DNA of 64,000 nucleotides from a virus, in the IMG/VR virus record IMGVR_UViG_3300030333_002778, positions 25,461 through 89,460 of that record; one strand, 5' to 3'. A program made the position numbers and the translations under genes. Positions 1 through 64,000 of the stretch are shown here, in pieces. How positions within the stretch are numbered: position 1 is the stretch's first letter; each line of letters starts with the position of its first letter. The notes under the pieces were generated by a model. That model was not told the origin of the DNA, did no database searches, and saw only the letters and a program-made list of their open reading frames with translations.

Positions 1-13
1 AGCAGAAGAATCT

Positions 14-292
14 ATGCAGTTGTTTCAAGAATATAAAGATTTAGTGAGGGAAAGATATGGTCCTTCAACTTACATGCTTAATCGTGACTTTGATCATAAG
101 TATGAAATTGATATATTTGAAGATGATGATGATCCATCTATAAAAACAGATGGTAAAGGTGGTGTACTTTATTATAAAACTAGAAAAGATATGTTTATGG
201 ATAATCCTTGTACAAAAGAAGAATGGGAAGAATATCATAAACATAAAGATTTTCATGATCAATATCAATTTATAATAAAGAACGATGATTGA
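14..292 (+). CDS. Hypothetical acidic protein, possibly 5'-truncated
   Basis: I do not recognise this protein of 92 or more residues. It is strongly charged, with an Asp run in the middle and a Lys/Glu/His-rich C-terminal half, and has no membrane segment. The frame is open to the left edge of the window (Ala-Glu-Glu-Ser precede the Met), so the gene may start outside; the Met at 14 is simply the first visible start. Its TGA stop overlaps the start of the next small gene, placing it in a chain of translationally coupled small genes. Confidence 0.55.
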   Translation: MQLFQEYKDLVRERYGPSTYMLNRDFDHKYEIDIFEDDDDPSIKTDGKGGVLYYKTRKDMFMDNPCTKEEWEEYHKHKDFHDQYQFIIKNDD

Positions 293-383
293 AATATTTA
301 TAATAAGCCTATTTGCAGGGATAGCGATAGGCTTATACATATCAAGTCAAATTAATCGTTGGATAGATAAAAATAGTAAATAA
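285..383 (+). CDS. Small single-pass membrane peptide (32 aa)
   Basis: The peptide begins MIEIFIISLFAG and has a hydrophobic helix over residues 3-20 followed by a polar tail with Arg, Lys and Asp. That predicts one membrane span. The ATG overlaps the stop of the upstream gene, and two bases separate its TAA from the next ATG, so it sits in a tightly packed cluster. No function can be inferred. The packing and the clean helix-plus-tail design are the reasons for calling it. Confidence 0.5.
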   Translation: MIEIFIISLFAGIAIGLYISSQINRWIDKNSK

Positions 384-385
384 TT

Positions 386-475
386 ATGAAAAGAGATGAA
401 ATTCAAACAACAGCATTACTCATAGCAATAGTAATATTCTATGTATTAATGCTTTTAATAATGATAACACGATGA
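386..475 (+). CDS. Small single-pass membrane peptide (29 aa)
   Basis: This is a short charged N-terminus (MKRDEIQTT) followed by one continuous hydrophobic helix (about residues 10-27) ending in Thr-Arg. The TGA stop overlaps the ATG of the next gene in an ATGA junction, typical of translational coupling. Its function is unknown; a small membrane effector or a lysis- or exclusion-type peptide is possible but not shown. Confidence 0.5.
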   Translation: MKRDEIQTTALLIAIVIFYVLMLLIMITR

Positions 476-657
476 AAGAATCAGCATTTTATAATATAAA
501 TATGAAAGGTAAACGTGAACCTAATGAGTCTAGAGAAGACTATAAAGCACGTATGAGGGAGGTGAAAGAAAGAACAAAATTACATTTAAAAGGAAGAATA
601 ATATGGGACAGTAAAACTCTTGGTACATATATCAAGAAATTACATGGCCCATTATGA
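472..657 (+). CDS. Hypothetical basic protein (61 aa)
   Basis: This small, very Lys/Arg-rich protein contains a charged helical segment (NESREDYKARMREVKERTK) and a basic C-terminus. It has no recognised domain; the composition would suit a nucleic-acid-binding or accessory protein. Its start is coupled to the preceding membrane peptide (ATGA). Its stop lies five bases before the first helix of the structured non-coding region, so the RNA could be co-transcribed with it. Confidence 0.6.
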   Translation: MKESAFYNINMKGKREPNESREDYKARMREVKERTKLHLKGRIIWDSKTLGTYIKKLHGPL

Positions 658-660
658 TGT

Positions 661-1320
661 TGTGGGATGGAGTATATCGTAAGAATACTTGAGGATTTTT
701 AGTTGATTGTAATTATTTTTTGTCCTTTCATGCATCCCACTTATTAAAGGGGAATTTAGTATAGTGAGTGGCGCGTTGCTATACACATTTTTGCTGACAT
801 AATCTTGGATGGTTTCCCCAGTATACAAAGAGGAGTGCTCGATATAAGACGAGGTTATTCACGCATTCGTACATGTAGTTTTAAAAGTTCCATCTTAATT
901 CAAGCATGTGAGAGCTCCTCTGTGATATAAACAAAGAAAGACGGAAGACCGTTAGACTATTATTAATTATAATTGTAACAGGTTATAAACGTTAGTTTAA
1001 TAAAGAACGTCACTATGTAGAAAGAGGTTATCCATTTATCTTCGGATATTTCGATGAATGATCATTGTAATTGTGATCTGATAGATCTGTAGTTAATTCT
1101 ACGGGGAGAATCAGCATAGTTACCATAGACTGTCATGAAGTCTTTCACTTGTTTATGTATTAGCCAGTGATATGGATATAATAATAGATAAGCCGGCCAG
1201 CTTATCGCGGGAAAGTAATCCGTATTGGATGACTTAACACAATAGTGTTAAACCCATTATTATTGAAGTATCACTAGGCTGATACGCTTATAGCAAATAC
1301 TATTATCATTATGATAATGT
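661..1320 (+). ncRNA. Large ornate structured RNA (putative, unassigned class)
   Basis: No reading frame of note occurs here, the sequence is visibly richer in G and C than its surroundings, and inverted repeats are dense. The strongest element is an 18-bp helix, 1156-1173 with 1268-1286, with three or four G-U pairs and a single bulged A at 1276. It leads through a small internal loop to a second helix (1179-1186 with 1258-1265) that closes a four-way junction of three hairpins: 1187-1193/1200-1206, 1208-1211/1219-1222 and 1234-1240/1245-1251 (AATA loop). Other helices: 662-669/733-740, 749-754/814-819, 759-764/779-784, 829-835/915-921 continuing as 838-840/912-914, 941-944/949-952, 967-974/981-988 stacked on 989-993/1006-1010, a UUCG hairpin 1037-1040/1045-1048, 1086-1092/1099-1105 and 1127-1131/1139-1143. 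Strand is taken from the flanking genes. The ends are not defined: a poor promoter-like TTG...TATTTTTTG (689-722) could place the 5' end near 728, and the AT hairpin 1302-1318 may mark the 3' end. Size and phage location recall GOLLD and ROOL RNAs, but I cannot assign it. Confidence 0.72.
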
Positions 1321-1407
1321 ATAAATATTTAGTTATGTCTATTCTCATTGAATACAATATACATATCTAATGTTACAAGAATGTTAAATTAAAATTAAAT
1401 AATTATT
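1321..1407 (+). other. AT-rich leader upstream of the 79-aa gene
   Basis: These 87 bases between the last RNA hairpin and the next start codon have no gene. They end in an A-rich stretch (TTAAATTAAAATTAAAT) just before the ATG. Similar TTAAAATTAAAT-like runs precede the SSB start (about 8339) and the DNA polymerase start (about 2008). They probably act as an unstructured, SD-independent translation start region of Bacteroidetes type (inference). Confidence 0.35.
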
Positions 1408-1647
1408 ATGTTTTGGAAAGATGCAGTAAATAATAAATATAAACATCTGATGAATTTAGTACCAGATGTTAGAAAGAAAGCTAAACTCCCTTATTCTGTC
1501 AATGTATTAGACGAGAAATTGGTAGAGTTAGAAAAAGAATACAACCGATTACAAGAACTAGACGCTAGTGACAAAGATATAACAGAAATAGAAAACCTTA
1601 TAACAGATTTAAAAAGTTCCATAACTATATTGATTATTGGAACATAA
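1408..1647 (+). CDS. Hypothetical coiled-coil protein (79 aa)
   Basis: This small charged protein has a central heptad-like helix (about residues 35-70, rich in Glu/Leu/Lys) and a short hydrophobic C-terminus (SSITILIIGT). No family is recognised. It is the first gene after the structured RNA, opens with ATG behind an A-rich leader without Shine-Dalgarno, and is followed by another membrane peptide gene. Confidence 0.55.
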   Translation: MFWKDAVNNKYKHLMNLVPDVRKKAKLPYSVNVLDEKLVELEKEYNRLQELDASDKDITEIENLITDLKSSITILIIGT

Positions 1648-1674
1648 TTATTATCTTTATAAAAACGTTAATAT

Positions 1675-1755
1675 ATGTGGATATTAAAAGTATTAATTGC
1701 ACTAGGAATCTTATATAGTTTAGGATATTTATTCAACTCGTGGGAAGAACAATAA
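1675..1755 (+). CDS. Small membrane peptide (26 aa)
   Basis: It encodes MWILKVLIALGILYSLGYLF followed by NSWEEQ, one near-perfect membrane helix with a short acidic tail. It is the third such peptide in the first 2 kb. Two bases separate its TAA from the ATG of the next gene. Only its layout and hydrophobic profile support it. Confidence 0.42.
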   Translation: MWILKVLIALGILYSLGYLFNSWEEQ

Positions 1756-1757
1756 AT

Positions 1758-1964
1758 ATGAGTTATATGAAATGGTTATCGACTCTTACCAAGGATGAGG
1801 TAGAGGAGATGAGAAATGAACTTCATAAAGCTGTAGCCAACAAACAAATCAAATTAAAATATAAGGATACAGAATATACTACTATGAAAATGAGTAGTAT
1901 AATAAACTATATGGATGATTTCTGGGAATTTAAAAATTGTGTAAAATTAGAAAAGGAGGATTAA
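1758..1964 (+). CDS. Hypothetical protein (68 aa)
   Basis: This is a small soluble, charged, probably helical protein (MSYMKWLSTLTKDEVEEM...). An in-frame GTG at 1740 would overlap the previous gene by 16 bases. The ATG at 1758, two bases after the upstream stop, fits the packing better and is preferred. Its stop lies inside a perfect GGAGGA/TCCTCC hairpin, so the small-gene transcript probably ends here. No function is recognised. Confidence 0.55.
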   Translation: MSYMKWLSTLTKDEVEEMRNELHKAVANKQIKLKYKDTEYTTMKMSSIINYMDDFWEFKNCVKLEKED

Positions 1965-1980
1965 TTTCCTCCTTTCTTGT
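1952..1980 (+). terminator. Hairpin terminator before the DNA polymerase gene
   Basis: A perfect 9-bp inverted repeat, AAAGGAGGA (1952-1960) and TCCTCCTTT (1967-1975), flanks a TTAATT loop and is followed by CTTGTT, a weak T-rich tail. It spans the stop codon of the 68-aa gene and precedes a 47-base gap before the polymerase start. A transcription terminator or RNA-stabilising 3' hairpin is the simplest reading. Confidence 0.55.
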
Positions 1981-2022
1981 TAATAGCATGTATAAATATA
2001 TACAGAAGTAAAAATTTAAATT

Positions 2023-3894
2023 ATGAGTAAAATAGTATTAATTACAAATCAAAAACAAATAACGACTCCAAATTGTCCTTTTGAAATAGGAACAATGGAA
2101 GAGTGTGTAGATTATTTGAAAGGTCAACAATATATAGCTGTTGATACTGAAACTGAGGGTAAGGATTTCACCCGCAAAAAAATAGTAATGTTTCAAATAG
2201 GAACAAAAGAAATTCAATATGTTATAGATACTAGATATATATCTATAGAACCACTAAGAGATATACTTGAAGATACAGAATATCATGTAAAAATATTTCA
2301 TAATATTAAGTTTGATTATAAGTTTATTAAATCAAATTATAATATTGAAGTAGAGAATATTTATGATACTATGTTAGCTGAAGGTGTATTACATTGTGGT
2401 AAAGATAAGCACGGATACAGCCTTAACCGCCTAACACAGAGGTATTTAGGGGTGACGCTTGACAAAGAAGTTCGTAACAAATTTATAGGATTAGATGGTA
2501 AACCATTTACTGCTGAACAAATTTGTTATGGAGCTAAAGATGTACAATATTTGATTGAAATTATGGAGACTCAATTAGATCAGATATTTAAACTAGAATT
2601 ACATTATGTATTAATACTAGAAAATAAAGCAGCTTTAGCTTTTGCAGACATAGAATATAATGGTCTATGTTTTGATCAAGACTCTTGGCTTAAGAATGCT
2701 CAGGTAAATGAAACTGAAGTTACTTTACTCGAACAAGAATTGGATCAATGTATTGTTGATAATAATCTAGATGATTTTATTTCTAATCATGTTCAGCTTG
2801 ATTTCTTTACACCTGTTGAAGATCTTCGTAAAGTCAATGTTAAGTGGTCATCTCCTATGCAAGTTAAGAATGTAATGGAAAGACATTTAGATACATCACT
2901 TGAAAAAGTTAATGCATTTGAATTATCTAAATATAAAGATAGACCATTTGTAGGTAAATATCTTAAATATAAAGAAAAACAAAAGATATTAAGTACTTAT
3001 GGTAAATCTTTTCTTAAATATGTGATGAAAGATGGTAAAGTCAGAACAAGCTTTTGGCAAATATTAAATACTGGGCGTGTGTCTAGTGGATCTAAAGAGG
3101 ATCGTAAGCCTAATATGCAGAACATTCCAGCGAGGAATCAGTTTAGGAATTGCTTTCATGCAAGAGATGGACACAGTATTGTATCTGTTGATTACAGTGG
3201 GCAGGAGTTAGCTATTATTGCTTACGGTTCTCAAGATCCTGTTTGGATTAAATGTAGAAAGAATAATGAAGATCTCCATTCAGTATGTGCTGAATTAGTA
3301 TTTGGTGATAAATGGCATACAGGTGATAAAAAGAAATTAAGAAACATGATTAAGACTATTAATTTCGGATTAGCTTATGGTATGAGTAAGTTTAAATTAT
3401 CTGATACATTAAATATTGATGTAGATGAAGCTGATGAACTTATAAAGAAATACTTTAGCGCATTTCCTAATATAAAAGCATTTTTAAATAAACTTGGATG
3501 GTATGGTGTTATGAATGGTCATATTAAAACTTTTAAACCTTTTAGAAGAATTAGATGGTTTGAAAATTGGTATGCAGGTATACATAATTCATATAAAGAT
3601 TTCAAGATTAAAGGAGCGATTGAGCGTGCATCTAAAAATACTCCTATTCAAGGTACAGGAGCGGATATGATTAAACAATCTATGATTCTCATAAGAGAAG
3701 AGATTAAGAAAAATAATTATCCTTGTTACATGGTAACACAAGTACATGATGAAATAGGTGTAGAAGTTAAAGATGATTTCGCTGAAGAATGGGCTCATAT
3801 ACAATGTGAGTTAATGAAGAAAGCTGGTAAAATGATTGTTGATGGATTTGAAATGTCAGTTGATTATACAATAACTAAAAAATGGAGTAAATAA
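2023..3894 (+). CDS. Family A DNA polymerase with 3'-5' exonuclease
   Basis: This is the replicative polymerase of the phage. The N-terminal third is a DEDDy proofreading exonuclease: ExoI AVDTETEG (about residues 38-45), ExoII FHNIKFDYKF and ExoIII YGAKDVQYL. The polymerase domain shows motif A DYSGQELA (catalytic Asp near 390), motif B RNMIKTINFGLAYG (about 443-456), TPIQGTGADMIKQS, and motif C QVHDE (Asp near 576). All catalytic carboxylates are present. At 623 residues it is short, lacks a 5'-nuclease domain and matches phage polymerases more than bacterial Pol I. Its stop overlaps the next start by one base (TAATG), coupling it to the SF2 helicase. An A-rich leader without Shine-Dalgarno precedes the ATG. 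Confidence 0.96.
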   Translation: MSKIVLITNQKQITTPNCPFEIGTMEECVDYLKGQQYIAVDTETEGKDFTRKKIVMFQIGTKEIQYVIDTRYISIEPLRDILEDTEYHVKIFHNIKFDYKFIKSNYNIEVENIYDTMLAEGVLHCGKDKHGYSLNRLTQRYLGVTLDKEVRNKFIGLDGKPFTAEQICYGAKDVQYLIEIMETQLDQIFKLELHYVLILENKAALAFADIEYNGLCFDQDSWLKNAQVNETEVTLLEQELDQCIVDNNLDDFISNHVQLDFFTPVEDLRKVNVKWSSPMQVKNVMERHLDTSLEKVNAFELSKYKDRPFVGKYLKYKEKQKILSTYGKSFLKYVMKDGKVRTSFWQILNTGRVSSGSKEDRKPNMQNIPARNQFRNCFHARDGHSIVSVDYSGQELAIIAYGSQDPVWIKCRKNNEDLHSVCAELVFGDKWHTGDKKKLRNMIKTINFGLAYGMSKFKLSDTLNIDVDEADELIKKYFSAFPNIKAFLNKLGWYGVMNGHIKTFKPFRRIRWFENWYAGIHNSYKDFKIKGAIERASKNTPIQGTGADMIKQSMILIREEIKKNNYPCYMVTQVHDEIGVEVKDDFAEEWAHIQCELMKKAGKMIVDGFEMSVDYTITKKWSK

Positions 3895-5090
3895 TGAATA
3901 TATCTAAAATAAAAGATAAAATTCAAAGAAAAGGTCTAAATAAATGGTTTAGTAAGCCGTGGTATGGGAGGGGTACTCTACAATATGCTACCGGTTCAGG
4001 TAAGACACGTTGTGGTGTTCTGGCCGCGGCTTATTTAGCCAAAATAACTAATATGGATGCTAGGATATTAATATTAACTCCTACTGAAACTATTAGAGAT
4101 AGATCATGGAAAGATGAATTTTATAAATGGAACGAAGGTGATGTATATGAACAATGTGTTAAATGTGTTTGTATACAAACCGCATATAAATGGATAGGTC
4201 ACAGTTTTGATCTAGTAATTGCAGATGAAATACATAATTATGTATCTCCTGAATATTTTAATTTCTTTGCTAATAACAAATTTGTTAGGATATTAGGATT
4301 ATCTGCATATATAGATCCAATTAAATTGAGATTATTAAATAGTATAGCACCTGTAGTAGAATCTATTTCTACATTAAAAGCACAGGATCTTGGATTGATT
4401 AGTCCATTCAAGATATATAATGTCCCGGTTAGATTGACCACAGATGAACAAATAGAATATGATAAAGCAGATAAATCATTTAATGGTTTATTTTCCTTTT
4501 TTAACAAAGATCTTAAAACTATGTTTGCTTGTATGAATACAAATGTATATAGTAATTTTCTTGCTAAAAAAGGCATGGTTCTTGACGCTTCTGTGGCAAG
4601 CTATCCGTTTATGTGTAATGCAGCAATGGCTAAGAGAAAGAATATAATATATAATTCTAAATCTAAAATCAAAGCTGTTAAAAAACTATCAAATATTTTT
4701 TCTGAGAAGAAGGCTATTATATTTTCTCAGACTATTGAATTTGCTGACAAAGTCACAGATGAATTAGATAATTGTGTAAGTTTTCATAGTAAAATTCCTA
4801 AAAAGAAAAGAAATGAAAACTTGAATTTGTTAAAGAGCGGGAACTCAATAACACGAATATCTACTGCTAAGGCTTTGAACGAAGGTATGAATGTACCTGA
4901 TATTTCTATGGCAATTATTGCTAGTGGAACAAGCAAGACTAAAGATATGATTCAGCGTATTGGTAGAGCAGTACGTTGGGAAGCTAATAAAGAAGCTTCA
5001 ATCTTTCGTCTCTACATTCAAGACAGTCAAGAGGAGAAATGGGTTAGCGCTTCTCAGGAAAAATATGAAGTTGAACAATTAAAATTATAA
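3894..5090 (+). CDS. SF2 DEAD/SNF2-like helicase
   Basis: An ATP-dependent nucleic-acid translocase, probably assisting replication or recombination. Motif I/Walker A is ATGSGKTR (about residues 32-39), motif II is ADEIHNY (about 108-114), a motif III-like LGLSAY follows, and the C-terminal RecA fold ends in motif VI, QRIGRAVRWE (about 353-362). The DEIH box and arginine fingers fit the UvsW/SNF2-like SF2 helicases common in phages. At 398 residues it is a minimal two-lobe helicase. It is coupled to the polymerase by a one-base overlap and separated from the next gene by one base. Confidence 0.9.
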   Translation: MNISKIKDKIQRKGLNKWFSKPWYGRGTLQYATGSGKTRCGVLAAAYLAKITNMDARILILTPTETIRDRSWKDEFYKWNEGDVYEQCVKCVCIQTAYKWIGHSFDLVIADEIHNYVSPEYFNFFANNKFVRILGLSAYIDPIKLRLLNSIAPVVESISTLKAQDLGLISPFKIYNVPVRLTTDEQIEYDKADKSFNGLFSFFNKDLKTMFACMNTNVYSNFLAKKGMVLDASVASYPFMCNAAMAKRKNIIYNSKSKIKAVKKLSNIFSEKKAIIFSQTIEFADKVTDELDNCVSFHSKIPKKKRNENLNLLKSGNSITRISTAKALNEGMNVPDISMAIIASGTSKTKDMIQRIGRAVRWEANKEASIFRLYIQDSQEEKWVSASQEKYEVEQLKL

Positions 5091-5091
5091 T

Positions 5092-5529
5092 ATGAAAACA
5101 ATTCTTGAAGCAAAAGATCATCTGCGCAAGAATTATAAGTCTGGTACTGGTTGTCCCGTTTGCGGACAACTAGTCAAGGCCTATAAGCGTAAGTTAAATT
5201 CAAATATGTGTAAAGCATTAGCAATTATATATAATAGAACTTCTGATGGATCTACTATACATGTACAAAATACTTTTTCTGATTTAGGATTAAGAGCAAC
5301 TGCTATGGATTATACTCATCTAGAGAAATGGGGATTTATAGAAACAGGAGATGTACATGGTCACTGGAAAATAACTAAAAAAGGTAAAGATTTTCTGGCT
5401 AATCAATCTGTAGCTTCTGCATACTGTTTAGTATATGCAGGTAAGGTATATGAATGGTCTAGTGAAATGATTACCATTGAAGAAGCTTTAACAAAACGAT
5501 TTAAATTAACAGATGTAATGCAATTATGA
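5092..5529 (+). CDS. Zn-knuckle plus winged-helix protein
   Basis: Near the N-terminus (about residues 22-26) is CPVCGQ followed by a basic stretch, half of a possible zinc site; another Cys follows near residue 40. Residues 40-105 read as a winged helix-turn-helix: helices, then LEKWGFIE, then a beta-wing WKITKKGKDFL as in MarR/ArsR-like folds. A DNA-binding regulator or a replication-initiation accessory factor is plausible. Its position between a helicase and DnaB-like genes suits either. The function is inferred from fold only. The TGA stop overlaps the next ATG. Confidence 0.6.
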   Translation: MKTILEAKDHLRKNYKSGTGCPVCGQLVKAYKRKLNSNMCKALAIIYNRTSDGSTIHVQNTFSDLGLRATAMDYTHLEKWGFIETGDVHGHWKITKKGKDFLANQSVASAYCLVYAGKVYEWSSEMITIEEALTKRFKLTDVMQL

Positions 5530-5693
5530 AACACGATGAAACACGAAATGGAATACCTTGGGATGCGATAGATGATTACTATCAAACTCTCGAAAAAAAG
5601 ATTATTACAGTGACGTATGTCATTGGTAATCAGACAATTACAAGTCATAAAAAAGTAAAAAAATTCGATAAAAAACTTGTCGAAAAACTATAG
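5526..5693 (+). CDS. Hypothetical basic protein (55 aa)
   Basis: A short frame starting MKHDETRNGIPWDAIDDYYQ and ending in a very Lys-rich tail. Its ATG overlaps the TGA of the winged-helix gene (ATGA), strong circumstantial support for translation. It ends with TAG. No domain is recognised; its size and charge suggest a small nucleic-acid-binding accessory protein. Confidence 0.5.
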   Translation: MKHDETRNGIPWDAIDDYYQTLEKKIITVTYVIGNQTITSHKKVKKFDKKLVEKL

Positions 5694-5732
5694 TTTTATT
5701 ATATTTACAAACTTAAAATTTCCTATAATTAT

Positions 5733-6317
5733 ATGAATATAGAAATCAATGTTTTTGGTTTAATAAATAATAAATTAACAGCATCACAGTATGTTATGTT
5801 AAATTTATTATTTGAAAATAAGAAGGAGTTATTTGTAAATTATGTTAATCTATATGGATTTGCAAAAAGAGAACTACAAGGACTGGTGGATCAGGGTTAT
5901 ATATTAACTTGTGATCCACAACAGCCCTTAACTTGTATAACTATTGCAAGAGATAAAGTCAGAAAATTATTAGGAATAGAAGAATCTTATTTCACAGAAT
6001 TATTTGAAAAATATCCTATAAAAGTATACAATGGTAGAACAGTGCGAGTATTAAGACCTACAACGCTTTCTTCAAAGGGAGCACAAAATTGTAAAGCTAA
6101 ATATGATCGTGTTGTAAAGGGTAATTTGCAAAAACATAAATTCATTATGGATTGTTTAAATAAAGAAATAGAAACCAGAACAAGAGGTGGAAATTTACAA
6201 TATATGCATGCATTAGAAACTTATTTAAACAAAAATGCTTGGGATGCTTATGAGTCCCTATTAGATAGTAATAATAACGTATCTTCAGATACAAAATATG
6301 GTGAAGGATTAATATGA
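5733..6317 (+). CDS. Hypothetical protein in replication block (194 aa)
   Basis: No domain is recognised. The first 75 residues look like a small helical or winged-helix fold (TASQYVMLNLLFENKK...LQGLVDQGYI); the rest is helical and basic, including RTRGGNLQYMHALETYL. It directly precedes the DnaB-like helicase gene and overlaps it by four bases (ATGA), so a helicase loader or initiator role is an attractive guess, but only a guess. Its 39-base leader carries a weak promoter-like TATATTTA. Confidence 0.7.
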   Translation: MNIEINVFGLINNKLTASQYVMLNLLFENKKELFVNYVNLYGFAKRELQGLVDQGYILTCDPQQPLTCITIARDKVRKLLGIEESYFTELFEKYPIKVYNGRTVRVLRPTTLSSKGAQNCKAKYDRVVKGNLQKHKFIMDCLNKEIETRTRGGNLQYMHALETYLNKNAWDAYESLLDSNNNVSSDTKYGEGLI

Positions 6318-7306
6318 CAAAAATAAATAAACCTAGATTACAATATACAAGTATAAAGAAAGCAACATTTGATGCTACTCAGTATATTGAAAAGAGAAGA
6401 AAAGGATTAATTAAATCCTTAAGAACTCCATGGTCTAAATATAACCATGTGAGTATGGACGGAATAGAGTGGAACACTATACATACTATAGCGGGTATGT
6501 CTGGTAGTGGTAAAACTGCTATTATAAATCAGTTAGAAACAGAATTATTTAGATTAAATACAGATGAAAAATTTGCTGTATTATCATTTAATTTTGAAAT
6601 GCTAGCACGTCAACTAATAAGCAGAAAGTTTTCTAATGCTTTAAATACAACAACTAGAAAACTACATAGTGGTATAGAAGGATATTCTTTATCTGATGCT
6701 GCTTATTATAAAGTTCTTTCTACAGGAAAGGAATTATCTCAATTACCTATATGGTATGTAGAAATGCCTGGAAATGTAGAGTTAATTAAAAATACAATAG
6801 AACATTTTGTTACATCCGCAGAAAATAAAGATCGTGGTGTAGTAGTTATGTTAGATCATACAATTCTTGTAAGAGGTAAAGCCGGAGAATTAGAACGACT
6901 AATATTAGTTGAACTGATGGTTATGGCAAACTCTCTTAAAAAGAAATATAAGATTGCATTTGTATTTTTATCTCAGCTGAATAGAGAAATAGAACAAGCT
7001 GATCGAGTTGTAGAACCATCACAGCAATTTCCTAAAAAGAAAGATTTATTTGGTGGTGATTCAGTATATATGTTCTCTGATTTAGTAATGGTTTCAATGA
7101 ATCCTGAGCAATTAGGATTAGAAACTTATGGACCAAAGAGTTGGCCAACTAAAGATGCATTATTTTGGCATTTTCTAAAAGTAAGAGAGGGTAAACCTTG
7201 TATTGCTAAAATGAAAAACGAATTAATGTATAATAGAGTGGTTGATTATACGGTAGAAAATGTATATGAATTAAATACTAATAAAGATGACAAAAATATG
7301 GGATGA
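6314..7306 (+). CDS. DnaB-like SF4 replicative helicase
   Basis: A hexameric 5'-3' helicase candidate for fork unwinding. The RecA-type core shows Walker A GMSGSGKTA (about residues 60-68), a Walker B-like hydrophobic strand ending VVVMLDHT (about 176-183), and a downstream FVFLSQLNREIE, the typical SQLNR strand of DnaB-type helicases. At 330 residues it has essentially the C-terminal motor only; the DnaB N-terminal primase-interaction domain is absent, as in many phage homologues. It overlaps both neighbours by short stretches. Family is confident; interaction with the primase downstream is inferred. Confidence 0.88.
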   Translation: MTKINKPRLQYTSIKKATFDATQYIEKRRKGLIKSLRTPWSKYNHVSMDGIEWNTIHTIAGMSGSGKTAIINQLETELFRLNTDEKFAVLSFNFEMLARQLISRKFSNALNTTTRKLHSGIEGYSLSDAAYYKVLSTGKELSQLPIWYVEMPGNVELIKNTIEHFVTSAENKDRGVVVMLDHTILVRGKAGELERLILVELMVMANSLKKKYKIAFVFLSQLNREIEQADRVVEPSQQFPKKKDLFGGDSVYMFSDLVMVSMNPEQLGLETYGPKSWPTKDALFWHFLKVREGKPCIAKMKNELMYNRVVDYTVENVYELNTNKDDKNMG

Positions 7307-7658
7307 TAGTAATTTTATATCAACTGGTAATGACTATGATATAGATTATAGCAACTCAGAAGATTATGAGAGTTGTGTAAAAGAACTAGAAGCATTAGCA
7401 AGAAATATAGAGGAAGCAAAACGACCTGGATATACTCAAGCTAATGGAGACGTATTGGCTAATTTCAAGAAAGCGGCAGAATTAGCTGGGACAACACCTA
7501 TGCAAGCATGGGGTGTATATTTTTATAAACATGTAGCTGCAATTTTATCTCATGCTAAAGATCCTAATATTCCTCAAGCGGAAGATTTGGATGGTAGATT
7601 TGCAGATGCGATGAATTATCTTAAATTGGGTTTTTACCTATTAAAACAGAAAAAGTAA
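7287..7658 (+). CDS. Small phage protein with GD-x-NF-type helical fold
   Basis: The segment TQANGDVLANFKKAAEL (about residues 51-67), followed by W..YFYKHVAAI and a C-terminal DAMNYLKLGFYLL helix, resembles the all-helical phage proteins annotated DUF6378/DUF1599, thought to be related to nucleotide-processing folds. That link is from pattern memory and unproved. The N-terminal 40 residues are acidic. It starts inside the helicase gene (20-base overlap) and is followed after one base by the Sak4-like ATPase. Confidence 0.6.
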   Translation: MTKIWDDSNFISTGNDYDIDYSNSEDYESCVKELEALARNIEEAKRPGYTQANGDVLANFKKAAELAGTTPMQAWGVYFYKHVAAILSHAKDPNIPQAEDLDGRFADAMNYLKLGFYLLKQKK

Positions 7659-7659
7659 T

Positions 7660-8331
7660 ATGGCGAATTTAGTTATTATATGTGGAAAGTCAGGATCCGG
7701 CAAGTCCACCTCTGGAAGAAATTTGGATCCTAAAACTACTTTTTGGGTAAATAGTGATCAAAAAGCATTACCATTTAAAGGATGGAAAAAGAATTATTCT
7801 AAAGAAAATAAGAATTATTCTAAAGTATCTTCTTTAGTGGAAACATGTAATATTTTGAAAGCTATACCTGAACGTGCTCCTCACATTAAAACTGTTATTG
7901 TTGATACAATTAATCGTATGATGACAGATAAAGTAATGGGAGAAAGACATGTTAAAGGATTTGAAAAGTGGACTCAATTATCTGGTGGTATATATGATAT
8001 ATTTACTATAATAAATCAAATATTACCTGATGATATTGATGTATTTGTATTAGCGCATTCTGAGGAAGGATACAATGATATGGGTGCTCAATATAAGAAA
8101 GTAATGACAGCTGGAAAACAACTTGATCGCATTGTTTTAGAGTCTATGTCAAGCGTTGTTTTATTTACTGAAGTTAAAGCCGATGGTAAAGGAAAGAACG
8201 AGTATATGTTTCAAACACAAACTGATGGTGTTTCAACTGCGAAATCACCTGAAGGAATGTTTGAAGAATATTTAATTCCTAATGATTTATTAGAAATTAA
8301 AAAAGCGATGAATAAATATTATAATGAATAA
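7660..8331 (+). CDS. Sak4-like RecA-fold ATPase
   Basis: The protein begins with a beta strand and P-loop, IICGKSGSGKST (residues 6-17). A Walker B-like strand TVIVDTINRM lies near residues 78-87 and a conserved VFVLAHSEE near 128-136. This matches the small RecA-like ATPases of phage recombination systems (Sak4), which promote single-strand annealing with a cognate SSB. The SSB gene follows immediately, as is usual for Sak4. Length (223) is typical. Family call is good; recombinase activity is inferred. Confidence 0.8.
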   Translation: MANLVIICGKSGSGKSTSGRNLDPKTTFWVNSDQKALPFKGWKKNYSKENKNYSKVSSLVETCNILKAIPERAPHIKTVIVDTINRMMTDKVMGERHVKGFEKWTQLSGGIYDIFTIINQILPDDIDVFVLAHSEEGYNDMGAQYKKVMTAGKQLDRIVLESMSSVVLFTEVKADGKGKNEYMFQTQTDGVSTAKSPEGMFEEYLIPNDLLEIKKAMNKYYNE

Positions 8332-8353
8332 TTAATCGATTAAAATTAAATTT

Positions 8354-8911
8354 ATGTATCAAATTAATCAGACTGTAAAGTCAGAGGGATCGTCTACCTC
8401 AGTATTCCCGTTAGGTATAACGGAAAATGCAGAAATGACGAATGTTAGTGTTGACACTGCTAGTAATGGTAATGCATTTCTTAAGTTTGAATTTACTTCA
8501 AATGAAGGATCTAAGCTAAATCATTTCGAGTGGCCAATAGACACACAAAATGAAGGTTGGGAAAAGAAATTACAATCTCAAATGAAGAGAGTAAAACATA
8601 TCCTAACTAAATTTATGGAAGAAGATAAAATAATTATTAATGCAGATTCTTTTGAAGGATTTGCTAAAGGTGTAATCACTTTACTTGGTAATACTTATGT
8701 AGGTAAGAAATTAAGAGTAAAAACTGTTTATAGCTACAATAATTATGTATCTATTCCTAAATATGTTCCTTTCGTTGAAACTATGGATATTAATCCAACT
8801 AAGTTAAATATAACAAGTTTTGATAAAATGGAAAAAGATGAAGCTGATAACCCAGCTACATTAAGTTCAACAAGTACAGAAACTAAATCAGATGGTGATT
8901 TACCATTCTAA
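8354..8911 (+). CDS. ssb: Single-stranded DNA-binding protein
   Basis: The 185-residue protein has a beta-rich N-terminal body consistent with an OB fold and ends in an acidic, flexible tail with the exact SSB-type tip DGDLPF, the docking peptide that recruits replication and repair partners. A TTAAAATTAAATT leader precedes the ATG. It lies between the Sak4-like ATPase and the primase, as expected for a fork and annealing component. The tail is diagnostic; the core is too divergent to align by eye. Confidence 0.85.
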   Translation: MYQINQTVKSEGSSTSVFPLGITENAEMTNVSVDTASNGNAFLKFEFTSNEGSKLNHFEWPIDTQNEGWEKKLQSQMKRVKHILTKFMEEDKIIINADSFEGFAKGVITLLGNTYVGKKLRVKTVYSYNNYVSIPKYVPFVETMDINPTKLNITSFDKMEKDEADNPATLSSTSTETKSDGDLPF

Positions 8912-8947
8912 ATAAAATTTAGTTTCTTTGCGTTAATAAAATATATA

Positions 8948-9982
8948 ATGTATAAAATAAATATTTCGTTAACCAAAGAAGCTGTACTTAATAAAATAAG
9001 TTCGTACCAAATTTTTAGTTATTATTTGGGCCGTGATTTTAAATCCGGCATAGTATTGAGTAGTCCCTTTAGACAAGATGATAAACCAAGTTTTTCTTTG
9101 TTTACCGATCGTAAAGGGACTATTCGGTATAAAGATTTTGGTACTGGTGAATCGGGTGATTGTTTTAATTTTATTCAGAAGAAATTCGGAATAGGTTTTT
9201 ACGATTGCCTTATTCGCATTAATAACGACTTTAAATTGGACTTAATGTACAGTGGAATTGGCAGAACAACTGTTCCTTATGACGGTTTCAAGACTGCAAT
9301 CAAAGAACTAAATTTTAATCCTAAAAAATCTATAAATGTTAAAGTACAACCTTATACTTTTATAGATGAACATTACTGGAATCAATATGGTATTGACAAG
9401 AATTTACTTAAAGTATATAATGTATTTTCTTGTAAATGTGTTTTCATTGGAGATAAAACTGTAGCTACTTATGTAAATAATAATCCTATTTACGGCTATT
9501 TGTTTTATAAAGATGAAGAATACACATGGAAAATCTATCGTCCTTTATCTATTAACGGATACAAATGGATGAGCAATACCAATAGAACTGTATTTCAAGG
9601 ATGGGATCAATTACCTAGAAAAGGTGATTTTATTATTATTACTAAAGCATTGAAAGATGTTATGGTATTAAGAACATTAGGATTCATAAGTGTTGCATTG
9701 CAAAATGAAATCGCAGGTATAAAGGATACTGTTGCTCATGAATTATATGAGAGATTTAATGATGTATATATATTAAATGATTTTGATTATACTGGCGTAA
9801 GAGGCGCTAATAAACTAAAAAAGAAATATGGTTTCAAACCTATATTTCTTCAATGTTTTAAAACAAGATCAAATGGATTTAAAGATATATCTGATTTCAG
9901 AAAATCTCATTCATATGAAGAAAGTAAAAGTTTAATAAAAAAATTAATAGATAAATGGAAATACGAAGAGAACAACCCGTAG
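8948..9982 (+). CDS. TOPRIM (DnaG-like) primase lacking Zn ligands
   Basis: It makes RNA primers for lagging-strand synthesis. The N-terminal section SPFRQDDKPSF...YKDFGTGESGDCFNFIQ copies the DnaG CHC2 domain pattern (normally CPFH...PSF ... C..C), but the zinc-binding Cys/His residues are missing (Ser replaces the first Cys). The TOPRIM core follows: IIITKALKDVMVLRTLG (about residues 228-244, with Lys in place of the usual Glu) and VYILNDFDYTG (about 272-282), the DxD metal site. Residues are 344 in total, with no helicase-interaction domain. The rIIA-like gene starts inside its last 28 bases. Confidence 0.82.
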   Translation: MYKINISLTKEAVLNKISSYQIFSYYLGRDFKSGIVLSSPFRQDDKPSFSLFTDRKGTIRYKDFGTGESGDCFNFIQKKFGIGFYDCLIRINNDFKLDLMYSGIGRTTVPYDGFKTAIKELNFNPKKSINVKVQPYTFIDEHYWNQYGIDKNLLKVYNVFSCKCVFIGDKTVATYVNNNPIYGYLFYKDEEYTWKIYRPLSINGYKWMSNTNRTVFQGWDQLPRKGDFIIITKALKDVMVLRTLGFISVALQNEIAGIKDTVAHELYERFNDVYILNDFDYTGVRGANKLKKKYGFKPIFLQCFKTRSNGFKDISDFRKSHSYEESKSLIKKLIDKWKYEENNP

Positions 9983-12435
9983 AAGAATTTATTGGAAAAG
10001 CTAAATCTAATAAATTCAAGATTGGTGATGATTCTGTAGGAATAATCATCGACTCTTTAATTAATTTATATTCTGATCCTATTGGTTCTATTGTAAGAGA
10101 GGTAACATCTAATTGTTATGATGCTCATAGAGAAAAACGTCTTAAAAGAAAAGGAGTAATTCCTATGACTTCTGAAGACAAACTTCAATATTGGCATAAA
10201 GAAGATAAAAACCCTCAAATAGAATTTCAAGATGAGAATATATTATTAGGTATTGGTAATGCAATGATATTTAGAGATTTTGGCGTTGGATTAAGTCAAT
10301 ATAGAGTAGAAACTATCTATACTATGTTTGGTAATTCAACTAAAAGAGATAACAATCTACAAATTGGTGGATTTGGAATTGGTGCTAAATCTCCATTTGC
10401 ATATACTGATACTTTTTATATTATAGCAAATCATAATGGTATAAAATATTCATATATGTTATACAAAGGTAACGATGCATTTCATATGGATATGATAAAG
10501 AAAGTACCAACATCAGATTTAAATTCAACTGAAGTTATTATACCTATAAAAGAACATTCAGATCTCAGAACATTTAGAAAATCTATAGAACAACAACTAT
10601 TATATTTTGAAAATATTAGATATATAAATGTCGAAGAAGGTTTAGGAGCTAATATTAAATCTATAGCGTGTGATTATGAAGATGAAGATTTAGCTATTTC
10701 TTTAGATTTAAAATCTGCAAGTATAGATCAAGAACTTCATTGTATGGTAGGTAGAGTCAGATATCCTTTAGATTTTAATTCTTTAGATAATATTTGGAAA
10801 GATAATTATAATAATAAAGAAAAAGATATTCCTGCTGCAATTAAATTTGATATTGGTGAAATTGATTTGGTCCCTTCAAGGGAAAATATTCGATATACTG
10901 ATAGAACTAAAGAAGCTATTAAAGCTAAGATTGAATCTGTTAGAAAAAGTTGTATATATGATTGTAATAGAGAATTAAATAATGCTACTGATTTTATACA
11001 CTGGTTAGAAATGTCTACTTCTATTCTTAAAAGGGATACTTGGCGAAGAACTTATGATAGTGTTTTTGAAATAAGAGCTTCTTTAGCAGGATTGAAGAAA
11101 GACGATATTAAATTAAATTTAGTAGGTGAACTAAGTGTCAATCCTTTATTAGATAAATCTGAAACTAAAATGTTTTCCGGCTTTACTTGTTATACTATTT
11201 CAAAAGAACCTAGTAAAAATCATGTAGGTGGTTATAGATTACTTAAAAAAGTATCAGTTTTAAAAGATTTCTTAAATTATCCGGTTTATTATCAAGAACA
11301 AAATTATGAACCTGATGAAGAAGGGAATGTTAAGACAAAAACTTTTAGAAAAGCTAAAGATATGGCTATTTTAAATTATGTTTTAGAATCTAATAAAAAC
11401 TCTTTTATTCAATTAAGAAAGAATAGAATAGATGATAAAGTTATTGAATCTGAAAAAGAAATTGATCTTTGGAATAATAAACAAGAAGCCAGGGAACCAG
11501 AAGTAATTAAATCTGATTTTGAAATTATGTCTAAACTTATAGATGGGTGTAAACATAGATTTAGAATGTATGATGATTTTAAACAAGAAGTATCAGATGA
11601 TTTAGTTGGTGAATATGAATCCGATCAAGCAAGAAGAAAAAGATTGGGTAAAATATTTGGTAGAAAACTTTATTTAGGTCGTAATATGGACGAAGCTAAA
11701 TTTGGTAATATAGAAACTGAAGTTACTGATCTAGGAGCTTATAAGGATAAAGGTGGTATTGTAATATATGGTTTTTCAAAAGACAATGAGTTATTAAAAC
11801 AGATAGGAGGTATTTGTAGACAAAATGGAATGAATGAACATGCTCCTGAGTATGCTAATACTAACTTTAACTGGGCTCCAGCGGAAGAAAATAGGCAAAG
11901 TTATAGAGATTTTCATGAAGGAGTTGTTATTTTAAAAGTAGCAGCTAATCTTAAAGATCAATTAGCCGAATTTATAAATGTTAATGACTTGTTTAAAATG
12001 AAACACGATATAATAAAAAAATGGTATACTTCTCATCTTATTATGGAAGATACCGAAAAGATTAATTTCTTTCAATTCTTTAGAACTTTAAATGAAGATT
12101 TGTTTTATAAATGGCGTAAACTTCACAGACTCCATGATAAAAACTATCGTAGATTTAGATATCTAAATGAATATCAGTCTGATGAATTACTTGATTTATG
12201 TAAATCAAATAATTTACAAGATGATAAAGCTTTAGAAACTCTAAAAGAATTAAAACAATATGCCGAAGGTTTAGATTTACTTAAATATATAGATATAATA
12301 CAACCTACTCAAGAAGAAACGAGAATAGAAAATAAACAATTATTTCTTGAGTTACGTAAGTATCTTAAATTTAAGAATAAAGCTACTTTAAAGTATAAAA
12401 AAATTAGAAAAAATAATAAAAAATTAGTAAATTAG
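9955..12435 (+). CDS. rIIA-like GHKL ATPase
   Basis: The N-terminal domain is a GHKL (Hsp90/MutL-type) ATPase: N-box EVTSNCYDAH (about 49-58), RDFGVGLS (about 108-115) and GGFGIGAKSPFA (about 138-149). This arrangement, the length (826) and the adjacent rIIB-like gene identify an rIIA-type protein. In T4, rIIA and rIIB act together at the membrane and counter RexAB exclusion by lambda lysogens; here the target is unknown. The C-terminal 500 residues are helical, charged and unassigned. The start codon lies within the primase gene, and five bases separate the gene from rIIB. Confidence 0.85.
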   Translation: MEIRREQPVEEFIGKAKSNKFKIGDDSVGIIIDSLINLYSDPIGSIVREVTSNCYDAHREKRLKRKGVIPMTSEDKLQYWHKEDKNPQIEFQDENILLGIGNAMIFRDFGVGLSQYRVETIYTMFGNSTKRDNNLQIGGFGIGAKSPFAYTDTFYIIANHNGIKYSYMLYKGNDAFHMDMIKKVPTSDLNSTEVIIPIKEHSDLRTFRKSIEQQLLYFENIRYINVEEGLGANIKSIACDYEDEDLAISLDLKSASIDQELHCMVGRVRYPLDFNSLDNIWKDNYNNKEKDIPAAIKFDIGEIDLVPSRENIRYTDRTKEAIKAKIESVRKSCIYDCNRELNNATDFIHWLEMSTSILKRDTWRRTYDSVFEIRASLAGLKKDDIKLNLVGELSVNPLLDKSETKMFSGFTCYTISKEPSKNHVGGYRLLKKVSVLKDFLNYPVYYQEQNYEPDEEGNVKTKTFRKAKDMAILNYVLESNKNSFIQLRKNRIDDKVIESEKEIDLWNNKQEAREPEVIKSDFEIMSKLIDGCKHRFRMYDDFKQEVSDDLVGEYESDQARRKRLGKIFGRKLYLGRNMDEAKFGNIETEVTDLGAYKDKGGIVIYGFSKDNELLKQIGGICRQNGMNEHAPEYANTNFNWAPAEENRQSYRDFHEGVVILKVAANLKDQLAEFINVNDLFKMKHDIIKKWYTSHLIMEDTEKINFFQFFRTLNEDLFYKWRKLHRLHDKNYRRFRYLNEYQSDELLDLCKSNNLQDDKALETLKELKQYAEGLDLLKYIDIIQPTQEETRIENKQLFLELRKYLKFKNKATLKYKKIRKNNKKLVN

Positions 12436-12439
12436 TAAA

Positions 12440-13456
12440 ATGAAAAATACGTATTTAGTCTGTAAAGTCGATAAAGAAAATGTTCAGATCATTATCGATG
12501 GACTCCCTAAAACTCTTTCTAGAAAATATAAAGAAGCTGACTCTGTAATTCAGTTAGCTAAAAACTTTAATAAATCTAGAGATGAGAATGAACGAAAAGC
12601 CATAATGGGCAAAGTTCAGGAATTGCTAACTCCTGGATATCGAATTCAACATAAGACTGACGGTCGATTTGAATTTGACGGTGGTAGGAAAATGTATCTT
12701 AAAGGTACTACTGATCCTATACCAAATTTCTTAGCAAAAAAGTTAATGAAATGGATGGAGGAAGATATTCCTTTAACAGGTTTGATTAACTTTTGGAAGC
12801 ATCTGTTATTAAATCCGGATAAAGCTGTTAGAAAGCAATTATATAGCTTTCTAGAGCATAATGGCCATCCGATAACAGACAAAGGGTATTTTCTCGCATA
12901 TAAAGCCTGTAAAGTCAAGAAAAAGTACGATAAAAAGACTGGGGAAGAAATTGTTCAGTTTCAGTACAATGAAGACACTGGTAAAAGAGAAGAGAAATAT
13001 ACTCAATCATTAACTTTTGCACCTTATCATAGTGGCGCTCATGGAATGGTAATTAAAGTAGGTCAACCTATTGCAATGCCAAGAGAGGAGTGTGACTCTA
13101 ATCCGGATCGAACATGTTCTGCAGGTCTTCACGTGGGATCTATGGAATATGTTCATGATTTTGGATATGGTGATGGTGTAATATTAGAAGTATTAGTTAG
13201 TCCACGTAATGTTGTAGCAGTACCGTCTGATTATGACAATACTAAAATGAGATGTTGTGAATATTTTCCTATCGCTATTAGTAATGGTGAAAATGAAGAT
13301 GTTTATTTAGAATCTGATTATACTGGATTTGATCATGACTCTATGGTAAAAGACTTAGAAGCTTATGAGAAAGCTAAAAGAAAGCAAATAGCTGATCTTG
13401 AGAAAGAATTATCTCAAAGAGATCAGATTGCAGCTGAAATTACTTCTAGTAATTAA
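12440..13456 (+). CDS. rIIB-like protein
   Basis: Several blocks match T4 rIIB: KGYFLAYKA, a TCSAGLHVGSMEYVHDFG block (T4 has TCSRGLHVCSKSYIRHFG), then NVVAVPSDYDNTKMRCCEY (T4 DVVSIPIDYNDAKMRTCQY). Family assignment is therefore secure. It is presumed to work with the rIIA-like ATPase immediately upstream. The C-terminal 40 residues form a Lys/Glu-rich coiled coil. A hairpin follows the stop, suggesting a transcript end or attenuation point. Confidence 0.92.
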   Translation: MKNTYLVCKVDKENVQIIIDGLPKTLSRKYKEADSVIQLAKNFNKSRDENERKAIMGKVQELLTPGYRIQHKTDGRFEFDGGRKMYLKGTTDPIPNFLAKKLMKWMEEDIPLTGLINFWKHLLLNPDKAVRKQLYSFLEHNGHPITDKGYFLAYKACKVKKKYDKKTGEEIVQFQYNEDTGKREEKYTQSLTFAPYHSGAHGMVIKVGQPIAMPREECDSNPDRTCSAGLHVGSMEYVHDFGYGDGVILEVLVSPRNVVAVPSDYDNTKMRCCEYFPIAISNGENEDVYLESDYTGFDHDSMVKDLEAYEKAKRKQIADLEKELSQRDQIAAEITSSN

Positions 13457-13462
13457 GTTAAC

Positions 13463-13495
13463 AGGGAGGGGGTCTTAACGGGCTCCCTATTTCCC
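13463..13495 (+). terminator. Hairpin after rIIB (weak terminator)
   Basis: AGGGAG (13463-13468) pairs with CTCCCT (13483-13488) around a G-rich loop; a second pyrimidine run TTTCCC follows. There is no long T tract, so termination efficiency is uncertain. This is the only non-coding gap of note (53 bases) between rIIB and the resolvase gene. Confidence 0.35.
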
Positions 13496-13509
13496 TAAAA
13501 TTTTATAAT

Positions 13510-14001
13510 ATGGATAAAGTACAAATCGTTATTCCTAAATTTATTACACATATTGCTAAAACTAAAAATAAATATGTGAAAATAAACGGTCAAAAATTAT
13601 TTACTGGAATGAATCATCATTTACGAGCTCTTGTAGTTCGTAGAATGCACACATATATTCAACAATATATACCATCTGTTTTAGAATTAGATGAATTATT
13701 ACCTATGAAAGTAAAGTTGTATGTTTATACAGCTATTAATCATGGTGATATTAGAATGTATAAAGGTGAATTAAGATGGCGTGAACCTAAAAAAGATTAT
13801 ATACCCCGATGGGATGTAGATAATCTATGGATTTGGATTAAATGTTTTCAAGATACGTTAGTAGAAATGGGTAAAATAGAAGATGATAATGTAACTCATA
13901 TTCCAAATTCTGGTGAAATAGAGTTTATACCAGTTAAAGATTTTAAAGATCGTAAATTAATTTTCGAATTAACAAAATATAAAAAAGCAAATGAAAATTG
14001 A
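13510..14001 (+). CDS. RusA-like Holliday junction resolvase
   Basis: Residues 100-127 contain the RusA signature: RWDVDNLWIWIKCFQDTL followed by GKIEDDNV, i.e. the D-x-DN ... D ... DDN acidic residues that bind Mg at the active site. Length (163) is close to other RusA proteins. It would resolve four-way junctions left by recombination or replication, just before packaging. It overlaps the exonuclease gene downstream by 11 bases. Confidence 0.85.
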   Translation: MDKVQIVIPKFITHIAKTKNKYVKINGQKLFTGMNHHLRALVVRRMHTYIQQYIPSVLELDELLPMKVKLYVYTAINHGDIRMYKGELRWREPKKDYIPRWDVDNLWIWIKCFQDTLVEMGKIEDDNVTHIPNSGEIEFIPVKDFKDRKLIFELTKYKKANEN

Positions 14002-15016
14002 TATAGATCATATAAGCCACTCTTCTTTGAGTGCGCTTAATGTAAGCCCTCAATATTTTCTTAAATATAAAAGAAGAGAATTAAAGGAGGATACTAAAGC
14101 ATTAGATTTAGGATCTGCTATTCATTGCTACGTTTTAGAAAACAATCATTTTCATGAACGTTATGCAGTAATGGATGTAGAACCTGTAGGAGGAATGATG
14201 GGAACATTTATAGAAACATATGCAGAAACTTCATTAACAGTTAATGAGTCTATGCCTGTGCAACTTAAAATAGATACCCATCAAACTCTTCAAGAATTAG
14301 CTTATGATAAAGCTGGTTTTAAAATACCTTTACAAACTGTATTAAATAAATTTAATTTACCTGAAAATAAAAAGTATTTTGATTTCTTAGTACAAAATAA
14401 AGGAAAAACAGTTCTGTCTCAAAGTGATATGGATACTGTTTCAAAATGTGCGCTTTCTTTAAAAGCTCACAAACTTGCAAACTTTTTAACTACGCCTGAA
14501 AAGGCTGAGTTAGAAATTTCTTGGAAGCATGATGATATGAATGTTAAATCTATTATTGATAATTTAATATTTGATTTAGATAATAAAACTATTTATCTTG
14601 TGGACCTAAAAACAACTTCAAAGTCAGTTTATAATTTTGAGAGAAGTTATTTCTCTTATGGATATTATAGACAAATGGCAATGTACAAGCTAGCAGTACA
14701 TGCTTTTGTAAATGAATTTAAAGAAGCTATAAATGGTTCAGGTGGAGATGTCAGAGAATGGGATCTTCGCGATATGGATGTAAAAAGTTATATTGTGGTT
14801 GTACAAACAACCGGTCTAAATGAATGTGTTGTCTATGAGCCTTCTGCTTATGATATTACGTTAGGAGTAGAAGAAATCTCTAATTTAATTAGTAGATTAA
14901 AATGGCACATAGGCAATGACCAGTGGGAGTACCCAATGGAATATTATGCTAATAATGGATCAACTAAATTGAAATTATCGAATGAGTATATCTCTAGAAT
15001 TAAGGAAAATTCGTGA
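13991..15016 (+). CDS. PD-(D/E)XK exonuclease (RecE/RecB-like)
   Basis: The protein has the ordered motifs of a RecB-family nuclease: SHSSLSALNVSPQYFLKYK at the N-terminus, GSAIHCYVLE (about 41-50), an acidic residue after VKSIID (about 184-190), the core VDLKTT (about 203-208) and a QMAMY (QxxxY-type) helix (about 228-232). This fits phage 5'-3' exonucleases of the RecE C-terminal/DUF3799 type, which make single strands for annealing by Sak4 and SSB. Length 341 is normal. It overlaps the next gene by 35 bases. Confidence 0.85.
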   Translation: MKIDIDHISHSSLSALNVSPQYFLKYKRRELKEDTKALDLGSAIHCYVLENNHFHERYAVMDVEPVGGMMGTFIETYAETSLTVNESMPVQLKIDTHQTLQELAYDKAGFKIPLQTVLNKFNLPENKKYFDFLVQNKGKTVLSQSDMDTVSKCALSLKAHKLANFLTTPEKAELEISWKHDDMNVKSIIDNLIFDLDNKTIYLVDLKTTSKSVYNFERSYFSYGYYRQMAMYKLAVHAFVNEFKEAINGSGGDVREWDLRDMDVKSYIVVVQTTGLNECVVYEPSAYDITLGVEEISNLISRLKWHIGNDQWEYPMEYYANNGSTKLKLSNEYISRIKENS

Positions 15017-15563
15017 AGAAGTAAAACCTAATAAAACTTTAGACTTCATATTTCCATTAATTGGATACAGTAAAGCGGAGTTAGCCCCATTACTTGTAAA
15101 TGCATATCTAGGTGATGTGGATTTATATGATTGGGACTTAACTTCGCCTGATGTATTTATATTAATGAGATACCGTGGAGATATGAATTGGATAAAATTA
15201 GAAAAAAGATTTGAAGAAGATAAGAACTTTAAAACTTCTTATTCTCTTTATGATGGTAAATATGTAATGTTTGTATTTACTATTGATTCTAAATTTATTA
15301 ATGATTTTAACAAAGTATTAGAAGGAAAATATTCAGAATTATCCGATCCCGCTAAAATTCTTATAATGAGACACCGTTCTCCACGTAGCTCAATGTCTAA
15401 GATCCTGGTTAAGGATGAATCGCTAAAGGAATATTGGGAAAATAAAATCCAATCCCCTTTACCGAACAATTCAGAAGTTTGGCCTATTTTGGAAAGAAAG
15501 GATGAATTATTTGATAAGCGTGATTTCAAGAAATTAATGAATGTAGTAGAGTTACCTGTGTAA
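14982..15563 (+). CDS. Hypothetical protein, last gene of the + strand block
   Basis: The 193-residue protein has no recognised domain. It is mixed alpha/beta with several aromatic and acidic patches (DLYDWDLTSPDVFILMRYRGDMNW). The first ATG (14982) overlaps the nuclease gene by 35 bases; no better start is seen nearby, since the next in-frame Met lies after residue 60. Its stop is two bases from the stop of the convergent gene on the other strand and lies within an inverted repeat. Confidence 0.65.
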   Translation: MSISLELRKIREEVKPNKTLDFIFPLIGYSKAELAPLLVNAYLGDVDLYDWDLTSPDVFILMRYRGDMNWIKLEKRFEEDKNFKTSYSLYDGKYVMFVFTIDSKFINDFNKVLEGKYSELSDPAKILIMRHRSPRSSMSKILVKDESLKEYWENKIQSPLPNNSEVWPILERKDELFDKRDFKKLMNVVELPV

Positions 15564-15570
15564 CTCTACT
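15545..15570. terminator. Bidirectional hairpin at the convergent gene ends
   Basis: A perfect 11-bp inverted repeat, AGTAGAGTTAC (15545-15555) and GTAACTCTACT (15560-15570), has a CTGT loop and covers both stop codons of the convergent transcription blocks. Being symmetric, it forms a hairpin in either transcript. Neither side has a clear T tract, so it may act as a 3' stability element or factor-assisted terminator rather than a strong intrinsic one. Confidence 0.6.
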
Positions 15571-15913
15571 CTTCATGTCCGGGATTTAATAGATATCTAA
15601 TCAATTTCCCCCTTTTTTCAGAACGCGACTTATTCGCTTTTGTAATATTATCTTTTATTTGTTTAATATCCGCGCATATTTCATACTCTTCTGTGCTTTC
15701 AAAATAATCTAATAGAACATCAAATACTGATCTATCTTCATATTCAGTTAAAAGCCAGAAAAAAGTATTAGGAAATATACTAAAGTCATAATTACTAAGT
15801 ATTAATCTATAAGTATTAATCATAGATGATCTTTTAATTATTTCTTTTTCTTTTTCACTAAATTCTTCTTCTTCTTCGAAATCATCGTTAAAATTATCAA
15901 AACTGTATTTCAT
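15566..15913 (-). CDS. Hypothetical acidic protein, last gene of the - strand block
   Basis: This 115-residue protein starts with an Asp/Glu-rich segment (DDFEEEEEFSEKEKE) followed by a helical region and ends in a basic patch. No family is recognised. Its ATG overlaps the stop of the giant RNA-polymerase protein by one base (TAATG), so it is translated from the same late message. A chaperone or small partner of the giant protein is possible but not shown. Confidence 0.65.
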   Translation of the reverse strand: MKYSFDNFNDDFEEEEEFSEKEKEIIKRSSMINTYRLILSNYDFSIFPNTFFWLLTEYEDRSVFDVLLDYFESTEEYEICADIKQIKDNITKANKSRSEKRGKLIRYLLNPGHEE

Positions 15914-18900
15914 TATTTAAGATCAAAGAATTTTATTTTATCTCCAGGATGTGTATTCCATTCCTTAAATGGTAATATTCTCTTAAAGTATTTACTTATT
16001 TTAGCATCTCCTTTATCATAACCTCTAGTCTTTCTCTTATATCTTTCAAAATCTCCACCTGTTAATACAGATGTTAAATCTGATGTACCTTGAGAGAAGA
16101 ATTTATATAATGCTTCTAGTCCAGACATACCTGCCATTGGTGTTCTTAATATATCAAAGAATGCAGTCGTAGGTAAGTAGAATAATAATTCTGATTCTAC
16201 CCTTTTGATCGTATATAAAGCCTGCCATTCTGCTCTACTAAGCTCATCATCTTCTTTATCTCCTCTTATTCTTCCAGGTAATATTAATAACAACATTAAG
16301 AAAGCTATTTCTCCTAGCGCTCTTTTTAAATTAGCTTTTTGCCATGTAGGTAATTCTTTATAACGTTTACCAAATTCAAAATTAAGTTGTCTAGCTTCTT
16401 TAAACATAGTAACTATAAATTTAGCCGCGGTTACATAGTTTCCTTCTACTTCAGACATCAATCTTTCATTATAATCTGCTTTTTTATAAGGAGATTTAGC
16501 ATCATAGATTACTTTTTCTATTCCTTCAAATCTTCTCATTGCTCCTGGTCTAAGCCATTTACGGAACTGCATAGCTGCTCTACCCATTGCATATTGTTGT
16601 AAAGCTGCTCTGTCTGATGAATTATAAATACCATGCATTCTTTGATAAACTGCTTTTACTCTTTCTATAAAATCAGTTTTATCTCTATGTGTAAATTGTT
16701 CTGCTACTTCAGGATTTAGTACTAATCTTTTATCTTTTACTTTATATGCATCCCATAGATTAATATATTTACCACTAGATAACTTAAACTGCATATTCAT
16801 CATTTGTGCAATAAATAATTGAGACTGTATTCTGTGCTCTCCAGCCGACATCATAAAATAAATAGCTCCTGGGTTTAAAGATCTAATAAAGAAATTTTTA
16901 TGGTCTATTCTTTGTCCCGCTTCATTAAAATTGGATAAAACATCAAAGTTTTCTAATAACATTCCTAATTTTGAAGTAGGTCTTCTTGATGCGACATCAT
17001 TTATTATTCCAGGTAATGATAAATTGTATTTAGCAGTACTCTTTCCATAAGTTTTTAAATTTAGATATTGTCCTGCAAAAGCTTCTACCCAGTTTAATAA
17101 CATACCAAACCCTGCATTAGATAAACCAACGTGTGGGTTTAATGCTAATACTCTTAATGCATTATAATTAATAGCAAGATCTACTAACTTAGTGTCTGTT
17201 ATCTGTCTAGTTCCTCCGCCTAATGTTTTAATAGTCGAACCTTTTTTCTTTTTCTTTTGATAAACAATCATATCTAAATAATCGTTAAATCTATCATAAG
17301 ATCTTGAAATTTCACCTGAATAAGTTATTTCTTCTCCAGTTACCTTATCTACTATAGGCATTCCTTTACCGCTCAGTTTTCTTACTTGTCTGTGTTTTAA
17401 TAATTCCTTAGTCATCTCTAACTCATTAATAATAGTTTGCATATTATTATAGTTATTAGCCATTGTAAAGAATTGTCTTAATGAGCTTCCCAAGTCGTAA
17501 GATACTTCTTCTGGAGTAAGATCAAAATTCTCACCAGTTCCTATCTTCAAAGTATAATGTGTAGGGACATAACTTAAAGGCTCTCCTGTTTTTGAAACTA
17601 TTTCACCATAAGATGTTTGATCATCCCCAACAGTAAAGTAATCTATAAGTGTTTCTTTAGCTGTTCTTTTTAGTTTTTTATCAGACTCTAATAATAACTC
17701 TGCTTTTGAAGCTCTAATAGATGGTAAGAAAAATCCTGTTTCTTCAGTCCCTCTTCTATATTGCTGTTCTAATAATGTATTAGCATATTTAAAGTTCTCT
17801 ATAAAATAATTATAGAATATTTTTCTTTGATCTCCTTCAGGTAATGCTTGTAATTTTTTATACTGCTCACTATATTCTATAGGATTATTTTTAAAGAAAT
17901 TAGACCAAGTATCTTTACTAGATAAATTTGTGCCATTTTGTATACTATCTCTAACAAATTTTCTTTTCTTTTCATACCATTCGTATGTATGCTGATTAAG
18001 AATTCTTCCAGTTAACTTTCCATCTTTAGTTTTTTCAAGCATAAAATCATAAAGCTCTCTAAAACTATTTGTTCCTACCCCTTTTGAAGTTTGAAATGCT
18101 TCTAACTTCTTAATACGTTCATACAATCCTATATCCTCTTTACCTGTCCCGTATAAAAACTTTTGTTCTTGTTCATGTGTTTTATATACTTGTTCTTTAA
18201 CTAATTTATCAACAGCTGCTAATACTGAATCTTTAGAATCCCCCATAGCATCTAGCCATCTAGCTAATAAACTAATATCTCTTCCCGCTTTTACTAATTC
18301 ATTTTGTATAAACTCTTCTTTATTTTCAATTCTAGGATCTGAAATATAATCAGATAAGAAATTTGCTAATAAAGGTCTTCCTAAAGCTTTATATAATTCA
18401 TATACTTTTTGTCTTTTATAAATAGCAGGAGCTACAATTTCATTTATTTCTTGTTCGTAGCCTTCGTTAGCTAATAGCGGAGCAGCTAATGATATTTCAT
18501 CTAACATATCATATGTCTGAACAAATTTTAATACTTTATTCAGCTCTGGTATATTAACAGAACTAGTTGTTTCAAGTTCTCTTAGTTTATTGTATGCTGC
18601 ATCAATATCTGCATTAGCTCTTCTCATAAATAGAATAAGCCCTTCTTTTTCTCCGATCTCATCTAGCTTTCCAAGTAAATCTTTTAATCCTGTTACATAT
18701 TCTTTTGCATCTTTTTGTCGTTGTAATGAAGCTATTTTCTTTTTAAGATTGTTCTTAGCTGTTTCAAATATTTGCGATATCCTATCAGTCTCTTTATTAG
18801 CTTCTGCTTGAGCTCTTTCATTATTTGGATTTAAAAAGTTAAACATGTTTTTTAATGTCTTGTTCTTTATAGGCTTAAGCTTTTTAAGTTTAGAAGCTAC

Positions 18901-21900
18901 AGGACTAGCTGGATTTAATAAATCAACACTAGTCATAATTACTTCTCCTGCTTTATTAATTGTAACATCAGCTTCTAAGCCTACTATATTCATTTCGTCT
19001 ATTTTTATTCCTTTATTCTGAATAATATATCTATATAGCGAAAGTTGTAATCTATACTGATTAAGTAAGTTATTAGGAATTGTAGCTAAAGGGCCTGTAA
19101 AAGATGGTAATTGAGACTCTAATGTTAAGAATTTACCTTTCATTTTAGTTTTAAAGTCATGTATAATTCTTTTTCCTGTAGATGTAACCTCTATAATATC
19201 TACTTGACCTCCAATAATATCACTTTTATCTGCTACTTTTGTTTCCGTGTACAATCTACTTCCAGCTGTTATTTTAGATCTAACCCAAGCTCTTAGTTTA
19301 GGTAAGTTCTTATTAATAGCAGCTTTAGAACTAGTATCTAGATTTAAAGAATCTATTATTTGTTTATCCGTTAAGTTATTTACAATACCTTCCATGGTTT
19401 TGTGTAATTGCGTACCAACACCATCTTTTAAGAATTCCCATAATTTTTCTACTTTTTCAGATGTATTAAAAGGATTACCTGCTCTTCTATTAGCAGCTGC
19501 TACTTTTTCAGCTATTTCTTTAGAAGCAAATGGTTTAGAGAAAGCTTCTATAAAAGAAGTCGTTCTATTTAATTTTATACCATCTAATTCATAGAAATTA
19601 TTTTCAGTAGTAGGATCTTGAATCCTATTACTTTCATTAATCATCTGTGAAAAGTTTTGTTTTTGATTGTTTAAAGCATAGTACTTTTCTACTCCTAAAT
19701 TATCTATATTTAAACCGGTTATATCTCCATTTAATATACGAGAAGCCATAGGTCCAAATACATTATCTAATTGTTGTCTAAGCTCATCTTTTGCTTCTTG
19801 GTTTCTAGTAAATAATGCTTTTATTTGGTCCCATATTTTTCTTAACGTTCCTATGAATCCTTTGTATTTTTCTCTAACCTGCTGTTCATTTACTATATAT
19901 TCAGCTAATATCTTACCTGCAGTTTCTTTTTGGAATTGATAGTCTTCTGTATATAATTTTTCATAATCTTTTACGACTTGGCCGTATAAATCTGTTTTAG
20001 AAGCTAGTGCTAATAGTCTTTGAACTGTAGGCTTATCTTCTAATGCTTCTATAAAGAAGTGACTTAATTCCTCTGGTACAGTATATCTATCTCTATTCTG
20101 ATCTAAATACATAATTCTATTAAGCATATCAGCTGCACCTACTGCATCTACACCTAATTTTTTCTTAAGATTATTAATAGTTACTGCTTTAACTCCAAAA
20201 TGTTTTTCAGCAAATCCTATTAAATAATTATCTAGATCTTTCAAAGCAGACTCTTTCATTTCTGGGCTTAATCTATATTCAAGTGTATTATTTCTACTTG
20301 TTATAGACCCTGAATCAAACATATTTGTTTGTGGTTGAGTATTTTGCTCTGTTTTATTGGCAGGATGGATACTTTCGTATCTTTCTTGCGCATACATTTC
20401 TACAAATCTGTATCTTTCTCCTAAAGGAGGTATTTCTTGGTATATTGCACCATTTAAATTCCCTGAATTTGTTTCGCTAGCAGCTAAAAATTTATATAAT
20501 CTCCATTTACCTGCATTATATGATCTAAAATAATGTACAAATTCATTTGAATTTGGAACAGCACCTTCAATTATAAGATTTGGGTTTTGACTTTTATGTA
20601 AATAATGTTGATTAGCCTTTAAATTATGCGCTTTAATTAATTGCGGAGTTCTATGAAGAACTTTTTTATCTGCTATTTTTAAGAATCCAGGATCTGTAAA
20701 CATATTTCTAATAATCTGATGAGTAGCATTTAAGAAATACTGATCATTCCACATTGAATTAGCCTCTGTTCTAAAGTAATTAGTCAATCCTGAAGATTTC
20801 CAATAGGATACTGGAACAAGATCTACAAAAGAATTAGGTCCTTTCATTAATCCTGAAGTAACAATAGAATACGATATTAAAGATTTAGCTAAATTTGCTA
20901 CATCTTCTCTAGGGTCTAATAATAATTCGGCCCATCTATCTGTTATCTCTGATCTTTCTGATGGGTCTAGTTTAACACTATTATTAAATGCTATTAATTG
21001 TATAAATTTATCAGAACTTAAGTTATCAGGATGTGCATATAATAAGCCTAAGAATGGGTCATTAAATAAGTCGTGTTTCTTTTTAATTTTAGCTAACCTA
21101 GAAGCTAATGATTTTTGGTATTTGAATAATACGTTTTCAAGACTTTTTGTTCTAACTTCTCCTGATTTAGTATAAAATAATCCTCTCATAGGAGAATCAG
21201 GTTTAATTACAGAGAAATATAAACCTAAACTATTAATAGTATCTATATTTTGTGGTGATAATATACCATCTTCTTGACCTGTTAATTGTGCTATATTTCT
21301 TTTTAATTCTATAAACCCATTTTTATTAAATGGAATAAAGAAACTTGTAAATTCATTAGCGGATTCTATACCATATGTTATGTAAGACTGTACTCTCTTA
21401 GGTATTTTAGTAATTTCTATAGCAGATTTACTACTTTGTATATAATCTACATTATCCATAAATTGTTCTAGGTAACTTAATCTACTAAATCGTTTTATAC
21501 CATCTGGTGATAAATATCTATTACTTTTTGAAACATCTTTTGCTACTTTTAAGTATCTCATAAAGTCACTTAAAATTTGTATTTGTTTTTTAAGATCTGC
21601 TTCATTTGAAAGATCTGCTTGTAAACCTGTATCATTTAAATAAGATGCAGTAGGAGTAAATTCTATTAGATTTTTTCTATTTATATTATTATAATAATCT
21701 AGTTGGCCTAATTGTTCTGCAGTAGTTCTAGCAATTTGAGCATGATTAGTAAAAGCAGGCGCATTTTTTACATTTTGTTCTAATTTTCTTATAATAGGCT
21801 GATTTATAAAATCTAATGCAGTTTCAACATTAAATCCAGCTCTATTTAGTATAGCAATTACTCCATGGTTAAATAGAGTTACACCTGCACGACCAATTCT

Positions 21901-24900
21901 TAAGTTTTTAGCATTATCTAAAGACTCACTCTGATGTGCAGCTATATAATTTAATATATATTCTCCATCAAAACCTTTTATTTTTGTCAGATCTACATGT
22001 GATGAAATATTATTTGCTCTTATGTTTATAGAATACTCTGGTTTTATTGTCATATCAGTAGACTGTGAAAGCGCGCTTCCTACAGAATGGTTTGAAAATG
22101 CTCCAATTAATGCAGCTGCTTGTTTATTAACCTCTTCTAAGTACATTTGACCTGAAGTACTAAATAAATTTAACCTACTCATTGTAGGAATTATACCTAA
22201 TCTTTCGTATTTATTAATTAGATTTACATAAACATCTGTATCTAGAGGATTCATAACCTCTTCTACATGATTTTTAGAAGTTAGAATAGTATAATTTATA
22301 TCATATATTAAATTATCTAAAGCTTTTGTAGATACGCCATCAAAATTTTGTTTTTCTTTATATTTTACATAATCAAAAGCTGAAATCTTTTCTCCATTAT
22401 TTGTTAGTTCGGGGAACATTAAGAACATTTTATCAATATCAAAATCAGCTCCCATTTTATTTACAACTTCAGTAGGTAATATTACTATACCACCCGCGTT
22501 CTCTGGTAAGACTTCTACTATTTCTAATGCCATCATAGAAACTTTTAATTGTGTAGGAATCCTATAACCAATAGATGTAAGTGCTTCTCTAGTTATGTTA
22601 TTTTTAGCTAGATATTCTTCTGTAACTACTCCTGCAGGTAAATTATATTTAGCTCCTAATTGATAAGGTAATTTTATTTGAGCTACAAAACCTCCGTTTT
22701 TAGTAGGCTTTATAGTAAGTTCATCTGAAAGTTTATGTCCATACTGAGCTATTTGAATAGCCCCCATTCCTTTTGTTTTCTGTCTTAAAACTCTATTTTT
22801 ATATAGATTATTTAAAATAGACTCAAATGTTTTTGCAAATGTAGGAAAAGAAAGAGGTGCTTGGAAATCATATCTAGTTTCTATATTATCAATTATTTCG
22901 TCTATATTTAATATCAAATAATAATTATCCTCTAATTCTCTTTCGTTTAAAGAATTTTCTAATATACCTCTAACCTTTAAAAGAAATTTTTTCTGATCTT
23001 CATAGTACTGATTAAATTCAGCTGCACCTTTTATTTCATCTCTATTTTCATATCGTTCCTTAAACTCTTGCCAACCCATTTCTTTTACTAATCCATCATG
23101 AGATCTTTTTATTTTTTCTGCAAATGCACTATCATATAAATCTCTTATTTGATCTCCTTTTATAGAAATACCATTTAATGTGTAATTAAAATTAGACTCT
23201 ATATTAGCAGTAATAAGTTTACCAAATTGAGTTCCATATAATTGTTTTTTAGCTTTAAAATCAACTACTTGTGGTGATCTTAGATTTCTAGTATCTAACT
23301 CAGTTACTACTATATCTTTTAATTGTTCTTGAGTTGTTGGATTTGATATACCAACAGCTCCTGTCTTAACTGCAGACTCAAAACTTACCATATCTATTTT
23401 CTTAAGACCGCTGTATTTACCTACAGCTTCCATACGTTGTCTTAAGTTATTTATCGTTACTGATTCTGAGCTATCTTTTTCATTTTCTGTCATCTCTCTT
23501 AATAATGGATAAACAGAGTGTTTAATTTGCTCCCATACTAGAGTTTTTCTACCATTATTATCTTCTACTATTCTATCTCCCCAATAAAAAGTTTTTAAAG
23601 GATCAAATAATAGTTTTTTAGATTCTTTATTTCCTAGTTTTCCTTTTGACCAATATTTCTCATAGTATACTCCATGCTTTTCAGGTATCCATTTACCCTG
23701 GGACTCTAAATAAGATTTATAAAATTCTATAGTAGAAAAACTTTGCGCATCTGTTTTATTTAGATTGGCAAATTGGTCTGCTATTTGATCAGCCTTTTTA
23801 GAACCGGCTTCTTTCAATGCTTTACGTATATTCTCAACTAATGTAGGATCTTTTTTATATACATCTTTAAATATAGAATGTGATATAGTATTACTCATAC
23901 CATACTTTCCTATTACAGGATCAAATCCAGGAGTTATACCTGCATAATTTCTTTTACCCGCATCTATAAATATATTACCTGTATTATCTGCTTTATAAAA
24001 TGCAGGATCCCCCATCATCATAGTATATATATGAGGTAAATAAACAATATCATTAATAGCAAATTCTACCAAAGCTGGCATAATATTTGTATTAATAGTC
24101 TTTCCCTGTAAACTTTTAGGAGGTAATAATATATTCTTATATGTATTATCTTTTTCGTTCTTAGAAACTATTCCTTCTTTTTCAAATTTGTTTAAAGTCT
24201 CTGTTATATTTTGTATAACATATTCTCTGAGTTTATTTTTTATCTCTTTAACGGCATTACTCATCTGCTCTTGACTAGCAGTATTTGAGTCTCTTAACAT
24301 TCCTAACTCAGTATAGAAATCTATATTATTTAAAGTAGGAAATATAATAAATCTTAATCCATTTGCATTTTTTCTATCACTCATATGATCTCCAGGCTCA
24401 TTTTTATAATGATAATTCTGTATCATACTTTCTCTGCTTATTTTATTATCTCCAAATAATTGGTCTTGAACTTTTAATATTCTACCATACTCTCTTAAAG
24501 CTAGCGGATATAATAAATCTACTGCAGTATCTACAAATTGATTAGCTTGGTTAACACTAGTGCCATTCCAAGTTATATGACTAGATCCTGGATATATTCT
24601 AGGTAATGCCATATACATAGATTGCATTTTATCAGATCTAGTTCCTATATTTATTTTAGTAAAAGGCTGACTTCTATCAGTAAAAAAAGCCCATCTAGTT
24701 AAAAGAGATTGTTGTGGATTTAAATCTTTATAAGATGTTGATCTTCCTTTATATCCTGCTTCCTTAAGAGAGTCTAATGTAACTATACTTAATTTTTCTC
24801 TAACATTATCAAATTTTTCTATAAGATCAAGGATTAAATGATCTTCATAGAATGTATCTTGTTTATATTTATTTATAGCGCTTTCATAAGTATTTTTACT

Positions 24901-27900
24901 TCTTAGTTCTAATACTCTTTTAGAATCAAATGTATTTAGATTAATAGCATATATATTTTTACCATTACTATGGAAAGAAGCTAAGGCTTTATCTACTTTA
25001 AAGTTAGATGCTAATTGAGCAAACTTATTTAAAGACCCCATTTCCATATCTCCTGCAACAAATGGGCTGATTCCTTTTCTTAATTTAGCTAGTATATGTG
25101 AATAAGAATTTGATCCTGACATATACTTATGTAAGTCTCTAACAAAAACTTCATCATTATTATATAAACTATTATAAGCTTCATTAGGAATTAATATACC
25201 AGTTCTATCTAGTATTTTTTTCATCTGCTCAATATACTTCTTCTTAACTTCTCTATGAGCATTCATCTCTTTTTGCTGATCTCCTTCTTTTACAATAAAC
25301 TTTAGATTTGACCATAAGTCAAATATTTCTTTAGCTGTAGACTCATTTATAGTATCTTGTTTACCTTCTTGTATATTAAATAGATCTGTAGTTACTTCTC
25401 TATTTCCTATCCAATCATTGATAATCATTCTATTAAAACTATTTCTATTTGCATAGACTAGTTTTATCATACCATCTTGAATAATAGGAATTTCAAAATC
25501 TATAAGTTGATCATTCATATGGGTTATAAACTTATTTTTAAAAGCCGGTGACCCATTATTTATTCTATCCAATACAACCTCCGCTATTTTATTATCCTCT
25601 GCTAATAGCTCTAATCTATTCATTACATCTCCCTGTGGAGTATTCGCTAATGCAAATTTTAAATAAGAGTAAACTTCAGAGAATGAGTAGAAACTTTTTT
25701 CTCCTAATAAACCTCCTCTAGACCCATCATTTTTTTGTATTAAAGATAGTTCTATTTTTACATCTTTAGATAATGTAGCTTTTCTAGGTCTCTCAAAGAA
25801 ATTTATCCCATGAATATGTTGCGCTGTTTCTAATTCTGCGTTTTCTAAATCAGTTTCAAACTCTTCTGATGCTGCTATATCAGATGTATTTTCTTCAGAA
25901 ATATCTATTTGTTCTTCTATTTCAGCATTTTGAGTTTCTATTAATTTTCCAGACTCTTTAAATCCGAATCTTACACCAAATACTGTTAAGTTTCTAACAA
26001 CAAGATCTCGGAATCCGGGGCTAACAACATTTATATTATTTTCATCAAATTGACTATAAAAGTTTTCTTGTAATGCTGCTTTTGACCATTCTTCTCCTTG
26101 TTCTATTCCTGCTTCTGTCATCTGCTCACCTATCCTTTCCATATTTTGTCTTGCAGCTTCTAGTTTTGCTACTAATATTTTAGGATCTGTTAATTTTTCT
26201 AGCCATAAATCACCATATTCTTTCTGATAAGCTTCTCGCATCTTATTAGTAATCACATCTACAATTTCATTCTTTTGAATATTAGTATATCCAGGCTTTT
26301 GTCTTAGTTTATACGCGACTGTTGATCGTTCTCTTAATTCTTTAGTAGTATACTTATTATAGTTTCTAGAACTTAAATCACTAAACATCTCATTAAGAGT
26401 AAGATCCATACCTAAGAATTTCTTTATGTATGTCATAATATCCTTAAAGAATTTAGCTATGGTTCCTATTAAACCTCTATTTTCTTGAGTAATTCTATAC
26501 TCCATAAAAGATTCCGCTAATTTTGTTTCAAGCTCTTGTTGATTTTGTATACCCCACTGTTGTTGAGCAGCTTTAAATAAAGAAGATTTTTCATTAGCAG
26601 TTAAATGTAAATCTATTATTCTTCGCATAGCTTCCCAATAAGCTGTACCTTTCTTAGCAAATTGTGCTAATGTTACCATACCCTGATGGTAATATCCATA
26701 AGCTTGACGACCATCTTTTAAAGTAATATACTTAACTCTTGCAGCTATTTCTAATCCCTCTTCACCAAACTTATCAATAAACCATTGTACTTCTTCTTCA
26801 GATAATAAAAGATTAGATTCTGGATTAACTTCATATTGTCTTAATTTAAAATCAGTATCTATATCATCACGAGATTTTGTAGGAGGCTTCTTTTTAGGCG
26901 CTTTTTTTATTATTTCCTTCTTTTTATTCTTTTTTTCCATCTGTTCTCTTGCAAAATTATCTAGATTTTGCATTTTACTAGGGTCAAAAGATGGACTATA
27001 CTTATTATCTATCTGAGCTTGTGGATCAAATCCAAATAAATTAGAATTTTGATTAAATTCAGGCCCTTTATTTAAGAAATCTGGGACTTTTTTTGGATTA
27101 GATTTAAATTTTTCTTCAGTAGGCTCTACATAAATATTAGAATTATAGAACTGTTGAGATCCATTAGCTGGAATATCTGTTGAAATAGGTAATATATTAG
27201 GATCTGTTAAGTATTCAAAATAAGAATTCCATGACCCTAGTTTAGATTGAAAAGGATCTTTCATCATTTCCATTCTAGCCTTCTGAATATTATATTTCTT
27301 ACTCATAAGATGTTCAACTAGTGCTTCTCTTATACTTTTTCCACTCAGATCTAGAGTTTTAGAACTTATATATTTATTTTTTCCTTGTTTTTTAACAGCT
27401 CCTGTTTCTTTATCGTATTCAACAAAGAAAAATTCAGGATTGTATGATAAATTATGTCCATTAAGAGCTGTTAGAAAATTATTTCTTTTATTTTGTCCTG
27501 CAGCACGGTATTGTAATCCAATAATTTTATCTTTATATGGAAATACTATTTCAAAATTATCAAACACAAGTCCTGGAGCATTCTTGCTATACGTTCTTAC
27601 AGTATTAACTATTTTTTTAATCTCACTTTCTATAGTAGCCGGAGTTAAACTATAGTCTAATATAATTTCAATAACTGCATCAGCTGCTTCTTGACTTAGA
27701 TTAGATGTAGATAATCTAACAGGAGTAAGTATTCCGTTTGCTCTTTTAATAGCAGCATATATAGCACCATGCTCTATAAAAGTAGAAATATCAAAATCCA
27801 TATTATTTTTTTGCCATATAATAACACCTTCATTTTTATTACCATATCCTAATATTAATGAATTAGCATCTCCGAGTACACTTATAGGCTGTTCTATAGA

Positions 27901-30900
27901 TTTACCATCCTTTTTTAATCTTAATACCCAACCGTTTCCTTTACCTGCAATCTTACCTTTTATATCTTTTAGTTCTTTTTGCTTTGCAAATATTTCTCTT
28001 ATACGGGTATTTTCTTTAGAAAAAGCGCTGATTCTAAGTTGTCCTAGATTTACAGTAGGATCAGAAGCTAAACGAATACTAATAACCATTTTAGTAGGAT
28101 CATTAGATTTATAAAACTCATTATTAGGTTCTGGTCTTAATATAATATCAGTCCCTACTCCTATATTAGGATCATTAATAGCCTGAAAATCAAATATTTC
28201 ATTATTATTTCTAACATTAGAATCTTTTCTAATAACTAATGCATTACCCTTTTTATCTGTAAGTATCTTAGGGCCCGCATTATCTTGTAATACAATTCTT
28301 TTACCTTCTCTTACTATATATCCACTGCTATTTAATCTAGGAGGATAGTAATATAATACTTGATATTTACGATCAAATTCTTTTCTGTTTTCTGTCAAAA
28401 GCTTATTCATAGCTTCTGTCATAGGAATCATTTTCAATGTAGATTTTGGTACAGGATTACCATTACTATCTACAACTGTAACAACTACAGCTTCATTGTG
28501 AGGACCTACACTTTCAAGACCATAACTCATAAATTGAGGAGTCATCGCAGTACCTTTAGTTTCTTTTAAAGTTTTTTCATCTAAAACAGTAGGATTAGAT
28601 GTGGTAGTAGGAGTAGTTTTAGTTTCATCTGTCTTAGAACTTTCTGCATTTTCTGCAGCCTTTCTCATTTTGTTCTTTTGTTTCTGCTGATTTAGTTGAT
28701 CTTTCTCTTTATTTAGTATGTCTTTCTGCTCCTTATTCATCTCCATATTCAGCTTTTCTATTCTATCTATTTCATCTTGCTTCTCTTTAGCTTCTTTTAG
28801 GGCTTGTTGTAAGGCTTCTTTATTTTTTAAAGACTGTTGTATTTGTAACCACTCGTTCTTAATCTTTGTTGCTGCTTCTTGAAATCTAGCATTGTCAGGA
28901 TGTTGTAACATCCATTGATCTATATCTTCCTCAGTTACTTTTTCTTTTACTATAAAATCTCTAAAATCTTGTATTAGTGCATCGGTTGCTGATTCAGCAG
29001 CTGCTTGCTCTATAGAAGGTTTAAGAACTTCATCGAGATCTTTTTTCTCCATAGTAGTTAACTCCTTTCCCGACTCTAGTTTATTTATATTTTGTATTTG
29101 TTTTAAAGCCATATCCCTTAGCGCTCTATATTGTGCTTGTCTATGTCTTTTTCTAAGTACATCTCCATTTTCTACCTCTTCTAAAAACTTCTCTTCTTCT
29201 TGGAATTGCTCTGGAGTTAATATCTCTGATGACTCACTCTTTAATTTATCAGAAACTACTTCTAATTCGCTTATGTAACCTTCTAACTCTTTTATTTGTT
29301 CCTGCATAGAGTTAATAAGCTTATCATTCTTTTCTCTTTCTGATTGAGGAGTATCTTTAAGATTATTATATTGCTCTAAACCTTCTTTATTTTCTATTAA
29401 TTGCTCTAAAGCTAGTTTAGAAGCTTTAATCTGCATGATCAGATTATGTCTCATTTTTGTTTGAGCTCCTAGTTGTTTGTATTTTTCTTGAGAGTAGATA
29501 TCTGATTCTAGATCTAATTCAACTTGTTCATTAATCTCATTTATCAGATTTTGATATATTTGCACAGCCATTTGTTGCTGCGCTACTCTAGCAGAAATAC
29601 CAGGACCATACTTGGCTCCAAAAGGACTTTTAAAATATTTATTATAAGCAGTACTTGCTTGCTCTATTATACTTAGCATATCTGCTTTTACATCTTTTAT
29701 TTGTTCTTGAGTAATACCAGCATCAGTAAGAATTTCTTCCATGATCGGGTCTTCCATCATTTCTTTTAAAAGATCTCCATTATTAACTAGTTCATTATTC
29801 ATAGCTAAATTAACTGCCAATAATCTTTGTAACTGCTTAACCTTATAAGTATCTCCTTTTTCTTGAGCTTCTTTCATTTGCTCAGAAACATTAGCAAGCA
29901 TTTCCATTCTTTTAGTAATAGCTTGTATCTTAGCCTGCTCTTGTTTTTTATAAGCTTTACGATTCATAAGACCTGCACCGGCTGTCATCACAGCACCTCC
30001 TGCAAATCCCATAATACTAGATGACCAAAATCCACCCTGAGTAGAATACTTTCTAAGACGACTAAGTAAACTATCATCTGTCATAGTATCTCTACCAACA
30101 TCATCAAAACCTGCTAAAAGATCTCCTTGTAGAATACCTTCTTGCATAGCTATCCAGTTAATTTGCTCTTCTATAGCTTCTGTATAAGACCATAAACCAA
30201 ACTTTGCTAAGGCTTTAGCTTTTGGCTTAATCCATTTACCTACTTTACCTAATCTTGTTTTTGGTATTACAGTTTTTGGGGCTTTTAATGTAGCATCTTG
30301 AGCCGTTCTAACAGCTGAAGAAGTAGCTCCTTTACCTCTATATTTAGCACGACCAAACATTAAACCATATTGTGCAATATCAAAAAATGCATTAGTCCAA
30401 TCCCATTTAAAAGTATGAGCTGCAGCATGAGATGAAATATATCTTGCAGCCGCATCAGCAAGAGCTGGATCATTTAAAGATATTCCAGACTCTTTTAAAA
30501 ATTGTTGGCCTCCTTCTGATTCTAAAAACTCATCTAAATTTTTTTGATTTTGGAACCAAGCAAGATTCTTTTCATAAGATAGTAATCCAGTTTCCGCAGC
30601 TTCTCTATAATTCTCCATATATCTCATAGACACACCCCCTACTACTGCTTTTGTCATCCAGTCTGTAGTTTTATTACTAAATAATTTTCTATCTAAAAAC
30701 TTACCTGTATTTGCTATTCTTGAATACTTACTTGCTCTAGCAGCATTATTAACAGCTTTTAAAGGTCCCACACCTGCAAATTTACCGGCTTTTGTTACAG
30801 CCCATGCAGGAAAAAATAACGATAGAGCAGATCCTATCGATACCATATTATTATACCACCAACCTGAGTCATTAGGTTGCCATGAAGAACCTGGATACAT

Positions 30901-31374
30901 TTCATATATAGGGGTAACTTCTTTTGTCCATTCTCTTATTCCACCCCCTAAATCTGAAATAGCATTAGTAAAACCATCATTTATATCTAAATTTATTAAA
31001 TCTAATAAAGATCCGAATCCTTCAATAGTACCCCCAACTATTTCTCCTATTACAAATTGATTTAAAAAACTAGTAAATTGGTCCCAACCAGTTTGTCTAC
31101 TAGCACGCATCATATCTATTTGAGATGGATCACTAACCCCAAAATCTACATCTGGCCAATCATAAAAATTAGTATTATATGTAACACCTTGATGCATAGA
31201 AGGATCCTGAAATCCTAAATCTACACCGTGGATATAATCCTGTAGACTTAAAGGATCTGCAGCTGCACTGGCTTTTTTAGGCCCACTTATTTTCTTCTCT
31301 GAATTTCTTTCAGGTAATTGTGTAATAGGGTCTATACCTTGAGTCTGTGTTTGTATAAAATCTTGTAATCCCAT
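15913..31374 (-). CDS. Giant 5153-aa virion RNA polymerase fusion with nuclease domain
   Basis: The strongest block is at residues 2938-2983: an R-x-PT motif (GYRIPTQ), then after 35 residues GADFDIDKM (Asp 2977, 2979, 2981). This mirrors the NRAPTLH...NADFDGDQM active-site segment of RNA polymerase beta prime, in the DxDxD form used by crAss-like virion polymerases such as phi14:2 gp66. Other parts: a hydrophobic N-terminal 150 residues; a Lys/Glu/Gln coiled coil (about 480-960); a zincin-like segment GTAYWEAMRRI near 1576 and another, VPEELSHFF, near 3766, both lacking the metal His pattern; a PD-(D/E)XK nuclease with GTQLHKTMEG (3987), GGQVD (Asp 4059), DFKTK (4073-4077) and QLSLY (4110-4114); and a hydrophobic stretch near 5022. 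It would be packaged and injected to transcribe early genes. In most relatives these functions are in two or three proteins. It follows the two cargo-type genes with a 9-base gap. Confidence 0.9.
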   Translation of the reverse strand: MGLQDFIQTQTQGIDPITQLPERNSEKKISGPKKASAAADPLSLQDYIHGVDLGFQDPSMHQGVTYNTNFYDWPDVDFGVSDPSQIDMMRASRQTGWDQFTSFLNQFVIGEIVGGTIEGFGSLLDLINLDINDGFTNAISDLGGGIREWTKEVTPIYEMYPGSSWQPNDSGWWYNNMVSIGSALSLFFPAWAVTKAGKFAGVGPLKAVNNAARASKYSRIANTGKFLDRKLFSNKTTDWMTKAVVGGVSMRYMENYREAAETGLLSYEKNLAWFQNQKNLDEFLESEGGQQFLKESGISLNDPALADAAARYISSHAAAHTFKWDWTNAFFDIAQYGLMFGRAKYRGKGATSSAVRTAQDATLKAPKTVIPKTRLGKVGKWIKPKAKALAKFGLWSYTEAIEEQINWIAMQEGILQGDLLAGFDDVGRDTMTDDSLLSRLRKYSTQGGFWSSSIMGFAGGAVMTAGAGLMNRKAYKKQEQAKIQAITKRMEMLANVSEQMKEAQEKGDTYKVKQLQRLLAVNLAMNNELVNNGDLLKEMMEDPIMEEILTDAGITQEQIKDVKADMLSIIEQASTAYNKYFKSPFGAKYGPGISARVAQQQMAVQIYQNLINEINEQVELDLESDIYSQEKYKQLGAQTKMRHNLIMQIKASKLALEQLIENKEGLEQYNNLKDTPQSEREKNDKLINSMQEQIKELEGYISELEVVSDKLKSESSEILTPEQFQEEEKFLEEVENGDVLRKRHRQAQYRALRDMALKQIQNINKLESGKELTTMEKKDLDEVLKPSIEQAAAESATDALIQDFRDFIVKEKVTEEDIDQWMLQHPDNARFQEAATKIKNEWLQIQQSLKNKEALQQALKEAKEKQDEIDRIEKLNMEMNKEQKDILNKEKDQLNQQKQKNKMRKAAENAESSKTDETKTTPTTTSNPTVLDEKTLKETKGTAMTPQFMSYGLESVGPHNEAVVVTVVDSNGNPVPKSTLKMIPMTEAMNKLLTENRKEFDRKYQVLYYYPPRLNSSGYIVREGKRIVLQDNAGPKILTDKKGNALVIRKDSNVRNNNEIFDFQAINDPNIGVGTDIILRPEPNNEFYKSNDPTKMVISIRLASDPTVNLGQLRISAFSKENTRIREIFAKQKELKDIKGKIAGKGNGWVLRLKKDGKSIEQPISVLGDANSLILGYGNKNEGVIIWQKNNMDFDISTFIEHGAIYAAIKRANGILTPVRLSTSNLSQEAADAVIEIILDYSLTPATIESEIKKIVNTVRTYSKNAPGLVFDNFEIVFPYKDKIIGLQYRAAGQNKRNNFLTALNGHNLSYNPEFFFVEYDKETGAVKKQGKNKYISSKTLDLSGKSIREALVEHLMSKKYNIQKARMEMMKDPFQSKLGSWNSYFEYLTDPNILPISTDIPANGSQQFYNSNIYVEPTEEKFKSNPKKVPDFLNKGPEFNQNSNLFGFDPQAQIDNKYSPSFDPSKMQNLDNFAREQMEKKNKKKEIIKKAPKKKPPTKSRDDIDTDFKLRQYEVNPESNLLLSEEEVQWFIDKFGEEGLEIAARVKYITLKDGRQAYGYYHQGMVTLAQFAKKGTAYWEAMRRIIDLHLTANEKSSLFKAAQQQWGIQNQQELETKLAESFMEYRITQENRGLIGTIAKFFKDIMTYIKKFLGMDLTLNEMFSDLSSRNYNKYTTKELRERSTVAYKLRQKPGYTNIQKNEIVDVITNKMREAYQKEYGDLWLEKLTDPKILVAKLEAARQNMERIGEQMTEAGIEQGEEWSKAALQENFYSQFDENNINVVSPGFRDLVVRNLTVFGVRFGFKESGKLIETQNAEIEEQIDISEENTSDIAASEEFETDLENAELETAQHIHGINFFERPRKATLSKDVKIELSLIQKNDGSRGGLLGEKSFYSFSEVYSYLKFALANTPQGDVMNRLELLAEDNKIAEVVLDRINNGSPAFKNKFITHMNDQLIDFEIPIIQDGMIKLVYANRNSFNRMIINDWIGNREVTTDLFNIQEGKQDTINESTAKEIFDLWSNLKFIVKEGDQQKEMNAHREVKKKYIEQMKKILDRTGILIPNEAYNSLYNNDEVFVRDLHKYMSGSNSYSHILAKLRKGISPFVAGDMEMGSLNKFAQLASNFKVDKALASFHSNGKNIYAINLNTFDSKRVLELRSKNTYESAINKYKQDTFYEDHLILDLIEKFDNVREKLSIVTLDSLKEAGYKGRSTSYKDLNPQQSLLTRWAFFTDRSQPFTKINIGTRSDKMQSMYMALPRIYPGSSHITWNGTSVNQANQFVDTAVDLLYPLALREYGRILKVQDQLFGDNKISRESMIQNYHYKNEPGDHMSDRKNANGLRFIIFPTLNNIDFYTELGMLRDSNTASQEQMSNAVKEIKNKLREYVIQNITETLNKFEKEGIVSKNEKDNTYKNILLPPKSLQGKTINTNIMPALVEFAINDIVYLPHIYTMMMGDPAFYKADNTGNIFIDAGKRNYAGITPGFDPVIGKYGMSNTISHSIFKDVYKKDPTLVENIRKALKEAGSKKADQIADQFANLNKTDAQSFSTIEFYKSYLESQGKWIPEKHGVYYEKYWSKGKLGNKESKKLLFDPLKTFYWGDRIVEDNNGRKTLVWEQIKHSVYPLLREMTENEKDSSESVTINNLRQRMEAVGKYSGLKKIDMVSFESAVKTGAVGISNPTTQEQLKDIVVTELDTRNLRSPQVVDFKAKKQLYGTQFGKLITANIESNFNYTLNGISIKGDQIRDLYDSAFAEKIKRSHDGLVKEMGWQEFKERYENRDEIKGAAEFNQYYEDQKKFLLKVRGILENSLNERELEDNYYLILNIDEIIDNIETRYDFQAPLSFPTFAKTFESILNNLYKNRVLRQKTKGMGAIQIAQYGHKLSDELTIKPTKNGGFVAQIKLPYQLGAKYNLPAGVVTEEYLAKNNITREALTSIGYRIPTQLKVSMMALEIVEVLPENAGGIVILPTEVVNKMGADFDIDKMFLMFPELTNNGEKISAFDYVKYKEKQNFDGVSTKALDNLIYDINYTILTSKNHVEEVMNPLDTDVYVNLINKYERLGIIPTMSRLNLFSTSGQMYLEEVNKQAAALIGAFSNHSVGSALSQSTDMTIKPEYSINIRANNISSHVDLTKIKGFDGEYILNYIAAHQSESLDNAKNLRIGRAGVTLFNHGVIAILNRAGFNVETALDFINQPIIRKLEQNVKNAPAFTNHAQIARTTAEQLGQLDYYNNINRKNLIEFTPTASYLNDTGLQADLSNEADLKKQIQILSDFMRYLKVAKDVSKSNRYLSPDGIKRFSRLSYLEQFMDNVDYIQSSKSAIEITKIPKRVQSYITYGIESANEFTSFFIPFNKNGFIELKRNIAQLTGQEDGILSPQNIDTINSLGLYFSVIKPDSPMRGLFYTKSGEVRTKSLENVLFKYQKSLASRLAKIKKKHDLFNDPFLGLLYAHPDNLSSDKFIQLIAFNNSVKLDPSERSEITDRWAELLLDPREDVANLAKSLISYSIVTSGLMKGPNSFVDLVPVSYWKSSGLTNYFRTEANSMWNDQYFLNATHQIIRNMFTDPGFLKIADKKVLHRTPQLIKAHNLKANQHYLHKSQNPNLIIEGAVPNSNEFVHYFRSYNAGKWRLYKFLAASETNSGNLNGAIYQEIPPLGERYRFVEMYAQERYESIHPANKTEQNTQPQTNMFDSGSITSRNNTLEYRLSPEMKESALKDLDNYLIGFAEKHFGVKAVTINNLKKKLGVDAVGAADMLNRIMYLDQNRDRYTVPEELSHFFIEALEDKPTVQRLLALASKTDLYGQVVKDYEKLYTEDYQFQKETAGKILAEYIVNEQQVREKYKGFIGTLRKIWDQIKALFTRNQEAKDELRQQLDNVFGPMASRILNGDITGLNIDNLGVEKYYALNNQKQNFSQMINESNRIQDPTTENNFYELDGIKLNRTTSFIEAFSKPFASKEIAEKVAAANRRAGNPFNTSEKVEKLWEFLKDGVGTQLHKTMEGIVNNLTDKQIIDSLNLDTSSKAAINKNLPKLRAWVRSKITAGSRLYTETKVADKSDIIGGQVDIIEVTSTGKRIIHDFKTKMKGKFLTLESQLPSFTGPLATIPNNLLNQYRLQLSLYRYIIQNKGIKIDEMNIVGLEADVTINKAGEVIMTSVDLLNPASPVASKLKKLKPIKNKTLKNMFNFLNPNNERAQAEANKETDRISQIFETAKNNLKKKIASLQRQKDAKEYVTGLKDLLGKLDEIGEKEGLILFMRRANADIDAAYNKLRELETTSSVNIPELNKVLKFVQTYDMLDEISLAAPLLANEGYEQEINEIVAPAIYKRQKVYELYKALGRPLLANFLSDYISDPRIENKEEFIQNELVKAGRDISLLARWLDAMGDSKDSVLAAVDKLVKEQVYKTHEQEQKFLYGTGKEDIGLYERIKKLEAFQTSKGVGTNSFRELYDFMLEKTKDGKLTGRILNQHTYEWYEKKRKFVRDSIQNGTNLSSKDTWSNFFKNNPIEYSEQYKKLQALPEGDQRKIFYNYFIENFKYANTLLEQQYRRGTEETGFFLPSIRASKAELLLESDKKLKRTAKETLIDYFTVGDDQTSYGEIVSKTGEPLSYVPTHYTLKIGTGENFDLTPEEVSYDLGSSLRQFFTMANNYNNMQTIINELEMTKELLKHRQVRKLSGKGMPIVDKVTGEEITYSGEISRSYDRFNDYLDMIVYQKKKKKGSTIKTLGGGTRQITDTKLVDLAINYNALRVLALNPHVGLSNAGFGMLLNWVEAFAGQYLNLKTYGKSTAKYNLSLPGIINDVASRRPTSKLGMLLENFDVLSNFNEAGQRIDHKNFFIRSLNPGAIYFMMSAGEHRIQSQLFIAQMMNMQFKLSSGKYINLWDAYKVKDKRLVLNPEVAEQFTHRDKTDFIERVKAVYQRMHGIYNSSDRAALQQYAMGRAAMQFRKWLRPGAMRRFEGIEKVIYDAKSPYKKADYNERLMSEVEGNYVTAAKFIVTMFKEARQLNFEFGKRYKELPTWQKANLKRALGEIAFLMLLLILPGRIRGDKEDDELSRAEWQALYTIKRVESELLFYLPTTAFFDILRTPMAGMSGLEALYKFFSQGTSDLTSVLTGGDFERYKRKTRGYDKGDAKISKYFKRILPFKEWNTHPGDKIKFFDLK

Positions 31375-31383
31375 ATTTTATTT

Positions 31384-34300
31384 CTATTTTTTGATCCAGT
31401 TTGGATGTACTATACTTGTATTAAAAAGATTATCTTTATTGTATCCGAATTCTCCTATAGAGAAATGCCACCATTCTTTTGGATTTTGTAGTAATGGTTC
31501 ATATGTATATATCTCTCCAAAAGGATTATCTTGATATCCTAAGTCTTCTTGTCTTGTTTTGAATAAAGGATCGCTAGTAGGGAACGTATCTGTACCATAC
31601 ATTCCTCCTCTAGTAGCCTCTCGAGAACCTGCTTGTGATAAAGATTTTAATACTACTCCTGCTATTATACCTTTAATATCACCTAGATTTCCAAAGTTAT
31701 TTCCTATTTCTTCAAGATCAGTAAGAGTAGATAGCATTGTACCATTTTTATCAAATATTGCCATATCATAATGACCAGGCTCTTGAGAAATATCAAATGC
31801 TTGTCCTATTACATGGAATCCTTTATTACCTTCTGCAACATAAGGACCTACTTTACCCCCATCAATCCATTCTTGATGTGCTTGTTGTTGTCCTGTATAA
31901 GATCTAGATATATCAGAAATAGGTATTCTAAATCCACCTGCTCCTCCAGATACAAAGCCTAATTGTAATTCTCCACTTTCTATTAATTCTCCTACATTTT
32001 GATTTAAATAAGTGTCACCTGATGTATAAGGTAATTTAAAACTTTTTAAGACATCAAATATACCATAAAGATTTCCATTTTTATCAGATCTATCAAAGAA
32101 ATTTACTTGCTGTCCATCTACTATTTGAGATGATCCTAAAACTCTATTAACCTCATCAAAAGATAACTTCATTATTTCAGCTAATGGTTTCTTTATATTT
32201 ACATTTGAATCTATAACATTATTTCCGCTTGCCATTCCAAACCCTATATCATATAAGTTATGAGTTTGCCAATGTTCATCACTATAAACTGTTTGTCCTT
32301 TTTTAGCAAGGAATCCAAACTCACTTCCAAATGAATCTTGTACATCAAACACCATTTCATTTGCAGTAACTGGTTTATTAGGTTGTCCCTGAGGTACAAT
32401 ATCCCAACTTTCTGCATCTATTCCTCGATTAATTGCATTCTTTTTATCTTTCTTTAACCAGTAACTAGCTTCATTTATTCTTGAAGGATCATTAAACATT
32501 AATATATTACCTAATTGAACTATTTCATCTCCATTGAACATTGTTGTTCCATCTGCATATACAGGCTGGCCATTTTCATAATCAATTATAGTACCTTTTG
32601 TAGGTACAAATATATTATTTCCTACACTTAATGCTTCTCCATCAGGTCCTTCTTTAAAGTAATATAGTCCTACTGGTACACCATCTGACCTTAAAGTATT
32701 ACTTGGTATTATATTACCTGGTATTTCTCTTGCTTTAGATTGGTCTAAATAAGCAAGGAAATTACTATTATTTACCATTTGTTGGTTTGTACTCAATTCT
32801 ATTTGCTTATTATTATCATCTTTACCATAATTTAAATGTAAATTTTGATATTGAGGAGTAGCTGCAGTGTATATTCTTAAGTTAGGTTTATCTGCATCAC
32901 CAGTAGGTAGGTTTAATTCAACTGCATATCCATCAAATGCTCCTATAGGCGTTGAAGAGTAATGTAAGATAACATTCTTTCCTATTCTATAATCATCTTC
33001 ATATGTTTTATTTGCAGCGGTTGGAGATTGACCCCATTGATAATCTTCCATTAATTCTAACACTTGTTGAGAATTTAGTGTAGTACCATCTTCTAATACC
33101 CATGGATGATCTTCTTCACCAAATAATATTTGTGTATATGTTTTAGCCTCTTCTGCATCTACATCAGCAAATCCAGTACCTTTATATTGATTATTATTAT
33201 AATTTCTACCATTAAAAGGTTTTGTATCTCCAACTATTTGTGTCATTTCACTATAAATAGGAGCAGCATTACCTGGACCTATCCATTGGAAATATCCATC
33301 CCACTGTGTTAATACTTGTTCATAATTATCAGCTGTACCTGCCATATTATATAATTTTTGCATATCTCCTACTCCCGCAATAGGATCTCCATCTTCATCA
33401 AATTGTAAGAAAGTAAATCCATTTTGCATAAACGCATCTCTATCAGCAGCATTATTATAATCATACCACACACCATTAAGACTAACCTGTGAAGCAAAAC
33501 CATTCTCATCCATACTAGCTGGGTTAGCTTCTATATCTAAATTACTAGCAGCTTGTTGGAATAAATTCATAAGAGAGAATTCATAATTCTTCATTTTACT
33601 TTCAGCCAATAATATTTGATTATCTAAAGTTTCTCTTAATTTAGAATCAAGATTACCACTTCTTTCTAGATTTGCTTTTCTATTTAAAAGATCTAAATAT
33701 TGAACTTTAAGATTTTTAACTTCTTGTGCAAAATAACTACTTTGCCATTGAGGTTCTTGTTCAGATATTACTACTCGTTCTGGTTTTGATGTAGCTTCTT
33801 CACCATTCCATGTCCATATATTTTCTAAAATAGGTTTTCCAACTGTCATGTTCACTGATCCTACAGTACTCTTTTCAAAGTTTATATCTTTAACATCTGG
33901 TCCAGTATTACCTGGAGTAGTATTTCCTCCTTTTGTAGATGTTATATCAAAAGTAAGATCTGATTCTAAGAATCTTTCAGCCATTCTTCCTAATAAACCA
34001 GCTCTAGCATATGATAAAGCAGCATTAGTAGGTTGACCATTTTGATCTAGTAATGGATTCTCTTCTAGTACTCCATCTATTAATTCTTGTGCATTTTCTT
34101 GATCTCCATAAAGATTTTTCAAATATGTCATTGCATAATCATTAACAGAGCTTATATAATCTTCTTCAGTATTATACCATTCAGGAGAAAGCATTAAATT
34201 TAATTCATTTCTAAATCCAGAATTAAGTGCAGACATATTATTCATAGTTGCTGTTCCTGCAGTATGATATAATCTAGCTCTATTAATAGAATTATTTTTA

Positions 34301-34989
34301 GTTTTTATTACTTGTCCTGAAGTTTCAGAATCAGGATCCATATCAATAACATCTGTTTCTGTAAGTTCTTTTTGTAGATCTTTAAAGATAGCATCTATTT
34401 CTGAATCTTGATCTACATTAGGATGTAAACCTGAATATACAAATGGATTAAATGTTTGTTGACCTGTAGCATCATTATACGACATATGATCCTCATAGTT
34501 TATTGAACCATCAGAACCAACTCCTTCTTGTATCCATGTATTAAAGTTACCCGGATCTAAAAAAGGATTAAATATTTCATCATAATCTCCTGCTGTTCTG
34601 GCTTCATTCTGTGCTTTAATATACTCACTAACATTTGCTGTATTAGTTTTAATTTGGTATAGATTTCCAAATTTCATATCTTTATCTACTTGTCTAGCTA
34701 TTGTTTTTAATTCTGGAATCATAGCATAGTAGTTTCCATTGTATTGATTGTACAGATCGTCTAATTGGGTAGTAACGTTTTCTCTATATTCTTTTAGATA
34801 TTTTTTTTCTGCTGGGTGATATGCTTGTATACCCATGATTGAATCTTGGGTAGCATTAAATAATAATTCTCCCTGATTATCTCTTTTCTTTTGTTGTCCC
34901 GCCATCGTTGCCAATTCTTGAAATGGTAAAGGAACGTAAGTATTTATTACGTTCTGTTTAGCCGGACTCATGTATTCATTTATAGCCAT
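31384..34989 (-). CDS. Large virion cargo-type protein (1201 aa)
   Basis: I recognise no enzymatic domain. It starts MAINEYMSPAKQNVINTYVPLPFQEL, continues with a helical segment (about 60-160) and then a long Asn/Gly/Asp-rich beta-type region. Near residues 1080-1170 are segments like EWIDGGKVGPYVAEGNKGFHVIG. Its position between the muzzle/cargo genes and the giant polymerase is that of the cargo proteins of crAss-like virions, which fill the tail barrel and are ejected with the polymerase. It is separated by 7 and 9 bases from its neighbours, so all three are co-translated. Confidence 0.7.
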   Translation of the reverse strand: MAINEYMSPAKQNVINTYVPLPFQELATMAGQQKKRDNQGELLFNATQDSIMGIQAYHPAEKKYLKEYRENVTTQLDDLYNQYNGNYYAMIPELKTIARQVDKDMKFGNLYQIKTNTANVSEYIKAQNEARTAGDYDEIFNPFLDPGNFNTWIQEGVGSDGSINYEDHMSYNDATGQQTFNPFVYSGLHPNVDQDSEIDAIFKDLQKELTETDVIDMDPDSETSGQVIKTKNNSINRARLYHTAGTATMNNMSALNSGFRNELNLMLSPEWYNTEEDYISSVNDYAMTYLKNLYGDQENAQELIDGVLEENPLLDQNGQPTNAALSYARAGLLGRMAERFLESDLTFDITSTKGGNTTPGNTGPDVKDINFEKSTVGSVNMTVGKPILENIWTWNGEEATSKPERVVISEQEPQWQSSYFAQEVKNLKVQYLDLLNRKANLERSGNLDSKLRETLDNQILLAESKMKNYEFSLMNLFQQAASNLDIEANPASMDENGFASQVSLNGVWYDYNNAADRDAFMQNGFTFLQFDEDGDPIAGVGDMQKLYNMAGTADNYEQVLTQWDGYFQWIGPGNAAPIYSEMTQIVGDTKPFNGRNYNNNQYKGTGFADVDAEEAKTYTQILFGEEDHPWVLEDGTTLNSQQVLELMEDYQWGQSPTAANKTYEDDYRIGKNVILHYSSTPIGAFDGYAVELNLPTGDADKPNLRIYTAATPQYQNLHLNYGKDDNNKQIELSTNQQMVNNSNFLAYLDQSKAREIPGNIIPSNTLRSDGVPVGLYYFKEGPDGEALSVGNNIFVPTKGTIIDYENGQPVYADGTTMFNGDEIVQLGNILMFNDPSRINEASYWLKKDKKNAINRGIDAESWDIVPQGQPNKPVTANEMVFDVQDSFGSEFGFLAKKGQTVYSDEHWQTHNLYDIGFGMASGNNVIDSNVNIKKPLAEIMKLSFDEVNRVLGSSQIVDGQQVNFFDRSDKNGNLYGIFDVLKSFKLPYTSGDTYLNQNVGELIESGELQLGFVSGGAGGFRIPISDISRSYTGQQQAHQEWIDGGKVGPYVAEGNKGFHVIGQAFDISQEPGHYDMAIFDKNGTMLSTLTDLEEIGNNFGNLGDIKGIIAGVVLKSLSQAGSREATRGGMYGTDTFPTSDPLFKTRQEDLGYQDNPFGEIYTYEPLLQNPKEWWHFSIGEFGYNKDNLFNTSIVHPNWIKK

Positions 34990-34996
34990 ATCTTAT

Positions 34997-37900
34997 TTAT
35001 TTTGTAGTTTTAAAAAGATCAAATAAATTACTAAGGTTAAAATCATCTCCTCCAATATTTAAATCACCTTTAAATGCATCCATGTCAAAAGCTCCATCTT
35101 CACCAAAATAATTTGGAAACATTCTTTGTATTCCGCTTAGTTTTAATGCATCCATATTTTGTAAATTTTGTGTTAGCTTATTTTTCTGAGCTAAATTAGA
35201 TATACCTTCAAAGAATGATTTTTCAAAGCCTTGTTGAACTCCTTTTCTTTGATTCATAATATTTCTAATTCTTGCAGTTTCTTGTCTTTCACTTTCACCT
35301 ATTTTAAATAAAGCATCTGCATAAGAAGCAGCTCCTTTTTTATTCATTTCTTCAAATAGCGCTCTAGTTTTTTGATCTGCTCCCATCTTAGTACCAAACA
35401 ATTTAGCTAGATTACTAGCATATTCAGAAGAACTACCTCCACTAGCATCTCTTAAATAGTTAGTTGCTGTATTTAACATTTGTTCATTAGAAGCAAGAGC
35501 AGATGTAGGATCATTATACATATTACCTTCTAAAGTTCTTAAAAGTTGTTCTGTTCTTTTATTACGTATAGGCGCTTCTCTTTGAATAGGTTCTTTAGAT
35601 TTAAAAAAGTTATACCAATTAGCTGCATTTTCTGGTCCAAAAGTAGAACCTATTCTATCAAGAAATCCTTTTTCTCCAAATAGGTTTGATAGAAAATTCT
35701 TTTTATTTCCCCCTTCTCCATCTTCTCCATTACCATCACCAGTATTTCCTGTATTATTATTTTGATCAAGTTCTTGCTGAGTAACTGGAGCCATATCTTC
35801 ATCGCTAATATCAGTCTTATATATATTTCTAGCATCATCCCACCAATCTTCAAAAGTTTCTCCTGCTCCACCTTCAAAATCAGGTCCTTTATTTTCTTGC
35901 CATAATTTTCTAGCTTTATTTTTATTAAGAATACTAGCCATATCACCTTCTTCTAGTACTTCGTTTTTACTATATAAATCCAAAGCATCACTTACTCTAA
36001 TTTTAGGTCCTATATTTAAGTTTGAAAAAGGTTTTTTTAATGTTGAGAAAAAGTCTTTATAACTTTGTCTTCTTGCATCAAGATCTGCTCCTTCAGGAAA
36101 AGGTCCAAACATAGGATCTTGACCACCTTCAGCGCTCCATCTTTCTTTTGGGCCACCTTCTTTAGTACGATTAGGATTTAACCAATCTATAACACTTTGT
36201 ACTTTTCTTTTACCTTCTCCTGTTTTTATTCTTGGTATTCTTCCTCTAAAAGGTTCTATAGGAGTACTCATAAATTCATCGTATTCTTCCTCTTCTGCTG
36301 CTACATCTAGGTTTCCTGCATTCGGATCATTTTTTCTTCCAAAATTTGTAGGTAATCCTAACTCATCTGCAACTATATCCCACTGACTATTTGCTTGGTA
36401 TTGGGACAAAGGAGGTGGTTTAGAACCTTCTCCAACAGTTCTATCATCAACAGGAGTCTCCCCGCTTAATATAGCACCAAGATCATTTCCCATTAAACCT
36501 CTTTCCATTAAATTAAAACTAGGCTTACCCTCTATAGGGTCTCTTTTTTCATTTACTGCATTGAATCTACTTAGATCTACATCTCCAAACTCTAAAGGAG
36601 TGTTCATAAATTCATCATACTCTTCTTCTTCAGCTTGTGTATCAAGAGCTCCTGGATCTACTTTATCTGCAGTTAGATCTATACTCTCTAACATATTACC
36701 ACCCTGTACTACATTTCCTTCAGCATCTATCCAACTATCACTCTCAACACCACGTGGTCTGTAAGTTGAATCGAACTGCATATACTGATCTCGTAATTCA
36801 TCAGTCATTACAGGAGCTTCTGAAACGACTGTATTTCCTCCTCCTGTTATTTGTTGTATAACAAATTTACCATAAGGATCTCCATAATTTCTTGATATAT
36901 CTTCTAATTGTTGTTGTAAACTCCAATCATTCAGATCTTTTCCTGCATATGTTGTAACTAAATCTTGTATAATTTGTTCCATATTAGGAGGTTGTGCTTG
37001 TTTCGTGTCCCCTCCAGTTTCATATTTTCTCATTCCATATGCAGCCAATGGCATTCCTGGTGGTGGAGGTCCTTGTTGAGGTCCCTGTTGTTGCTGTTGA
37101 GCAAAATATTTTTGAGCTAGATCTGGAAAATCTCTCATAAGTTCCTCAGGAGTAGCGCCTCCTTTCATAGCATCTCCAAATGCTATTTGTCTAGCTTGTT
37201 CTTGTTCTTGCTCTAAATCTTGTAATTGTTTTTGTTTAGACTTCATCATTTGTTGTGCAGTCTTCTTACCTATATCGTCAATACTAGGATCGTTTAATAT
37301 CTTTTTTAGTTTTTCCATATCTTTTGCAAGCTTTTTAGAAGCGTCTGCAAATGACATATTGTGTATTTTAGATTTTAATTTTTTAGAAAATACATACTGC
37401 TCTTGACCTCCTCCATTTACTACTTCTCCTCCTTGAGAGTGACTCTTTCCTTTTAACTCATGTAATCCAGGCATTCCTGTAGATTGCATTTGTCCTGTAG
37501 TTTGTGGAGGTGTATTACTTTTAATAGTTTCTCCTCCTTCTGCTTCATATTCATTACCTTGGCCTCCATACATTCTTCGTCCTCCTTCTGAACCTAATAA
37601 CATAGGCAGTTTATTATTATACCAACTAGCCATCCAGCTCATTTCATCACCCTCACCTAAACCTTCAATTTCACTTTTAACATTTCCTAATTGACCAGCC
37701 ATACTACCCATATAATCCATCATTTCCATTCCTAGATTTGGCATATCTAAAAATGGAGTCTCAGCTTTACTTTGTAAAGCCATTAAATTATCTGTTAATC
37801 CTGCTATATTAGAAGTTTTAGTACCTCCTGTTGTTAGTTCGTCTTCTAATTGATTTGCTTTAGTTCTAGCTTCATTTCTTTCTTCTCTTATTTTTTGATT

Positions 37901-38104
37901 TTCATTAAAAATATATTTAGAGCCCATAGAATCTAATATAGGATCTGCTAAAGAAAAAGGAAAAGGTAAAGCCTGAGCTACATTTAAATCTCCTATTGTT
38001 CCTGCTAATTTTAATCCCTGACTTGCTTTAGGCATTCTCATAGGATTACCTCCGTAGGCATACCACGAAGTTGTCTTTTTTACTTTCTTTTTTCTTTTAG
38101 CCAT
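34997..38104 (-). CDS. Large virion cargo-type protein with internal repeat (1035 aa)
   Basis: The N-terminus is very basic (MAKRKKKVKKTTSWYAYGG). A segment GKSHSQGGEVV near residue 221 resembles the GPSHxQGGI motif I recall from large virion proteins of Bacteroidetes phages. A Gln/Pro-rich linker (QQQQQGPQQGPPPPG) lies near 335-350. Two near-identical acidic blocks, EEEEYDEFMNTPLE (about 490) and EEEEYDEFMSTPIE (about 602), form an internal repeat. No catalytic motif is visible. It is the first gene after a promoter at about 38126-38156 and heads the cargo/polymerase gene set. Confidence 0.7.
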   Translation of the reverse strand: MAKRKKKVKKTTSWYAYGGNPMRMPKASQGLKLAGTIGDLNVAQALPFPFSLADPILDSMGSKYIFNENQKIREERNEARTKANQLEDELTTGGTKTSNIAGLTDNLMALQSKAETPFLDMPNLGMEMMDYMGSMAGQLGNVKSEIEGLGEGDEMSWMASWYNNKLPMLLGSEGGRRMYGGQGNEYEAEGGETIKSNTPPQTTGQMQSTGMPGLHELKGKSHSQGGEVVNGGGQEQYVFSKKLKSKIHNMSFADASKKLAKDMEKLKKILNDPSIDDIGKKTAQQMMKSKQKQLQDLEQEQEQARQIAFGDAMKGGATPEELMRDFPDLAQKYFAQQQQQGPQQGPPPPGMPLAAYGMRKYETGGDTKQAQPPNMEQIIQDLVTTYAGKDLNDWSLQQQLEDISRNYGDPYGKFVIQQITGGGNTVVSEAPVMTDELRDQYMQFDSTYRPRGVESDSWIDAEGNVVQGGNMLESIDLTADKVDPGALDTQAEEEEYDEFMNTPLEFGDVDLSRFNAVNEKRDPIEGKPSFNLMERGLMGNDLGAILSGETPVDDRTVGEGSKPPPLSQYQANSQWDIVADELGLPTNFGRKNDPNAGNLDVAAEEEEYDEFMSTPIEPFRGRIPRIKTGEGKRKVQSVIDWLNPNRTKEGGPKERWSAEGGQDPMFGPFPEGADLDARRQSYKDFFSTLKKPFSNLNIGPKIRVSDALDLYSKNEVLEEGDMASILNKNKARKLWQENKGPDFEGGAGETFEDWWDDARNIYKTDISDEDMAPVTQQELDQNNNTGNTGDGNGEDGEGGNKKNFLSNLFGEKGFLDRIGSTFGPENAANWYNFFKSKEPIQREAPIRNKRTEQLLRTLEGNMYNDPTSALASNEQMLNTATNYLRDASGGSSSEYASNLAKLFGTKMGADQKTRALFEEMNKKGAASYADALFKIGESERQETARIRNIMNQRKGVQQGFEKSFFEGISNLAQKNKLTQNLQNMDALKLSGIQRMFPNYFGEDGAFDMDAFKGDLNIGGDDFNLSNLFDLFKTTK

Positions 38105-38125
38105 TATATATTATTTACCAATTTA

Positions 38126-38156
38126 CAAAAATAATTAAATTTATTAAACTTCCAAA
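38126..38156 (-). promoter_or_regulatory. Bacteroidetes-type promoter for the cargo/RNAP genes
   Basis: On the minus strand TTTG (38153-38156) is followed after exactly 19 bases by TATTTTTG (38126-38133), an exact fit to the TTTG/TAnnTTTG consensus of the primary sigma factor in Bacteroidetes. The predicted start is near 38119, about 15 bases before the ATG. The spacer contains GTTTAATAAATTT, shared with the promoter at 49538-49568. Confidence 0.65.
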
Positions 38157-38160
38157 CTTT

Positions 38161-41100
38161 TTATCTGAAAGAAGCTCTAAAATGTACCTGAAAATAGTAA
38201 AGTAAAAACTTTATATTTTTAGATACTCCAGTTACATCATCAAAATTATCATATATAAGTTCTGTCATTATATATTTATCTCTTAATCTTTCCTTAAATA
38301 ATCTACTAGGATCATATAATGATTCATTAAATACATCGGGGTTTTGAATATCTGCATTTATAACATTTCTAGGAACAATCATTTGCCAACTACCTTCTAT
38401 ATCTTTTACATTATCTCCTGGAACTAAATCTATCCATCCACTAGATTGATAGTTATTAGTATATCTAACTTCTTTAAAAGGATCTCTAACTGATACTTGA
38501 TAATTAAATACAGATTCTTCTGTTACTCTATAAGTTTCCATATAAAATACTGCATTATCAAATGTTTTAGTATATGAAGGGACTGTATTAGTTACAAATT
38601 CTACAGAAGATGGATACACAAGATCATAAAAAGTACCATAAGTACCTACATCGTGTAAATATAAATCATCTCTTCTAAATGCATTGTCATCATAATGACA
38701 ATCTAATGTGCAGTTAGGACTAAATATTCTATGTCCATCATTTATATATATAGAAGGTGTAAAAGAATAAAATGAAGTATAAGCATCTGCAAACTCATTA
38801 AATGCTACAGTAAAAGAATTTTTATAAGGACATAATCTTTGTATAATATCTCCTATCTCTGGATAAACATATTGATCTATCGCATCTAGATTAGCAAGAT
38901 ATGCTTGTTGGGCTTCACCATACTCTTCATAAGGTACACCTACTATACCATATCCAGAACCAAGTCCGTCAATTCCTCCTTCCCAAGATAATTGCATTAG
39001 TACATCACCTGGTTGTAATTGATCGTTCCCATACCCATAGTTCGTTGCTCCCCAATATGCATAATTTACTATTAGAGCTGAATATATGTTAGAATTTACT
39101 TCATCTCCTGTTATAGTAAGTCCACTTGTTAATGTATTACCATCAGGATTAAGCCAATATACATCTTCATTATTCCATATACCACTAACATCCTCGTCAG
39201 GTGTTGGACACTCGTTACATGTATTTACAGGTCTTGCTATATATGTAGTACCAAGATTAGTATAAAACCAATCTATAATTATATAATCTACAGGTATTTG
39301 AGATTGAGAATCATGGAATGTAAATAAAGCTTCATAATGTCTAGAATCAAAAGTAGCTGTTATACCCTTATTTAAAAATGGATTATCTTCTTTTAATATA
39401 TCTCCTAGTAAATTATCTTGGAAATAACCATTTAATCCTTTTACATCTGATAAAGGTTGATTACCTTGTCCACTAAACTTAAACATTTTCTTCTGTAATA
39501 TATCAAAGAAATAAATTGCACTATCACTTTTAGTCATAGCCCATTGTTGTTTAGATCCAAATTGTTCTGATATATAATCATAATGAGATATAAAAGCTCC
39601 AGCTTCTCCAGATACAGTTCCTAGCTGTATATCCATACCATTCTGAGCTTGTACAATAGCATTAGGATTAATAGTAAGAGCACCAAAAGCTTTATCTTGA
39701 AAGAAATACATATTATCTTTTAAGATCATAAGATTATTTAATGGTCCATATATACCTTCTACATCTTTATAGTTATCTGCTTTAAATACAGTCCATTGAT
39801 CTGTTCTTTCTCCATTTATTTTAGTACCAGAATAATATATTCTAGTATCAAATTCTTCATTTAGATCCATACCTATACCTAAAGCAAAGAATGTTCTTAC
39901 ATCATTCTGAGCTAAATAAGCTCTATTTAATTCATACTCATCATGAAGTTGAAGATCATCTTCTAAATCTTTATTTGCATAATGATAACCTCCTCTATAA
40001 TTAATATCTAAATGTAGTTCTAAAGGAACCATGACACCATTCCTTTTACAATAACTATTATCACCTATCCATTCTATATCAGAACTAGTATCTAGATAAT
40101 CTTCATAAGTACTTTCTGAAAGATAATCATTAGGACCTTGTCCTCTATTTTTTTCAAATTGTGTATAATCATATACGCCTACATATACATCACCTCCCCA
40201 TACGTCATGAATAAATGGTTGAGTTGTATCTGTATTTTCTGTTATAGGTACATAATGACCACAAAACATATATTGTGTAAAACTTCTTGCTGCAAAAGAT
40301 TGTCCTCCATAAGGAGATCCATATCTTTCATAACTAAATATAGGACGATACATATGTCTAATTTCAGGATCATCATTACCTCCCATATAATAATTATAAA
40401 ATGGAATATCTTCTTGTGTAGTTACTAATAAAGCTTCACTACCCATAGATCTAGGACGGCTTGCATGTCCATATGAATTTTTAACACAACACTCCTGCTC
40501 ACTACCATTACCAAAACCACTTGCTGAACTAGGACTAGTCCAAAAATTAGGCCATCCTGCTACATTTCTAAAATCAAGATCTAAAGATTGGTCTACTGTA
40601 CTTTGTATAATCTCACCATCTTTTATATGCATACCCCACTCTAATGTTGTTCTATTATTAGCAGGATTTATAGCATAAGGATAATTAATATTTAAAGCTC
40701 CTGTTCTTACTCTTAAATCACTATAAAAAGCATTATAATTTGCAGGGCTTGTTATAGGATAATAATACTTATCCCAAGATTCTGAACTATGCCAAAATTC
40801 ATCATTATTATTACCTGCTTCATCAGCCACTGTACCAAATAAAACAAGACTATTATGAGGGCTTATGTTATAACATCCACAGGTGTTATTAGAACAATTC
40901 CCACAATTATTCATTGCTTCAGCACCATTTACATCTGCATTAGAATGAGGATAAACTACAGAAGCAAGTTTTATATAATCTCCAGGCCTTACATCAGAAG
41001 GCTTTGTGTATGTATTAAGTTTATCGGGATTAGAATTAATCCAAAATAATGGGCCATATAATAAAAAAGTTCTAAGCTGGGCAGGAAATAAATAATGACT

Positions 41101-43902
41101 AACAGCAGTAGGATACCCCGGACCATAGTCTCTATGACCTTCATACATCAGATCATATGCATTTTCACTTCCTGGTATTCCAACACCTACTAATAATGGA
41201 TATGAAAAATTAGGATGAGGAAATTGTGTAAGAGGTGCTAAAAAATCTTCATCTCCATAAACATATGGAACAACACTAACATTAGAACCTGTTCCTTGAG
41301 CTATACTAGAATTTATTGCAACTTTCTGGACTGGCCATCCTAAAGCTTCTCCTAATCTAGTTTTGTCATTCTCTTCTCTTTTAGCTCTTACAATAGAAAA
41401 TCCTGTAATACCTTCTTCTTCAACATTTAAAGAACTAAGATCTACAGTAAATTCTATTCCTAATTGTCTACATATTAAGACATTATTCAGCTTCATATTC
41501 CAAACACCAAATATACTATTATTACTTCCAGTTATTTCCCAATCACCTGCGTCATCTCCATTGTCTAAATTCACAAGATAATTATTATATTCATCTGGAT
41601 TTTCTCTAGGCATAAAAAATGTAACAAAGGGTGGTACAGGATTTGCTAGATCAGCTCCATTACCTCCATCATTAGCAAGAGCATTTGGTGCTTCGTTTCC
41701 TGTATATTCAGCATAATATTCATTTTCTGCATGATCATATCTAAATGGAAATTTAATATCTCCTATCCAATTTACAAAACTAGCAGATCCTTTATTATTA
41801 TAAAATATAATACCAAATCTATATATTTCACCTCTTGCATAACCTTTATATAGACTCCATGCATATGGATTTTTTAAATTAGGATCCCCTCCATATATAT
41901 CATAAGTCTGATCTTGTACCCCTAAAGACACATTATTTTGAGGCCATAATGAATCAGGAAAATCTTGAAGTCCAAAAGGATCTAAATTATTTGTTTCTAT
42001 AGGATTAACATAACAAGCTGTTTCAGGCCAAGGATCAACCCAATATTGATTCCAGTTCATATAATTACCTTGATCCCATTCTGGATATAAAGGACTTCCA
42101 GAATAGTGGGATATACTATTACCATAAAAATATTCTGTTTCATCTTCTCCCCAACCAATTACATAATCAGGATATGTATCTTTAGTTATAAATCTATAAC
42201 TTACATTAGGTCCTTGTCCTCCTAATGTTATTCCATCTGCTTGCCATTTATATTGATCATTAGTAAACCAATCTGGATTAGAAGCTAAATTCTCATCATT
42301 ATAAGGATTTATAGCATCATGTTCGGTAGGTAAAGTAAGCCAATTTTGCCAATCATCTTGTTCATTACCTTCAGGCATTTCTCCATTAATTGTAATAGTA
42401 TCACCACCTAAACTTTCTAAATTAGCCCAAATACTAGGAAAATTTACACCGCTTCTTTTAAACCTATAGGCTCTTGCATCAAAGTCTACATTCCATGGAA
42501 CATTAACTACATTTCCCATAAATAATTTATTATCTTTAGAAGATATAGTTTTAACTTTCTCAAAAGATATTCCAGTACCTCCTATAAACTCAGAAAACGA
42601 TACTATTATTTTTTCCTCTGTTCCAAGTAAAACAATTTGTTGTGTAGGATTACTTATTAAAAATTCACCAAATATATATATATCAGAATCAATAGCATTT
42701 TCATTAGGCCTATAAATAGCAGCTACCTCTAAATATGAATACGATAAATCTATATTTGATATTTCCCATCTAATAGAATTTGTTGTTAACGTATTTGCAT
42801 TAGCTGCTGTATCCCATTCTACTCCTTCTATTTCACATGCTGATGCAGCATTAGTATCTGGATTTAAATCACTAGTAAGAGGTACTAAATTACTTAATGG
42901 AGACCAATTAGTTACAATACCTTCATCATTTTTATATCTATAAGCTATTTGATATAAACCTCCTGGTAATTGACCTCCCTGTTCTATCTTCTTCAAAAGA
43001 GGTATATCTAAAGCAATCTTTGGTGCAATATCTAAGAAAGCACAACGAAGAGCCATAGCATTTTCTTTTGCTACATTTAATTTTCTAGGAGGATTATTAA
43101 AATCTGTAAAATAAATATTCTGTGTACCTGCATTCTCATATCTTCCTATAGCTTGTATAGGATGTTCTAATCTAAAATTAATACAATTATCTCTTGCATA
43201 GACACATTCAATATTAGTTTCAAGTGTACTTTTATCATAAGTTAATCTCCATATTTGACCATCTTCTTCATGTGGAGATGTTGTAAATAAATATATATCA
43301 TCTCGAATGGTAGTATGGCCTATTACTTGTAAATCATTTGTATTAGTTGCTAATGATATAATATCTGTTTGTCCTCCTGTAATAATACTAACCAAACCCC
43401 ATATAAGTAAAGTTTCTGTATCAAAATCAAAATAATATTGAAGTTCAGAAGGAAGGGGATTGTATATAGGATTTAAATCTTCATCTACTCCTGTTTGCCA
43501 TTGTGTATCTGGATTAACTATAAGATCATATATAGCTCTAACTTTACTTCCTGTTCCAGATTCCATATATAAATAATATGATTCTTCCTGACCATCCGCA
43601 TTAAGCATAGTTATTGATACTAAAGAATTTGGAAGCTCATTTGTCCAAGTAGCTCCAGGTTCAGCATTAGTTATTTCAAATACATTAGGAGCAGGAGGAA
43701 TTTTTACACTAAATTTATTTCCTTCTATATTAACTAAAGCTGCTGATTCTTTTTCATGATGTGCAACAATCCTAACATTAGATCCATCATAATACATATT
43801 AGGTTGAGCAGAAGTCTTACTAATATCTTTATTCATACCTCCAGTAAAAGTGTTTACACCGAAAGTAGGAAATTTATTATTTGGATTATTTGGTATTGCC
43901 AT
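38161..43902 (-). CDS. Muzzle/nozzle-like tail protein (1913 aa)
   Basis: The first 60 residues (FTGGMNKDISKTSAQPNMYY, then DGSNVRI) have the 'GGMN-D...P...Y-DG-NVR' opening typical of tail-tube nozzle proteins related to T7 gp12 and of crAss-like muzzle proteins. The remainder is beta-rich, Asn/Tyr/Gly-rich and contains several Cys pairs, including NNCGNCSNNTCGCYN (about residues 995-1010). It probably forms the distal tube through which the genome and cargo leave. The gene directly follows the gatekeeper-like gene (one-base overlap) and precedes the cargo genes, as in crAss-like virions. It is large for the family, suggesting added surface domains. Confidence 0.8.
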   Translation of the reverse strand: MAIPNNPNNKFPTFGVNTFTGGMNKDISKTSAQPNMYYDGSNVRIVAHHEKESAALVNIEGNKFSVKIPPAPNVFEITNAEPGATWTNELPNSLVSITMLNADGQEESYYLYMESGTGSKVRAIYDLIVNPDTQWQTGVDEDLNPIYNPLPSELQYYFDFDTETLLIWGLVSIITGGQTDIISLATNTNDLQVIGHTTIRDDIYLFTTSPHEEDGQIWRLTYDKSTLETNIECVYARDNCINFRLEHPIQAIGRYENAGTQNIYFTDFNNPPRKLNVAKENAMALRCAFLDIAPKIALDIPLLKKIEQGGQLPGGLYQIAYRYKNDEGIVTNWSPLSNLVPLTSDLNPDTNAASACEIEGVEWDTAANANTLTTNSIRWEISNIDLSYSYLEVAAIYRPNENAIDSDIYIFGEFLISNPTQQIVLLGTEEKIIVSFSEFIGGTGISFEKVKTISSKDNKLFMGNVVNVPWNVDFDARAYRFKRSGVNFPSIWANLESLGGDTITINGEMPEGNEQDDWQNWLTLPTEHDAINPYNDENLASNPDWFTNDQYKWQADGITLGGQGPNVSYRFITKDTYPDYVIGWGEDETEYFYGNSISHYSGSPLYPEWDQGNYMNWNQYWVDPWPETACYVNPIETNNLDPFGLQDFPDSLWPQNNVSLGVQDQTYDIYGGDPNLKNPYAWSLYKGYARGEIYRFGIIFYNNKGSASFVNWIGDIKFPFRYDHAENEYYAEYTGNEAPNALANDGGNGADLANPVPPFVTFFMPRENPDEYNNYLVNLDNGDDAGDWEITGSNNSIFGVWNMKLNNVLICRQLGIEFTVDLSSLNVEEEGITGFSIVRAKREENDKTRLGEALGWPVQKVAINSSIAQGTGSNVSVVPYVYGDEDFLAPLTQFPHPNFSYPLLVGVGIPGSENAYDLMYEGHRDYGPGYPTAVSHYLFPAQLRTFLLYGPLFWINSNPDKLNTYTKPSDVRPGDYIKLASVVYPHSNADVNGAEAMNNCGNCSNNTCGCYNISPHNSLVLFGTVADEAGNNNDEFWHSSESWDKYYYPITSPANYNAFYSDLRVRTGALNINYPYAINPANNRTTLEWGMHIKDGEIIQSTVDQSLDLDFRNVAGWPNFWTSPSSASGFGNGSEQECCVKNSYGHASRPRSMGSEALLVTTQEDIPFYNYYMGGNDDPEIRHMYRPIFSYERYGSPYGGQSFAARSFTQYMFCGHYVPITENTDTTQPFIHDVWGGDVYVGVYDYTQFEKNRGQGPNDYLSESTYEDYLDTSSDIEWIGDNSYCKRNGVMVPLELHLDINYRGGYHYANKDLEDDLQLHDEYELNRAYLAQNDVRTFFALGIGMDLNEEFDTRIYYSGTKINGERTDQWTVFKADNYKDVEGIYGPLNNLMILKDNMYFFQDKAFGALTINPNAIVQAQNGMDIQLGTVSGEAGAFISHYDYISEQFGSKQQWAMTKSDSAIYFFDILQKKMFKFSGQGNQPLSDVKGLNGYFQDNLLGDILKEDNPFLNKGITATFDSRHYEALFTFHDSQSQIPVDYIIIDWFYTNLGTTYIARPVNTCNECPTPDEDVSGIWNNEDVYWLNPDGNTLTSGLTITGDEVNSNIYSALIVNYAYWGATNYGYGNDQLQPGDVLMQLSWEGGIDGLGSGYGIVGVPYEEYGEAQQAYLANLDAIDQYVYPEIGDIIQRLCPYKNSFTVAFNEFADAYTSFYSFTPSIYINDGHRIFSPNCTLDCHYDDNAFRRDDLYLHDVGTYGTFYDLVYPSSVEFVTNTVPSYTKTFDNAVFYMETYRVTEESVFNYQVSVRDPFKEVRYTNNYQSSGWIDLVPGDNVKDIEGSWQMIVPRNVINADIQNPDVFNESLYDPSRLFKERLRDKYIMTELIYDNFDDVTGVSKNIKFLLYYFQVHFRASFR

Positions 43903-44657
43903 TATCTAAGTTTCCTTTGTTCTGGGTTAGCCAGATCAGTAAAGAAAGATCCATATGAATTCATATTAGGTTTTAGTTTAACCCATTGATTCTTGATGTT
44001 TTCAGCCATATCTATATTAGGCATGTTAGCTTTACCTCTAGCTTGTGTTACATACCACTCCCAATCTCTTTGACTATCTCTGTATATAGCTTCTGGCATT
44101 TGACCTTTTCTAAACATAATTCTGTCTAGCATAGTTTGTATATAAGCTTTTATAGCTTTTTTATAACTTATCTCATCTGGTATCATAGGATAGCCTTCTT
44201 TATCTACCTTAATACCTTTGAATGAAATCAATAAACATCCTTTGTCGAAAGATGTTACTATAAAATTATCATTTATATAATAACATTCTCCCTTCTCACC
44301 TTCTTTATTTATTAAAGGAAAATTATCAACATCTACTTTTTCTCCGTCTATATAGTTTGTTGTAGATGCATTATTAGGTGTTGTGGAAATAGCTCCAAAA
44401 CTTCCTGAACAAAGTCTTAAAGGGAATCCTTTATAAGATATTTGTTCTAAAGAATGAAAATTACAGGGTAGTTTTACTTTATGATCTTTTACACATATTT
44501 CTCCAACTAGATCTACATAAGATACACCTGCGCCTATAAGCTCTAAAGCTTCTCCAGCCCACTCAATGATATCCCAGATATCTAGTTCTTCTCTTACACC
44601 AGAGTCTCTATAAACTCCTTCTATTATTTCATATACTGATACATATTTATAAATCAT
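43902..44657 (-). CDS. Tail gatekeeper / ring connector protein
   Basis: The 251-residue protein starts with helical segments (VYEIIEGVYRDSG, then IIEWAGEALELIG) followed by a beta-rich middle (DHKVKLPCNFHSLEQISYKG). This is the usual layout of gp11/gp4-like tail adaptor proteins, and it comes just before the nozzle-like gene, as gp11 precedes gp12 in T7. The C-terminus is helical and aromatic. I infer a ring component between portal and muzzle; there is no direct motif proof. Confidence 0.6.
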   Translation of the reverse strand: MIYKYVSVYEIIEGVYRDSGVREELDIWDIIEWAGEALELIGAGVSYVDLVGEICVKDHKVKLPCNFHSLEQISYKGFPLRLCSGSFGAISTTPNNASTTNYIDGEKVDVDNFPLINKEGEKGECYYINDNFIVTSFDKGCLLISFKGIKVDKEGYPMIPDEISYKKAIKAYIQTMLDRIMFRKGQMPEAIYRDSQRDWEWYVTQARGKANMPNIDMAENIKNQWVKLKPNMNSYGSFFTDLANPEQRKLR

Positions 44658-45151
44658 TCAAAGTAATCTACTTCATTATTTTTTAATAATGCAGCTAGTC
44701 TTCTTTTATTTGTACGTGTAGCTTGAAAACTATACACACTTTTATTCTTGACTACTGCTTCCCTTTTTAACCAATACCATCTATAATTAAAACCATTTGT
44801 ATGATCATTAAGATGATATATAACCTTTTTATTTTCCCGCGTTGCTTTCCAATCAATCTTCAATTTATTTTTATTCTTTTGAGAATAATTCATTTTCTTT
44901 TTCTTTATTCTCAAAGTTCCTAACCTATAAGGCATTTTAAACTCGTGGGACTTTAATAAAATATTATCCATAATAAGTTTATTAAAATCTTCACATATAC
45001 TCCTATATTTTTTATAACCTACATTATAAAAATCCTCATAGGTTTTATAAGCGTTTTTTAAGGTAGCGCTTTTATCTACCTTTTTGAGCCGCTTGTTGAG
45101 CGCCTCCTTTGATTGGTATTTCCCCATCTTGTTTCGCGTTATTAGTTTCAT
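44654..45151 (-). CDS. Basic structural (ring-type) protein
   Basis: The protein is very Lys/Arg-rich (165 residues), with an N-terminal helix and a beta-rich C-terminal half (VIYHLNDHTNGFNYRWYWLKR). No family is recognised; the same slot in crAss-like genomes carries a ring or connector protein. The start at 45151 overlaps the upstream gene by 80 bases. A second Met (MGKYQSK, 45127) would reduce the overlap to 56 bases and may be the real start. Confidence 0.6.
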   Translation of the reverse strand: MKLITRNKMGKYQSKEALNKRLKKVDKSATLKNAYKTYEDFYNVGYKKYRSICEDFNKLIMDNILLKSHEFKMPYRLGTLRIKKKKMNYSQKNKNKLKIDWKATRENKKVIYHLNDHTNGFNYRWYWLKREAVVKNKSVYSFQATRTNKRRLAALLKNNEVDYFE

Positions 45152-45794
45152 CTGATGGCATAGACAAAGTAACTCCTAACTTACTTTGTAAAGTTAGATT
45201 AGTTATTGTCTCAGCCATACTTAAAGAAAGTGGAAAAGAGGAATCCCAATCATAGTGACAACTTTTACCATCACACACATTAAATCTATAGATGTCTTCT
45301 GGATCTTCAAAAACTCCTGTAACCTTTACAGCTTCTATTAGTAAGTCGCTACTTACGTATAGATGATTATCTTTGACATACCATCTATTTTTAGAACTCG
45401 TATATTTATTATATGAATTCCATTTACGTCTAAAGTCAGTTGTTTCTGAAAATGGTCTCTGTCCATCTAAAGATTCAACAGCAAATATACTGTTTCTCTC
45501 ATTACGTTGTATAGTTCTTGGAATCTCGTTCTTCGATTTTAATACAAAAACACCTAGATCTACTTCACAAGCCTCTGAAGCATCTACGGGTTCTAGTTGT
45601 ACATATTTGAGAGTCTCGATAGCAGATTGTGGAATCCTCATCTTCTTATTCATAAACTGTGACAAAAGCATAGACCTCCCCTGCTTAACCCAATACGCAA
45701 TCTGTCTATCATTAACTTTTGCATCATCTGAAGAAACACCTCCATATGCTATATTCTTGATATCATAAACTAATTCTCTTAATGTTACCGCCAT
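45072..45794 (-). CDS. Connector/ring-type structural protein (240 aa)
   Basis: An N-terminal helical bundle (LRELVYDIKNIAYGG ... NDRQIAYWVKQGRSMLLSQ) is followed by a beta-rich body, the typical fold order of head-to-tail connector proteins. It starts three bases after the metallophosphoesterase gene and overlaps the next gene. Two Cys pairs occur in the body and the C-terminus is Gln/Ala-rich. Head-tail ring function is inferred from order and fold. Confidence 0.6.
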   Translation of the reverse strand: MAVTLRELVYDIKNIAYGGVSSDDAKVNDRQIAYWVKQGRSMLLSQFMNKKMRIPQSAIETLKYVQLEPVDASEACEVDLGVFVLKSKNEIPRTIQRNERNSIFAVESLDGQRPFSETTDFRRKWNSYNKYTSSKNRWYVKDNHLYVSSDLLIEAVKVTGVFEDPEDIYRFNVCDGKSCHYDWDSSFPLSLSMAETITNLTLQSKLGVTLSMPSDETNNAKQDGEIPIKGGAQQAAQKGR

Positions 45795-45797
45795 TAA

Positions 45798-46931
45798 CTA
45801 GATATTTACTTGTAAATAACCTTCACACCCCTTTTCCTTACTCCATATATACGCCTGCGCGCATCTTAATGATTGATAGCCCATTAACTTGTGCCATGAA
45901 TCATTTGCACATATAGAAGGAATAAATCTTACTTTAATTCCTCTATATTCATTAACCATTTCTTTATGTAAATGTCCACAATGAACTTCTCTAAATTTAG
46001 TTCTTGAGAACATTAAAGGCTGCTCGGTAGCCATTATTAGTGGCATTTCAGCAGCTTTCTCTTTATCACCGTGAGTAAACATAATCATATTCACTCCGTA
46101 TTCATAGTACTTTCTACTATCTAAACCATTATCAACTGTTACATCTTGATCATTTTTAAACCAAGCAGATAAAACTTCTCCCGCATAAAACATACGTTCA
46201 AAGTCATGGTTACCTTGTACTATGACAATATCTACCGGAGCATACTCAGCTAAATAATTAGCTGCATCTATTATTAATTTAGTATACCCAATAAAAGACT
46301 TTTGCCAATCTATAGAATCACTTTGAGGTGTTCCTTTAGTTGTAGTCTTTCTCATCCCTTCAGAATTCATACCATCGTTTCCTATAGGTAATAAAAACCT
46401 ATCGATATTTAATCCTGATGCTCTTTCATGTAGTTCTATAACAGAGTTCATAAAATGTTCTTCTGCAGTTTCTACACTATCATCTGTATCTTTACCATAA
46501 TGTATATCCGGTAAAGATATTTCATATACTATAGAATTATTATCCTTCTTAGTATAAGATCTCTTCTTTTCAGGAGGAGATATTGTTTTCAGTTTTTCAA
46601 AGAACTCGTCTTTAAATTTTTGAGCAGCTTTACCACCATCTTTAGTTACTATAGAGTAACGAGTTTCACCACTCATGGTTTGCCAGATCTTAACTGACTT
46701 AACCTCATCCTCAGTTAATCCCTGAGCATGTATCGCTTCCTTAAGTTCATTAGTACTAATATTCTCATTCACATGTTCTTCTATCTTCCATATAAAACCA
46801 CCAGCTGTAGCTCTATTTCCTCTTAGTACTTTATGAATACTACCGTTATCAATATCTGTTTTCTGTGATGCTTCTGAGACATCCTGGTAACGGCCCACCA
46901 GTTGTCCCTGCATCGTATATTGTAATACCAT
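45798..46931 (-). CDS. NUMOD1-type DNA-binding domain fused to metallophosphoesterase
   Basis: Residues 1-53 (QYTMQGQLVGRYQDVSEASQ, then a GSIHKVLRGNRATAGGFIWK block) are a NUMOD1-like module, a DNA-binding element best known from homing endonucleases. After a linker the chain carries the calcineurin-like phosphoesterase motifs in order: DIHYGK (about 140), GNDGMN (about 182, Asn-Asp instead of the usual GDxxD), GNHD (about 238), THGD (about 284) and GHLH (about 314). The metal-binding set looks complete, so it is probably active on phosphodiester bonds. It sits among structural genes. Whether it is a nuclease targeting particular DNA is not shown. Confidence 0.85.
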   Translation of the reverse strand: MVLQYTMQGQLVGRYQDVSEASQKTDIDNGSIHKVLRGNRATAGGFIWKIEEHVNENISTNELKEAIHAQGLTEDEVKSVKIWQTMSGETRYSIVTKDGGKAAQKFKDEFFEKLKTISPPEKKRSYTKKDNNSIVYEISLPDIHYGKDTDDSVETAEEHFMNSVIELHERASGLNIDRFLLPIGNDGMNSEGMRKTTTKGTPQSDSIDWQKSFIGYTKLIIDAANYLAEYAPVDIVIVQGNHDFERMFYAGEVLSAWFKNDQDVTVDNGLDSRKYYEYGVNMIMFTHGDKEKAAEMPLIMATEQPLMFSRTKFREVHCGHLHKEMVNEYRGIKVRFIPSICANDSWHKLMGYQSLRCAQAYIWSKEKGCEGYLQVNI

Positions 46932-46936
46932 ACTTA

Positions 46937-47509
46937 TTAAGATATTGGATCCATTATCCTATACCAAATCTTACTTTTCCCTATACTAAAATCTCCATTA
47001 AAAGCTCCAGTAGATTTCATTTCTATACCCAAACCTACTAAATTATTAAAATCATCAATAGCAGGCATAGATCCAGCATATAAACCCGCTGTTACAGTAC
47101 TATCATTCTCTGTAAATATTACAGATTTTGCAACACTAATCATAAATTTACTTCCTACCCACCATCCTTGTGGATCTGCAGCTACTTGGTTCCAGGTTAT
47201 CATCATAGTACTATTAGAAGTTTCAGCTGTACCTCCTTCTTTAATCATATGAAACATTAAACCTACTGGTACTATAATTTTACCAGGAATTGCAGGTATT
47301 ATAGTTTGTCTTGTTGTATTAAGTGCTTGATATTCTGCTTGAGTAAAAGGACCAAACTCATGTTCTATTACATATGTTTTATCCAATGTTCTAATAAGTT
47401 CATTCATATCTACTTCTCTCTGCATATTTCTTCCAAAGGTATTTTTACCACGTACTATTTTTTGGCCAAAAGCGCCTAAGTTTTTTACAAATTTTTCTAA
47501 TTTGCCCAT
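46937..47509 (-). CDS. Hypothetical structural protein (190 aa)
   Basis: The first 45 residues are basic and amphipathic (GKLEKFVKNLGAFGQKIVRGK), and the rest is a beta-rich domain with Gly/Ser/Thr-rich turns ending in IWYRIMDPIS. No family is recognised. Position between lysis-type and connector genes suggests a minor virion protein. Gaps of 5 and 2 bases to its neighbours indicate one operon. Confidence 0.6.
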   Translation of the reverse strand: MGKLEKFVKNLGAFGQKIVRGKNTFGRNMQREVDMNELIRTLDKTYVIEHEFGPFTQAEYQALNTTRQTIIPAIPGKIIVPVGLMFHMIKEGGTAETSNSTMMITWNQVAADPQGWWVGSKFMISVAKSVIFTENDSTVTAGLYAGSMPAIDDFNNLVGLGIEMKSTGAFNGDFSIGKSKIWYRIMDPIS

Positions 47510-47511
47510 CG

Positions 47512-48102
47512 TTATTTTATTTTAAAATTATACATTACTCCTATATTATGAGTTTTATTTAATATCCCATATCTATATGAATACGAAATACCATTCTTAC
47601 TACTAAACCCGATCATAGGAGAAAAATTAAACTCATCTTTTTTACCTCCTACTTCTGCACCGATATTCAAACTAAACTTCGGAGCTATAGTCTGAAGTGT
47701 AGTTTGCTTTGTGTCTATTATAACTGTATCTACTTGAAAAATATATTTAGGAAATTTAGGAGTATATGTTAGTTTTTGATCTAACAATTCTCCATCTACC
47801 CTAGTCCATATTGTCCCGTCTAGAAGACTGTCTGTATAAGTATTAGTATACTCTTGAATATTTAATTCATCCCAAACATCATCTTCTATAACTACCTTTA
47901 CAGGCTCGTTTATTTTAACAGTTACAGTTCTTATAATAGTATCTATAAAAGGAATAGTATCTATATGTGTTACATGAAGTGTATCAGTATGAACTGTTGT
48001 TACTTCATCTATTACTCCTCCAACAGGTTTTGTACCACATTCTCGGAGTAATACTATCCATATTATTAACCCTATTATTATTAACCACTTAGGATCCTTC
48101 AT
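47512..48102 (-). CDS. Membrane-anchored protein, spanin-like candidate
   Basis: A Lys plus hydrophobic helix (residues 4-20, WLIIIGLIIWIVLL) anchors the protein. Then comes a Thr/Asp/Val-rich stalk (VTTVHTDTLHVTHIDTI) and a beta-rich C-terminal domain (SLNIGAEVGG ... HNIGVMYNFKIK) resembling an outer-membrane-type hairpin. A Cys at about 23 lacks a true lipobox (Glu precedes it). The layout recalls DUF6808-type proteins of Bacteroidetes phages and would allow bridging of the two membranes at lysis. That role is inference. Confidence 0.55.
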   Translation of the reverse strand: MKDPKWLIIIGLIIWIVLLRECGTKPVGGVIDEVTTVHTDTLHVTHIDTIPFIDTIIRTVTVKINEPVKVVIEDDVWDELNIQEYTNTYTDSLLDGTIWTRVDGELLDQKLTYTPKFPKYIFQVDTVIIDTKQTTLQTIAPKFSLNIGAEVGGKKDEFNFSPMIGFSSKNGISYSYRYGILNKTHNIGVMYNFKIK

Positions 48103-48112
48103 ATATTAAACT

Positions 48113-48328
48113 TTAATTCCAAAACATCATTTTAGCCGCTAAACCTAAAATAACTACCCAAATAGACCACAACACTTTACCAGCGCTATTTCGAAAAGAC
48201 GTATTTCTATTTACTCGAGATACAATACCCGCGTCAGGATCTAGTAACTTTATTTTAAGATCTCTTACGTCATCTTTTATTTTTACTATATCCTCGTGTA
48301 ACTCCGAATTTGAAATACGTCTACTCAT
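48113..48328 (-). CDS. XhlA-like holin-type membrane protein (71 aa)
   Basis: An N-terminal charged coiled coil (SELHEDIVKIKDDVRDLKIKL) is followed by a single C-terminal membrane helix (about residues 52-69, VLWSIWVVILGLAAKMMF). This is the layout of XhlA/hemolysin-type lysis accessory proteins. It lies next to the spanin-like gene, supporting a lysis cassette. No endolysin gene is recognised beside it. Sequence identity to XhlA cannot be judged by eye. Confidence 0.5.
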   Translation of the reverse strand: MSRRISNSELHEDIVKIKDDVRDLKIKLLDPDAGIVSRVNRNTSFRNSAGKVLWSIWVVILGLAAKMMFWN

Positions 48329-48338
48329 TCACATAAGA

Positions 48339-48740
48339 TTATTCTACTACTAATTTACCCATTAAAGGTTTCATCATATTAGCATCCAGTCCATAATCCT
48401 TTAGATCATCTAGTGGAATAGGAACTAATTCTATTGTAACTTTTTCGTCCATAATAGATTCCCATTCTTTATTTGCATTTTCTAGATTAGCACCAAAATC
48501 TATTTGGTTTTGAGAGTTTCTAATTGGAACTCCTTTGTCATCTACTCTTGCAAACTTCTTAGTAATTTCTTTATGTCTCTCATTAACAGAAGTGACTATG
48601 TCAGAAATTTGATCTAAATTTTTTGCTAAGGTATGCCATACTTTAGTTTCTTTGCTATTGATATAAGCAATACCTTGACTGATCGCTAATAGATCTCTAT
48701 TAGTAATCTCCATTTTTGAATTTTTTGTTTTTGTCGCCAT
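48339..48740 (-). CDS. Hypothetical helical protein (133 aa)
   Basis: The protein is mainly helical with a long coiled-coil-like segment (residues 30-62) and an acidic C-terminal part (VTIELVPIPLDDLKDYG). No domain is recognised. It lies between the two small beta-rich virion-type proteins and the holin-like gene, so either a virion or a lysis-regulatory role is possible. Confidence 0.55.
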   Translation of the reverse strand: MATKTKNSKMEITNRDLLAISQGIAYINSKETKVWHTLAKNLDQISDIVTSVNERHKEITKKFARVDDKGVPIRNSQNQIDFGANLENANKEWESIMDEKVTIELVPIPLDDLKDYGLDANMMKPLMGKLVVE

Positions 48741-48754
48741 AACGATATTTAAAA

Positions 48755-48773
48755 ATTATTATTATTATTATTA
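48755..48773. repeat. (ATT)n microsatellite in the intergenic gap
   Basis: About six ATT units lie in a 30-base gap. Read on the minus strand they are tandem TAA triplets just after the end of the upstream gene, so in its frame they give repeated stops. Slippage here would change only spacing. Confidence 0.7.
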
Positions 48774-49103
48774 TATTACAGTTTTACCTGGTCTTATAAC
48801 TAGACATACAGTCGATGCTACAGGAGTGAATGGGCATGTAGCATCCGCTACCGCTGTACCACCTTCTGAGCCACTTGCTCTAATCATAATAACAGTATCA
48901 CCTATTTTTACATTCTGAAAACACGGATCCGATGTGGATGTGGTTCCAGGACTTACTACTTCGAGTAAACCTACTTGATTACTAGTTTTATCTATCCACT
49001 TATTCATAGCTTTAGTAGAAGTATATTTACTAAAGAATGTAGCACCTAAAGATTTAACTTTTTCAATCAAAGAGGGTTTACAACTTTTTATTGAACTTGC
49101 CAT
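48771..49103 (-). CDS. Hypothetical small virion-type protein (110 aa)
   Basis: An N-terminal helical region (residues 1-45) is followed by a beta-rich C-terminal region with Ser/Gly turns and three Cys. No family is recognised. Together with the following gene and the Cys-rich neighbours it looks like a small tail- or head-associated protein. Compact spacing (24 bases from the upstream gene) supports co-transcription. Confidence 0.55.
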   Translation of the reverse strand: MASSIKSCKPSLIEKVKSLGATFFSKYTSTKAMNKWIDKTSNQVGLLEVVSPGTTSTSDPCFQNVKIGDTVIMIRASGSEGGTAVADATCPFTPVASTVCLVIRPGKTVI

Positions 49104-49127
49104 TTACTTTTATTTTTTTATTAAACA

Positions 49128-49490
49128 TTAAATTGCCCATTGACCGATTTCTACTACACACGCTCCACCGTATGCTTCAGCCGTAACTGCTTTATTATTA
49201 TAGATAGGTACGAACATAAATTCTCCTACCCTCATTTTAATATCAGCATTACCGGCTATTAGTACTTGTACAAAGTCACTTGCATTAGTTCCCGAAATAA
49301 CCTTTATATATATGTATGAATAAGGTGCTATTGCAGGAATTAATGATTGAGCTGACCCGGTAGCAATACTAACTCTTGAATTGTTCGTCATAGGAGCTTG
49401 TACTGTTAAACTATCTGTATTAGATATACTTAACACATCCGTCCCACAATCAGCACAACTTAATGTTTGAGTTATTGATAACGTTGCCAT
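49128..49490 (-). CDS. Small beta-rich virion-type protein (120 aa)
   Basis: The protein is almost entirely beta-type (TLSITQTLSCADCGTDVLSI ... VVEIGQWAI) with a CxxC near residue 12. It is likely a small decoration or fibre-associated protein; no family is recognised. It is the first gene downstream of the promoter at 49538-49568, so it probably heads the message for the small virion, lysis and connector genes. Confidence 0.6.
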   Translation of the reverse strand: MATLSITQTLSCADCGTDVLSISNTDSLTVQAPMTNNSRVSIATGSAQSLIPAIAPYSYIYIKVISGTNASDFVQVLIAGNADIKMRVGEFMFVPIYNNKAVTAEAYGGACVVEIGQWAI

Positions 49491-49537
49491 TTATTATATT
49501 TTTTATTAATTAAACAAATATTTATATTCTGAATTTA

Positions 49538-49568
49538 CAAAAATAAACAAATTTATTAAAACGCCAAA
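49538..49568 (-). promoter_or_regulatory. Bacteroidetes-type promoter after the giant adhesin gene
   Basis: On the minus strand TTTG (49565-49568, inside the last codons of the adhesin gene) is followed after exactly 19 bases by TATTTTTG (49538-49545), an exact TAnnTTTG. The predicted start is near 49531, about 40 bases before the next ATG. The spacer shares GTTTTAATAAATTT-type sequence with the promoter at 38126-38156. Confidence 0.65.
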
Positions 49569-52500
49569 TTGTTTAGCATTATTTTATAAAATTCATCTAC
49601 AGTAAATTTAGTGTAATTTTTATATCCTTCTGTAAATCTTATACCATATCTACTTAAAGAAGCTCCCGCTGATCCTGCTTTTTTAGTACCCCACATATCT
49701 AATTTAGGATCAAAAGATGTTTTTTGATTACCTCTTTTACCCATATAAGGATTAGGTACATTTGGATCTGTAACTATTTTAGCGCTATATTTATGAGCAT
49801 CATTCATTTCCATAAATGATTCACATGAGATATGTCCTCTATTAGTTATATGTCCTTGACCTACTGCACCATATAAATGATACAAGAAGTCTATAGATTC
49901 TACTGAAGGATTGGATACATTATAGTTTTCATAATTAGAAACTATTATTAAGGCTTTAAATCTAGAGTATCCAGAACTAGTTTTATTACCATTTTGATCT
50001 ACACCATATTTATGTACAGATGTAAATAATTTAAAGGACTCTTGATATAAAGGAGCTACTTCAAATCCATTTTTATTAGAAATCAAACTATTGATTCCAT
50101 ATCCTACTCCACTATATCCTCCCCATGTCCATTTTCTACTATTACTCTTACCACATACTTTTGAAGCTTCTATATCTCCTTCTCTTACTCCCTTACCTTG
50201 TTTCATAGCCTGAGGCTTAACTTCTGCAGGATAGTTAGATATTATTCTACTTGGGTTAGTAAAATGATAAGCACCTATAGAATTACTCATAAATGTTATA
50301 CATATAGGGTTAGTATCTCCACCTTCAAACTCATGATACCAATCACTAAATCCTGCATGTACAGATCTATCATTCTGAGGATTAACTTGTCCCTCAGGTA
50401 ATTCCATTAATTCTCTTAATAATGTATTATGATATTTTTTCCAATTACCTAATCCAGTATTCCAAGCTCTAGAATTTAATTCATAATCTTGAGATGGATG
50501 AGTATCAGGATTACTTCCTGGTATAACATTAGTCCATCCAAAAATACTTCTAAATTTAGCAGGTAATGTATTTGCATTAGCACCTTTATTACCTGTTAAT
50601 GGATAAGTAAACCATCTTAAGTAATCTTTATCTTGTAGACCCATTGCTGTTTTCGAACTCCAATTTCCTAATGTATCTACTTTAGTTCCTCCAGACGAAT
50701 AGTCAATCCACCAAGTAGGTGACCAATCCATAACCGATCCTGCATTTGGACCTGCTCCATCTAGACTACTATATAATCCTTTAAGATTATATACTGTAGG
50801 AATTACATATAATTTACCTGTATAGTTATCACCTCTTTCTAATTTTATTTTATTATAAGTAGGTACTATAACATTATTTTTAAACTTAATTAATTTCTTT
50901 AATACTCTTGTCCAAGTACTACTTTCTTTTACTTGAACATTGCCTACACTATTATCTCCATAATCATATATAACTTCTGAAGTTATAGGTAAGAATACAT
51001 ATATATTAGAATTTCCAAAAGACGTTTCAGGAAGTAATGCTGGCTCTGGTGGTTCTGGTTCTGTATAAACACACATACTTGGAACACTAAAACAATTCAT
51101 TGGATCAAAATTTAATGCTGCTGGATCTGTACATCCTGCAGTATAACAACAAGATGATGGTATATTAACAGTAACAAGAGGATTCCAATTATATGCATTT
51201 TGATCTGTACAACCTAAAACAGTACCACATGGATATTCTGCTCCAGTTTGAAAAGCTACTTGAGGAGGTATACCATCTGAGTCTATATAACTTGTAAATT
51301 GTGCACAATCTTCCCAAACTGTAGTTCCATAATTAGCTGTTAAAACTTCTTCTGAACCTACAATACCTTGGCCTACAAAAGTTTCAAGCGGTGCTAATTC
51401 AGCTCCTACAGCATTATTAAATAAACCATTTACTTCTGCATATGGAGATTGGATTGCAGCATTTATCCAGTTATAACCTGATGTACCTGCAGCTATATTT
51501 AAGTCTGCAACTGCTGGGTTATTTAAATAATTCCACTCTTGACATTCACACGCTAAACCTAATTCTACATCTCCAGGTCCTTCATCAAAATCTATACCTC
51601 CTGTAGGTAAAGTTACACAAACTGGATTTACATTTTCATCAGGACTTTCTGACACATTATCTCCTAAAGTATCTGATAAAGGTGGAGGTGGGAATGAAGC
51701 TGCTGTAAGACCTGGTCCTTCTGGATATTCTTCCGGTACAGTAGAAAGTGGATTAGGTATTACTGGTTCAAGTTGTAAACCTTTAGGAGGGAAACATATA
51801 TCACACATTTGAGAAGCTTTCTCAAATAAATCATCCATTACATCTAATGAAATACAAGTATTTTTACACTGTCCTTCAAAAGTAAGTACTGGTTTTTCTG
51901 GAACTATATTAGGATCTACTGGATATAAACATGACCCATCATCAAATGTAGCTGCTGGATTATAGTTAATAGCATTAGGATCCATACAATCTCCTAAAGG
52001 ATAATTACATGTTCCGTTATTTACAGTAGCACAAGGATCATAATTAAGTGCTTCTTCATCATTACATCCAAATACAGCAGACTCTTGTTCTACAGCCATT
52101 TCACAGTTTTGATAAGAATTTAAAACTGTAACAGTATTAGTAGGAACTATTTGAAGATCTTCCGAAAGACTTATAGTAAATACGCAATTAATATCAGGAC
52201 ATTGACCTCCGTTATTTGGATTAGGATATTGACCACTATCACTTATAGTAACAACTTTGTTATTTAAATAAGCATCATCTAAATCTGCATTAGGTATAAT
52301 ATAAGTTATTGGAGGACAGGTCATTCCCATACTCATATAACATGGTGTTAATGTATAACTTGGAATAGGAGGATAGTTTAAACATCCTATTGCTGATTCT
52401 ACAGGTGTATACTGATCATAGAAATCTTGTGGTAAGAAAGTTTCACATTCATTAAAGAAAGAGTCACTTGGATTCGCCTGTTCAACAGATAAAGTAGTTG

Positions 52501-55500
52501 TTATTTCTAGCATATAAGGATTTATATTAAGTATAGTAACAAATCCTTGTGGTATACAATCTCCTGTTCCACATATACCAGGTCCTATTATTGATTCTCC
52601 ATCTGCTGCTACTATTCCGGAACATATTTCAGCTGTATAACATTTTCCTGTAAATGGATAATCATCTATTCCATTTACAGTTGATGGAGCTGATGCTAAT
52701 TTAAAATTATATCCTCCTAGTACATATTCTAGAATTTCACTAGAACCAAACATAGTATCTTCAGAAATATATGCAACAAAAGTATCATCAGGATCTTGAC
52801 AATTAGTAAATGTAAAACAAGTTTCAACAGTATTACAACATGATCCACAAGATATATAAGAAGCATACATTGTAACTTCTTCTGCTACAGATGAGTTACA
52901 TGAACATTCTGAAGGTATTGCTGCAGGTGTTTCTTGGTTTTCTTCTGCCTGTACACCATATGTTTCTGGCCATCCAAACACAATAGGATTAGGATTACCG
53001 TCTGTTAATGATGCAAAATTATTTTGTATAGGAGCTAGAGTTGAACTAGCACATCCAGATGGATTTATAAATTGCATAATTTCAGTATCTACTGAAAATA
53101 TTTTTTGTGTTCTATTCCATAAATGATGATCTGTCCCTGTACCATATGCAGTTGCAATATCTTCTGCTGTTATAGCATTATCTTCAGGATCAAATTGTGA
53201 TAAGTATTCCATAAATCCATATGGAACCTGTTGAGTAAATTCATCAAACCCTAGCATAGCAAATGGATTAATTTGAGGATCACCTGACACATCAACCACA
53301 AAAGGTCCAAATACATCATTCCAATTATAACTTTGTACAGTTGCAGTTTCTTTCATCAATACATAAGCATAAGCATAACAATTATTAGCATCCATATTAC
53401 TTTGTCCTTGATCATCATATATTGCATTAGCAACAACACAATTTCTAAAGTTATTCATAGGAGCTCCCGTATATGTTTGTAACCCCTCATAATAACTAAT
53501 TGGATGATCTTGCCAAAGATGTATTAAAGGAGGATTGAATATTCCTCCCACTACTAACTGATAAATTACACCAGCAAGATCATATCCTGGCGCAGCATTC
53601 ATAAGATTATTAAACGCACCAGAACCATGAAACATCATAAATAAATCAAAATTAGTATAACCTATTACAACAGCACATCTACTTTGACTATTATTAGAAT
53701 CACCATCTTGCCATAAATAATTACCTACATCAACAGCTCCTCCATTTCTCCATGCATTCCAAATAGATTCTGGACATGATGGAGCCAGAAAAAGTGTTGA
53801 ATTATAATCAGATGATATTGTACCTTGAAGTACATTAGTATTGGCAAGAGGAAATACTTGATTATTAACACAAGGTTGATACTGAAATCCAAAAGCTACT
53901 ATATCACTATCAGGTGTATCAGACGCTTCAAAGAATTTAGACATTCTATGATAGTTAATATTAAAAGTAGAAGTTCCAAAACCTGGTGGTAATTGTATTT
54001 CCGCATCAGCTTGTGGTCCTAATTCAGACCAATCAATACCTTGATAGTTGTCTGATATTCCCCATGAATGTCTTGCTCTTGGAGGAGTTTCATTAAGAAG
54101 GAATATTGCAGGAGCTTGTAAACCTGTAGATTCAGGTTCTGGTTCTGATTCCAAACATGTTTGACATTCTACTTTATAACATACATTTGGATATTCATTT
54201 AATTGTACATAAAGATTTCCTTCATTATTTAATTCTTGAGATGCGTTAGCAGTTGTACATAATGATAATATATCTGCATTACTAGTCCATATAACTTCTG
54301 GTCCCGTTTGACCTATAGCTACAACATCTGATTCAGTACATACATCTAAATCTGTATATAATGGATTATCAAAATTTGCTCCCGTTTCAAATACATCTTC
54401 AAATACTGCATATTGAGTTTCGGTTGTATCACATCTTGTAAGTTTAACACAAGTTATATTAGCTATTGCAGGCTCACAATCTTCGCATGAATCTACATTA
54501 CCTTCTATATTAACTTGATATTCTAATCCTAATGTAAGATCAGATATATCACTTACTTCAACTGCTTCTACATACCAACAACTTGTACATGTTGGAGATG
54601 TAGCATCTGCTCCTGGATCCCATACAACTAATCCTCCATTTATAGCAGCATTATCTAAAGTAGAATTAAATGCCTGACTAACATAATATACTTGTCCTCC
54701 TATTTCTGGAACAACATTACATTGTCCATCCATATTAATAAAATTAGGATCTGCATTACCATATAAACCACATACTGCTCTTTTATCTACTTGAGACCAA
54801 TTCATTGCAGTCTCTGCAGTAATACCTGTAGCTGCTGCTGAAGGCATTCCATTTACTATATAGAAATCTCTTAGATTTAAACCTTGACCCCATCCCTGCA
54901 TTATACTTGCTGTTTCCGGAATTCTTCCAAGAGTATATATATCTCCCCAAGGAAATGCCGTTTGTCCAGTTCTTTGTCCCATAGGAAAAGAATAATCAAA
55001 TGGGTTTCCTGGCATAGCAGGAGTCCAATCATATACAAAACTAGGATCATTAGGATCTGTATATACATATGTAGTATTTAGAGAAGCGGGATTTCTATAA
55101 TATTCTTCCCAACCAAATGGAGGTCCAAATCTAGTTAAAGTATTACCTCCTTGTTCTGGCGGTCCATAGTTTCTCCACCAAGTAAAGTCAAACTGATCTG
55201 CAGTAATAGGAGGATTATATTCATTCTGTTGTGCTGTAGCTGCATTTTTTGTAAGATCATAATCAGCTTCTTGTCTTGTAAAATGTTGGAATCCCATAGC
55301 ATGCATAACTTCATGAGCTGCTGCTGCATCAATAGATACATTTAATATTTGTCCTGTTCCATCTGGATTATCTATTATAATATTAGGCTGATCAGCTTTT
55401 CTCCAATTTTCATTTACATCGAATATAATAAGATTACCACCCTTTTGCCATTTGTCTTGTAATGTATTAAATTGATGATAACCCCTTAAACAAGTTGCAT

Positions 55501-58500
55501 AGACTCCGTCTACAATTCCTGCCGGAGCAGTAGAACGTGCATCGTCAGTTAAACCCATAGCAAATCTTATTTCACCGCATTTTACATTTGTAACTGGAAC
55601 ACCTGTATCAATAGAAGTTGCACCTACTATTGCTGTATCAGTAAGATATCCTTTTGCACTATATATAGAAGGATCTGGTATACCAAGTACAGTATCAGTC
55701 CAATATAAATAATTATTTGGAGATCCTTCAACAAAAGTATTTACAGAAGTTAAATCTACTTTAGCTTGTTCTACTCTTGAATTACCCGCACTTGGAGTAG
55801 GAGGATTAGCTTCTGTAGTTAAAGGTGGATTATCACCATATGGTAAAAACTTTAAAGTTAGATTTGCTCCATATCCACAATCTGTATTAAAAGTACTATT
55901 AAAAAGACCTTCAACAGCTCTTAATGCATTGTCTACTTCTTGAACAAATTCTGGAAATGTTACTGTTTGTGATTTAGTATATCCTGCACCATATTGACCT
56001 GCAGTCTCTCCCTCACCTGTAGGTTGATAGTTATTACAACGACCTGTAGCATTAGCTGTTCCTGGTCCACTTTCAGGTAAAACAGCAATTCTAGTATCTG
56101 TTAGAGTTGGAGGTGATGTACTTGTATCTTTCCAATTCGATATTCCAAAAGGTAACAATGAACCTGGAGCTACCCAACTATAACTTATATAAACAAACTG
56201 ATCTTCTCCTGTAGAAAGATCTGCTATAGCATCAACTATTTCTTGATGTCTCATAGCTACTCCAACATCTATTATACCAGGCATAAGTCTATTTGATATA
56301 GCTCTCCAAGAATGGTTTAAACCTCTTACACCATAAGGACTACTATCAGGTATACTTGAGGTTGTTCCTGTGTAACAAGTTCCATCTGAAGATGAACAAA
56401 GTTCAGTTGCATTAGAACACTGAGTAAGTTTATAAGCCTCAAGTCCTGATGGCATACTTAATGGAGTAGCCTCGGCATAATCATATGTTTCATCAATTAC
56501 TGCATCTGCAACATTATCAGATGAATTACATGTTTTACATCTTTTTAAATATTGTGGTAATCCTATACCTATATTTTTACCATTTAACGAATAAGGATAA
56601 ACACCTATATCGTTTATATTTTCATTAGTAATATTGTTTAAAACTAATAATTTATTATTAGCTATAGTGTATCCAAATGATGTAGAAACATACATTTTAT
56701 AATCCGGTCCTATCTGCATATCATATATATTAACAGATTTACTTGATGGAGCGGACATTCCAGGTACACCATATTTAAATTCAAACTTTTGATCGCTAGT
56801 ATTAGAAGCTATTAATTTTCTATAAAGTACTGGCATAGAAGTATTATTATTACAAGCGTAATATAAATATTTAGAATCAGGGCTAAACTCTACACCGCCT
56901 ATTTCTTCTTTTTTAATTACAGTACTTACAAATGTTATAACACCTGTAGAATAGTTGAAAGTGTATAATTGTACAAAATCTCTATTCTTTTCATCTTTAC
57001 CTGATATAGATATATATTTATTATCAGGAGATACTTTTATTAATGCATTTCTTCTATACGAATCGTTAGAATTAAATTTTAAATTACCTGCTAATGTAGT
57101 AGTTACAGGCGCAGCTATACCTGTAGAGCTTACTTTATGAGCTCTAAATTTAGTACCATCTGTAGCTCCTGTTCCACATTCTAATATCCACCATACATTA
57201 GATCCATCTGCAGGAGTACTTGTAACAGCTAATCTTTCAGTCGAATTCGCTATTAATTCAGTATTTTTACCTACTAATTCTACTTCTCCTAATCCTCCTA
57301 CAGTATTCATATTTATTTTAGACCATTTTACAGGACCATCAAAACATGTATTATAAACTAAATAATACTTATTAAATACATCACTAGTAGTTCCTGAACT
57401 AGGATCTGGTACTACAATACATTGTTGTCTTGCGTATTTATTATCTCCTCCGGATCCTCCATCTAATAATTGACCAGGAAGACAGTTAGTCATTCTTTCA
57501 TGGCTAGAATTAAATACTTCTCTACCATCTGAATAAAATAATAAATCACCTCTTTTGTATTCTTTAGTAGTAATTAAACCAAAAGTAACATCTTTTTCAA
57601 CACTATGTATAGCAGTACTAGTAGGAGCATAACTTTTTGAAGATCTTGTCCATCCTTTCATATTACTTGCACCTCCATTTTTAGTTCTAGGTACACCTAA
57701 TGTTTTCCATATTAATCCTACTTGTTTACCCCAAAACCAATTAACACCATGAATAGGATTAAATTCTGCTACCTTCCATGAAACAGAAGATAATGAAGCA
57801 GGTGATGAGAATGTTATTATTTTATTTTCTATATCTTTTACAACAGACGGTGCTACTGATACTGGTGCTTGTTTAATATCTATAGGTAATAATTCTTTAC
57901 AATCTTCACAAGGATTTGTATTACAAGAATCACAATTTCCTACTACACCATCTCCATTATTAGTAGAATTATATATAGTTATATTAGAATCTTTTAATAC
58001 TCCTGTACAACTAGCTGAACTAGATACAGTCCAACATCCTGTATATGTAACTCCTGATACTAATAATTCAGCTTCTATTACTTTACCTACATCTCCTGCT
58101 ACTAATCCACAAGTATTAGATACTACTTGATCAGCTACATATGAAGTTCCACAACAAGATGATAAAGTATAACAAGCTGTAGGATTAGTACATGATGTAC
58201 AATCTGTATAATTATCAGTTAAAGTAGCAGTAGGATAAACAATATGATGAGGACCTACTATATCCGAATCTACTGTCCAACAATACTGATCTTCAGAAGA
58301 TCCTAAACTAGCTATTTTAACAGCAAATGAAGTTCCAATATATCCATGTAAAGTAGGACTAGATGTATAATCTACATCTATTTGTACATTAGAATCATCA
58401 CATCTTGTAAGAGTTATATTAAATTTACAAGCACTACAACTAGAAGCTCCATTAATTATAGTTTGAGCTGCTGCAGAAGCTAGATCAGTAGTAGTTCCTA

Positions 58501-61500
58501 AAGTATCTACCTGTCTACAGAAATTTTCTCCTTCAAGTTGTACAACTCTTCCAACATAAGCACTTATAGAAGGTGTTAATGTAGAAGTTGTATAAACAGG
58601 AGAAGTACTTAAATCTCCACATTTTAATAATCTGTAACAAGTATCTTGAACAGCATTACATAATTCACACGATCCGTAATTAGCAACGACTGTAACATCT
58701 ACTGCTCCAAGACATCCACCATCTCCCCATTTATGTACTTTATAACATGTACCAGCAGTTCCTAAATTTACATATAAATCAGCATAAGCAGCTAAATTAG
58801 TTTGTGTATATATAGAAGCTCCACTGTCACATTCTATTAATTTATAACAACAATCTACACTAGTTGTAGAAGCCTGACAACTTTCAGTACTTACATAACT
58901 AGTTACACCAGGACTAAAAGGAGTCCAGTATTGACAAGGATTATTATAAGCTAATCCTGTTGGAGCAATCTCATATTTACCCCCTAATGTTATAGCGCTT
59001 CCATCTAAAGCACCTGTAGATAATACCACAGGATATAATTTACAGGTAAGACTTATTGCATCCCAAGTTAGAACCCAACCTTTAGTACCTATAATTTCTA
59101 AACCTTTTACTAACTCATTAGCTCCTAAGCTTAATGTACTAGATAGGTCTGCATTAGTTCCTACTGTTAATGATGTAGGATCTAAAGAAAATAAATTATC
59201 AGTTGTAGATGTAGAATTTCCTGCACCATTACCAATAGCATAATAAGTACCTGTACTCATATGTACTGAGATATCTCCTACAATAGCACAGTTAGCATTA
59301 TTTAATGTACTAACTATAGATACAGTACCGTCATAATCAACAGTAGCTCTTTGTACTTGAGTTACACCACCTGTTATACCTGCAGTTATAAGCTCATCAT
59401 TATCATTAAAATCTAATGCATTGAATACATTTAAACTTGTTAATGATCTAGTAGTTGTATCAATATGAGGAACAAACCATTGTAAATCATGAGCTGTATT
59501 AGTAACATAACCATTTCCATGTTTATCAAATGCAATATCTTTTATTGTTCCGCTAGGAGTTATAGTTGATTGAATATAAGCAGTAGAACTAACTGTCCCA
59601 CCTGATGTTTCTATATATCCTAAACTACCATCTCCAAAAGATATCCATAAAGCCTCATCATTACTAACTGCTTCTACACATCTATTTAATTGATCTGAAT
59701 TTTGCTGATTAGCTGTTATTTGATATACACTTCCTACTGAAATACCTGGATCAGTTGTAGTTCCTAATATTCTTCTAGGAGTACTTCCTATAGTACAACA
59801 AGAAACTAATAATTTACACGCATAATCAGAAGTAGTATCATCTATACCAACGGATCCACAAGCTGCACAATTATCACTAGAAGTTAATAAAGTAATACTT
59901 GTAGTTCCACTAGATCCTGTAGTTGCTACTGTATAACAACCTGCATATTCTGATACAGTAATTACTTTATCTACATGAGTTCCTATACTAGAATCATTAG
60001 TAATTAAAGTTGCTCTATTAGCAATACCTGCACCATTAACTTCATAGTTCCAAGTATCTCCACTATTAGTAGTAATATCTCTAGCTAAAGTTAATTCACC
60101 CGTAGCCTGATTTACTGTATATCTTTTATCATCTACATATCCATATAAAACAGTATCATCTGTCGACAATCCTTTAATACTATCAGCTAATCCAGCATTA
60201 GTATTAGCTAATAAAGACCATGTTCCAGCTGCATTTTTATATACTCTTTTTAAATGAGTAACAAAATAATCAGTTCCTATCACAGCTAATCCAAGAGGGG
60301 TTATACCCGCTTGAGCATTACCTGCAGGAGTTGTAACCCCTGTGGCTATAACAATAGTAGCATACTTATGACCGCCTGAAGTATTAACAATAGCTATTAA
60401 ATCAGTAGCCGTACCATCCTTTCCTGCTATTAAAGTATATCCTGTTATAGTAGCTCCAGCATCTGATAAAGAAGTACCTGAGTCTACTGTAGATGTTATA
60501 GGATCTATTTTATATATTTTATATGTAGTACCTGTTCCAGCTAATAAATATATATAATGAGTTTCTTTCTGAACTGCAATATTTGCTCTATTTGGAATAT
60601 CACTTACATCTGCTACTAATGTTGCATCTAATGCACCATTCAAACTCCATATTCTACCATTTTCATCCATAGTATACTCTACTTGAGTATCACATGGAGT
60701 TAAACTATGGTATGTAGATGAACTATATTCTCCTGCTAAAGCTATATTATTAACACCTTTTTGTACTCCGGCATTAAAACTCATACCTGAAAAATCTATA
60801 TATTCTGGATCAAACTGAAAATTATGAGATCCTGAATTAGTTATTGCTGACATATATTGTCCTGAATAACTATCATTATAATTTGAACTATAACCTCCCG
60901 TATTAGATATAACATTTGGAGAAGCTACATATACAGTATCTGTATAAGGAGATCTATATAATGAAAAGAAAGCTTTATCAGAAGAAGAATTTGGTACTAC
61001 TGTACTAGAACTTAAAGTATTATCAGCAGAGTTTAATGCAACCTGACGTATTTCACACTTATTAGTAGTAGTATTAAACCATGGTACATATAATGTATTA
61101 CTTAAACCATGCTCCCATTCTAAATCATATGCTTTAGCTCTAGGAATTAAAATAGGACGTTTTGCATCTTGTTCACCTGCATCATTAATATCTACATCAA
61201 AAGATCCATAATTAGATAAAACACTTGTAGATTTATTAAAATCAAATACTTCTACTTTAGCAGTTGTAACTGGAGTTCCTGAAGTACCTATTGTAGATTG
61301 ATAGATAGTTGCTACTTTAGTAGCATCTCTATTAAATTTAATACATGCATTATTAGCTGCATCATTATCATTATAAGAGCTACCTATAGCTGTAGTAACA
61401 ACAGCTGACATATTAGGATTATTTCCTGTTACAGCTGCAGCTTTATATACATGAAATTTATTATTACCAGCTTCTTTAAGAATGATACCATATTTTGTAG

Positions 61501-61999
61501 TACCCGCATCATCATAACTAAATGCGCCTAATCTATCAGTACATTTAGCAGGTAAATTAATAGTTACAGCTTTTTGATCTACTGTACCTTTTCCACCATC
61601 TCCTGTCATAAGAACAGTAGAAACATATACTTTTAATTGGTCCGCAGATAATGCAAATATCCAAAATCTATTTGCATCATTGTAATTAGGAGTAATAACA
61701 ACACCTTGAGCAAATCTATTATCACCTCCTAAACCACCTAAAGTGGCTCCATCCATATATTGCTCATCTGTACTATTCCAAACTGTAGCACCATCAGTAC
61801 CAAATAACATAACCCCTTCATTATAAGATGTCCCAGGATTATAAGCACTATCTGCACAATAAGAAGCTACACCGGCAGGAGCATTTAACTCTTCAGTAAA
61901 TAATGCTGTACCAAAAAACACAGCCGATGGTGGTAATGCTCTTTCACTGATTTGTGCTCTTGTACCAAATATAAATTGTTTAAACTTACTTCCTGCCAT
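49556..61999 (-). CDS. Giant 4147-aa adhesin with metzincin protease motif
   Basis: This is probably the main host-recognition or surface-digesting fibre. Residues about 60-420 and about 1480-1820 are two propeller-like regions sharing a LLFYSDGREVFNS / MLFGTDGATVWNS block and a downstream SPDSKYLYY strand, ending IGLPQYL. They resemble gliding-motility-associated, type IX-secreted proteins of Bacteroidetes. Between and after them are Cys-rich modules of the form C-Y-x-L-x-x-C...YVG...C-x-V (for example CYTLSSCCGTSY). Residues 2229-2239 are HEVMHAMGFQH, the complete metzincin zinc site, with TASIMQG near 2367 as a candidate Met-turn. Residues about 3311-3360 and 3594-3643 hold DPNAINYNPAATFDDGSC-type repeats. 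The C-terminal 500 residues are unassigned. It begins MAGSKFKQFIFG, with no signal peptide. Confidence 0.85.
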   Translation of the reverse strand: MAGSKFKQFIFGTRAQISERALPPSAVFFGTALFTEELNAPAGVASYCADSAYNPGTSYNEGVMLFGTDGATVWNSTDEQYMDGATLGGLGGDNRFAQGVVITPNYNDANRFWIFALSADQLKVYVSTVLMTGDGGKGTVDQKAVTINLPAKCTDRLGAFSYDDAGTTKYGIILKEAGNNKFHVYKAAAVTGNNPNMSAVVTTAIGSSYNDNDAANNACIKFNRDATKVATIYQSTIGTSGTPVTTAKVEVFDFNKSTSVLSNYGSFDVDINDAGEQDAKRPILIPRAKAYDLEWEHGLSNTLYVPWFNTTTNKCEIRQVALNSADNTLSSSTVVPNSSSDKAFFSLYRSPYTDTVYVASPNVISNTGGYSSNYNDSYSGQYMSAITNSGSHNFQFDPEYIDFSGMSFNAGVQKGVNNIALAGEYSSSTYHSLTPCDTQVEYTMDENGRIWSLNGALDATLVADVSDIPNRANIAVQKETHYIYLLAGTGTTYKIYKIDPITSTVDSGTSLSDAGATITGYTLIAGKDGTATDLIAIVNTSGGHKYATIVIATGVTTPAGNAQAGITPLGLAVIGTDYFVTHLKRVYKNAAGTWSLLANTNAGLADSIKGLSTDDTVLYGYVDDKRYTVNQATGELTLARDITTNSGDTWNYEVNGAGIANRATLITNDSSIGTHVDKVITVSEYAGCYTVATTGSSGTTSITLLTSSDNCAACGSVGIDDTTSDYACKLLVSCCTIGSTPRRILGTTTDPGISVGSVYQITANQQNSDQLNRCVEAVSNDEALWISFGDGSLGYIETSGGTVSSTAYIQSTITPSGTIKDIAFDKHGNGYVTNTAHDLQWFVPHIDTTTRSLTSLNVFNALDFNDNDELITAGITGGVTQVQRATVDYDGTVSIVSTLNNANCAIVGDISVHMSTGTYYAIGNGAGNSTSTTDNLFSLDPTSLTVGTNADLSSTLSLGANELVKGLEIIGTKGWVLTWDAISLTCKLYPVVLSTGALDGSAITLGGKYEIAPTGLAYNNPCQYWTPFSPGVTSYVSTESCQASTTSVDCCYKLIECDSGASIYTQTNLAAYADLYVNLGTAGTCYKVHKWGDGGCLGAVDVTVVANYGSCELCNAVQDTCYRLLKCGDLSTSPVYTTSTLTPSISAYVGRVVQLEGENFCRQVDTLGTTTDLASAAAQTIINGASSCSACKFNITLTRCDDSNVQIDVDYTSSPTLHGYIGTSFAVKIASLGSSEDQYCWTVDSDIVGPHHIVYPTATLTDNYTDCTSCTNPTACYTLSSCCGTSYVADQVVSNTCGLVAGDVGKVIEAELLVSGVTYTGCWTVSSSASCTGVLKDSNITIYNSTNNGDGVVGNCDSCNTNPCEDCKELLPIDIKQAPVSVAPSVVKDIENKIITFSSPASLSSVSWKVAEFNPIHGVNWFWGKQVGLIWKTLGVPRTKNGGASNMKGWTRSSKSYAPTSTAIHSVEKDVTFGLITTKEYKRGDLLFYSDGREVFNSSHERMTNCLPGQLLDGGSGGDNKYARQQCIVVPDPSSGTTSDVFNKYYLVYNTCFDGPVKWSKINMNTVGGLGEVELVGKNTELIANSTERLAVTSTPADGSNVWWILECGTGATDGTKFRAHKVSSTGIAAPVTTTLAGNLKFNSNDSYRRNALIKVSPDNKYISISGKDEKNRDFVQLYTFNYSTGVITFVSTVIKKEEIGGVEFSPDSKYLYYACNNNTSMPVLYRKLIASNTSDQKFEFKYGVPGMSAPSSKSVNIYDMQIGPDYKMYVSTSFGYTIANNKLLVLNNITNENINDIGVYPYSLNGKNIGIGLPQYLKRCKTCNSSDNVADAVIDETYDYAEATPLSMPSGLEAYKLTQCSNATELCSSSDGTCYTGTTSSIPDSSPYGVRGLNHSWRAISNRLMPGIIDVGVAMRHQEIVDAIADLSTGEDQFVYISYSWVAPGSLLPFGISNWKDTSTSPPTLTDTRIAVLPESGPGTANATGRCNNYQPTGEGETAGQYGAGYTKSQTVTFPEFVQEVDNALRAVEGLFNSTFNTDCGYGANLTLKFLPYGDNPPLTTEANPPTPSAGNSRVEQAKVDLTSVNTFVEGSPNNYLYWTDTVLGIPDPSIYSAKGYLTDTAIVGATSIDTGVPVTNVKCGEIRFAMGLTDDARSTAPAGIVDGVYATCLRGYHQFNTLQDKWQKGGNLIIFDVNENWRKADQPNIIIDNPDGTGQILNVSIDAAAAHEVMHAMGFQHFTRQEADYDLTKNAATAQQNEYNPPITADQFDFTWWRNYGPPEQGGNTLTRFGPPFGWEEYYRNPASLNTTYVYTDPNDPSFVYDWTPAMPGNPFDYSFPMGQRTGQTAFPWGDIYTLGRIPETASIMQGWGQGLNLRDFYIVNGMPSAAATGITAETAMNWSQVDKRAVCGLYGNADPNFINMDGQCNVVPEIGGQVYYVSQAFNSTLDNAAINGGLVVWDPGADATSPTCTSCWYVEAVEVSDISDLTLGLEYQVNIEGNVDSCEDCEPAIANITCVKLTRCDTTETQYAVFEDVFETGANFDNPLYTDLDVCTESDVVAIGQTGPEVIWTSNADILSLCTTANASQELNNEGNLYVQLNEYPNVCYKVECQTCLESEPEPESTGLQAPAIFLLNETPPRARHSWGISDNYQGIDWSELGPQADAEIQLPPGFGTSTFNINYHRMSKFFEASDTPDSDIVAFGFQYQPCVNNQVFPLANTNVLQGTISSDYNSTLFLAPSCPESIWNAWRNGGAVDVGNYLWQDGDSNNSQSRCAVVIGYTNFDLFMMFHGSGAFNNLMNAAPGYDLAGVIYQLVVGGIFNPPLIHLWQDHPISYYEGLQTYTGAPMNNFRNCVVANAIYDDQGQSNMDANNCYAYAYVLMKETATVQSYNWNDVFGPFVVDVSGDPQINPFAMLGFDEFTQQVPYGFMEYLSQFDPEDNAITAEDIATAYGTGTDHHLWNRTQKIFSVDTEIMQFINPSGCASSTLAPIQNNFASLTDGNPNPIVFGWPETYGVQAEENQETPAAIPSECSCNSSVAEEVTMYASYISCGSCCNTVETCFTFTNCQDPDDTFVAYISEDTMFGSSEILEYVLGGYNFKLASAPSTVNGIDDYPFTGKCYTAEICSGIVAADGESIIGPGICGTGDCIPQGFVTILNINPYMLEITTTLSVEQANPSDSFFNECETFLPQDFYDQYTPVESAIGCLNYPPIPSYTLTPCYMSMGMTCPPITYIIPNADLDDAYLNNKVVTISDSGQYPNPNNGGQCPDINCVFTISLSEDLQIVPTNTVTVLNSYQNCEMAVEQESAVFGCNDEEALNYDPCATVNNGTCNYPLGDCMDPNAINYNPAATFDDGSCLYPVDPNIVPEKPVLTFEGQCKNTCISLDVMDDLFEKASQMCDICFPPKGLQLEPVIPNPLSTVPEEYPEGPGLTAASFPPPPLSDTLGDNVSESPDENVNPVCVTLPTGGIDFDEGPGDVELGLACECQEWNYLNNPAVADLNIAAGTSGYNWINAAIQSPYAEVNGLFNNAVGAELAPLETFVGQGIVGSEEVLTANYGTTVWEDCAQFTSYIDSDGIPPQVAFQTGAEYPCGTVLGCTDQNAYNWNPLVTVNIPSSCCYTAGCTDPAALNFDPMNCFSVPSMCVYTEPEPPEPALLPETSFGNSNIYVFLPITSEVIYDYGDNSVGNVQVKESSTWTRVLKKLIKFKNNVIVPTYNKIKLERGDNYTGKLYVIPTVYNLKGLYSSLDGAGPNAGSVMDWSPTWWIDYSSGGTKVDTLGNWSSKTAMGLQDKDYLRWFTYPLTGNKGANANTLPAKFRSIFGWTNVIPGSNPDTHPSQDYELNSRAWNTGLGNWKKYHNTLLRELMELPEGQVNPQNDRSVHAGFSDWYHEFEGGDTNPICITFMSNSIGAYHFTNPSRIISNYPAEVKPQAMKQGKGVREGDIEASKVCGKSNSRKWTWGGYSGVGYGINSLISNKNGFEVAPLYQESFKLFTSVHKYGVDQNGNKTSSGYSRFKALIIVSNYENYNVSNPSVESIDFLYHLYGAVGQGHITNRGHISCESFMEMNDAHKYSAKIVTDPNVPNPYMGKRGNQKTSFDPKLDMWGTKKAGSAGASLSRYGIRFTEGYKNYTKFTVDEFYKIMLNNLAF

Positions 62000-62003
62000 T
62001 TAT

Positions 62004-62705
62004 TTAATTTTGTAATATTATTTCACCATTTTCAAAGCATACTAGTCTTACCCATCTTTCAGATTCATGGAATCCTATATTTAGACCTATATTATTTTCT
62101 TTAGTATTTATATAATACCCTCCAATACCTTCTTGAATAGCTCCTCCGCCACCTCCTAAAAATTTTACTATATCGCCATATTTATAAGTAAAAGTAGGAA
62201 CCCATACTAAACTACCTCTAGCTTGCCAAGCTTCTTTAACATTTCCGCATACACTCCATCCACCAATATTTATTTGAGTATAGCAAGGACTATTAAAACT
62301 TTGATCTGGAGTTTCACAATAATTAGAATAAATAGGATATCCATTTTCATCTAATCCTCCTACTAACGGAGATTCTCCTAACCATTGAAAATATAAAAAT
62401 TCATCTGTAGTAGCATTATCTCTAGGAATAACTTTAACTATTTGTCCTGGTTGATATGTACTATCTTTATCCCATATAGCAGATCCTCCAGCAGTCCACT
62501 TATCACCACAATCACAAGGTTCTGGAACAAGACCACTCATAATATCTATATATGCTCCAAGGATTTTAGCTTCACATAACATATTATCATCTGCTTTTCC
62601 AAAAGCTCTTCTTAAAACAAATTCATAGACTTTATCAATAAAGCATATTTTAAGATCCTTTATCCTCTTTTCTATATCGTATTTTGTATATTTATTAAAT
62701 GCCAT
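62004..62705 (-). CDS. Virion protein with two carbohydrate-binding-like modules
   Basis: After a helical N-terminus (residues 1-65) come two related segments: AIWDKDSTYQPGQIVKV (about 76-92), then further on LVWVPTFTYKYGDIVKFLGG (about 166-185), each followed by aromatic and Pro/Trp positions. The W..y..GdiV pattern resembles CBM5/12-type chitin/cellulose-binding modules. A role in glycan contact at the tail is inferred. It lies 4 bases upstream of the giant adhesin and overlaps the collar gene by one base, suggesting one tail-fibre assembly. Confidence 0.6.
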   Translation of the reverse strand: MAFNKYTKYDIEKRIKDLKICFIDKVYEFVLRRAFGKADDNMLCEAKILGAYIDIMSGLVPEPCDCGDKWTAGGSAIWDKDSTYQPGQIVKVIPRDNATTDEFLYFQWLGESPLVGGLDENGYPIYSNYCETPDQSFNSPCYTQINIGGWSVCGNVKEAWQARGSLVWVPTFTYKYGDIVKFLGGGGGAIQEGIGGYYINTKENNIGLNIGFHESERWVRLVCFENGEIILQN

Positions 62706-63679
62706 TATAATTTTATAATATATGCTACTACATAATATTTAGGTAAAATACTAAATTTATTAGGACTAGATTTTAATCCTACTCCTCCTCCTGTATTACC
62801 AGATAATTGAACTATATGACTATGTTTACCATCTGAATTTGTAGCTGCAGCTTTAGCATCATTTGTATTTACATCTCTTGTCTTAACAGTTACGCTTTTT
62901 CCTGCAGATACATCAGTACTTACAGCTGCATCACCTGTGAAAAAATGTTGATGATTACCTCCTGATGCAATAGTTGGAGTTACATTTTGCATATCATGAA
63001 AATGAGATGGAATATTTTTAGGATGTAATTGTATATTATTACTACCATCTGTACCTCCCCCTCCTGTATTTCCAGGAGCAGCAAATGTACTATCATCTTT
63101 ACCTACAACAAATTTACCTCTTAGATCAGGAGTATTATTTGTACCATCACATAAAGCCCATCCTGAAGGAACACTAGAAGTGGATCCAGACCACATAGTT
63201 ATTATACCTTTTGGTATACCAAAACCAGAACTATTCATAAGGTTTAAAAGATTACCTACGAATATAGTTTTGCCACAAGGAACTGCTGCTGCTGTTGACA
63301 CCATCATGTCACCTCGTGTATTTCCATCATTTCCATCTGAAATATAAACTTGACTAATGGAACATCCGGGAGATCCTGGCATAGCTAATGCACTAGGTGT
63401 ACCAGGTGCAGTAGGCGCACTTGTATTTCCACCTGTTGTTGTTCCCGAACCTGTAGTTGTTGTTGTTGTTGTTCCTGTTGATCCTGATCCTGCTGAAACA
63501 CCTTCAGAATAAGTATTTGCATTATTATCAACACCTACTGCAGGAGGATAATATTGACTAACTACATTATCTGAAGTACTATCAGAATTTCCATAAGATA
63601 TTCTACCTGTTTTTCCTATTTGTGATTTATAATATTTTTTATTATTATCACAATCAGGACAATCTTTTTTATATGCCAT
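62705..63679 (-). CDS. Tail collar domain protein
   Basis: Residues about 155-195 match the phage tail collar domain: IPKGIITMWSGSTSSVPSGW followed by ALCDG and TPDLRGKFVVG. Downstream are His-rich beta segments (HSHIV, HFHDM) and an ending YYVVAYIIKL typical of such fibre tips. The N-terminal part has a Thr/Gly/Ser low-complexity linker (about 65-95) after a small Cys-rich start (DCPDCDNN). It likely forms a trimeric fibre or receptor-binding component with the neighbouring proteins. Confidence 0.88.
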   Translation of the reverse strand: MAYKKDCPDCDNNKKYYKSQIGKTGRISYGNSDSTSDNVVSQYYPPAVGVDNNANTYSEGVSAGSGSTGTTTTTTTGSGTTTGGNTSAPTAPGTPSALAMPGSPGCSISQVYISDGNDGNTRGDMMVSTAAAVPCGKTIFVGNLLNLMNSSGFGIPKGIITMWSGSTSSVPSGWALCDGTNNTPDLRGKFVVGKDDSTFAAPGNTGGGGTDGSNNIQLHPKNIPSHFHDMQNVTPTIASGGNHQHFFTGDAAVSTDVSAGKSVTVKTRDVNTNDAKAAATNSDGKHSHIVQLSGNTGGGVGLKSSPNKFSILPKYYVVAYIIKL

Positions 63680-63688
63680 TAAAAAATA

Positions 63689-64000
63689 TTAGTTGCAAGA
63701 ATTACAAGGTCCTTTATAAGAACACAATCTATTTACTTGTTCAAATATTTTTTCAGCTTCTTTTGTTTTACCACACTCTGCTGCATAGGTTAAAGCTTTA
63801 TATAATGTGAATGCATCTAAAGCTTCTTTTCTTTTTTGATCTGTAGAGCAATCTTCACATGATCCTAAATCAGAAAACATTTTATTTACACAACATTTTA
63901 TTGTTCCATAAACCCACGCAAAACTACTTGCGCTTAACCATTGATCATTTACTTTTACTCTATATTGTATTTTATAAATACCTTGGGTCATCACATCACC
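63689..64000 (-). CDS. Cys-rich virion-type protein, cut by the window edge
   Basis: The frame is open to the end of the window, so the true start is outside. The visible Met (63991) and the GTG before it (63994) are not convincing starts. The part seen has beta segments (IYKIQYRVKVNDQWLSASSF), a helical middle with CEDC, and a C-terminus rich in Cys (GPCNSCN). No family is recognised. It is the first member seen of the tail-fibre operon and lies nine bases before the collar gene. Confidence 0.6.
   Translation of the reverse strand, partial: GDVMTQGIYKIQYRVKVNDQWLSASSFAWVYGTIKCCVNKMFSDLGSCEDCSTDQKRKEALDAFTLYKALTYAAECGKTKEAEKIFEQVNRLCSYKGPCNSCN

Follow-up and report, generated by a model that had tools for sequence, protein, structure and literature searches.

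A conserved, covarying + strand RNA structure without an Rfam counterpart in a lineage of probable crAss-like phages

To our knowledge, very few large ornate phage RNAs have been described. GOLLD is phage-encoded, often lies near tRNA genes and forms a 14-mer RNA nanocage. GOLLD and ROOL are both RNA-only nanocages, while OLE forms dimers via a palindromic GGCC kissing loop (PMC12286853). OLE belongs to Gram-positive, extremophilic or anaerobic bacteria and not to phages (PMC9723947). The RNA analysed here is not described in the literature that we covered on GOLLD and on crAss-like phages with structured RNA or tmRNA, most papers in subscription journals being outside that coverage.

The original prediction left open whether the locus encodes a divergent GOLLD or ROOL member or a new class of RNA. 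Neither model matches, and a search with the covariance models of GOLLD, ROOL, OLE and other large RNAs found no family in Rfam; the new class is upheld by a core (helix P1, the P2/P3 motif and the terminal hairpin Pt with its bulged A) which can be placed in order in 15 sequences. At the gathering threshold and at E<=10, the window and its homologues gave only weak chance matches, far below the cut-off, to eukaryotic, plastid or CRISPR-repeat families. No group I or group II intron, riboswitch, tmRNA or other Rfam RNA gave a gathering-threshold match or a credible match at E<=10, and GOLLD, ROOL and OLE were absent among the matches at E<=10 to the window and the relatives L010 and L026. With the ROOL model (RF03087, 99.1-bit gathering cut-off) no match was obtained in 14 records, the control being also without a match, and the Rfam scans of the window and its relatives contained no ROOL match either.

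The phage and its gene-free stretch

The window, that is, the whole stretch of 64,000 nucleotides analysed, corresponds to positions 25461-89460 of a virus record that is 89,460 bases long (its own genome, G000). The best annotated matches of its DNA polymerase (Table 1) are in Crassvirales (cr108_1, crAss001) with identities of only 26-31%, so the phage probably belongs to the crAss-like group without falling into any named genus. Contigs of relatives were grouped by the identity of their polymerase to that of the window: clade I (77-79%) comprises L001-L005 and L026, clade II (~65%) comprises L006, L008-L012, L014, L016, L017, L020, L023 and L024, and clade III (~46-51%) comprises L057-L075 in part. 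The window also contains two very large ORFs (15913-31374 and 49556-61999 (-), 5153 and 4147 aa), the second of which has no PHROG match.

The stretch from the end of one ORF at 657 to the start of the next at 1408 contains no ATG-started ORF of at least 35 aa on either strand, the longest stop-free runs being 56 codons on the + and 67 codons on the - strand. A conserved reading frame, which the original prediction had named as incompatible with its proposal, was looked for, and none is kept in a consistent frame across the homologues of the RNA. The predicted fold of 650-1330 has an energy of -182.4 kcal/mol (z -6.4 on the + strand and -7.5 on the - strand; 0 of 20 shuffles equal it), the core (920-1292) has a z of -5.3, and the two homologues folded (L010 and L012) have z values of -4.3 and -3.8. 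The - strand folds well too, which perfect helices would lead one to expect, so that folding energy alone cannot assign the strand. The proposal of about 660 gene-free bases in dense helices, folded beyond chance, is therefore borne out, the more so as the covariation score described below is matched by 0 of 500 shuffles. The proposed span (661-1320) holds as gene-free, folded RNA but not at its 3' end, since the RNA extends past 1320, where a hairpin (1329-1370) is nearly invariant in clade I. A promoter scan gave results at chance level.

The gene that follows the RNA (1408-1647) is not part of it, since some relatives have a different gene in this position. Gene order differs in a further respect (472-657 and 1408-1647): the RNA is located 3' of a 61-aa ORF in the window and 5' of the homologue of this ORF in clade I relatives.

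Table 1 Coordinates of the RNA, its helices and domains, the neighbouring genes and the tRNA-like elements
Feature	Position	Strand	Remarks
Structured RNA, inferred extent (ends not mapped)	655-1375	+	Gene-free; homology to L001, L002, L003, L004/5, L026; folding z -6.4
Domain D1, three-way junction	661-741	+	Outer stem 662-669/733-740
D1 hairpin, GUAA (GNRA-type) tetraloop 679-682	~670-690	+	GUAA in all clade I sequences compared
D1 hairpin, facing U tracts 696-700 and 716-721	691-727	+	Kept in clade I
Variable-domain hairpin (GAGGAGUGCUC / GAGAGCUCCUC)	829-923	+	Inverted repeat; elsewhere seen only in L002
P1 5' strand, long-range central helix	927-942	+	Covaries with 1140-1156 in 14 sequences; strand-swap test
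P2/P3 core	950-1009	+	P2 CGUU 950-953 / AACG 1006-1009; P3 968-973/982-987
P4 hairpin, UUCG loop 1041-1044	1028-1057	+	By-eye comparison of clade I: stem kept, tetraloop not
P1 3' strand, abuts terminal hairpin	1140-1156	+	Covariation; strand-swap test
Terminal hairpin Pt	1157-1285	+	1157-1173 with 1268-1285; bulged A1276 conserved
3' hairpins (~1297-1321; 1329-1338 with 1361-1370)	1297-1370	+	Clade I alignment: nearly invariant
Next gene 3' of the RNA	1408-1647	+	79 aa, no family known; differs among relatives
Family A DNA polymerase	2023-3894	+	PHROG 17, E 1e-99; genomic anchor for finding relatives
tRNA-like element, window's own genome	G000:7352-7430	-	Outside the window; ~19 kb from the RNA, other strand
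tRNA-like element, clade I	G001:86674-86750	-	New RNA directly downstream
tRNA-like element, clade I	G003:14485-14561		New RNA directly downstream
Further tRNA-like element	G015:19192-19273
Further tRNA-like element	G017:5274-5356
Further tRNA-like element	G018:11226-11308	-
Further tRNA-like element	G019:1188-1270

Homologues, architecture and covariation

The RNA is homologous by sequence in 6 close relatives (clade I), 1156-1286 being its conserved 3' domain. The stretch 1150-1400 of the window is 77-89% identical to clade I relatives, while the 5' half is far more divergent and shared in parts, such as 828-937, which matches L002 3899-4015 with 75% identity (blastn). R1, a covariance model that covers 1150-1321 and was derived from clade I sequences only, matches eight clade II loci (L016, L006, L023, L024, L017, L020, L008 and L011; E 8e-5 to 1e-2) and, more weakly, L010 and L009, all of these on the + (coding) strand in the gene-free gap upstream of the polymerase; the core motif and the terminal hairpin served to identify L012 and L014. 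The RNA is present in every clade I and clade II contig whose sequence covers enough of the region upstream of the DNA polymerase.

R1 has no match in the clade III loci, in crAss001 or in cr111_1, and a weak match in cr108_1 (E 0.06) was taken as chance. Blastn against annotated phages yielded short matches only (E 0.8 or worse), and searches with the core motif, including all viral contigs, detected members in clades I and II only; two pattern matches were judged to be chance, one (L033, Shewanella) located inside a predicted membrane-protein gene and the other (L032, a 428-kb phage contig) in a place where the other parts of the RNA are absent. As far as seen, the new family does not extend beyond a single crAss-like lineage, whose phages are known from metagenomes. 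Two other kinds of gene-free sequence were observed in these contigs. A second conserved element of 75-86% identity occurs in members of all three clades (L014:2277-2362, L071:2815-2902 and L025:376-438, the last just left of the window), and clade III contains long, mutually related gene-free stretches with strong predicted folding and no R1 match (L071:2642-3590, L072:3166-3842 and L074:3082-3810).

All members have in common a core in which P1 closes the P2/P3 domain beside Pt. In clade II the core is only ~250 nt long; clade I members have in addition the three-way junction and a variable region on the 5' side, and further hairpins on the 3' side that were not recognised in clade II. P1, the most important helix of the RNA, is a long-range helix spanning ~200 nt that was absent from the helices listed in the original prediction. 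P2 flanks the hairpin P3 and a conserved unpaired motif (AGNCURYAY ... UAAAG). Pt encloses the helix 1179-1186/1258-1265, a hairpin (1187-1206) with a CGGCCA loop that contains a GGCC palindrome, is found in clade I only and is invariant there, and a GGG/CCC helix (~1209-1211 with 1253-1255), for which L003 provides one two-sided change. For the 5' domains (D1, the variable region and P4) the basis is five or six related sequences; across these few clade I sequences the three-way junction of D1 is kept on changing stem sequences. The facing U tracts of D1 resemble the U-rich loop of ENE triple-helix elements.

The helices proposed at the outset fared differently. The 18-bp helix (1156-1173 with 1268-1286) exists, with A1276 as its single bulged A, which the homologues carry as well, and so does the junction-closing helix (1179-1186 with 1258-1265). 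The supposed perfect four-way junction is not retained, as the GGG/CCC helix turns it into two nested three-way junctions. Of two directly adjacent hairpins the first (967-988) stands, whereas the second (989-1010) is more likely part of P2, because the homologues covary there. A hairpin with a UUCG tetraloop is present in the window, but its loop is not conserved: the apparently equivalent hairpins of clade I relatives, compared by eye, have GAAU, GAAC, UUUA or GUAG.

The order of segments (P1L, P2L with the motif, P3L, P3R, UAAAG with P2R, P1R, PtL, PtR) is identical in 15 sequences. Covariation was counted on 14 distinct rows and 33 pairs (462 cells), the strands of P1, P2 and P3 having been chosen with pairing in mind, so that only Pt and the P1 swap test are free of that choice. 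Among these cells 99.6% pair, and two-sided changes occur in 18 of the 33 pairs. Covariation scored 0.560, compared with 0.206 +/- 0.018 for shuffles (0 of 500 reach it) and at most 0.067 for slid partners. P2 occurs as CGUU/AACG, CGUG/CACG, CCAG/CUGG and CCUG/CAGG; two-sided changes are found at all 6 pairs of P3 and at 6 of the 17 pairs of Pt. The comparison of homologous regions from related phages, through which the original prediction expected its helices to be supported, has thus revealed compensatory changes in two clades.

Because the segments of P1-P3 had been selected knowing that they should pair, P1 was tested separately: the 42 nt that precede P2 and the 26 nt that precede Pt in each sequence were hybridised in all combinations. 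The mean energy with the own partner was -18.0 kcal/mol versus -6.6 kcal/mol with partners from the other clade, and in 13 of the 14 sequences no strand surpassed the own partner (in L012 the own partner came second, behind that of its close relative L014). When L010 and L012 were folded without guidance, the minimum-energy structures of both contained P1 and Pt, and that of L010 also P2 and P3. In Pt, which is independently anchored, 23 G-U pairs stand against 0 A-C pairs, which identifies the + strand as the folding strand. At the level of sequence comparison, these results demonstrate a conserved, covarying RNA structure on the + strand, of a family that is not in Rfam.

Proposed role and alternative explanations

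We propose, with somewhat better than even confidence, that the locus encodes a new family of stand-alone, highly structured + strand RNA, probably GOLLD- or ROOL-like in role. The RNA is predicted to be transcribed together with the early or replication genes, and would fold by itself as a structural RNA of the GOLLD or ROOL kind and probably assemble with its own copies to form a cage or scaffold that serves during infection. Candidate self-assembly contacts are the conserved GUAA tetraloop and the GGCC loop invariant in clade I, a type used for loop-loop kissing; since the latter is found in clade I only and never varies, kissing is not demonstrable by covariation. As a cis-acting leader, the RNA would be a very large element of the 5' UTR, resembling a riboswitch or an attenuator, through which the downstream early operon, the DNA polymerase included, is controlled. 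This would fit the constant position of the RNA upstream of the polymerase operon on the same strand and the end of Pt 31-37 nt before an ATG in most clade II members. We consider a leader unlikely, however: the first downstream genes, 31-151 nt after Pt, belong to five unrelated families, which argues against a gene-specific leader, the size and the multi-domain build would be unusual, and no terminator-like site was found on the + strand within the RNA. The varied downstream genes, together with the lack of a kept frame, favour a stand-alone RNA over a leader. Alternatively, such an RNA might not self-assemble: by binding the ribosome or a protein of phage or host, it could act as a primer, decoy, regulator or ribonucleoprotein scaffold. 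The nearly invariant 3' sequence of clade I and the unpaired AGNCURYAY ... UAAAG motif are candidate protein-binding sites, and the RNA is located among replication genes; nevertheless, the conserved tetraloop and the palindromic loop fit RNA-RNA contacts equally and no partner is known, and we regard this role as conceivable but rather doubtful.

Descent from GOLLD or ROOL, with the RNA as a highly divergent member of the same family, might be suspected from the phage setting, the size, the conserved 3' and variable 5' parts and the tRNA-like neighbour, as in GOLLD-bearing relatives. It is very improbable, given that the GOLLD model (RF02032, 150-bit gathering cut-off) is silent in G000 and in the clade I and II records searched while clearly positive in four clade III records (202-214 bits), that R1 conversely has no match in GOLLD loci, and that the scans at E<=10 described above detected no GOLLD, ROOL or OLE. 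The adjoining polymerase/helicase module and the long inverted repeats could also point to a DNA element (a replication origin, packaging or recombination site) with hairpins acting in single-stranded DNA; the strand-asymmetric wobbles of Pt and the nested, multi-domain, RNA-type covariation leave little room for it. Finally, any AT-rich stretch folds somewhat, but, with the z of -6.4 and the covariation score reached by none of the 500 shuffles, chance folding has a negligible probability.

Comparison with GOLLD, ROOL and OLE

The RNA appears to be a separate family, and the collections that we searched describe no RNA of this kind for its lineage of crAss-like phages. Its compact form of ~250 nt is handy for structural work. 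It shares with ROOL (RF03087) the character of a large phage or prophage RNA of unknown function, but the ROOL model is unmatched here. Its palindromic GGCC hairpin loop is like that of the OLE L9.3 kissing loop (PMC12286853), although this likeness of 4 nt could be coincidence and Rfam gave no OLE match.

GOLLD (RF02032) is likewise a large phage-encoded RNA of the same broad phage lineage with a conserved 3' and a less conserved 5' part, a distribution that the window RNA also has. It differs in that its model leaves the clade I and II records unmatched and, as far as seen, in its helices and conserved motifs; moreover, the clade II core of the new RNA is only ~250 nt long. Bona fide GOLLD loci were located at L078:1501-1886, L079:1501-1939, G018:10416-10813 (-) and G019:2748-3145. 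Both RNAs have been seen beside tRNA or tRNA-like genes, the new RNA in two records. The tRNA-like element is ~80 nt long and corresponds to the tRNA-like part of a tmRNA, the mRNA part being absent; its scores against RF00023 reach 52.7 bits, and three of the elements exceed the cut-off. A role in trans-translation, as a decoy or a partner, is conceivable. In the four clade III GOLLD records it lies ~0.4-1.5 kb upstream of GOLLD on the same strand; it is adjacent to the new RNA in G001 and G003 only (both clade I), and in others a tRNA-Met is found a few kb away. Neither the GOLLD model nor R1 links the two RNAs, yet the new RNA occupies an equivalent position in G001 and G003. Because GOLLD in distant relatives and the new RNA in two clade I phages both lie beside the tRNA-like element, the new RNA may take the place of GOLLD there. 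Their shared neighbour is a testable hint of a common job, and we tentatively raise the possibility, itself well short of an even chance, of an unrelated cage- or scaffold-forming phage RNA family that replaced GOLLD at an equivalent site. If this is true, phages have repeatedly evolved RNA nanostructures, GOLLD and the present RNA among them, to serve a single common purpose connected with a tRNA-like RNA.
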